DNA of 64,000 nucleotides from Branchiostoma floridae (Eukaryota; Chordata; Leptocardii; Amphioxiformes; Branchiostomatidae), in assembly GCF_000003815.2 (NCBI RefSeq), contig NC_049979.1, forward strand, positions 17,282,493 to 17,346,492. Reading direction: 5' to 3'. Below the pieces are notes generated by a model, which ran no database searches, was not told the origin of the DNA, and saw nothing but the letters and a program-made list of their open reading frames with translations. The position numbers and the translations under genes are program-made. Each line of letters opens with the position of its first letter. Position 1 is the first letter of the stretch. This document shows positions 1-64,000 of the stretch, piece by piece.

Positions 1-99
1 TTTGACGCTCTGTTCGATCATACTGGCAATTCATTTATTTTTGCATAAAATTGGGACACTGCTAATGATCAGTCAGCAAACATGTTCTCTCCTTTTCAG

Positions 100-210
100 C
101 TTGTCCGTGCGATCAAGAAGCACCTGTCTGAAGCTCAGTCTCCCGCCGCGGACCTCAGTAGTTCCGAAGCCCTTCCTTCTGTGACTACCAAGCAGCTCTC
201 TCCAGCTTAG
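100..210 (+). CDS. Terminal exon of an unidentified gene entering from the left
   Basis: A polypyrimidine tract ending in tttcag at 94-99 is followed by an open frame of 36 codons and a TAG at 208-210. The peptide begins LVRAIKKHLSEAQ and continues Ser/Ala-rich to the end (KQLSPA). Only this exon lies in the window, and I do not recognise the family. The basic-amphipathic start followed by a Ser-rich tail would fit the C-terminus of a cytosolic or nuclear protein, but that is weak. The frame was chosen because it is the one open from a good acceptor. It could be a chance exon; transcript data or the upstream sequence would decide. Confidence 0.5.
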   Translation, partial: LVRAIKKHLSEAQSPAADLSSSEALPSVTTKQLSPA

Positions 211-734
211 ACTTGGAGCAATGGTCAAACGCAAACGTAACCCACATACCACATAATATTGAATGAATGGAGACACAATCAAGAGGCAAAGGTTTAAATT
301 GATGAGGCACTTGGGGAAAATGGTGTAAAGCCCTTCTATGACAGCATGGTCTGAAGGAGACGACTGTCTCAAGATCAAGCTCGATAAATATGGGCGAATA
401 CAATATTCTTGCCTTCGACTGTTCTTCATCAATTTATGTAACATAACCAGATTGTTTTATCAAATGTAATTTGCTTTGGACTTATGTACATGTAGTATTT
501 AGATATGCATCCTACATCTGTAATTAGTGTAAAGACAAGCTACTCACCAAGCAGGTACTCACCAGGTTGTTGTCACATGATACATATGCTGCGTTTTTAA
601 AAAACGCCAAATTTGATAAAGGTCACAATTTTCCCACAACAGCCTCTGCTTGGAGAGTAAAGATAAGTAAGACTGAAGCATTCAGACCTCCTTGATATGC
701 CGTATTAGAATCTCTGCAAGAAATTGCTGGCTCT
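211..734. other. Non-coding, probable 3' UTR and intergenic DNA
   Basis: This AT-rich stretch follows the putative stop codon at 208-210. The reading frames in it, including a 123-codon minus-strand frame over 73-444, have no splice signals or recognisable domains and partly overlap the presumed exon. I see no gene here. Confidence 0.5.
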
Positions 735-2273
735 AGGGGTGGGTACCGGTGTGACAGCGTTCTCGCCCCCCCGTGATCTCGCCCCCCCGGGGGCGAAATC
801 ACTAGCGATCTCGCCCCCCCGGGGCGAAATCACTAGCGATCTCGCCCTCCCCGGCTAGTGATCTCGCCCCCCTACCTCGCCCCCCTTTAGCGATTTCGCC
901 CCCCCCCCAAAAAAACGGGCTTACATGACATTTTAGAAGTTGATTGGTATAAATCACAAAATGTAGTTTCAGAATGATATAAGTACACGAGTTTGATACA
1001 TAACTCCATTCATAGTATCAATATTAACGTAATTACATGGTAATAAGATAGTTGAACTGTTTCAGACAAGGAGGGTTTGGTCCCTTGTATTCCCATTATT
1101 GCATATACCTGAGTCTTGACATAAGATGTATTTCATTGTATTCACCTGTCCTCAAGCAACCTATATATCTCCAATATGAAGTCTCTACAATGAAGTGACC
1201 ACAAAAGAACTATGTAATGTCTGTATTAATTATGCAAATATTAGGTATTAATTAGAATAACGCACATTTTGGTATATGCACACCTCCAACATGCATGACT
1301 GTCTTTTCTAGTATTTAGGAACTGATGCATTTACCCGTGTTTCTTAAGACAGGTACTTTACCAGTGTTTGTGTAGCATTTAGCAACAGCTATATCAACTT
1401 GCGCGTAGATAGTGTTTATAATGAGAAACTATTATTCACGTGTGTTTTTGTTAGTGCTTTGGAAATGTTTCCAGCACAAGAAAGAAAACACTGTGACAAA
1501 TTGAAAACATATAGCTGACGTATTCCGTACCATAGACGGTGTTGATTTATACGTTCGCAGTAGCACTGTTTTATGCCACCTCAGCTGCAAAAATTGTCTT
1601 TTTTCATTTCAATGTCATGTTTGCACCGAACAATATAATATCGACTTTCGAGGAATGACATCTTACGGTACGGTAATAAGGTGCCATATAGGTACCAGGT
1701 AACACACCATATACGTTACTCTCCAGGTGCAGTATAGTACCAGGTAGCGCACCTGTAATATGTAGTAGCCAGCTGCTCTGGGGGGGGGGGGCGAAAACGC
1801 TAAAGGGGGGCGAAAACGCTAGGGATCTCGCCCCCCGGGGGGGCGAGATCGCCGGGGGGGCGAGATCGCTGTCACACCGGTACAAAACCGTTTTTTTCTC
1901 GTTGGACTGGTCCAGAAAAAAACGGACCTGAAAAAATTAGTTGACCTGATGTTGGACCGATTCGAAATTGAACAGATTACAGATCCAAGAAAGAAAGGAA
2001 CAAGAGTGAAGTAGAGGAGAATTGAGTCATTTTTACCAAGCGTCTACAGTCAAACTTGGTCTAAGACAGAGACGGTTAGTGTTGTTTACATGACTCAGAT
2101 GGGATAAACGTCAATGGACATTGGATACTCCAACAAACAGAATTCTTTACAGCGAAATGGACCATTGCTTTGAGTGTCGCCATTCCCAAGTTTTCAAAGA
2201 TAATAGTGTCCAGGTTCAGGTCCGGACCTGATCCTCTGGACCAGGACCTAACCTGTACCAGTACCCACCCCTA
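735..2273. mobile_element. Outer hAT-like non-autonomous DNA transposon (interrupted by a second element)
   Basis: The left end reads aggggtgggtaccggtac (split by the inner element) and the right end is its near-perfect reverse complement (gtaccagtacccacccct, 2255-2272). A 9-base direct repeat gctggctct flanks the element at 726-734 and 2274-2282, with one ambiguous base at 2273. The interior right part (1882-2250) holds inverted 'gtccgg/ggacctg' blocks but no long open frame, so it encodes no transposase. End sequence and duplication length are hAT-like; that family call is inference. Confidence 0.75.
751..1875. mobile_element. Inner TIR element with C-tract subterminal repeats, inserted into the outer transposon
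   Basis: The ends are GTGACAGCG at 751-759 and CGCTGTCAC at 1867-1875; with one mismatch the inverted repeat extends to about 22 bases. The target accggt is present on both sides (745-750 and 1876-1881). Removing the element restores the outer transposon's left terminal repeat, so this insertion is the younger. Many subterminal copies of gatctcgcccccc occur in one orientation at about 765-905 and inverted at about 1775-1870. The 870 bases between are AT-rich and have no transposase frame. The superfamily is unknown. Confidence 0.75.
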
Positions 2274-2283
2274 GCTGGCTCTA

Positions 2284-4103
2284 CCAAGAGATTGCTGAAA
2301 ATGTACATGTTACAATGATCACTGATAAATATGACCACTGTTCTTGTACACACATTTGTGTGTGAGAGATTTCTATCCTAGAAATGAATTGACAATAAAC
2401 ACAAAATCAACTTGTGGAAAATTGTTCTTATTTTCTCAAGTCTTTACAGCTACAGCAAAAATACTGCATTTGAGTAAGGCTGTAGTAAGTTGTAGAGAAC
2501 CACCCCAGCAATGGCTACACCCTGTAATGCACCATCATACATGCCTCAGGGGTGCTGTGGTAGGCACAGATCTGCCAATGTGTAATGACGCCTGGTCACA
2601 GACAGGTTCATTGTCTGATGAAAGACATTTGATACTTTTAAAAGAATTTTCAAACACATATTTCACTGCTGTGCTTCTGTAGCACTCCAATCATTGGAGG
2701 ACTGGCCTCCTGTACAGTACATCTACTATAAAGGAACAACTGACAGTAATAACTTATATCATATGCATCACCATACATGTTTTATAAAGTGGTAATTGTA
2801 GGATAACAGCCCATGGCATGCACCATATTGTTTGTTACTTGAGATAAATGCATCATTATGAATGTTACTGATTAAAATCCAAAGATACATGTGTAAAATT
2901 GTAAATATGATGACCAAACCATCAAAATAAACACAGTTTCTCTACGTTGTGTAATAGATTACACACTGCAAGGGTATATGATAAAGTATAGGTATGACAT
3001 TTTCAATAAAATTATCAAATGAATCTTGACAAAAGTTTCCACAATGAAGCTGGGCAAGGGGGAGGCCCATTACCATTATTTACATTTTATACTCTGCCTG
3101 AACCAACACTGATACAAAAAAACATAAAGAAATTTCATCATGAAGAGTGACTGTGCATAAACTGATTCATCAATACATATGCTTATTCACCTATATAAAA
3201 TGGTGTCAGTAAAACACTTAAGTGCTTATAAAAACTACATTATGCTGCAACATGCTGACATATATTGTTGACTCTTATTGGACAGTGCTGAAACAAAGGT
3301 GCATAGATACCTCACCCTGCCCATTCTACATGTTTATCAACATGTCTGGCACTTATGGACCTGTCTGACAACACATTGACTGTACAATACATCACTACAT
3401 ACACATACTGTGATTGCATTGTACTGTGAATCCAGCAAGGCTTCTCACCATTAAAAAAATCAAGAAAGTTTAAAAGACTGTAATCTTTCATAGAACCATA
3501 AAATGTATGCATAGACTTCTCGCAAACCATACCCAGTGATACCTCACTATATGAGGTATGAGGATTTCAGTCATTGCTTCAAAACAAACATAATTCTAAT
3601 TGAACTACTGACTACTCAATTCTGTACCTCTATGAAGATGTTTGCAAGTTAAGTCGTTGATTTACAAAAATCAAATTTTTAAAAAATGTGCAACATTTTG
3701 TCAAGGCACCATTGTTCTTGTTAGATACTTATAGTTATACAGATATACAAGAGGACACAACAGTATGTCATCATTGAAAATAGTAAAAACACCTCATGAC
3801 CATAGAATTAGAAAAAAAATCCCAAATGTCACACTTTTTGATAATCAGAGTACAAATTACAACAATTACACACCTGTAGAAGAAAACATTAACACTTTTA
3901 AATTAAAATTCACAGATGCCGAATCAAATACTACATACTTGTTACAGTATTTTGGTAGAGGATAGTGTTGTCAAAGATATCATAGGTTCTACTGGTCAAT
4001 AATAAGTTTCTCAGACTCTTCAAATACTCCTGTGCCCCTGTGTATCAAGTCATGGATGGTGGTGATGTGTGTGACTGTGAGTGATACCCAGCTGACACTC
4101 CAT
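2284..4103. other. Intergenic DNA and probable 3' UTR of the C1orf198 orthologue
   Basis: This AT-rich stretch has no exon-like frame with splice signals. Frames such as 2344-2682 (+) encode no recognisable motif. The part nearest 4103 is downstream of the C1orf198 stop codon and is probably its 3' UTR, read on the minus strand. Confidence 0.5.
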
Positions 4104-7100
4104 TTACCAGTTATCCAAAAAGTCAAAGCCAGTCTTCTTGATCGATGTTTCTTCCTCATCCTAAATAAACAAAGAAAGGCATTAACACATGATGTAGCAA
4201 TTAGCAAGCATTACTTTTAAAGTTTTATATGTTTTGTAATACATGAAATTATTTATCAGGCTTAGTAATATGTAAATTATTAAATATAAGGTAATTGGAG
4301 TTCTACCAATACACTTCACTATTCCTTTAAATCTACAACATATACTAGTAGTATCTCTACTGCAACAAAGTGGATAATATTGTTCATGAGATATCATATA
4401 ATTAGTTGTGCAGTGCAAGGACTTCAGTACTGACCTGACTCTCAGTCTCAGTTGTGGAGAATGTGAGTAAGGGGGTGAACTCTCCTAGTGGGGTCAGGTC
4501 CACCTCATCCTTGGTTGTGGGGGGTGGGGAAGGCTTGGCTGGGGGTGAGGCCTCTGCCTTCTCCTTCTGCCTGGCCAGCAGGGCAGACAACTCATCCTGC
4601 AGGTTCATCCTCTCATCAGCGGGGCTCAGACTGCCCGGAGACTCCGTAAAGGACCGCGGCGAGTCTGAACTCCGACCTTTGGAGTGTGGTGTATTTGGGC
4701 GACTACCTTTCCCATTGGTGGAGGGTGGAGCAGCTTCTGCTCCAAGGAGTCTTCCTCTTCCATTTGAAGGAAATGCTTCTGCTCCAAGAACTTTTCCTTT
4801 CCCATTTGATGGGGCAGTCTCTGTGCCTGCAAGCCTCTGCCTCTCAGCCTCCCTCTTGGCCTTCTCCTTAGCCTTCACCTGGCTGGGTGTCAGCTTTTCC
4901 TGTTCAAAGTCCAGCTCCAGAAGGTCCCGTTTGGGTACTGCAGGACTGTGCGCCTCTGCTGTTACTCGCAACAGGTGGGGCGTCCCCTCCCACATTCCAC
5001 CAAACAGGCTGTTCTCTTTGTCATCTCTGGAGTCCTTACGCTTGTCTGGTCTCCCCCTGCGTGGTGAGTCTTTTTGTCCGACTTTCAAAGGCCGGCCTTT
5101 TTTGTCCACAGCTGGGGAGGCACCTGCTTCCTGACTGTCAATGGCTTTGGGAAGATGTAGTTCTTGTTGGCTCTGAAGCAAAGAAAAGAAGATACCTTCA
5201 TACATTCCATACATGCAAGAGTGATCAACTTCAAGTGAAAGCACTACACTGGGTAAAGCATTAGACTCTGTTGCAGTCTTCGAACGAATTCGGGACGGGG
5301 CAGAATCGCTATCATGGCAAACTCCCTTTCACAGCAAACTTCCTTCCTCGGCAAACTCCCTTTCCCGGCACAAGAGAACCCAGCCAACGTTGAAAAGCCC
5401 CCCCCCCCCTCGATAAAAACCAGCCCCGTTCGAAGACTGCAACAGAGTCTAGTAAAGCATGGTGGTAAAGCATGGTGGCAGGTAGGCAGTAGGTGAGAGC
5501 TTGACAGAAAAATTTAGTACATGTAGTTGTACTCCCTTTGAAATGACAATCTCTTTAGTCTTTTCCTCAAATAACTCCATGACTGGTTGTACAAATCCTT
5601 GGGCAATTAAGCCTATGATCTAAATCCCTCTGCTGAGTTTTCATTACAACCACCCACAGTAGGATACACTGCTTTGTGACATGCAGAAATGTAGGGGTCA
5701 GACAGTTATCTCTAGAACATGTGTTTTGAACATTGGCCAGACCTAGGAGGCTGTTTTCCCTCCCTGAAGGAGCTGGCAACCTATTGTTTTGGTGTAGATA
5801 TATTTAGACCAATCTTACCCTCCTTGTTTAGACATGGCATATTTATAGGTAATTCACATACAGCTTTCTACATGACAACAGGTACAAATAACCTGATATA
5901 TTTTTTAGACTTGGCAGCAGAACTTAACACAAGATGGCAAAAATACAACACTTAGAAAATAAACGGGAGTGGTCAGGATGACAGTGTTTGTATATGTATC
6001 AACAAGGAGCTGAAAGGTGATTAATCACACACACACATAAAAGAACAACAGTTTATTCCACTTGTCCCTGGTGAGCCACTGGTATTTACATATAGAACCC
6101 CCACTGGATCTGCACCAGTTTTGATATGCATGAATCAGATAAAACAGCCACAGTACAGTCACAGGGGATGCTGCATGAATTACAGCAGGGAAAGGGTGTC
6201 ACCACTGTAGGCTACCATGTCTTTTGTGTATATATAGTTACAAAACATAATGTCAATGCATACCTTTGTTTCCCAGTGGAAAGGTCCTGAGTGTTCATCC
6301 AGCCATGTGACACCCTGTGAAAACAAGCAGGCAAGTTGAGCAGAACAGTCTGGAATAATATCTACACAGACATGAAACAACAATCAGGCTCAGACATTCC
6401 TGGTGCGGAGACAACTTTAATCTCTTCCCCCACTGTATGTTGTACTGTATGTTGTCCAGTAACCAGCTGTATATAACATTACAGTTGTTGAAGCGTTCTG
6501 TGCTAGGCGCTATGTACTAATGTAGTGGTTGTTATTGGCTGCAAACGAGAAAACTTGCTCACAATGTGAGCACACTTTTTCTGTTAAAAATTAGTCGTAT
6601 TAGTCATACAACTGAACTGATTTATCTTCGTCCAATAAATGCTATGGACTACCAAGGAGCTTTCTAACCAATGCTGGTGGAAACTTCTTACACCTGAAAT
6701 TGGGAAAATGTTTGATCAAGATAAATAAACAGAAGCCTTTAACCTTATGAAAATATACATGGCTGTACCCTGTTGTTCACGAGTGGTTGACAAGTGAATG
6801 GAAACAGAAGCAGGCCTACGAATAAGCCATTATATGGCGTCACCTTGATGAGGGAACGGTAAAAGTATGTCAAACAACGAGGAGGGGGCACAGACAGAAA
6901 CACAAAACACCTGCGGACACAGGCGCCTATGTCCCCGCTAGTAGAATGCAAAACATGTGCTCAGATTTCCTCTTTACATTTGGTGAACTGCAAATGTCCT
7001 GTTCTGCATGGTTCTGGTGGCTAAATCCAGACCCATTCGGGACACATCTGGTTTCCTGCACGGAAACATTGGGGAAATGAAACATGTTCCCCCGGGCCTT

Positions 7101-7709
7101 GGGTTTACATAGAACCACAGGACTCTGGTCTGCAGTTATACTAGGCGGCGGCGGGAAGGGAGAGAAAATTATGTTCGTTTGATTACCTAGGGAAAGGCGC
7201 CGATCTCAAGCTTAAGATGGTAAAAATAATTCAAGACCATGACTTAAATCGAACGCAAAATCGGGGATAAACACCGCATCATAAACACCTATCTGGTACT
7301 GGCAGGTGCAAACTTTGCCAAAAAATAGTATTTATGAACCCACCGAGGACTTGCTGTTAGACCCATCGTCAGGATCGTGTACGATCTTTTCCCCTGCAGG
7401 TAGTATGAGCCTGGGGTAGTATGGCGGTAGATCGTGGTCGGGATATTTTGGGTGGTCCTTGTAGAAAGCTTTCACTTCAGGAGGCACGAACCAGTCGTTG
7501 ATGACATCGTCTTGTTCTTTGGCGCTGAGGTTGTCCCATTCCTTACGGTGCCTGTGTTTAACTTTATGGACCTCATCAACGATTCTCCTAGCCATCGGAT
7601 TGATGGAACGGAAGTACGAGTCGACTTGGTCCTCCAAAGTTGCTTCTACATGCCGCCGATGTCGCCTTTCCCCCTTCCCACCTTTGTCCCGCACCACTTC
7701 CACCGCCAT
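4104..7709 (-). CDS. C1orf198: C1orf198 orthologue (DUF4706 protein)
   Basis: Four minus-strand exons join in phase 0: 7709-7344, 6314-6264, 5172-4435 and 4160-4104 (stop included), giving 403 residues. The N-terminal block (about residues 25-60; YFRSINPMARRIVDE and a following KEWDNLSAKEQDDVI) matches the conserved start of vertebrate C1orf198. Exon 2 encodes TWLDEHSGPFHWETK, the family's second signature. Exon 3 contains LTPSQVKAKEKAK and a low-complexity Ser/Pro/Lys-rich region with about three copies of a GAExxPSNGxG repeat. The last exon ends in KKTGFDFLDNW, the invariant C-terminus. Vertebrate proteins are somewhat shorter; the extra length is in the disordered middle. The molecular function is unknown. 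The gene is divergent from PUS10 across a 149-bp spacer. Orthology is very likely; exon 1/2 junction bases are predicted. Confidence 0.92.
5262..5451. mobile_element. 190-bp MITE with 25-bp terminal inverted repeats, in C1orf198 intron 2
   Basis: The left end tagactctgttgcagtcttc (continuing gaacg, 5262-5286) and the right end (5427-5451) are exact reverse complements. A 9-base target duplication gtaaagcat sits at 5253-5261 and 5452-5460. The interior holds a C-homopolymer and no coding capacity. Nine-base duplications are typical of Mutator-like elements, but the assignment is tentative. A further 'gtaaagcatggtgg' copy just to the right (from 5465) is a short tandem echo of the flank. Confidence 0.85.
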
Positions 7710-7866
7710 CTTGCTGAGTTCAATGTGTTTGTGATGGGATACAATGTCGCTGGACAGCAGAGTTAGCCTACATTTCCCAGTTTCAGTAGGGGGTCACATT
7801 ACAGCCAACTGCTTTTTGCCCATCGTCGTTGGAAGCCAGTGGCTGATGGGAAAACAAAATGGCGGA
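7703..7866. promoter_or_regulatory. Bidirectional promoter between C1orf198 and PUS10
   Basis: The two start codons are 149 bp apart on opposite strands. Both are embedded in a YY1-type motif: CAAGATGGCGG read on the minus strand at 7703-7713 and AAAATGGCGG at 7857-7866 on the plus strand. Between them, CCTACATTTCCCAG at 7767-7780 closely resembles the ZNF143/THAP11 SBS element. There is no TATA box. This is the pattern expected of a housekeeping bidirectional promoter; binding itself is inferred. Confidence 0.6.
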
Positions 7867-10800
7867 AGAACTCAAACAGGTTAGTGAGCACGTCGCTGAC
7901 GTTTCGTGTTTTTCTTGCACTTCTTCAAGTCCCACGTTAGAACAGCTACATGAATAGTAATTAACCACTATGTATGCAGAATTTTATATGTGTTGTGGCA
8001 TGTTAAGTGCTACAATACCAACAAGCCATCGTTCTTCCCATAATTTGCCCCCCCCCCTCCCACGTGTGCATGTGTAAGATCCATTGATAAGTAACGTGTT
8101 CTTCATATCCTGTCCAGCTGAAGCTGTTCTCAGATGTAGCTGCAATGTTGGCACCTGCCAGAAGCCTGCGTGAGGCTGGCTGCTGCCCCTGCTGTCTGCT
8201 CAGGTTCCTGGGAGAGAAAGACTGTCACATCTACCAAAAATCAGCTGAGGTAGAAACACTGAAATAAATTATTTTACTGCTTGTGAAAAGCGTGGAGGTT
8301 TATGATTGAAACGTCCTTGTGAATAGTGAGTTTATCAAACTTATTCTAAGTTGACATCTGAAAATGCACAACATGTATTAGGGTCTGTACGGGGTCCAGA
8401 CAATGCTTTACGCTGAATTCAGAAGAACCCATTTTATTGCGCTAAAACCAAGGAAGGCAATCATACAAAAATTGTCACCTTTGTACGATTAACATGAAAG
8501 ATGGCTTTCCCCACAAATTACAGGAAATCTAGATAGGTTGCCTATGCATTGCGAAAAAGGGACAAACCCTTATGTATATCAAAGTGATATGTGTAAACTG
8601 TGTTTGATGAAAATATAGGTAGTTCATTCCACTTGAATATAATGTTGAGACAGCCGTGTTGATGATAATGTGTATAGAAATGTTATTTATCTCCCACTAA
8701 TGATCAAAGCACTTTCATTTTTTTTTCAGGAGCTTCAGACTGTAGCTCATATACTCTGCAACCAACCTCAAGGCAATGCAGACAGTGCCACAGGAGACAA
8801 CAAATGTGTGAACACAGATGACATTCCATGCATAGCTTGTCTTGGCATTCTACAGCATGGCTGTAGTGAGGAATTCCTTGATAGGGTAACATCTTCCCTG
8901 CCATTTGTGTTTTTATGGTGAAGTTTAGATAAGTTTCATTTACAGTACATAATAACATCCTTGCATAATCTAATAATAATAATGATACTTAGAAATTCTG
9001 TGGTGAACTGAAAAACTTTCAATGTTCTATATCATTTTCTTGTCACAATGCTTGCACCAATCCATAGACGATTGACCAATCTTTGCTGTCTTATATAAAT
9101 GATGTCGATCTGTTCACAGATCCAGAGTAAAATGGAGGAGGAATGTTATAAATCCCAACTCTTCAGTTTATCCTTGATGACACCCATACAACTATTAGTG
9201 AGAGAGGTAAAGAGAGTGATCTATTTTCATGTCTTCTTTGCATTACCTTTTGGCATTGGGTAGTGGAAATGATAATTTCTTAGTAATCAACTGAAATCTA
9301 CATAGCGACACAATTCAGACACATGGGCAGATAAGAAGCAGGGAACTTGAACAATTTCTTGTCAGTGATCTTTTTTCAATGAAACTTAAGTGCATACTGT
9401 TACATATACAGGAGTCGAAATTCATTTTTGGGATTAGGTGCACTGGTGCACCCAGCTTAAAAAATTGGGTGCACCAAAACAATTTTGGGTGCACCACTTA
9501 AATTTAAGTAAAAAACCTAATAATAAAACTTAGTTACAAGCTATCAAATTCTTAAACAAGCATCATGACAGACATTTTTTATTATCTTTATAAAAGTTAA
9601 AGGTCAAGAATATGATGTATACTAGTATACTTTGATACTTTTCATACATAAACCTAAGAAAATATTTGGGTGCACCCACAGAAAATAATTGGGTGCACAG
9701 CTCCAATTTTGGGTGCACCTGGGTGCACATGCACCCAGTATTTCGAGCCCTGATATATATACAATGTACATGTAAAAAGTGTTCATATATATCAATTCTG
9801 AAGAGTGAAGTGAACATTTCAAACCTTACTATGTGGTTTTTATGTTCCAGCATGCAGTAATGCTGTTTCTTAGGGAGAGATTTAGGTAAGGTTCTTGACA
9901 GGCCATAATGAATAATATTGCTTTTCTGTTGAAAAATTTTTTATTGATGTAGCAATTTAGGATGAAAAATATTATGAATAATGATACAACATATATGTAT
10001 GTTTTGGTATTCCAGTGACCTGTACACTGGCCAGTCCATTGATAAGGTGACAAGCATGAAGGATGTGTACAAGTGGAGATGTGGGCCCAGATTAAAGGAC
10101 AAACTGAATATGGAGTACCATCATCAGGTAGAGGTATGAGTCTTAATTCAAGAGTTATAGAACATGTTTTAACTCCAGTTTGTTATTTTACATATTCTGA
10201 CATGTACTTCTTTCAATTTCCAGAGTCCCTTTCTTATCCAGTTGATGTTTGAACACAAGGAGACTGAAACAGAGTGCAGTTTTCTGTGAGTTAAGCTGAT
10301 GGACATGTCCTCCTTTTTAGAATATTTCTTCAGATATGGATCATGTACATGAACTTTTCATAATTGTTGTGGCATAGGTAGGAAGTGCATGTGTGACACA
10401 TTCCAAGTTTTCATGACATTTATGCACACTGGAATAAATTCATGCCTAACTGATTTTTTCTTTGTAATTGATGCAATAACCATGTGTTTCCATACCTCCA
10501 TAGGATCAGTGCTTGTCCAAAGGTTTTTCCTACCAACTCAAGAAAACGCAAGGTTACTTATGAACCTAAAATTTCTCTTTTCAATTGTTCAGGAAGCAAT
10601 ACTTAACTGTGTACATTCTGATCTTTCATGCTTGTTCAGGTCATGACCTACAGTACATGTAGTTTATAAGTCTTCCCACCGTCTCCAAAATTGAATGTTT
10701 TCTATACCTAGCTTTGACATAATGTATATAGCTTGTAATGTATATAGCTTGCTTGGCCGTATACAAAGTTTTCATTGGTACAAAATGAGCTTTTGTCTTG

Positions 10801-13800
10801 TGGTTTTCAGAGAGATTCAGAGCAGACTGTTTTGAACAGAACATCTGTGACAAGAGCCATCAGCAGCTTGTCTGAGAGCAAGTTTATGAGGTATGATATT
10901 GTGTATTTGTTCTTTTCAAAAAATTACTGATGTACAGGAAAATGCTTACAAAAGCAAAAGAAGACATGCCGAGTATGAATATTTATCATTATCTAGCAAA
11001 TGTTTTGCAATTTCTAACTATGTTAAGGTACAATTCTGTCTATTATACATTAAAAAGACTTTCCTTGGTTGCATTAATGCCTTTGAGTAACATGAGGCAT
11101 GATTGTACTTGTTAACTGTCCCCAGTCTGGTGAGGTGCCCACCTGAGAAGGTAGACACTATGTGCAGGTGCCAGGAGCTCACCTGTTATCATGAGGCAGT
11201 CTTTGTGGCAGGTGGGTGGAGATATTTCACTCTCAGCATACCAGGTCTTCCTACTGTATAGTTTGGAAATATGTTGCTGGAAGATCTGATTCATATGTAT
11301 ATTCATATATTTAGGAAATGCATTTGTATACACTTGTCTGTAATTGTGATAGTCCTTCCAAAAGTAACTGTACTTTTGTAGTGTCAATACAGATTTTAAC
11401 ATATAAAATCCTCCAAACAAAAGGAAGTTGGAGCAAAACATAACTTAGACTTAGAGCCTGCTTCATGACATTGTACATGTGTAATTCCTTTTCAGTTATG
11501 TATATAAAGCAAGCATTGCTGGTTATATATACAAACTACTTTTATTCTTACATGTCAAAACACTATGGTTGATAGTAGATTCTAAGTGAAGATTAGAAAA
11601 TGACTGTTTGGGCACAGCATGCTATATACAATGGTTTGCTGTATTCTTGTGCTGCCAGTAAACAATCAGATAGATTTTTTCTGGGCCTGATCACAGTAAG
11701 GCTACTTGTACCAATGAAGTTTGCTTTTACATATACATATACTTGACATGTACATGTACATGTACTTATATATTTTAGGTCGTTATAACAAGTACTCGCG
11801 GACCCTGAGCCAGACCCCCTGGGTGGTCGATGGTGAACGGCGGGGTGAAACCTCTGTATCAGAACTGATTTGTACCAGAATAAAGGCTATGTTCATGGCA
11901 CAAGGTAGGCATAGATTGCATAGAATAAATCTCATTTGTGTAAAGTCTTTTGTATAATATAACAATTGGACAATACACAGTATGTCTGTGTTTCTAACAA
12001 TGTTCCACCTTTTTCCACATATGGACTGATCAGAGTACAGATTCTCCTCGGCAGGTAGAGAGGATGTGGATGTCAGGACACTAGGGAGAGGTAGGTCTGT
12101 GTTCGGAAACCAAAGTCTGTCTGTTCACATGTTCTGGACATTCATCCTTGAATAAAACTAAGGTTTCTAACAGCTATTGTTTATTTACTCCATGTCACAG
12201 GAAGGCCCTTCTTAGTAGAGTTGATCCAGCCGCACATTTCTGATGTGCCACCAGACAAGATGAAGTTGCTTCAGCAGGTATGCATAGCTATGGGCATTTT
12301 TGGCGTCATATTATTATTCTACAAATTTGGGAATTGAAATATTTCAGAATGTAGTATCTGAGACTTTATCTGATGCCTAACCGTTTACTGTTGTTGAAAA
12401 ACATAATAGATGAATAAATACATGTATCAAACAATAGGTTCATGTTTCCTGTAGAACATGAAGGTTTGGTGGCCATGCTGACTTCCAAAATTCCAGTGTT
12501 TTGCATTTTTCCCTCCAAACTTTCAGTCAAAATACCCAAATCATATGCAAATGACAATAGTTTTCACAATGCTGCATTAAAACTATATGTAAAACTATAG
12601 TTCTGTTGTTTTTAAACATTTATTCTCTTATTCTCATTGTCTGATTTGAATAGGAAATCAACAGTGGGACAACAGATATTGCAATTAGGGACCTGCAAGT
12701 TGTATCAAGGTAAGTTACACTGTCACCTTACATCCTTTTCATGCTACTGGTTTCTTCACTGGGTTGGTCAGAACATCTAGTACTTGTCTCTCACTGTATC
12801 TTTGGTGTATCAAGTCATGTGTGATATGTCATCGTCATTTGCTTAAGGAAGCCATAGCAAGTTAAGCCCATGTGTGCAGGGAGTGTTGCTTTTTGTCAAC
12901 AATTTTGTCTTTGTTGTTTGGATCAATTTCAATGATAAGACATGTGAGATATGAATGATAGCACAACTGTTGATCAGTGTTTAGTTGGTTGTAGTCAAAT
13001 TTTCATGATTGCCGAATGTTGGTTTGTGCCACCTAGGGAGGAGTCAGGAAAGCTGAAGGTTGGAGAGACAGAAAAGACAAAGTCCTACTCTGCCCTGGTC
13101 AGGGTAGAGAAGCCCATTCAGCCTGATGACCTCAAGTTTTTAGAAGAGATCACGGTAAATTCTATGTCTCTGGATAGAAGACATTAGTATCTACTATGCA
13201 CTTTTGTGACTACTCTGTGTGCAGGAGTGTTGTTGAGTGAAGACCACTGATGGAGGACTGGAATGAGTGGCTCAAGGCGATCGAAGCTCTCTGAGTTGGC
13301 ATCTGTTGATGTCTTTGTGGGCAAAAAAGCATATACATGTTATGTATTGTATCTTTTTCACCATGTCTATCTACATGTAGGACTTGACGTTGGCCCAGAA
13401 AACCCCCATCAGAGTCATTCACAGACGACCACTAGCCAGTCGTGATCGCGTCATACACAATATGTCAGGGGAGTACATCGACTCACAACACTTCAGACTA
13501 CACCTCAAGACACAGGCTGGGACGTATCCATATTATACACAGTCTGACTTGTGCAAGTGCATGCATGATTGTTTCATTGTTAACATCTCCTACTTAGGAT
13601 AACTCTAGTGTTGAGACCAGAAGGCAATAAAGCCTTAAAGGGAACACAGTTTGAATCCTTAATGAGACAATAACAGGTATATCAAAGAGTTTGTCCATGG
13701 AGACTTTGGCAGGACCCAGCCCAGCCTGTCCACTCTCATGCACATGGACACTGATATCCTGGAGCTGGATGTGGAGGTAAAGCTGTTTTCATATGTAATT

Positions 13801-14647
13801 TATTTTTAAGAGTCTATTGAAGTTTAAAATGAATTAGTCATGTAATTCACTTATATTATTCTTCCTGATGCAGCTGGAAATTAGCTTGGTACCATCCGGG
13901 TAGTAGTTGGCTCCTATGTTCGCTTCTGCTACCCAACTAGGGAACTGTATATTCAAATCTTTTGGTGGTGAGGTCAGTTAATGAGCAAATTGAGAAATGG
14001 GTTCTAGAGCACTTATTCAATAACAACAGGCCCTCCCACAAGCAGACAGAGGGCAATTTGGATGTTTTAAGCCTGTTCGAATGAGGGCTTGACTGGCTCA
14101 TGTGTAGGGACCAATCAGTGCCCTCGTCCAAAATTTGGACAATTCCAGATGTTAGAGATGTCAAGGTTTGAAGATTGAATAGCAGAAAAGCAAATTTATG
14201 ATAAAAGTCGGAGCGAGAAGCAACTGTATGTAGTACATGTATATAAGAAACGTTGAAGCGAACTACAATCCGGTTGGTACCCAAGATAGCAGGACATGGC
14301 ATCATCACCCCTTCTTCTGTTTCTATGTATGTCTGTACATCAGTATGTTTTTTATCCTTGATTATCATGATACCTCAAGACCAGAAAATGAAACTTAATC
14401 CTTTGCATAAGTACCCCTACGAGTAATGAAGGTGGTGGCCTGTTCAGATCTGTGTTTTAGCAAAATCTTCTTTTGTTGCCAACACAATCTATCAAGACTT
14501 ACTGCTAATAATTGCCATTATTTGAAGAGATTTGCAGAAGATTCTTATTACTTTCCACACACTGTAGGGTGTTTTATATCTTTTGTAATGTCTAGTTTTG
14601 TCTTGCAGTCTGTTGATGTGGACTGGCCCAAGACTATTGATGAGTAA
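7859..14647 (+). CDS. PUS10: tRNA pseudouridine synthase Pus10
   Basis: Eighteen exons: 7859-7879, 8118-8249, 8730-8885, 9120-9206, 9851-9885, 10016-10133, 10224-10285, 10504-10522, 10811-10890, 11126-11211, 11779-11904, 12034-12090, 12201-12277, 12654-12709, 13037-13154, 13381-13523, 13677-13776 and 14609-14647. All phases agree and give 503 residues; human PUS10 has about 529. The N-terminal accessory domain keeps two zinc-type cysteine pairs (GCCPCCLLRF and IPCIACLGIL). The catalytic domain carries GRYNKYSRTLSQTPW, then GREDVDVRTLG, whose Asp (about residue 318) aligns with the human catalytic Asp344, then KTKSYSAL, HRRPLASR, FRLHLKTQAGTYIKEF and a C-terminal SVDVDWP. Pus10 makes pseudouridine 54/55 in the T-loop of some tRNAs and, in animals, also has a nuclear role with microRNA processing. 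Exon 6 has two donors 6 bases apart (10128 and 10134). Intron 4 hosts a MITE. No disabling change is visible. Confidence 0.95.
9409..9752. mobile_element. GGTGCACC-rich MITE, copy 1 (in PUS10 intron 4)
   Basis: This 344-bp element starts CAGGAGTCGAAATTC and ends tatttcgagccctg, an imperfect terminal inverted repeat. A 5-base duplication atata flanks it (9404-9408 and 9753-9757). Its interior has several ggtgcacc blocks clustered toward each end. A second copy at 51000-51319 aligns along its whole length, with small insertions and deletions near the right end. It has no coding capacity. Confidence 0.85.
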
Positions 14648-16287
14648 ACATCACCATTTGGAACCAACTGTTACTACAGCTGTGGAAGGAAGGAAGGAAA
14701 AGAGAGCAACTCTTTTAAAAGCAATGTCAAAATCACAAGTACTCTGCCAAGGCAGTCTATTAAACATTCTGAATCACTTTGGTGTGTGTCAAGTGCTGCA
14801 AGGATGTTGTCTTATATATTCTCATGGAAACATCAGAGGAAAATATTAGGGATAATGAAGTAAAGCTGTTGGATACAGTTAAGAAAAAAAGTGAATAAGA
14901 GAGAATCCTTAAACAAATTGTATATAGAAAGACAAACATAAATTATGTTTATGATAAGAATGAAAAAGAGATTTGATAAAATGTGCCTTAAAAGTATTCT
15001 CCCGTTTCAAGTATATTATGTTGACTCCCTAAATGTGCCAGCCCTATAATTTATTGCTTTGTGTACTATAGACCATTTTTATAACTATTCTAAATATCAA
15101 TGTACAGGAATAAAAACAATATATTATTTGGTTGAAAAACACTGCAATAATTACGGACAATGTATAATTTTAGACTGTGCACCATGTATGGTTAAGTTAT
15201 TCCCTGCCAACCTTTAAGTCAACAGAAGAAATGGTAGAGTCCATTCCAAGTGATTGTTAAGGTGTTTGTCACTATTGTTTAGAATTAATTTCTAATCTTT
15301 GCAACTATTTGTAGTACACATTTCATGGTTTCCAAATATTTCGAAATGTGTTGTTGATACTTTCTGTTTCTCCATTTCATCAAGGACAATATTCCTGATA
15401 CTTTCTAAACAAAATTAAGTCTTTTGATGGCCTCTTTCGAAAAGTTCGCAAACCATAGAGGATTTTCTAAACTACGGTTCTCCCGGATTTATTTATTTTT
15501 TCAAACTAATGATGATTATTCATCACAATTTATAGTTATGGTATATGACAAAACTTGAAAACCTGTGTGTTGACTTTGAATGGACTCTAATTGGCTTTTG
15601 TTTTTTAAGAAGTAAGAAGGAAGACAACGAAATTCTGTAAAACAACATGACATGAGACTGGTGCATTCTTTTATTTATAGAAAGCTGCATGGTGTTAAGT
15701 TTTTTTCAAAGAATCCTGCTTAATAAAATGTTATTACTTAAAGATACTTGAACTGAAAAGCAGCACTCTTATATGGCCCCGACAGCATAAGCGATGTCAA
15801 ATCAAATTGTTTTGTTTCTCTTTCTTTGGCTCTTTATGTCTCGGAAGATGATCAACAGTCTTATGGCTTCTGCCAGTCACTGGTTTACATTAGCTAGTTG
15901 TACATTGACTTTCATGGCCAATGAGTCCGATTTTAATGTTAAGTTAACAACATCAAACAAGTTTAATGTTTGGCTTAAAGCTTCAAATAACTAGCATTTG
16001 TTCTTCAACACTGCAATTAAGTCGTCTCCATTATCATAGGTAATTGATTATCAGCAGTACCAGCTGCCCATAATCAAATAATGTATTAGAACGTTTCTCA
16101 TGAAAGCACCTGGCAGAGAGAACGTTTTTTTAAGTACACAAATTGAGAAGGGAGTGTCATAAATTATTATTAAACATTCAATTAATGAGATGGGTTAAAC
16201 CTTGTCCCATTATTTCCATTTGTAATTTTGCATGTCCATATCATTTCATATTTTGCATTCTACAGTTTTGTAATGGATGTTCTCTGT
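14648..16287. other. Convergent 3' UTRs of PUS10 and the C1GALT1-like gene
   Basis: This AT-rich region lies between two stop codons on opposite strands. Candidate plus-strand AATAAA signals lie at 15109-15114 and 15722-15727. Minus-strand AATAAA equivalents (tttatt on the plus strand) occur near 15488-15493 and 15670-15675, so the two transcripts may overlap. I see no further gene. Confidence 0.5.
15109..15114 (+). terminator. Candidate PUS10 polyadenylation signal
   Basis: A canonical AATAAA lies about 460 bases after the PUS10 stop codon. A second AATAAA at 15722-15727 is an alternative. Sequence motif only. Confidence 0.4.
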
Positions 16288-19200
16288 CTAGTCCTTCCTG
16301 TCACATTGCCCGTATGGCCTGATGTGGTGAATGGCGAAGTCCAACACGTACATCATGATGGGCTCAGTGTAGTGGAACGAGATAGTGTGTTTGGAACAAC
16401 AGTCTGGACCCTGGTAGAGAAAAAAACAGTTTGTCAAACATACCATGTAGAAATATTCAGCTGACAAAATGAGGACCTTACAAGTCTTTGATAGCATGAG
16501 GAGAGAGGTCATCCAAAATCAAGTTTTTTTAGAAATATAATTAAGTAAATTTAGTTGAAAAGTTTGTATTTTTACTTGGGTGATGTTGACAAACCAGTGA
16601 GCTTACCGATTTGACAGGGTAGGTGCTGTATCTGTGGAGCCACTCTGGCAAGTTGCCCAGAACATGGTCCTGGAGACTCAGGCAGTGAAACGTCTGCCTC
16701 CCCTCTTCATCCCTGGAGTCACCTGCCAGAACACCTGCCTTCTCTAGACATCTTCCGATTTCCAAGTCTTCTGGAGCTTTAGAATGTAGTCTGCACTTCC
16801 TTGGGTCGTCCATGCCCTGTGTCACTAGTCTCCTCACAGCTTCTCTACTGAGCACATAGCCGGCACCGCCACTCATGTACCCATTCTTGGTGTCAGGTCT
16901 GATGGAGTTAAACCGGAAACCATAGTAAACAGGTTCCTCTGGGTTCTTGTTAGAGAGGAAGTGACGTAAATTCTCCATGATGACGTAAGTGTCATCATCA
17001 GCTTTCAAGAACCAATCAGCTTCATCGAGGTGATGTTCGTAGACATGTTTAAAAGCGTGGATAGACTTTTGTAAGAGAGACTCTCGCCCTTCTGTCACGT
17101 TTAGCACAACTGTTGGGAGGAAGCTGTGAGACTTGGTTGTGATGAAGAGAGTCCGGTCACATTTGGACGCCCATGTGTCGTAGGCGGGTAACGCCTTGCT
17201 GTCGTGGTTTTCGGGGTCTGTGAGGACCCAGCAGAGCACACGGACTCGGGACTTTTCTTTACCTTTGTTCATTGCTTGGAATTCTGGTAATGATAAAGAC
17301 ACAAAGAAGAACTAGTTAATTTCAATCAACTGTTACATGGTTCAGTGCAATAATCAAACTCTTCGATAATTCTTCCCTGGGCTTTTCCCTTGCACGTTTT
17401 TGTAATGACTACACAGCTGTCGACCGTCTCCTAAGACGAATAGAGCCCAAGAGATACAGCTGATATTAGCGTGCACATATTGAATGACGGAAAGCTTTGC
17501 ACCTTTTGGACTAGTGACCTTCAGGGGTGGTGGTGGCCCTGTAACATGAATGTCTTCTCCGCCCTGCATGAATGCCTCACTTTCTGTAGACAAACCATAG
17601 GGATGCATTATTAATTGAATGAAGACCTTTATTGTACAGTTTTGCCCAACCGAGCAAGTACAGGTCACAACAAGTCAGAACGTATATACATATAAAAGTA
17701 TCACAAATCTTGTCTAACACAGAAGTTCGGCTTCTTCTCACTTCTTGGTAATGGTGAAAATGTAGGACTGTATGGGTTTAGCTATGGTTGGTTTGTCGAA
17801 ACGCATGAGGAATATAAATTAATGGCATAAAGTGACACACTTCTCAAGTCAACGTCACTGAAAACTGCTTCAATCACGGCTTCAATCGAGATTTTTACTT
17901 TGTGACTTTCTGGGTTGACCTTTCCGTTCTCCACTGCGACGACTGAACTCCAGAATAATGTAACAATGTTTACTCCATAGTTAAAGGAAATGTGTACTGA
18001 ACGCAACTTCAATAAAATTTCATTAGGGCAACCTGACGTATGATATATAAATTACAAACCTTCCTTAGTCCGTCTGCTACTAATTTCAAACATATCACCT
18101 AATACACGTTTACACAGTCTGTATAAACACATTGCCTTGGTCCTGGCGAGCGCTGAACATTCCAATCAAGTATCTATCTCTAGATAGCGGTGTTTTCCTA
18201 ACGATGTCAAGTGGCTCGTGTGGTTTCCTGGTTACGCCACAAAGGAAGGGAATGAGAGCTTTATGTCACGTGGAGTTGGACTTGGACTATAGATAAGAAA
18301 AGAACGCTACTTGATGTAGCTACAGGAGTCTGGAATAGTATTTGAACCAATGTGTCTAGTTTGGTACGCTAATGGATAATGCTACATATATGGACGCCCA
18401 TCAACGCTTGTGTTAGTGATGAACGGGTTCTAAGTGGTCGCACCTACGGCTCCACATGGATTCACTCACTTTAGGAATGCAAGAACGCGATGTAGTACAT
18501 GAACTATACTTACTTGTGACCAAAACTTACCTCACTAGTGGATAGCAGTATTCCAACTTGCTGATCGTTTAGTTTTTGTTTTAAAGACTCCGTGATACAG
18601 TACTTGCAATCCATATCTCCAACCTTCACAACGTTACTCTCATGTAATTGTTACTTACATTTGCAGGGTGACTTGTTTAATGCCCTGTCGTGTCAAGCTT
18701 TACGTTGCTGCCCGGTGCTGATCTATCACACCAGCTTTTGTTCCTTCTTACAAAGCGCTCCACACAGTCTGTGTTAAGCAGCTAATTAGTTCGATAAGAA
18801 CTCCATGTTTCCACAACACAGGTGGAATTCTTTCTTTCGATATCTTTATAATGGATTTGTTAGGGCCTTTCTATTGTCATGTGTTACCGTACTTGCGATA
18901 AGTCGGCCCTCCCGACCGCCCCCTCGCCAATCGCCAATGATTCACAGGTGGTGCGGATGCACCTACCATGAAGAAGCTCAGAGCTACCTCAGATACACTG
19001 ATCTACTGATATAACTTACATTTGACACACGGTGTATGTGGTAACAACTGCGTGTTATTACATGGTGCAATAGATATAAGTCTGGTCAAAATCGGACGAT
19101 ATGGATTACATAGCGAAAGGGTGGAACCCGGAAAAGCTACCAACATACACAGTCATACTCTTAGTCTTACTGAGTTGTAGCATCAACAAAGTTTCATTTC

Positions 19201-20064
19201 CAGTTGCCAGGTAAAAGGACAACTTATGAATTCTTAGACTGTTAGTCTAGTAATATCAATCACAAGCTAAAGCTAGCAGCACACATAATTGAAAGCGAAG
19301 GTTGCGTGACAGCGGTACTAATGCCTCGGGGATACAATGGCACACTGTTGACTCTGAGTAATCAGAGGTTGGCAAGTGTTCAGGTCGACTGAAGTAATTG
19401 CATGTCAAATTGGATAGGGTCACCGTGTCGGTGAATTTGTATTAACTCCATGCGTGTTTACGTGCGATACAGTGTAGGTTTGTACCCAGGACCATTACAC
19501 CAAACCACTTGATCTCAAATCGCCTTGCCTCTGAACACGACTCTCTGCCATGGGCCCATCCTCCAACCATCTTTTCGTGATACCGTAGCCCATGATGATA
19601 CGTGAAGATATATACAGAGCATTTGCGTCTTTGTGTGATGTTTTCTGTTTAAAAGCATGCTGATAGACACAAATATTAACGGCAATGTACGAGCAGAGGT
19701 AATGTTACCAGGGAAAGTGGCTTATCCACAGTAAATCTTACGTTCCTGTCTTACACCGTACCTACTGAAGATGGTGAATACTGTTGTCGATTTGTTGTAG
19801 TCCAGCATACTCTATTTACCTACCTATGGTATCAAAATATCCCTGGCCCTGGTCTCTGCCTGCTTGGGGAGTGAGGTCCCCTACAGTCTCCTGTAATGTC
19901 CGTATGTACGACTGACGTCTCAGACCGTCATCAGGTAGTGGTTTATTCACTCCGTCCATCAGAACTTCACTGCTCACCACCAACATCGCTACAACCCCGC
20001 CGAACAGCGCGCCCACGGTGAATGTCATCATCGCGCGCTTTGTCGAGCCGTACTCCAGTGCCAT
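16288..20064 (-). CDS. C1GALT1: Core-1 beta-1,3-galactosyltransferase (C1GALT1/T-synthase-like)
   Basis: Three minus-strand exons, 20064-19824, 17283-16607 and 16410-16288, join in phase (G|AA, then phase 0) to give 346 residues; the human enzyme has 363. Exon 1 encodes a short cytosolic start and a signal-anchor helix at about residues 10-32, as expected of a type II Golgi enzyme. The catalytic exon carries RVLCWVLTDPEN, EADWFLKADDDTYV with the metal-binding DDD motif (about 176-178), YYGFRF, NGYMSGGAGYVLSREA and APEDLEIGRCLE. The last exon has GPDCCSKHTISFHY, the family's CCS-containing C-terminal signature. The enzyme adds galactose to GalNAc-Ser/Thr to form core 1 (T antigen) O-glycans. 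A possible extra exon at about 17521-17587 breaks the frame and was left out. Linking exon 1 across 2.5 kb rests on phase and topology. C1GALT1 is often a multigene family in invertebrates, so strict one-to-one orthology is not claimed. Confidence 0.88.
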
Positions 20065-22032
20065 GATGACTGCAAGAATGCCAGGACACGATTCTGTCTA
20101 GTCAGATTCCATCGACTCTGAGCGACTCGTGGAAAAACTTTCACATGACTCATTCAGAGACCCAGGCTCACCTAAAGAGCTTTGTTCAGGCAACATAAAA
20201 GTGTAGCTCAGCTACAAGACAACAGTTACTCGGGGTTTACCCTGAAACCTTCACAGTCAGGCCTTTGTGCTCCCAGAATCACTAGCCCTCAGGTACGACC
20301 TCTTCTGTGTCTGAGGTCCTGACTGCCCTCTCAGGAGGAGCGGTAATGAGTTGCAGGCGTGGCTTCAGGAGCATGTCAAATTCTTAACTCGTTAATTCAT
20401 AGCATCTAAGGAGGTCGTGACAGTCTCTACGCAATCTGCCGGTGTTTGCCTTCCGATTAGAAGTCTCACAGGTGTATATCCTGGTTGCGTCAGACTTCTG
20501 GTCTCAAGAGAACTTTGATCATGGCTAAAAGGTCAACGCCCGCGCAGGGAAGAAAACTTGACGACAGAAACTAGCGAGGAGACTTTGAGATCGACAATAA
20601 AACTCAGTCAGTGATTTCGTCACGTGGTGACCTGTACAGGACCACAAAAGGAAACATTAATCACGTTTATTGTTCACCCCGCGGTGTTTCATCTCCACCG
20701 TGTGGCGGTCCCAGTGCCCGTGATCCAGCAAACTTTTCACTGTCTGGAGACTATGAAAACAGCGTGGTGCTTATTTCATCGAGGCCAGGACCCAAGTTTC
20801 AAACGCGGAACACCTACATCCTACATCTACCAGGCGCACCGCTTGTATTTAATCTTCAAGCAATGGTCCTAAGCAGAGATTTGGCAAGAACTTATGAGGA
20901 CACGACAAGATTTTTTATCACTGTGGTTACGTCTGGTTACTGACAACAGATTCGAAAAGCCAAGTATAATGTCAGTAACAATTGATGTACGGATGCAACT
21001 GGCCTCCACATTGCAAAATGTGTAGTGATTTTGTTTCAATTGGGTGATCTTCATTTTGTCGGTACTTGTTTTTGGTATAGCTTGACGTACCTGGTTCAAA
21101 TCAGATGTGTTGATATGGGTAAAACTATCTATCCATCTATCGAAGTATTTAATCTCTCTCCAGCCAAGATGACCTTAAGAGTGTTGGTTGAAGTTTTACT
21201 TACGTATATACAATGCCTGCTGCTTCGTTGCATGGCCAACCGGAAACCTTACTTAACAGTTTATATACATACATATGCTCTGTAATCTTACACTTGTGTA
21301 CGCCGTTTGGCGACATTGGTTTGAATTACAACTTTTGGTTATCAAAGCAGGTGGCAATCTGAAGTACAGTGGACTCTTTCATCGCATCCAAAGGCCTTTG
21401 GGATTTCTCTTCTATTAGCTTTTGTCATCATCCAGTGTTTGTAAGGGGTAGAACCCTCACAATTTCCGGATCTGAGATTTTTCAAATACTAGTGGGAGTC
21501 TAGTAGCCATGTGAGGGATCACTCGGAAGGTTGTTGCTCCGTGCGACATGTGAGTCTTGAATGGAAAATTAAAGGTGCGATTAACAAGTTCAAAGGCATA
21601 CTAATACAGATCAAAGAAGAAGGCACGACAGAATGTTGTGTCACCGGCCACTACAGATGTGGAAAGTAAAAGCAAATTTGTAAATGATGATGACAACTGT
21701 TTTATTTTCTAATCTACCGAGAGGAGAGACACATCTTCACGATCTGTGTGTTGGAAGGGTACTACGTATATGATGCACAACTCTGTCCACCTTCAGTTTT
21801 GAAATGTACTGCAAATTTGTAAGATGAAACCACGCTTTGATATAGGATTTTAGATTATTATTTTTCATCTCCCTGGACCTGTAAACTAAACCAGCCTTTT
21901 TACCATAACAAAAGGCGGTCGCGTGGTGATGGTATTGTGTAACAGGATAAAGAATGCCTGGCGCTACCGGTCCTATTGTTCTCCTGTGGCAGACGTCATA
22001 CCCATGGAATCCCACTCCACGAGGCCGACGCT
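20065..22032. other. Intergenic region between divergent genes
   Basis: This stretch separates the C1GALT1-like start codon from the receptor promoter. It contains short random frames (for example 20611-20943, +) without splice context or known motifs. I see no gene. Confidence 0.5.
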
Positions 22033-22171
22033 GGGACTTCCCCTGCCCGATCAATACTTTTGTGCATGCGCATTAGCCACATTCCTAACCTGAGAAGTAG
22101 GAATGGGAGTCCAGATCGCGTCCCAAATCGACTCGGAGTTTAAATAACCGGTCCAGAACTGCTAGGTGAGG
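22033..22171 (+). promoter_or_regulatory. Putative promoter of the ZU5-death receptor, with a kappaB site
   Basis: GGGACTTCCC at 22033-22042 is an exact NF-kappaB consensus, 130 bp upstream of the start codon. GCATGCGCA at 22064-22072 resembles an NRF1 site, and tttaaataa at 22139-22147 is A/T-rich and could act as a weak TATA-like element. No transcription start is known; these are motif matches only. Confidence 0.4.
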
Positions 22172-25100
22172 ATGCACTGGCAACTGCTGTTGGTTTGCGC
22201 CACGTGGACCACACAGGTGAGCTATTCTTCATTAGCTATTCTGCATGCGATCTCTTAAAGTGTCCTGTCCGCCCGCCCAGACTCTACAGGTGCTTTGTTT
22301 GTCGTCTGCAAGCAGTCCGGAAACTGTCGGGTGTGGTGGTTTATCTGTGGCTTATCAAAGTAAAAGTCACAACATGCCAATCTGTTAGAAACTCACCTGG
22401 AGTAAATGTCAATCACCAAGAAGCCACATAAGCTTTACTAAGTTCCCAACATCATGAAACGATTTCTTTCTAATGCACACAAAAGATGACTCATCGCCAC
22501 GACTGTAAATAATGGGTGCTTACGGTGAACACCTATAGCCTCGGGTCGAACGGGTCGCGGACACAGCGGCATTGATAACAAGTGCGAGTAAAATATACAA
22601 GAGTAGAAAGACCTGTCACAACTGCCACTGGTATAGATAAACTTAAACTCCAAATAAAATAATCAAATAGAGCTCTAGCAACCTGTAAACCTTGCTACCT
22701 GTATGAATCAGAGTGTAACAGGTGCACATGTATCATGCATCATACCCATAAACACACGGTATGATGTGCTCGAGCTTCAGTAAGATTTCTGTATAACTAT
22801 AGGTTTGCTCTTACTTCAACTTGTAAAAAAACTCTTGTTCGAACCCTACCACCTGTATTTGGGATTGTTTACTCCCTGTGTCGATGGAAAAAGCTGTTGC
22901 AAGCCCCATTATTCAGAACGCCATAGTCATAATAAAATGAATCACAACCTACAGTTTTGTTACAGTCAGATCCTGGCACGAAAGGTACAGATTAATATTT
23001 ATCCCTAATGTGTTGTTGTCACGCGACTATATGTGATGGCCATATGTAGTCTCATCGATTGTTTTCTCACCTGGAAGTAGCAAACCTAAACCCCGTTGCC
23101 ATGGTAACAATACAAACACCGATTTGAAGAGAATGACTCACATTATCAAAAATTAATATCGCTATTCATCGACAGGCCATAATAATACTAATGCATCGCT
23201 TTCAAGTCACGACTTGCTCTTAGGTAAGCAAAGAAGTGGTGTCAAATATACTATATATTCCCAAAACAAAATTACATTTTTTTCGTTTTGCGTTTTGGAC
23301 TTGTTCCCTTTGGCCAATACATGTTGAACGAAGTACAGTACATGTTTTGAAACGAAAGATACAATTGCTTTGACTAACCATCCGTGCCGATTACAGAAAC
23401 AAGTGGTGACAGTGGTTTACTAGTAGAGATAAATTAGCACCTTTGAGACTGTTGTTTGGGTGTGGCGATAATGTTTCTCACACAGTATTGCGTACGGACT
23501 ATGGCATTCCACTCAACCCGGCAAACGGTAACAAAATAAACATGAGCAGAGCAGCTAACAAAGAGAAGTGCCCTGTTCTTCCTGTTTGCTAAGACGACAA
23601 AGTCTACGTTCGGCACGTTCGTAGGAGATTATAAGTTGGCATGTATTTTAGACGGTTAATGTTTAGGTCTTACATCATCCACAAGGTTTCACCCCAAATT
23701 ACAATAATTCATAGCAAACATGCATGAAACACCACCACAGCCATCGCAGTTGTGTATCACAGCACAGATGCTGGTATTGCTACTTTTGTGTGCAACAATA
23801 GGTAGCAGATCGAATACCATAACGATTAACGTTACCTCTGTAAAAAGACTAAGCCAGAAACCGACCTTTCCCATGCCAATTATTGGTTATGACGTGTGTA
23901 TACATTGTACATACTGGATCAGTTGTTTTCATGGGACAAAATATACCCTATTAAACCACGCAGATATAACGAGACAAAATCTGCCATCACATTGGAAGCA
24001 CTACTTTCAAGTTGCCGACATATCTACCATCAGAAATCAGGATAATAGATAAAAGCTACATAGCTAGCCTGTAGTGATATGAGCCGGTTTTTGGATTTAA
24101 CGTTCACAACAGTCCTTAAAGTTAAACAAGCGCGGTGTTATAGAACAACAAAAGGGAAAAGCTGACGAGTAGAAAAAGAAAGCTGGGGGTAGGATGAAGA
24201 CTAAAATCATGAAATTGGAGGGAAATGGACAAAAATATACTGAGCTGTATAGTACGACTTAAAACAATAGATTTGATGTTGTTGTTTACCATTTGTTGAT
24301 TTGTTTAATTGACCAAGTCAATATCAATTCTTACGCTGTATAACAATCGATGTATGATTCTTTAGGTCTCTTTGGTGGGAGCCCAGGCGGACTGCCATCC
24401 ACTGTGCTTGTCCTGCTATGGTCCAGGGTTGGACCAGTGCTTGCAGTGTAGCCAGTACAGTTATAACAACACGTGCGTGCAGCAGTGCCCACCATTAACC
24501 TTCATTGTAAACACGGACATACCTATTGGTAATGTCTCATACAATGATACGTTTCCTACTGCTCAGACCAAATCATCTGATACCAACAATGCTACCATTA
24601 CTAGTAATGATACGCTGCAGAACACCACCGCGCCGACAGAGGTCACTCCTGCAGGTGTTACTCCCGGTAACAGAGGTACCTGCGAGGACTGCCACTCTGA
24701 GTGCCAGGATGGTTGCTATGGCAACACTTCTCGTGACTGTTACCGATGTAAACACGTGAACTTCGACGGTACATGTCTGTCCTGCTGCCCGGAGGGAAGC
24801 TATCCTGATCCCGATGACTCTTCTTTCTGCGGGCGGTGCCATGAGGAATGTGAGAGGGGCTGTACAGGGCCGGGGCCCGCGAACTGTTACCGATGTAAAC
24901 ACCTTGAGTACGGCGGCAGGTGCCTCCACACATGTCCGGCTAAAACTTATCAAGCGCCTGGCACCCCTTCTGTTTGTCGGCCTTGTCACAACACATGTGA
25001 GGATGGTTGTGTTGGACCGGGACCCGACGACTGTTCCCCCTTGCCTCAGAACAACAGGTATGCGTGGACTATTACATCATTCATATTATTGCAAGAAATC

Positions 25101-28100
25101 CACCCTTTCCTTCTTTGGCTCAGATTGAACCTTTGAACCTATATGATACATGTATATATAATCTATATGACCAAAGTTGTTGATTATATGTCATGTGTGT
25201 ACCACATCAACGTCCTCATATTCTCTGTCCACTAGAGGGGGTCAGCCAATGATGTTGCCGATGGTCCTCACGCTAGGTGCTGTTGTGGCCTTACTACTTG
25301 TGGGCTGTTTGGTGGGGCTGGTTAAGAAGCGGCAGTCGAAATCCCGAAAACCACCTTCGTCTCCTGTAAGTAACTGTTTGCTTGTTTAATCACTACTAGT
25401 GGTCATTTATGAAAAGGTGTAGACATAAATTGCAGGTTCAATAACTTTTCAAAACAGCATTCAGAATCATGTCTCTGCACTTCCAACATGTAAACTGTAA
25501 ATGTTTCTTGTTAAGGCGATCGTAGCATGTCAGATACATGGCCTGCTTGGAAGATATGTCTTAAAACAATTTCTCTTTGTAAAAATGTATGCTTTTTTAT
25601 GTAAGGGGTAGCGTCAAAATAAGTCTTGTACTTGAGTGCGCTACCTCTTTGTCATATTGTGCTATTGTTTAAATATTTGAATTAAAAAAAAAAAAACTTC
25701 TGTTTCAGACGCGAAACCTTGCCTGCTATGAAGCCGGTAGTGTCAGTACCATCGCTATCCCACTAGGCCCAGAAGAGACGTCTATGAGCGACTTGTACCG
25801 AAACATCTGCCTTGACAACGCCACATTCACAAACGACAGCGACGACGAAGTGGACGTGTCCCCAAGCCTTGTGTTAGCCGGGGGTCGCTCAGACGACCAC
25901 AGCTCTACCGTTTCAGACTGCCCCGACACCGTGAGTGAAGGAGCGGTCTCCAATGAGTCCAGGTCGACCGACAGTACTGTCGTGCGCATGCCGCTACCAT
26001 CCTCGGCACGGCAGACACGTGACGTACAGTCTAGTTTTGGAAATGTCGCCTCGTCTACGTGGTCTCCGGACCAGAGCTCCTCACAACAGGCCCTAGACAA
26101 AATGGCGGCGGGGTGTCGTTTCAGTTACCTGACGGACGACAGCGGGATAGTGAGTGACGGCTCACGGTGTTCTACAATGGACAACCAAAGTCGGTGGAGC
26201 GTCGCTACGAGTGGCACGGTTGGATCCGGGGACTCCAGAGTGTGTCTGCAGGATACGTCAGATACGGCTATAAACAGGAAACTGTCACAAGACGATTGTG
26301 AGGAAGATGCCCGTTGCACATCTGAGTCCTTGCAAGGGGCTCCGTCAGATAAAGAGAGTACTGGAGATGAGACTAAAACTTTGGGTGGTCAGTCCGCCGA
26401 TAGAGAAGACATCACCTTGACGCAACTGCTGTCCAAGTTCCGTGGCATCGTGGGCGATCCCGGGGCCGTTCAGCCAGATGCAGTCAACTTCTCCACACCG
26501 AGATTCGTCGCTGGAATTTTCGACAAACGAGGCGGGCACCTGACGTTAGAAAATCTTGGGATGGACCTGTACATACCCCCGGATGCTGTCGATCAGGACG
26601 GTACAGAGATATTCATGTACGCCCGTGGAGCAGACGAGTCTGCAACGGAAGAGACAGACAAGAAGTGGACGCCTCCTGTCATCCAATGTGGTCCACATGG
26701 GCTGAAGTTCAAAACACACGTGATTTTGACCTTGAAACACCCCGCTGAGGACTTGAAAAAGTGGTCGTTCAAGTTCCAGGCCAGTAATACTGATGTTGGA
26801 GTGACCCCGGATTGGAAGGACCTTACCAAAGACCCGTCTGCCCTGTGTTTTGCATATGGAGACAAAACAGTCATCTTTGTGGACCATTTCACCCTGTACA
26901 ACGTGAGTGGGGAGCTTGTAGGTGCAGACGGTGAAGATGGGGGAGAGAAACCCGAATGGCGGCGATTCAGAGTGGGAGTCTTCGCCGAGCCCTTGTTTCT
27001 AGACACCGAGATCTTCCAACTCAGGGTCCGCTGTTGGCAGGACAACGATAACGAACAGAAGGTTAGTGTTGTCTTTGATATTTTTTTCTTGAAGTGTTTG
27101 AATTGACAATTTCGCTTGATTTGACCCTTCTATGTTGATTAGACGTTGCAAATACATCTGTGGCAATTAGATACTGATACACCACATGTAAGAACACAGT
27201 AACAGTGAAATACAGCCAGTAGAAAGTGTCATAATTATTGCACTTTTCTATCCGTTCCCCCCAGCGGTCGCGAGAGAAGGAGAGGTATCTGGGAGCGGTG
27301 CAGCTTGGTGACGACAAAGTGCTCCACCTAGCGGGAGACGGTGGAAATCTGTCCGTGGTGCTAGAGCGCCTTCGTCCCGGATGGTTGGCTCTGAACGGCG
27401 ATAGACAGGTCAGGATGAATGGATGTACTGAACAAATCATATCAACTATATCGGAATCTACATTTTGATATTTTATTCTGACTCCTGTTCTACAGCTGAT
27501 CCATTTGGCTCTTGCTCGGTATTGTACATAATCTTTATGTCTATGTATGTCTATGCTGTTCAATAGCCCCACACCAGATTACACAAATTTGACAATGTGC
27601 TTGCTTCTTTACAGACCATCCCCTTCCCCAGCCTGTGGAACGAGCATGCTGAGATGCCGTCCTGTACGTTTGACATCGAGAGACAGCCATCAGGACTCGT
27701 TCCCAAGATCGTGGCTTGCAGGGTGACGGCTCTGCAGGTCTCGTACCCAGACAACTCTGTCAGTCTCGACGTTCTCAAACAGCTGTGTCCCCGGGGCCGG
27801 CAGGTGCGTTTGTGTGTCACGGGAATGTAATACATCACCTTATCGATATGCCGTCCATTTTTGTTTATTTTAAAATCCTGATGCCAAACAACATTGTACT
27901 GATGATTTGCTTGTTTAACTAAAATTACTATATTGCTCAACTAATTTCACAACTTATCATTTTATTTTCTAGGGTATTCAATCTTCCCAGGCACCTGAAC
28001 GTCCCTCGGTCGCGTCTCTTGACTCAGAGTCGACGTTCCTCCGCTTGCAGCCTGAGCTGCGCCCCACCCCGAGGTGCCTGCCACAGTTTCCCCGCGAGGA

Positions 28101-29118
28101 CCAGTTCGGTCTGCTCTGTCTGGTGTTAGACGTGGAGGACCCGGCCGGGAGGGACTGGCGCAGCGTGGCGGAGACTCTGCATCTGCCGTTTGAGTTTCTA
28201 CAGTGGATGAAGCAGCGAGGAGACCCCACCAGGCGGATGCTGGACTTCCTGGTTGCACAACACGGGGGAGACTCATTACGTGTGCTGAGGGATGCACTTG
28301 CGGCGATCGGGCACGAGAGGGCGCAGCAGATGGTTGAAGCAATGATGGCATCTTCTCACCACTGTCCTGAGGGCAACTATAGTACGGAACAGCAATGGTC
28401 GTCTGATAGACAACCATTTGCCGGGATATGGAACAATGACGACAGGCGAACATCCAGTAATCGCAACACGACACCGAAAGTGCTTGGGGGTTCTGCTGTC
28501 TTTGCATCAGGGCCTCATAGGTCTGGTGATTGCAGTGAAACTCAGGCATTTTCAGTCGGCACATCGTGCGGCAGCACAACGGTGGAGAAAGTGTCCGGAG
28601 ACAGGTCACTGGGAGATGGGCAAGAGACGGACGCCTCCATGACCTCAACCACAAGCATCACTCTCGAAAACGCTCCAGCCACGCAGGGCAACAATCCAAG
28701 TTCTATAACTGTGCCCAAGACATTGAGAACCCAGGACAGTGGGTATCACAGTGACGACAGGAGCCCAGGAGGTGAAACCAACTTAGCATTTACGATGGAG
28801 GACGAGACAGGAAGTAGTCGGAGACAGGAGGCAAAAGTAGTCAAGGCAACACAGGAGGCGGAAGAGGTCAACTCCAGTTCTGCACCGCCCACCGGTGAGT
28901 CAACCACAGAATCAGATGGAATTAACCAAGACGCCGAGGAAAATTCTGCTCCCCCTGAGAAAAGCACAGCCCCATGGCCACTGCTGATGAATTTGAAGAA
29001 CAAAGTGTCCATCCGATCCAAAAGTCTGCCCGATCTTCTGTGGGGGCAGAGTAAGACTGATGCGGCGAAGCAGGCCAACAAAAACATCTCATCTGATCGT
29101 CTCTCGCAAACACTGTGA
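22172..29118 (+). CDS. Receptor with EGFR/furin-type cysteine-rich ectodomain and ZU5-UPA-death-domain tail
   Basis: Seven exons: 22172-22216, 24366-25057, 25236-25365, 25709-27061, 27265-27408, 27615-27803 and 27973-29118. All phases fit and give 1232 residues. A signal peptide (MHWQLLLVCATW..., cut near GAQA/D) is followed by furin-like cysteine repeats to about residue 240. Their pattern CHxECxxGCxGPGPxxCYRCKH resembles EGFR domain IV. An N-glycosylation-rich Thr/Asn linker interrupts them at about 60-115. A membrane helix lies at about 254-275 (MVLTLGAVVALLLVGCLVGL), followed by KKR. The cytoplasmic part has a Ser/Asp-rich linker (290-550), a ZU5 domain (about 555-665), a UPA domain (about 710-850) and a death domain (about 890-975; DWRSVAETLHLPFEFLQW), then a Ser/Thr tail. 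ZU5-UPA-DD is the signalling tail of UNC5 netrin receptors and of UNC5CL. The Ig and thrombospondin domains of UNC5 are absent. DSGxxS motifs occur at 433-438 and 1106-1111. Ligand and pathway are unknown; apoptosis or NF-kappaB signalling is inferred from the tail. Exon 1 is the least certain. Confidence 0.85.
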
Positions 29119-30178
29119 ATAGATTATAGTCGTGTTCCGATCCTGACAGTTTAACCATCTTTCTACACTTTGTATTTTATACCTCTGTAGTTGCCTTACA
29201 AAAGAGCGTTACAGAATCCCCATTGTATACTTTTCGTAATGTCTTTGTATATGTAACAGGCCTAGTAGTCCAGCCCTTAGGCTGCAACTTGGCTGTCGCT
29301 TTAGAGAAATATTCCTGTCTACTTTCAGACCGTAATATAACATTTGGTGGGTCCATGAATTAATGGAGATGGCGATGATGTTTGTGAAATAAATTTTACC
29401 AGGTTGTTACATATTTTCAAGCAAGGAACAGAAAGTTGGAAATGTGTGATATAGGTGAAGAGATATAAAATTCAAGTACATGTAACTAGAATAGAGAAAC
29501 ATTGTTTTATGGTGTTTTGATAATTTTTAAGTTGGTGGAAAGTAATGATGAAGGTTGTATGGGCGACATAGGACGCTGGCGGCTCTATGTATGCGACTTG
29601 AGAATTCTTTAATACTTTATTTTATACATCACATGGGACACGTCAAGGGTCTTTGTATCGTGTAGTATTTCACTTACTGGAGCTCACATTGTGAACTACA
29701 ATACATTTGTACTGAGTAAACTTGCTATCATAAGGTGACAGCGTGTTCTAATTTGTCGGCCTTTACTACTATGGATGCGACAGAAGACACCCATATAGAT
29801 GTACATTTTAACAGTTCAATGTTGTATATCGTGCCGTTGTTGACTAATAAAAAGTAGTTGGCAACAGTGTTCATCTCTGTGGTGGTTTTTGTCCATAGTC
29901 TATTATTTACGTCGAGAGTAGCTGCTGTTAATTCTCTCTAGTACTCACACATTTCCTACCGATGAACAAGGCCTACACATGCCATAGACAGCAATAAGCC
30001 ACATTGTGTATAGTAAGAGAATGTGTCATACATTTATATCCACATCTATTATGAGAGAAGTAGAACTATCCTAGCTTGTTACTTGTAGAAGGCTATCATT
30101 TTGGCAGTTTTTGTAAACTTTCACTGTAGGAGCTTACCAATTCTAAAATATCAGGGGTTTAGGACGGTTTGTATAATG
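29119..30178. other. Convergent 3' UTRs of the receptor and the tandem ZU5-UPA gene
   Basis: This stretch separates two stop codons on opposite strands. Plus-strand AATAAA signals lie at 29388-29393 and 29846-29851. The second is followed by a GT-rich stretch (about 29863-29890), typical of a cleavage site. No further gene is seen. Confidence 0.55.
29846..29851 (+). terminator. Candidate polyadenylation signal of the receptor gene
   Basis: AATAAA is followed within 20-45 bases by GT-rich sequence (tctgtggtggtttttg). An upstream alternative is AATAAA at 29388-29393. Sequence motif only. Confidence 0.5.
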
Positions 30179-33100
30179 TTACTGCCATGTCACCACGGAC
30201 GTCGGACCTATCCCCCTCACCACTGCAGTCGGGCTGACTCGGACGCTTCCATCTACAGTACACGGGGGTGCCAGTTTATCCTCACTACCGAAACAAGACG
30301 CTATGGTCTCATACTGACTACCAGTCTTGCTGACTTTCCGTCTGGGGCTGGGGTTAACAATACTTTGGTAACGGCCTTTGAAGGCAGCGTTCTCCGTGGG
30401 ATCGGGGCGTCGTTCCTGGTAGGCGTGCATCCTGTTCTCCGTGGGGTCGGGGCGTCGTTCCTGGTAGGCGTGCATCCTGAAGTGGAGGTTCTTCAGTCTG
30501 TGGTCGGTGTGGCACAGAACAAAGGTCCGCACGGGGAACTGGTTTCGCCACACAGAATCCGTCGTTACTTGCTAAAAAGAAAATTCGACATTTATAATAT
30601 GTCTAAAGTATCATATACACGTTTTTTTAAGTGATGGATAAAAATTGCCTTACGAGACAGACATAGTTTGTATTTTCATCATGTGGTCGCTATCTCATCA
30701 TCAGAACTCTGATCAGAAACGACCGGTACCATTTTTCTATGTCACACCTACTTTCCAATTATGGATGCATGCATTGTTTTACCCTGCCGTTGCCCTGTAC
30801 CTACAAATTCTGCTACCACCACTGTCCATTATCCACCTTACCTGCTGTGTTAACCCGCGGAAGGCCCATCCTGGACCGGGGTCCTGAGCCTGTACACAAC
30901 AGTTGTCACCAGGGTACATACAGCTGATGGACAGGCCGCCGCACTGTCTCCGGCCTGCCTGGCCCTCCTGCTGCCGTATGCACTACAGTAAGATAATACG
31001 TGTCTTTTAATGTAAGTGGTCAATAATGACAATCAATGGTACTCTACCGTACAAAAGCAACATTAAGTAGAACAAGTTACCAGAACATATGATATAGTCA
31101 CATGGAGATTGAAAGAGGGTGGGACGGGACAGACTACGTTTTTTTTAGTCGGAGAACAATGTTAACCTCTGTCATAAGATCATCACAATAAACAAACGTG
31201 CCCACCTCCAAAGCATCCGCCGTGTCGTTGATACAGTATACGCGAATGTTGACATCTTCAAATGTTCCTAACTGCGGCCCAAAAGCCACGAATCGCACAG
31301 TCTTGCCTGGGTCAGATCCCCTCACTATCGGCGCGAAGGACACGATCTTGTTCATGTGTACAATACACTTGTTCTTCAGGAAGCAGGCCCGGACGTTCAC
31401 AGCGTTCTGGTCGTCTTTTTCTGCGTCATTGGTGAGAAGGCGCCAGGATTTGTTTTGAATAGACATTTCCTCACAAGCAAGAACTGCTGGCGTGCTCTGA
31501 CTGTTCAGGAGACCGCAGTGTTCGAACACTAGTGTAGCTGCCTTCTGGAGCTGGACTCCCGACGGGCCACACAGCACCACCGGTCCGATCAGACTTTGGG
31601 CGGGCTCCAGGCGCGGACGGTCCGCGGTGTCCCAGCTCACAGACAACAGGATGAGAACCTGCTCGCCATCGGGGATCGCCTTCGGTGGGATGAGAAGTTC
31701 AGCTCCGCAGCTGGGAAGCCGCAGTACCGCACCCCTGGCATCCACCATCCGGGAGGTATAGCTTACCCCCTCCATACCCTGCACTCTCAAGCTACTGGTG
31801 AAAGACCTGTTGAAATTCTCGTCAGTACTGTGTGTAGATTTGGGGCTCATAGCGCCCGGGTTGGTAGCGTATCCAGTGTCCTTACTGTTATCAGATTGTC
31901 CGTCAGAGTCCTTCGTATTGTCTCCTGTGTCCTCTCCATCCGACTTGATCTTATTGTTGAGTCCTTCGACCGCTTTACAAATAGAAGTGATATCTACAAG
32001 TTCACTTTGTCTGTCAACCGTCGTAACTTTTTTCGTTTCAGTGGTGGTTTGGCGTTCCACTTTGTTTATTGACTCTGTTATAGACTTTGTTTCTGAAGTA
32101 TATACCTCATGGTCACTGCGGCTTCTTTCATTACTCATCGTTTCTTCTTCGTCCTGTTTTGTCGGTGTGCTGTCCTGTTGAAGCTGATCAGGTGTATGTA
32201 GCATGGCAGTAGGAGAAGCGTCGCCCACCACTGTCCCCTCCTCATCAGAGTCCTGAATGAATGAACAACAGAGAGTACCATCATTATCATAGACAGAATG
32301 GAATAGTCACTTCAAAAAGACGTTTGCTAGGAGCCGATTTCGCATGAAAGTTGTGGTTCAAATATTTAATGAACTTTGAGACAAGTGTTGTAACCTAAAT
32401 CAATTCAACTGTTCTACCGTGAGATTGCCACACACATCTGCCTCCATCTAGAAACCAGTAGCAGTTTGAGTGCTCTTAGCTGAATGCTACAACTAGAAAT
32501 GTACCTAGTTGAGTCAATATTTGGCGACACTAAATCGTCGTGTATCTCCAACTTGTCGCTATGCTGCTCGTCGTGCTACAGTACCCAGCCATACATCACG
32601 TCTGCCGCAATGCGCAAGTGTACTTCGCGGTACTTCCTTGTCGACTCCATATACAAGGAGATAATCAAATTCGATCGTCCACGACTGTTGTACCACTCCA
32701 ATACACTGTAAGTCAAACCGGATCGCTTGTATCTGGCAGTAGATAGATTTGTCAGCAATGAAGGTAGGGAACCAAATATCGATTTCCAGTTCCAAACCAC
32801 TCAGCAGCTGCAGGTTGTCTTGATATTGACTGTGCACCACGGGCTGAAGATGATATGATCACGCCGTGTGACCCTCACTGTCCTCTGTACTCTAATTCAT
32901 CGACTGTTTGGGTTGCGATAACAGGGTTTTCACTAGATTAAACTACCGTCCAAATAATCTCACTTGGAGTGGAGAGAGAGTTCCAATCCTCTGATATACT
33001 TTTTATCATGTACAGCCAACATAATCTGTGATGTTGTGTTTTTTTAGCCTCATTAGAAATATACATGGACGTCGTTGCAGAAGTACCGAATTATCGTTAT

Positions 33101-36100
33101 GAATATATTATAACGATTGTTATCATGTTATGCAAAGTTCGTCGAGATTTGAAAATTACTTTACATCTGGACGATGTATAAATTGCAAAATTAATATTTC
33201 TTGCGGGACTTGTTATTTTGTCCCATAGTTTGTGACGAAATGGATATAGGTCAACATGTACTTAAGACCCCGAGATTTCCAGTGATATATGCATGATGTG
33301 GCACACATCGCTTGACCTGTGTTAATCACGTATTGATGCGAGAGATGATTAGTTCAGACCCAATCAATGTGTTAATGAGGAATATCATAGCCATCATGTA
33401 CAGATCAGACATGTCTGTCTCTCCTGAGAGGAAGGACAGGTCATAATGGCGGTCAGAACATGATAAAATCTCAATTTAGAATCATGTTCATTGATTTTCG
33501 ACCCATGTCTTTTTTATTAACTTCATGTATATCTACTATTTGTTCATCACGTGTATGCGAAAGGCGAGGAAAGCCCGTCAACAAAGGACGCTGAACCTGC
33601 ACATGTAGACTCACCATACTCCAATGGAGTGGCTGTCCATCCATTATGTTAATGTGGCAATGTGTTCTTCAGGGCAATCACTAACTAAACAAATGTTAAT
33701 TCTTGCATGCCTGTGCACATGGTGCCTTTATTGCAATAAAATGGCAAAAATGCACTTTTTTTACGGTAAAAGACATGCCATTTACAATGTGAAGAGAAAT
33801 GCAGCTGTAGTTTTCGGTTGCCTTTTTACACAGGCTCATGGCTATCGGGCACCAAATGGTTTCCCATTGTTATTTTTTTAAACACAGGGCATGAATGACG
33901 CTATCGAAACTAGGCATATTACATAAGAGATAATCTTTTTGAAAAATCTCGCAGAATCTACGCACATTTCCAATGTACCTTTTTTATACAAGTTATCAGA
34001 CAGACAAGACGTGACAAACGAAGTGTTGGCGCACTCAAGTTTACAAACTTATATCAGCGCCACCACTATACATAAATCCCAAATCAATAGTACATGGTAT
34101 GACGGCTACCTGTGACGGGACTCTGAGCGTCATCTTGACGTAATCGTCGGCGTCCTCGTCCACGTGCTGGAATGCCCGGATGTCCAGACGCAGGTGTTCC
34201 ACCTCCGACTGTTCCTTAGCCGTGAACTTGAAGATACAGAACGGAGATGACTGGTGCCAGATGGACTTGTAGCTGATAACCTGAGGGGTGCGAGTGATAG
34301 GAGTAAGGCACGATTTCGCAAGCACGTGATTTTACAATAGCTGTTTTCTTTCCTATCAACTGATGTTTCTCCTTTTCAGTTCACATCTCATAATATCATA
34401 TCATATCATTTCATTTCCAAGAGAAGATATCATTTCATTTTCGGTGATTCAATCGTGTGTATGTTACCCATTTGACACATGCTGAATACCAACTCTCGCA
34501 CTTTGTGTAGGAATATTTGCACATACATCATCTAAGAAACTAATGACAACAATACAACCGCACGGTCCCTGTTATCTTGTGATTGAGCCCACACCCACAC
34601 ATCTGGCCTCATAAACTTGCAACGAAGCATGTTATGAAAGATATTACAGGTTGAGGCTTTATGGGACACTCGTTTTATTTCCGCCGTAATCTCTTTAATG
34701 GATCGTAATATTTACAGCCACTGGTCTCTGGCTTAAGTCTACAGGGAATGTATGTTTGTTTTCCCAAATCAAGGACCGATACCAACCCGTTGTTTTCATT
34801 GACGCATTCTTGAGTAGTGTGTAATATCACATTCCGTTCACGTTTTCTGCATCGCTGATTTGTCCCGATAAAGTTACTTCATTCGATGCATTTTGAACGA
34901 CACGAAATGAATGTGTGAGTAAGGCCAGAAATGAAAGGTCATAGAGCTTGCCATCCACATAGTACCAAGTTGTTACAGAACATTTATTACATTTTGCCTG
35001 CCGATGTGATTTAATGGAGCAAGAGATCTAGACTACAGTTCTACACCCCACTCCCATCCTCCATATTTTTTACTATTATTACCAATAATGACTCTGTTTT
35101 ACAGTGTCGTCTCACTTCCCTTTGTCTCTAGTCCGACAGTGCGGGTTGAGATATTGACGCGCGGGTCGTTATTGGCCCATCGGGATGAGTTATGAAACCA
35201 CCGCACTTCAGAAATGTGAAGACTCCATAGAGACGTGCGGAACGCTGTCGGGGAGAGATGAGACAGCGCCGACAGGTGCGCGGTGTCAGGAGACATCTAT
35301 CACGCACACGCAGCACCGCCGGGTCGATACTTATCATATTGCTGATATCCAGACAACTCAAACAGTCGCACGGGGTTCCGCCTCCACAACACATTAAAAT
35401 CGATATCTATAAACCAGTAGCAGAGTGGATTGAGCTATTATCAAGGGAAAATACAGTAAGACATAATTATAACTATTAGTATTAGCCGGAAGTGTCTAAA
35501 AATCTATAAGACTACGTTCGACTCCCTTCAACCCGTAATTTTGAACGACAGCAGGATTGAAGTGCGGAAATCGATAAAAGCATATTCTTTTAGCATGCGG
35601 CATTGCAATTGTGGCTAACGGCCAGGATGGGAAAGTGCTCTCTCGTGATACATGTTTTCAACAGAACAAAATGTACGAGGGAAATGCAAATCTTAGATCT
35701 AAGAAGGGACGCAGGTTACATTTTCCCTCGTACACTTTGTTCTGTTGAAAACACGATCACAAGAGAGTACTTTCCCATCCTGGCCGTTAGCCATAATTGC
35801 AGCTGAGACAAATGCTTGAATATTTGAGTATACCTGCGGTATTGGATGTGACTCTATAACAAGGTAACGTAAGGCATAGAATCGATTACTTCATCGCGTA
35901 AACCAATATTTGTTTCACCCAGAACGCACCTATGGTTGTCGGGGTCGACTGTCTAATAACTTCAACTGTGTATAACTGATTTACCAGACAATCGGTTCTG
36001 TCAGAGAAATGTCATCCAATTAGGAAGCCCGGAGAACGCTCGGAATTTCTATGATTGAGTCTGCGTTAGGAAGGCAGGTCCTGCCCTGCAGGGTTTATGC

Positions 36101-39100
36101 CAACAATGCAGAAAGTAGGAAATGGAGACGGCTCACCTTCTTCAGTTTGGTAGGGTTATGTTCTTCCACGTGCTTCAGGTTGTGCCTAATGCGCACGCGC
36201 AGCTCGGACCCGTCGTTGTAGAAGGCCGAATCGGCGGTTGTCATGGAAACCAGCGTACCACGTGTCGCCTCCTTCTTTTCCAACACCTGAGAAACAAAAT
36301 GATGTATAAGTCAGAAAAAAATTCATATTAACATAATATGCATATGCGCCTGCCTGGTACTAGGTTCCGAGCCACATGCAGTAAAAGCACATGAGAAGAG
36401 TAGCTATCCCTGAGTAATGGTCCCTGCTTTCATATACTATATGAATGTCATCTGTCTTTATTCAAACAATCCATCGATGACTTTTTTTACATCAATATGG
36501 TTTCCTTCATAAAGCACCATCTTCGAATTCCCAAAACACATCCCCATCCCAAGATAACTGCGAGTACAGAGTACACAATATAACCACGGGAGTATACATG
36601 ATTTCCCTGCGGGCCACCAAATCACCTAGTGAATTACCTCTGTTCAGTCAGTTCGGTCAATAGACGATTTTGTCTTTTGCACAATAAGAAACAAGCACCA
36701 CAAGTTTGCCCAGGAGAAAGCAAATACATCTTGTAGTGTGCTAAACGATAATGATATATTCATCATTGTATTTTGTAAGGTCAGATGACCAAAGGGAAAA
36801 GTTGCCAAAACGGTACAATAAGCTGGGATAGATTGCAATAACGACCGGTACGGTTTGTCTTTCCAGTGAGTAATGTAACAGTGCCATCTATGTTCGGACC
36901 TAATGTTCAAAAGTTAACTGTGAAGTCACTTTAACTGTCTAGTCAGCGTGGCGGGTTGGGGATCGTGTGCCCGATGATAGATCATCTGTTGTAGAAAAGG
37001 TAACGTAAGTTATTCTAAGACCATATTCCATGGTTGACACGTTTCATCTTATTGATCCTCCATTTTTTCATCATCCAGTCACTTTTCATTCATTATGGTT
37101 CTATTCACATCCTACCTTCGCGACCAAAGCTACCAAGGCTGGTCTCTACGTTACTTTGTTCCACTCTTTTCAATAACGGTCTCTTCGTCCCTGGGCTCTT
37201 TTCTTTCTTGCCAATACACATCAATCCAATTTTCTGTCACTGGAACTTCCACAGACAATTTCATCTCATCTAGGCACAATTACATTTCAAACAAGACCCA
37301 GATGAGACGATCTGTCTCCCTGTCGGGTCTGTGATGTCCAATCAAGCAGTGCAACACAGGCTGCTGTCCAACTCACCGGCACGTTTGTTTTGGTTGGTTA
37401 AACCAAACCAAAACCAAACCAAACGTTTGTGAGGGACTCATAACGATAAACCAGGGAGGTGACATTGTGTTTTGAGAAATGATGAATCATATCACGTTAT
37501 CAAGTACAACATTACATCAATCAATCCCCATGTTTCTGTAAATCAATCAGCCTTACCTGCACGACTCCCGGGACGGCATCAGTGCAGTACACTTTGACCT
37601 GTGGGGAGATAATTCAGCAGATTGTGAGTAAATATCGCTGACAATTCCGGAATGAGCAAGCTCTTAATACAATTTGTACGACGACGATCTAGTCCCTCGT
37701 ACCCAATAGACGAGGTGGCAAGATTTCTCCACGCTGATAGCACACAGTAATGGATCACCCGGGGTTCTACTGTCTCGTGTTGTACTGAGCCATATATCAC
37801 AATATACATAGCGGCACAAACATCCATTTGAGGATTACAAGAGAGTGCTACTTGGCGTTTGAATGAGCCTTGTCGGCAAATAAACAGATTCGTAGGTACA
37901 GGTAGTTAAAGTTTTGTGAGGGGAAAGGTAATTGTACGATCTTGAATATTTTTGCAATGTACAACGTGCTGTAATTCTTATCTAGAGGTAACTCTAGTGG
38001 CTCTATCACTTTTTTTGAGAGGACATTTTAGTTATATCGCATACACCATGGACCATTTACAAGTTGCAATGAGTGCAGACCTGTTAGTTTGGGGCTTTGG
38101 GCAGTGCCATAAAGACTGACATCTCATCATGTACTGATAGTTTTACTCACACTACCTATATATTGGGGTACTAGTATGTGTTTTCCTGACACAACTCGTG
38201 AATCAAAAGCTAAACAAACTGTTACAAGTGTGTGTTTTTCTTTTAGACATCCATTGTTTTACCCTTCATATCACATCCATAGAATGTATCAAGGGCCCAC
38301 ACAAAGTACGTCAGTCACTGCAGAAATACACAGGATTATCTCGATTACGATGATGGTTCTAACACAAAGGAGGAGGATTATGAGAGAGCCAACCGTGACA
38401 CATGACCTTTCCAATTGATAATGGATAGTTGTCGTTGTTATAGTCACTGTCATGGCGCCACGTAAAACAACAAAGGCTTTGAACCTACAGGAGAACAATG
38501 GCGACCCGGTCTATATACACACGGGAAGTACGGAATGTTACAGTGTACTTGATCGTAACTTCTGAGTTCCTCTTGGCAGCGAAGATTATTCTGCAGGGTA
38601 TGGTACAGTAGCAAACAGCTACTGTTGTCATTCCACCTAGGCGTTGTCAGTGACTGGATCTTAATAGTGCGCGTACAAGAGATACACAAAGACGCCTTTT
38701 ATGACATCTGGAGATCTTAAGATCGCAATCTGACCCATAAATGTATGTGTGTGATTATTTGCTTACAGACGATACACGTAAGCCTTAAGTTTACTTCAAG
38801 CATTAGCTTTGATGTCAGCTTTAACTAAGCAAGTAGGAAGTATATTTGCCAAATTCTAGTCAAATATAAACAGAAGCCCACATAATGAAAACACAATAGA
38901 TAGAAATAGTTTTCTATTTGAATCAATGAACAACAGCTGCAACTGTCAATATGACCATTAGACAAATTGGTCTTTCTAGACGGATAAATCGTTTCATCAT
39001 TGTATGCATGTTTGAACTGACCTTGACCATGCCTTTGGCCCTGATGAGGTGAAGATACGCGATGATCTTCACTCTCTTACAGATCAGGACGTCATCGTTC

Positions 39101-39813
39101 TCTTCTCTTCCCAACAGGACATAGGCACCTGGAACTCTTGTCTGCATGCTGACTGTTCCCTGGTCCACGTCAGGTCTGATCTCTTCCTCACCTCCCACTG
39201 TATCGAACCACTCAGGCTCTTGTGTGTTAAAGATGATGCCTTCATTGTAACAGACCCTGTACTTCCACCCTCCCTCTCCCTCCTCGTCTTCTTCCACCAG
39301 AGCTGAGTGTGGGAACACGAGGGTGGCGGGCAGGTTCAGCTTGCCGAAGTGAGGTCCGAAGTAAACGGTGGGGCTGAGAAGGGATTCCGCCAAGTCTGAT
39401 AAAACTGGGCGGTAGTCCTTGTGCCAACTTAAGCCGAGATAAACTTGTATTGTCTCGCCTTCGGGCACTGCTCCCATGGGAACGTTAAGGCGTACACCTA
39501 CCTCGGGCAGTTCCAGCTCTCCCCCTGACGTGTCGAGCCATTTACTCAAGAAGGTTGATCTCCTTTTCTTCGGCCAATCTTCGTCCTCAGATTTTCTGGG
39601 ACTTCTAAATGGAAGATTCCAGGCAGCCCAGCTGCCATTGCCGCTCACGGACATGGCGCTGCCGTAACTGTTGTTCAGCGAGTCGGTCTCTGACTCGAAC
39701 TCGGAGTTGAAAGAGTCCAAACGGCATAGTTCCGGGGGTGGTCGTGTGTTGCATGCTGGCTCTAACACCTGTTCCCCCGCCATCGTTGTACAGACTGGTG
39801 CAGCTTCGGGCAT
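30179..39813 (-). CDS. Tandem ZU5-UPA / ZU5-UPA protein, UNC5-tail-like
   Basis: Seven minus-strand exons: 39813-39022, 37598-37557, 36286-36137, 34280-34110, 32252-31206, 30982-30842 and 30571-30179. Every junction is phase 0, giving 911 residues. The start is supported by an in-frame TAA six codons upstream. Module 1 is ZU5 (about 90-235; GGELELPEVGVRLNVPMGAV) and UPA (about 255-370; VKVYCTDAV, then SIWHQSSPFCIFKF). A Ser/Thr/Asp-rich linker (386-550) follows. Module 2 is ZU5 (about 552-700; GAELLIPPKAIPDGEQV) and UPA (about 705-860; NIRVYCINDTADALE, matching the UNC5 UPA signature, then SVWRNQFPVRTFVLCHTD). There is no signal peptide, membrane helix or death domain, so it is probably cytosolic. 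ZU5-UPA units can form closed supramodules or bind death-domain proteins in UNC5, PIDD1 and ankyrins, so an adaptor or decoy role is possible but unproven. A 45-bp in-frame duplication lies in the last exon. The large introns (32253-34109, 34281-36136, 36287-37556, 37599-39021) hold only repeats that I can see. Exon 6 (30842-30982) is the weakest link. Confidence 0.8.
30391..30480 (-). repeat. 45-bp tandem duplication inside a UPA-domain exon
   Basis: Two adjacent 45-base units, 30391-30435 and 30436-30480, differ at two positions. In the minus-strand frame each encodes a 15-residue unit containing MHAYQERRPDPTEN, so the frame is kept. The other UPA modules in the window have only one copy of the corresponding segment. 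Confidence 0.9.
35605..35800. mobile_element. Foldback (palindromic) MITE in an intron of the tandem ZU5-UPA gene
   Basis: Two arms of about 80 bases (roughly 35605-35685 and 35718-35800) are near-perfect reverse complements. The outer ends are gcaattgtggctaacggcc and its complement with one change. The inner parts include gttttcaacagaacaaa and ttgttctgttgaaaac. A short spacer joins them. No clear target duplication is visible, and it has no coding capacity. Such a palindrome would form a strong hairpin in the pre-mRNA. Confidence 0.8.
37384..37424. repeat. Short AACCAAACC-type inverted/simple repeat
   Basis: The run ttttggttggtt is followed directly by several aaccaaacc units, making a small low-complexity foldback within an intron. 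No function is indicated. Confidence 0.6.
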
Positions 39814-42800
39814 TCCGTTAAAACCGTCTTAGAGATTACCCATTCCAGGTCTTTTCAGTGCATGACATCGGGAGAAACCAGGGTAATTACAAGTCCAACC
39901 ATCCCGCGTGTGGCAAGATGCGCGGTCCCGAGAGTGTTTCACGCACAGTTGACGTACAGGGTTTATGACGACGTTCAAACCAATAGCACGCGATCCATGT
40001 ACCATAACGCGTGCGTAGCTGTCACAGCGGTCAGATGAAGGCGTCGACCGTTACCAAGTTATGGAAGGCGTTTCCTTTCAGCGTTGTTAGTCCGTTTGAC
40101 TGGACTCTTGGTGTGCTGTGACCATTTTGACTCGGCACGTACTCGACATAACGCCTACTCTGCGCTGGTGTCCTCCAGGCGAGGTGCGGTTGGACCGGTT
40201 TTCTCTCATAATCAGTCCGCCTGAGGGGCAGTGCTGGGCAGGTGACAATGCTATATTGTATTCGGACAGTCACCACGAAAGCGTATCGGCTTCAGAAAAC
40301 AAAGTGATGATAGTTTAAGGGCTAGATGACTTGTCACTGTGCGTGGCAATCAATGTTAGCAAAAATAAAACAACTCCTTTGTCGGCAATCATTTTATCTG
40401 TAGTTATCTTTTATAGTTACATTTCTCTCTATACAGCCGAATAAAATCTTTTATAGTTTAATGGTAAACTTATCTGTCCCTGCTGATCAATGTTTTACCT
40501 TTAGTTTTCTATGTACCATTTTTTATAGAATTTTGTTATTGCTAGCTACACCCCAGAGACTTTCCCTTTAATTGCATGGTCGCTGTTAGAAACATGATTG
40601 TAACGTTTTGGAAGCCAGGTGCTAGACTACATGCCCACCTTGCGGAGTACAACTATACTGCAACGAGGATAACAGACTCACGCGCAAGTTGATCTCGCCA
40701 TGAGGCGCTTTTCCTCCACAATTTGTATCAATGGAGCTGTCAGAATCTCTGCAGCACAATACTGGCTTTTAATGATGATAAGTGGTTGATGGATCAAACT
40801 TTATTGCGCCCAAGAGTGGGATCATATCGTCTTTATGAGGCAGAATATCTGTAAACAGCCGCCAGCAGCGGGGGAAGGCGTTAGAAACCTCATTTTACAT
40901 TCCAAGTGTGTAGCACTGACGTTTCTGCTCGATAGGCGGGGAGCACATCTCAAATTCCCCTTCCAAGAATTAGAGCGTTATTAATGATTCTTTGAAAATA
41001 CCAAGGAGACTAGAGTCAAAGTCACAAGCTAACTTTTTTAAGGTCACATTTTTCTAAAGTCCATAGGCATATGAGTCAATGGAACCAAGCCAGAAAATCA
41101 AATGGCTGGAAAAAGGCCAAGTTGTCTATAGAGGTTACATGGAATCATTTGTTATTGAATATTCTTTTCGGTTTTTTTCTTACATGGTGACCACAAGTGT
41201 AATGTGGAATTCGCTATTCTACTGGGAAGGTCATCCGCGTCAGCGCAAGTCTTATAACTGACCTAAGAAACTTCAAGCGTATAGTGAGCAACACCTTAAA
41301 CCTTGATCACAATACTGCGACAGGCGATAATATCTTTGATATATTCTGTACCTGCACACTTGTATTTCCACACACGGCCCCTATGTGAGCATACTTGTTG
41401 GATGTCACTGCACTGAGATCAGATCGGCTCCATCTACGGAGGCTGACGTGTTGCAATTTGCTGAGTTTATCGATCAGATCATGTTCCGCTTTCCTCGTTA
41501 AAACTGCAACAAGTCTGACAGGCCAGGTGACTAATCATGGCGGCAAATCGATCCTCCGGTTTATTCTGCTATCGGAGAAAACTTGGGGAGGTCCCTGCGT
41601 TTCCATCCACCCAGTATCTGCTTTTCCTTTCTTCTCCACTCGAAGAGCCTTGCGCAAAGACAGTTCGGAGAGAAGGCAGACAGCATCAAATGTGAAGATT
41701 ATATTCCGATCGGCCCGAATCCTCCCATCTACTTGCCCCTGCAAGTGTGCATCAGGTCAGGAGACACCCCGAGTAGGAGACGTCAGGGCGTGGTACAGAT
41801 CACCCGCATCATTTATTCATACCATGTACCAGGAATCAGCATACGGATGCCATCAATACGTGCACTTGCAGTCCTATCAATCTTGCAATTAATTGCAGCT
41901 TTACATAATACAAGATAGAATTTTTTGTCCAAATTGGTCTGTGGAACCATCCCCCCCCCCGTCCCCACAACGAACGGTCTTCTATCACGTATATCAATCG
42001 AAACGGTAGGATTATCACCTTTAAATGTAGCCCACTTGCTAGCAGTTTTTATGTGGGTGGTTGTCCAGCAGTCGAATTGCCCATCATATATGGATGATGT
42101 CTGATGACAGATACATGATGCTCGTTGACATATTGATCCTAAAGTTAAATGGACCACGGACATGCAGCACATACATTTGGTCCTGTGTCAGGATATGCGG
42201 GTCCATGTTACCTCCTGGTGGTGCCCGTCGTGGTGCGTGTCACAACCTATCCTGCTGTACGCCTCACTTACATTCCAGATACCACTGGAATACCGGCTGT
42301 TTGAGAGTGAAATTAACCTAAATTTTTACCCCATTTGCGCTGCTCAAGATAACGCAATTTCAGCGTTTCAACTTTAATGATGATTTCCGATATTTGAGAG
42401 AATGCATTTTCGGTGATGAAATGACTGGTATTTAATTTCCCGTGTGAATCACAGCAGCATGTTCTTGTTCCGATCACCCGGTTGTCCAGATTAGCGGCAG
42501 TAAATTCAGCCGGAGAGCAGAATCTGACATGTATGATGATAATGGGACATGTTGATGCGAAACAGAATCAGACTTGGATGATTAAGGCACCGGAAATATC
42601 TGAAGGCATCACTTGTGACGGTTACGTCATTCATTTACTGAACTTTAAAAGACTAATCTGTACATCTGTACATCTGGGTCGTAAATGTCAACTGGTTTCC
42701 AAGAAAGCATATCAACATATTATATAACTAATGCTACGAAGTACAAATTGTTGCTTCATTGCCCATCGATCCCCTCCTCCCCTCCCATAACCTTCACATT

Positions 42801-45800
42801 CCCATCACCACGCGTGCTTACAAAGGAAATCTCCTAACACCGATTTGAAGATCTGGAGGGTAGATGGATTGGGGAGCGCGGACATCCATCATACCTGGGA
42901 ATCCTTCCAGGAGGAGCCGGGTCAGTACTCTGTGGACCGCCCCACGTGCGACAGCTAAGGTGTGAACTTTGGCAAACGTTAATCTAGGATCTCTGCCAAC
43001 CGCCGGTAATTCTTCCAGAGAACAGTCAGCGGGGAAGGAGCTATCCGTCATGAAGAAGCAGGGCAGAGGCAAATGGTACTTAATTGATTGCCTGACCAGT
43101 GTGTATGTTGCAACCATGGAATATACCAATCGCATACTCTTGCGAATTGCAAAACGTTAGAATATTTACCTTTTCACGATGGCAACCATATCAAAATATT
43201 GATAATGGTCACAACAGTTTCAAGAGGAACTATAAAATGCAACAATTACTCGCACTGAATTTGTTTGTATCTTTTATGATCTGTGGCGTCTGTAGTTAAA
43301 AGATTACACAATCTGAATCCATCCCCACCACCAATGGAGCTGATTGGCTGTCGCTGTTTGCATGGTTCCATGCTGTTTGTCTCCGCACCGAATCACCATG
43401 GAACCGGCCAACAAAGTGGTCAAAGGACGGCCTGAAATGGTAAATAGATGAACATGCCCCATTATTAAGCAAATCTGGTAAATTTGTTTTTTAACAAGAC
43501 TATATCGTTTTTTTATTTGTTTGGACTATGATCCATGAAACCCATAAACTATGAATGTGTTTTATTATGGACACACGGCAGGCACTCTTCCCCCTACAGT
43601 GTTCCTTGTCTAGGTTTCAATAGCTCTTGATGTCTAACACTCGACTGCATTTCCGATGACCCTAGCTTTACTGATAATGAAGAAGTGTCTTCTCAATGAT
43701 GAATTTTACATGAAAGCGGCGCGTTTTAAGATAAGTGAGATGTGGAAAACCATTGAGCAAGGCACCGTGCAAAAAAATATGATCTTCATATTGGCGTAAG
43801 AATGAAGCAATCATCCTGCATAGTGTTTGTTCATGTTGGAATATTTCAATGTGTAACAAATTACAGCATAGCTTTTTATATTACCATACAATGTCACGTT
43901 ATCTAGTATTCTCGCATAAATAGACCTTTACATTGATCAATATGGTTTTTGATTTTAACCTGGGAATGTCGGCTTCAAGCAGTGATGCAAATAGCAGTAT
44001 CGTTCAAACGTTCGTTTTCCCCCCGCCAATTGATAGCAGCAACATTCATACTCTGTAGATGTTGGCGATATAAACATAGTTTACTATAGTTCATACAGCT
44101 GATAGATACGTTAGGCATGCCTTATCTTTAAATCTCGTGTTTTCAAATGAAGAGCCGCGTATCTGCTTGACAGATGATGCTATGGTAAGGCCTTGTGCGT
44201 TTATCTCAAAACAGAGAGATCACAGTACACAAAGATAAAAAGAACAACAAGACAGAAAAGGGGCAGACTATTCTCTTCAGTATCAAGGTAGAGTGTAGTA
44301 GAAACAACATAATCGAATGCGATAGTCAGAACAAGACATGTGTCTTCTTCTACTGACAGATCACTACATAGAGGATGGGAACGGTAAAGAAAACGTATTT
44401 CCGAGGGCTTACTAGTACATGTAAGATCAAGACAAACTGGTTTGGAAGTCAAACATGGATAACCGGCTGTGCTGGTACAGGTCTGTCCGAAATAATGTAC
44501 TCATTAAGTAAAAAACCCCTCAACAATGACCAATTCCAGAATAGGCCCATCTCTACTGCGAGCATTCCAGTGGCGTTATCCGTGTTGCAAATGAAACAAT
44601 TATTGAGATCTCTCTAATCTACACTCAAAACCTCCCATAGTCTGCAGCGAACGAGTATGATGTGAGACAAATCATGCAGGTTTTGACAGCGCCTCAAGCT
44701 CGGCGGCATGTTCCCGAGGAGTTCGCCTGATTGATGTGGACTCATGGCTCACTGCAACAAGAACGTCTTGGATCGTCCTTCTTCATGTCAATAAACTATT
44801 TTCTCGCCACGATGAAGTCAATGTCCTCGTTTACTGTCCAGACTCTGTCCGAGAAGTGCGAGGTACAAAATATCATCATTTATTCTCCGAATCGTCCGCT
44901 GTCCACTCAATAGAAATTGATTCCGAATAAATCATATTACCGGCATGCCTGCTATCATAGCAGCCAAGCCTCTTCCCAGTCGATACTTCACAGCAGCAGA
45001 TCTATGTGGAACACACTTTTAAATCATAAGGTGACTTGCAAAACAGATGGGTAGGTTCATTCAACATTACTTAGTGAGCGGCATTGTCCATACCAAAGGA
45101 CCCAGGCTCATAAAGAACACCTGGTCTCCTTGCTACACTGTCGGGTTGACATTTCCAGCGTCTTAGTTTATGATCCTGGCCCAGCCTGTGCGATACCTTC
45201 ACGTCAGGTGACTGCAAGACGTGTCTGAGTTGCTCACAGATCGATGCTGCATGTTTATTAGTATTGTTTTATTATTCTGAATCACTCGATGGGCGTTGCC
45301 CAGTTGGACACGAGTTGCTCGTTCGGGGCCGGGGAGCGTGACGGACATCTGTCACTCTGGGAATCGAGTGCCGTCGTGCGGAGGAAAGATTACCGTACAT
45401 TATTATGAGATAATGAGTCCTCCGTCATGCCTTAATGGTCTGTTATCGGAGGGGATATCTAGAGCAGCAGGACGGTGGAATGTGGATAGTCATAATGTGG
45501 AGTTCCTTCCCAAACGCCCTCTTCTTCTCATATGTCCCAAAACACAAGCCATGATTCTGTTCGAGCCAGCGATATCACAAGAAAAATGTCATAGTTCGGG
45601 TCTGTAAATACATACTTATTGATATTTCGTCCTATGATTGTGACTTACTGGGAGTAAACACTCATACGAATTGAAGAGACTGGACTCAGAAGTTGGAAGA
45701 ACTCGGGTCTGTATATTGCTTATGTCGTGACGTGTGCAAACTTGACCTCTCTGGGTCACCAGACTGACCTACTCTAAACGGGGGTGTTTCTCACTCCTTA

Positions 45801-48240
45801 CAATTGTATCACTTTCCCAATGTTTTCTTTGTGTGGTGCTCATGAAACTTTTAAGTGGCTGTTGTAACAACAGCTGGTCGTTATGAATTTGAAACGAACC
45901 TCACAGTGCCATGGCAGTGTGTTTGAATGTAGGAGTCTACAAATGTTGATTGAATGATTTATACGTCCTGATAGATGGGATAGGGTGGGGCGATGAGAAA
46001 ATTGTCTTTAGACTACATTCACGTAATCACATATCAATCAATCAATTGATCGCCCAATCAGTCAATCACTATTTAAGTCGAACAGTCAAACAATCAATAA
46101 GTTGACCAATCAGCCAAAAATCAATCAATTGTTCAATCAATCAGTTTGTGAATCGCCTTATAACTCGACCTTTGATACCTACAACATATGACTATGCAAC
46201 TGCAACTTTCGGACATCATTCCTCTGTAATAACTAAAGTGTGGTGCCGCTTCCCGTCGTATGGACATACCATTGTCACATCAGTGAACAAATCAAATCAC
46301 ACTGAAAGCCATAGCCACGGCTTCAGGGGAGTAGTGAAATGTGGGTCACATTAATTCGCAGTAATTCACTTAGCCATATGGTTCTCAATTTTGAAAAATG
46401 GGCCTACCGAACCGACAGTGAAATTGATCACTCAGTAAACGGAGACTCGTCTTTTAAAGCGTTTCCACTAGTCCGTGTCATCTTGCAGTAGAACCTACAA
46501 CTCAACACGTAAATGAATGCCATCTTGTCTTTACTTTCATTAGATAGATTAAGGAGTTATTTACGCCTGTGCTTGTATGTAGTGTATTCGTCGAACAGAA
46601 TAAAGGGAAGAGGAAAGAAATAAGTCAGGTATACATAAATTTCAAACATACATTGTGGTTAACATCTAGGTTAAACTGCTTTTACTCTATTCCAAATGTT
46701 TTTTGCAAACCGTCTTTCTTGCTCTTGTCATGAGTTGTGTAAAATTTCACGAAAATATCAACATCGGACCGAACATATAACCTCATTGATTGGACTTCAG
46801 AGTATTCTACGCCATGGGGACTAAAGGAGGTGGATGCCATGCATATCGCCACTGCCTAAGCTTTCTCTCAGTGTTGCTCATGGTCCAATAAACGTGTCAT
46901 TTACAATTCGACGACAAAAGTGTAGAAACATTAGCTTTCAATGGGCAAAGTGCGCCACATTCGGTAAGGCAAGCGCCTGACAGAAAGTGGTTTAAAATAT
47001 CATCAAATGGCACGCAGTGTGAGTCGTCGGGGAAAATTATTAAGTAACTCCAGTTTGCAGCACGTATAAGTGATATTTCTCCCGGATGAAACATCATTTT
47101 TCCGCGCCATCAAGGGTCCAGACGGTTCAAAATCGCACAGAAATGCAATTAAGGGTAATTTCGTTCCAAGGCCAGGATGCGTTATGGTCTCTCTCCATAT
47201 AACTTTGCGCAAGGCCCATAATAAAGTGATATAGCTCCCGGCAATGCAGCACAGTGGGGAGTGCGATCGCATAGGCCAACGGCATTCTGTTGAGGGCGGT
47301 GGCTCCATGGAAATTTACAACGATCCATTGTAATATAGGCGAGAAAAAAAAAGCGCAACCCGAAGCACATTTCTTTTTAAGAATATTAAAAGTGATCCAT
47401 ACTTGTATGATATTTTGGGCGAAAGGGGGGTGATTGGAGCACGGGGAGACGCAATTACCCGATGTGATATTGGTTTTCTCTAGCCGTCAGTTCGCCATGA
47501 ATAGTTATTGATTTTTTTCTGCTTCCCTGGGAAGCGCGCGCGCGGCTGGAGTGATGACATCACCGCTAACGGACGCCCTTTTGAATGCAGTCAGCACCAT
47601 TTCTGAGAGAGACAAACACAGAGAAGGAAAGGCGAAATTAACGTCGCCAAAATATTCCCGGCAGCTTATCGGCTGCGGGAGCATCAAAGGGATGTCGGCC
47701 GTACGATGGCTTGAATGGATGTATTGCACATCAGGATGACGACGGGGCTATTGGGTGGCAATACAGCTCTCGTATGAAGAGGAATGTCCTGGGATTCACC
47801 GTGGTTGGGCAACCGTGGTAGGACCTCACGTAGCCCGGTGTGGGACCGAGTCACACGTGCGAACGAGATTCCGGTGGAGACTGTTGCCCAGTGAAACAGG
47901 CACTGCGACTTACGGCAAACTGTAACTTCTTCATATCAGGTACGAGGTTAAGATTAAGACAGTACAGACTTCTTTCATTGAAAGATTTTTGCGAATTTCA
48001 CTTTCACTGTTGCTTCACGATGGTAGGCGTGGCTACTAGAAGCCCGGGAATGCACGGATACGACAACAGATGTCGATTAGATACAATGTCGGCCACGTGA
48101 GTGAATGTGCAGCATAAAAGACGATTGTACAAAAAAGAAGGTTTTTCTTATTTGTGCTTTGAATTCCTACAGACCGACTGGTTTCCCTATGTGGAAGGTG
48201 TCCTCAGGTGAGGCAACAGTCTCGCATTCATACCTGCAGA
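39814..48240. other. Gene-free block between divergent genes
   Basis: More than 8 kb separates the tandem ZU5-UPA start from the EML5/6 promoter. The open frames present (for example 41395-41892 on plus and 42818-43135 on minus) lack splice signals, domain motifs or plausible protein composition. An imperfect CAAT-type simple repeat lies at about 46026-46145. The part from about 46850 to 47760 is of mixed composition and not obviously repetitive, including atgatgacatcacc near 47550, and could hold regulatory DNA. I cannot identify a gene. Confidence 0.5.
46026..46145. repeat. Imperfect CAAT/TCAATCAA simple repeat
   Basis: About 120 bases are dominated by degenerate tcaatcaat and caatcagtc units. 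It is low-complexity sequence with no coding content. Confidence 0.7.
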
Positions 48241-48249
48241 AACGGCAAC

Positions 48250-63540
<15,291 letters not shown>

Positions 63541-63551
63541 CACACTAATTA

Positions 63552-63941
63552 TTGAAGCAAGCTAGTTATAAATCACTAGAACACCAGCTCATGACACCTG
63601 TAAATATAATAGATGGTAGTAGGACACCATCAACCGAAGTACACTCTAGGCTGGGCTGGAAGGACATTAAGGCAACACATAAGTACTACAATGCCGTACT
63701 TGTCTACAAAGCTCTGAACAGCAAACTCCCACCCTACATGCGCCAGATGTTTGTCTATTGCCGAGACCAAAGCACAAGAACAACCAGGCAAAGCACAAGT
63801 AATCAACTTGCTGTCCCAAAACCCCACCGAGAAACCTTCAGAAGAGCCATCGCCTACCGTGGACCCACCATCTGGAACAGTCTACCACCGGACATACGCA
63901 CAGCCCCAACTCTGGCTTCCTTTAAGAGACTCTTAAAGTAA
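63552..63941 (+). pseudogene. 3' fragment of a second, divergent LINE open reading frame
   Basis: A frame of about 129 codons ends in TAA. It encodes the C-terminal region of a non-LTR polyprotein (HKYYNAVLVYKALNSKLPPY, ETFRRAIAYRGPTIWNSLPP, LASFKRLLK). The same region of the intact LINE in this window has the related WNSLAADQ...FKNGL, but identity is low, so it is a different subfamily. No endonuclease or reverse-transcriptase part precedes it; it is a 5'-truncated copy in the EML5/6 intron. Confidence 0.8.
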
Positions 63942-64000
63942 CGGGAACGGCCAATTGAACGGACTTGAATAATGTAGCAGTTTCTATCATGTATTCTGTA

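Follow-up and report, generated by a model that had tools for sequence, protein, structure and literature searches.

A predicted lancelet receptor that joins EGFR-domain-IV-type modules to a ZU5-UPA-Death tail and may cleave itself

An EGFR-like/UNC5-like fusion (gene A, 1232 predicted amino acids) lies on the forward strand at 22172-29118 of the window, the 64,000-nucleotide stretch of Branchiostoma floridae DNA analyzed here. Its domain order is signal peptide, furin/EGFR-domain-IV cysteine-rich ectodomain, one transmembrane (TM) helix, ZU5, UPA, and Death. The sequence gives good support to a predicted receptor that joins both halves, and its best reading is a predicted single-pass type I receptor born of domain shuffling. 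We know of no described protein with this pairing. As a whole, the best explanation is a domain-shuffled receptor whose ZU5 domain would cleave itself, freeing UPA-Death for signaling, a proposal in which we place moderate confidence. The features of the gene and of its convergent neighbor (gene B) are as follows.

22172..22216, forward: exon 1 (inferred), start codon and N-terminal half of the signal peptide (MHWQLLLVCATWTTQ)
24366..25057, forward: exon 2, end of the signal peptide and entire Cys-rich ectodomain, with 29 Cys and 7 sequons for N-glycosylation
24393..24488, forward: first furin-type module (aa 25-56), with a Thr/Asn-rich linker after it
24690..25034, forward: GF_recep_IV match (aa 124-238), covering two and a half furin-type modules
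25236..25365, forward: exon 3, TM helix and basic stop-transfer sequence KKRQSKSRK
25709..27061, forward: exon 4, Ser/Thr-rich juxtamembrane linker, ZU5, and start of UPA
25844..25855, forward: DEVD motif of the caspase-3 type (aa 335-338), after TM and before ZU5
26138..26155, forward: DSGIVS (aa 433-438), from the motif scan
26510..26776, forward: ZU5 domain (aa 557-645)
26885..26893, forward: HFT (aa 682-684), candidate site for self-cleavage between Phe683 and Thr684
26960..27755, forward: UPA domain (aa 707-835), spread across exons 4, 5, and 6
27265..27408, forward: exon 5 of the seven-exon model
27615..27803, forward: exon 6 of the seven-exon model
27973..29118, forward: exon 7, Death domain, then a 257-aa Ser/Thr-rich tail and the stop
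28114..28344, forward: Death domain (aa 899-975)
28735..28752, forward: DSGYHS (aa 1106-1111), second DSGxxS motif, from the motif scan
29388..29393, forward: AATAAA past the stop, possible polyadenylation signal, with a second at 29846
30179..39813, reverse: gene B, ZU5-UPA-ZU5-UPA, 911 aa, all introns phase 0
39813-39022, 37598-37557, 36286-36137, 34280-34110, 32252-31206, 30982-30842, 30571-30179, reverse: exons of gene B

Profile searches support the architecture. A sequence-only reading had proposed a seven-exon receptor with a Cys-rich ectodomain and a ZU5-UPA-Death tail, to be checked with Furin-like, ZU5, UPA, and Death profiles; it made no mention of the HFT site, the DEVD, gene B, or the further ZU5 genes of the genome, which are located beyond the window. 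The proposed architecture is borne out by the open GT-AG frame and by a Pfam search of the whole protein, which gave five matches at E values up to 10. All exceed their curated cut-offs: GF_recep_IV (2e-20), Furin-like (2.1e-13), ZU5 (3.5e-15), UPA (5e-9), and Death (7.1e-6). The TM helix is the hydropathy maximum, at about aa 251-275. The closest solved structures are EGFR-family domain IV for the outside and UNC5B for the inside, the latter matching across ZU5-UPA-DD at 3.1e-20. Structure predictions are of low confidence (mean pLDDT 53.2 for the ZU5 piece, with three window sequences, and 57.0 for the DD); thus, we draw nothing from them.

Gene A is distinct from the receptor families that it resembles. 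The ectodomain of UNC5 receptors is Ig plus TSP1. The netrin receptors UNC5A-D are type I proteins with a ZU5-UPA-Death tail, as predicted for gene A; however, gene A has furin/EGFR-IV modules outside, and neither Ig nor TSP1 is among its five Pfam matches (E up to 10). UNC5CL consists of ZU5-UPA-Death plus a membrane anchor, which gene A shares, whereas the full Cys-rich ectodomain is a feature of gene A. EGFR, ErbB, and LET-23 have domain-IV-type Cys-rich modules in common with gene A, which has no Pfam match to a tyrosine kinase and no Recep_L domain. We therefore rejected membership in UNC5 proper or EGFR, since their defining domains are absent. Among fusions, metazoan TRADD-N proteins joined to FIIND or UPA-ZU5 include some for which ZU5/FIIND autoproteolysis has already been predicted (PMC8195603, where the main text mentions no furin and no UNC5); TRADD-N is not matched in gene A, which instead has a receptor ectodomain. 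Amphioxus “shortcut” receptors such as a TNFR-caspase protein (PMC2575513, whose main text names neither ZU5 nor furin) are, like gene A, lancelet fusions of a receptor ectodomain to a death-pathway domain, although the domains differ. In the open-access literature, amphioxus with furin-like and death domain, or with UNC5 and death domain, returned nothing, and ZU5 with furin-like and death domain returned only a GPC3-Unc5 structure study.

The HFT tripeptide of gene A may mark a site of ZU5 self-cleavage. It aligns with UNC5B Gln676-Leu677-Gly678 and matches the self-cleavage position of PIDD and CARD8. In the part of D'Osualdo 2011 (PMC3210808) drawn on here, PIDD cleaves itself at HF/S after its ZU5 domains, UNC5B Leu677 is taken to correspond to the Phe that lies buried at the SF/S site of CARD8, and the residue that initiates autoproteolysis is Ser, Thr, or Cys. 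UNC5B His624 is there conserved with CARD8 His252, which is required for processing; by alignment, its counterpart in gene A is His633. PIDD1, NLRP1, and CARD8 share with gene A a cleavage-type motif at the ZU5 end before UPA, but theirs is HF/S or SF/S, while gene A has HF/T in a predicted membrane receptor without LRR or CARD. The candidate nucleophile is Thr, not Ser, and the literature passages drawn on here report no experimentally examined ZU5 with a Thr nucleophile. Gene A also has Tyr672 at the position of UNC5B Glu666, a residue described as forming a salt bridge with the Death domain, and does not retain the UNC5B Cys663-Cys670 disulfide.

The motif is widespread among ZU5 frames of this genome. 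HF[S/T] occurs in 16 of the 19 that extend beyond the cleavage column, and 14 of these 19 have HFT. His and Phe are each conserved in 16/19, while the preceding four columns reach 0.37. Twelve of 13 loci aligning at the cleavage column are merely 22-34% identical to gene A. Seven more frames (123-140 aa) end near the column and were excluded from the 19; none has HF[S/T] in that frame. Neither ZU5 unit of gene B has the cleavage motif, nor does locus L042.

Taken together, the proposed mechanism would run as follows. Outside, gene A would present stacked furin/EGFR-domain-IV modules without EGFR ligand-binding L domains; inside, a long Ser/Thr-rich linker would lead to an UNC5-type ZU5-UPA-Death supramodule. 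Like PIDD at HF/S, ZU5 would cut its own chain between Phe683 and Thr684, so that one part stays in the membrane while the UPA-Death part is held non-covalently. UPA-Death would then be freed or unmasked by a ligand change, a caspase cut at DEVD-338, or breakdown of the upstream part, and would build a death-fold complex for caspase or IRAK/NF-kappaB-type signaling. NLRP1 and CARD8 are established to act by releasing a UPA fragment after self-cleavage, as described in part of PMC7794386. The DEVD between TM and ZU5 fits the caspase step, although it arises in 2.35% of local shuffles, was one among several motifs tried, and could be due to chance. Output to apoptosis or NF-kappaB is what we infer for gene A. 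The earlier suggestion of a growth-factor-like or TNF-like ligand was not upheld, with no Recep_L on the contig and no TNFR match; a TNFR-type ectodomain was rejected, its Cys-rich repeats being unmatched. Among short motifs, DSGIVS is of the beta-TrCP phosphodegron type. Three TRAF patterns gave one loose match apiece and were rejected, and the motif scan found no C-terminal PDZ ligand.

Gene A could instead be a dependence receptor only, cut by caspase at the juxtamembrane DEVD when ligand-free, with HFT structural and ZU5 left intact. The DEVD lies between TM and ZU5, and UNC5B and UNC5C, which gene A would resemble, are cut by caspase-3 to free a fragment containing ZU5 and DD (part of PMC8895126); the closed-supramodule model of UNC5B (part of PMC8897508) also fits. 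Nevertheless, HF[S/T] in 16/19 frames would need another cause, and UNC5B lacks the motif, so the ZU5 fold does not require it. We consider this reading unlikely.

GF_recep_IV occurs in this genome only in gene A and at two loci on contig C18, which also have EGFR-type L domains; no second pairing with ZU5-UPA-Death was found genome-wide. Recep_L has 12 matches in the genome (10 on C18 and 2 on C2), with none on the contig of gene A (C1) or in its protein. The closest tail, at a locus on C5, is 68-73% identical across ZU5-UPA-DD. This paralog lacks the furin module and differs upstream, which indicates that the tail can exist apart from the gene A ectodomain. Gene B has no Death match. Single-protein scans, which catch close relatives only, gave no prokaryotic match (genome contigs, exon 4) and no viral match (exon 2).

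An inflammatory receptor is compatible with the self-cleaving receptor that we prefer, agreeing with it in all but output. Here, the tail would signal to IRAK/TRAF6, like UNC5CL or MyD88-class Death domains, and the ectodomain would sense microbes or tissue damage. Taken alone, the Death domain comes about as close to NRADD as to UNC5B and MyD88 (E 2.4e-4 to 1.1e-3), and loci L010 and L011 have related ZU5 domains behind LRR-TIR receptors. However, the IRAK/TRAF6 partner is assumed, and we regard this output as doubtful.

The exon model argues for a single gene. GT-AG sites join the seven exons into one uninterrupted frame, and GC is 0.54-0.60 in exons 2-7 vs 0.31-0.40 in introns. Exon 1 was chosen among 16 phase-0 candidates with donors above 3 bits; its donor is the best of these, and its hydrophobic core of 1.47 falls under the filter set at 1.6. 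A possible alternative exon 1, from 23720 or 23768 to 23893, has a core of 2.73 and a weak donor (3.7). AATAAA occurs three times in intron 1 (22653, 22931, and 23535) and not in introns 2-6; ATTAAA occurs in introns 1 (23950) and 3 (25681). It is improbable that two genes are present, with exons 1-3 encoding a short membrane protein of furin repeats and exons 4-7 encoding ZU5-UPA-Death as a cytosolic protein of its own: the intron 3 ATTAAA, an in-frame ATG at 25784 in exon 4, a stop seven codons into read-through at the exon 3 donor (giving a tail-less membrane protein), and the different upstream sequence of the C5 paralog all favor two genes, but phase is consistent at every junction, including the sole phase-2 one (exon 2 to 3), and introns 2 and 3 are short (178 and 343 bp) and without AATAAA.

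Gene A might belong to a wider lancelet receptor class. We tentatively suggest that interchangeable ectodomains share one common ZU5-UPA-Death tail, which would cleave itself at HF/T or HF/S, with NLRP1/CARD8-like release of pre-cut UPA-Death and a plasma-membrane trigger. The ectodomains would be EGFR-domain-IV (gene A), LRR with intracellular TIR (L010/L011), short Fn14-like Cys (L014), and UNC5-like (L012). ZU5 self-cleavage is known from the cytosolic proteins PIDD, NLRP1, and CARD8; HF/T in 14 ZU5 frames offers a handle on it in membrane receptors, with a Thr nucleophile. If real, gene A adds to the evidence that lancelets rewire death signaling by exchanging receptor outsides.

The predicted architecture of gene A, the receptor gene at 22172-29118 (+), is very likely real, judging from its reading frame and domain matches. 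Seven exons with GT-AG boundaries give 1232 codons without interruption, and the outer coordinates proposed by the sequence-only reading match this model to the base. The protein matches the Pfam families GF_recep_IV, Furin-like, ZU5, UPA and Death, each over its curated cut-off; the profile check suggested in that reading (Furin-like, ZU5, UPA and Death) thus came out positive throughout. Its observation of an EGFR-type cysteine-rich ectodomain joined to an UNC5-type tail is borne out by the open seven-exon frame and these domains, while its interpretation is supported in part, namely for the architecture (Pfam and structure matches). Among solved structures, 66 distinct sequences matched the ectodomain at E<=1, led by LET-23 and an EGFR (3ltf). 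The best 60 of these 66 are all EGFR, ErbB2-4 or LET-23 by name, except two with general names (9mtx, “receptor protein-tyrosine kinase”; 1n8y, “protooncoprotein”). The tail has eight structure matches, the top one (UNC5B, 3g5b) covering ZU5, UPA and Death. In the ectodomain, which has 29 Cys, a Thr/Asn-rich linker separates the first furin module from two further full modules and a half one; KKRQSKSRK follows the transmembrane segment.

The first exon of gene A is likely 22172-22216. An in-frame TAG lies immediately 5' of exon 2; thus, the start codon must come from an upstream exon. Screening 20000-24300 for ATG-to-donor candidates in phase 0 (donor >3 bits on a splice-donor matrix) gave 16 candidates, of which 22172-22216 has the top donor (10.9). 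Its leader ends ...VGAQA ahead of the first furin module, with a hydrophobic core of 1.47, below the preset filter of 1.6. An alternative exon 1 at 23720/23768-23893 encodes a leader with a stronger core (2.73) and has a weak donor (3.7). Intron 1 contains three AATAAA and one ATTAAA, and intron 3 one ATTAAA. Other frames in the window include three on the minus strand: Fringe/galactosyltransferase-like (16667-17257), DUF4706 (7338-7721) and reverse transcriptase (52552-53946).

We found no second gene with this pairing of ectodomain and tail in genome-wide searches for GF_recep_IV, Recep_L, the ectodomain itself and ZU5; these score best candidates only, exon by exon, and the result is not an absolute count. 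In the 513-Mb genome (window at C1:17282493-17346492), GF_recep_IV has six matches: the gene A exon and five, two of them under the cut-off, in two places on contig C18 that also match Recep_L, like EGFR genes. These two EGFR-like places (10.19 and 10.64 Mb) lie ~0.45 Mb apart on opposite strands. Recep_L has 12 matches genome-wide, ten on C18, two on C2 and none on C1. The gene A ectodomain as query matched its own exon and three weaker places (35-48% identity; two on C18, one on C2), and ZU5 has 41 matches, three inside the window.

Gene A carries a candidate self-cleavage motif. Self-cleavage occurs at HF/S behind the ZU5 domains in PIDD and at SF/S in CARD8; Ser, Thr or Cys initiates such reactions, and UNC5B Leu677 is the counterpart of the buried Phe at the cleavage site (D'Osualdo et al. 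2011, PMC3210808). We show that His682-Phe683-Thr684 of gene A aligns to UNC5B Gln676-Leu677-Gly678. Local shuffling of the 949-residue cytosolic part produces HF[S/T] somewhere in 7.1% of cases; by our arithmetic, chance occurrence on the exact cleavage column would be far rarer. Alignments span this column in 13 of 37 distinct fetched loci outside the window (the other 24 gave no alignment there), and all 13 have HF[S/T] (12 HFT, 1 HFS). When the 41 ZU5 matches are translated directly, 19 lie in open frames of at least 150 aa reaching beyond the column, and 16 of these contain HF[S/T] (14 HFT, 2 HFS), the exceptions being L042 and both units of gene B, the convergent neighbor. Seven of the 22 shorter frames, at 123-140 aa, contain none (L025, L036, L037, L039, L040, L043 and L044); L025 and L017 have HFS in another frame of the locus. 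Across the 19 aligned frames, His and Phe each reach 16/19, tied sixth among columns, and the four preceding columns up to 0.37; Thr stands at 13, one sequence having been cut at 150 aa.

Related ZU5 domains occur in varied contexts, as in the following loci.

ZU5 loci elsewhere in the genome (locus-internal coordinates)
L010, C4:29.78 Mb, 2393-5614: single frame of 1074 aa, partly masked, with LRR, hydrophobic segment, TIR and ZU5 with HFT
L011, C4:30.85 Mb, 2334-5474: single frame of 1047 aa with LRR, hydrophobic segment, TIR and ZU5 with HFT
L014, C17:12.98 Mb, 2205-2702 and 4374-6893: leader/Cys-domain frame, then ZU5-UPA-Death frame
L015, C5:24.86 Mb, about 2375-6963: close paralog of the gene A tail

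From their domain order, L010 and L011 appear to be Toll-like receptors continuing into a ZU5 tail; the domain table has no UPA for either, and a Death match that may belong to the same gene lies ~2.6 kb downstream at L011, not L010. The 840-aa downstream frame of L014 has ZU5 with HFT, UPA slightly below cut-off and Death. Its upstream frame, ~1.7 kb ahead and putatively of the same gene, combines a signal-like leader with a short Cys domain that resembles Fn14 and lacks a Pfam match. At L012 (C2) there are a hydrophobic segment, an HFS-bearing ZU5 and UPA; Death is matched in part and under cut-off. Amphioxus is reported to have 139 Death domains (PMC2246300) and shortcut receptors of the TNFR-caspase kind (PMC2575513); among shell/cloud dispensable lancelet genes, no domain is more over-represented than Death (PMC12373286), and ZU5/FIIND autoproteolysis has already been predicted in TRADD-N fusions (PMC8195603).

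L015 is 68-73% identical to gene A across ZU5, UPA and Death, with UPA pieces alike. The 4.8 kb 5' of its ZU5 hold what by eye looks like a short CxxC-rich, zinc-ribbon-like exon, together with a long repetitive frame (72-bp spacing) that has no Pfam match; the genome-wide profile search placed no GF_recep_IV on C5. A one-base frame change shortly 5' of ZU5 could mean that this copy is broken or that the assembly is wrong here. Gene B (39813-30179, -) carries two ZU5-UPA units; its domain search gave no Death match. Two UPA introns share aligned place and phase between gene A and both gene B units, supporting both gene models. The last exon of gene B contains, at 30389-30479, a 45-bp tandem duplication (15 codons, 97-98% identical).

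In UNC5B, ZU5 keeps UPA and Death closed until ligand opens them (PMC8897508). NLRP1 and CARD8 cut themselves between ZU5 and UPA, and the resulting fragment stays bound until degradation of the N-terminal part sets it free (PMC7794386). Gene A retains UNC5B His624, as His633. In place of Glu666 it has Tyr672, and Thr676 takes the position of one Cys in the Cys663-Cys670 pair; these replacements argue against an UNC5B-like clamp in detail. Gene A shares receptor and supramodule anatomy with UNC5, and its HFT is a candidate motif of the PIDD cleavage type. Because it unites the two, we favor a pre-cut tail, in which the UPA-Death fragment would stay held until freed by ligand or proteolysis. 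DEVD (residues 335-338), between membrane and ZU5, occurs in 2.35% of shuffles, and DSGxxS, present twice, in two copies in 0.4%; we count both as leads because several motifs were tried. Caspase-3 cuts UNC5B and UNC5C at D412 and D415 (PMC8895126). What this analysis chiefly adds to the sequence-only reading is a testable candidate cleavage site in gene A.
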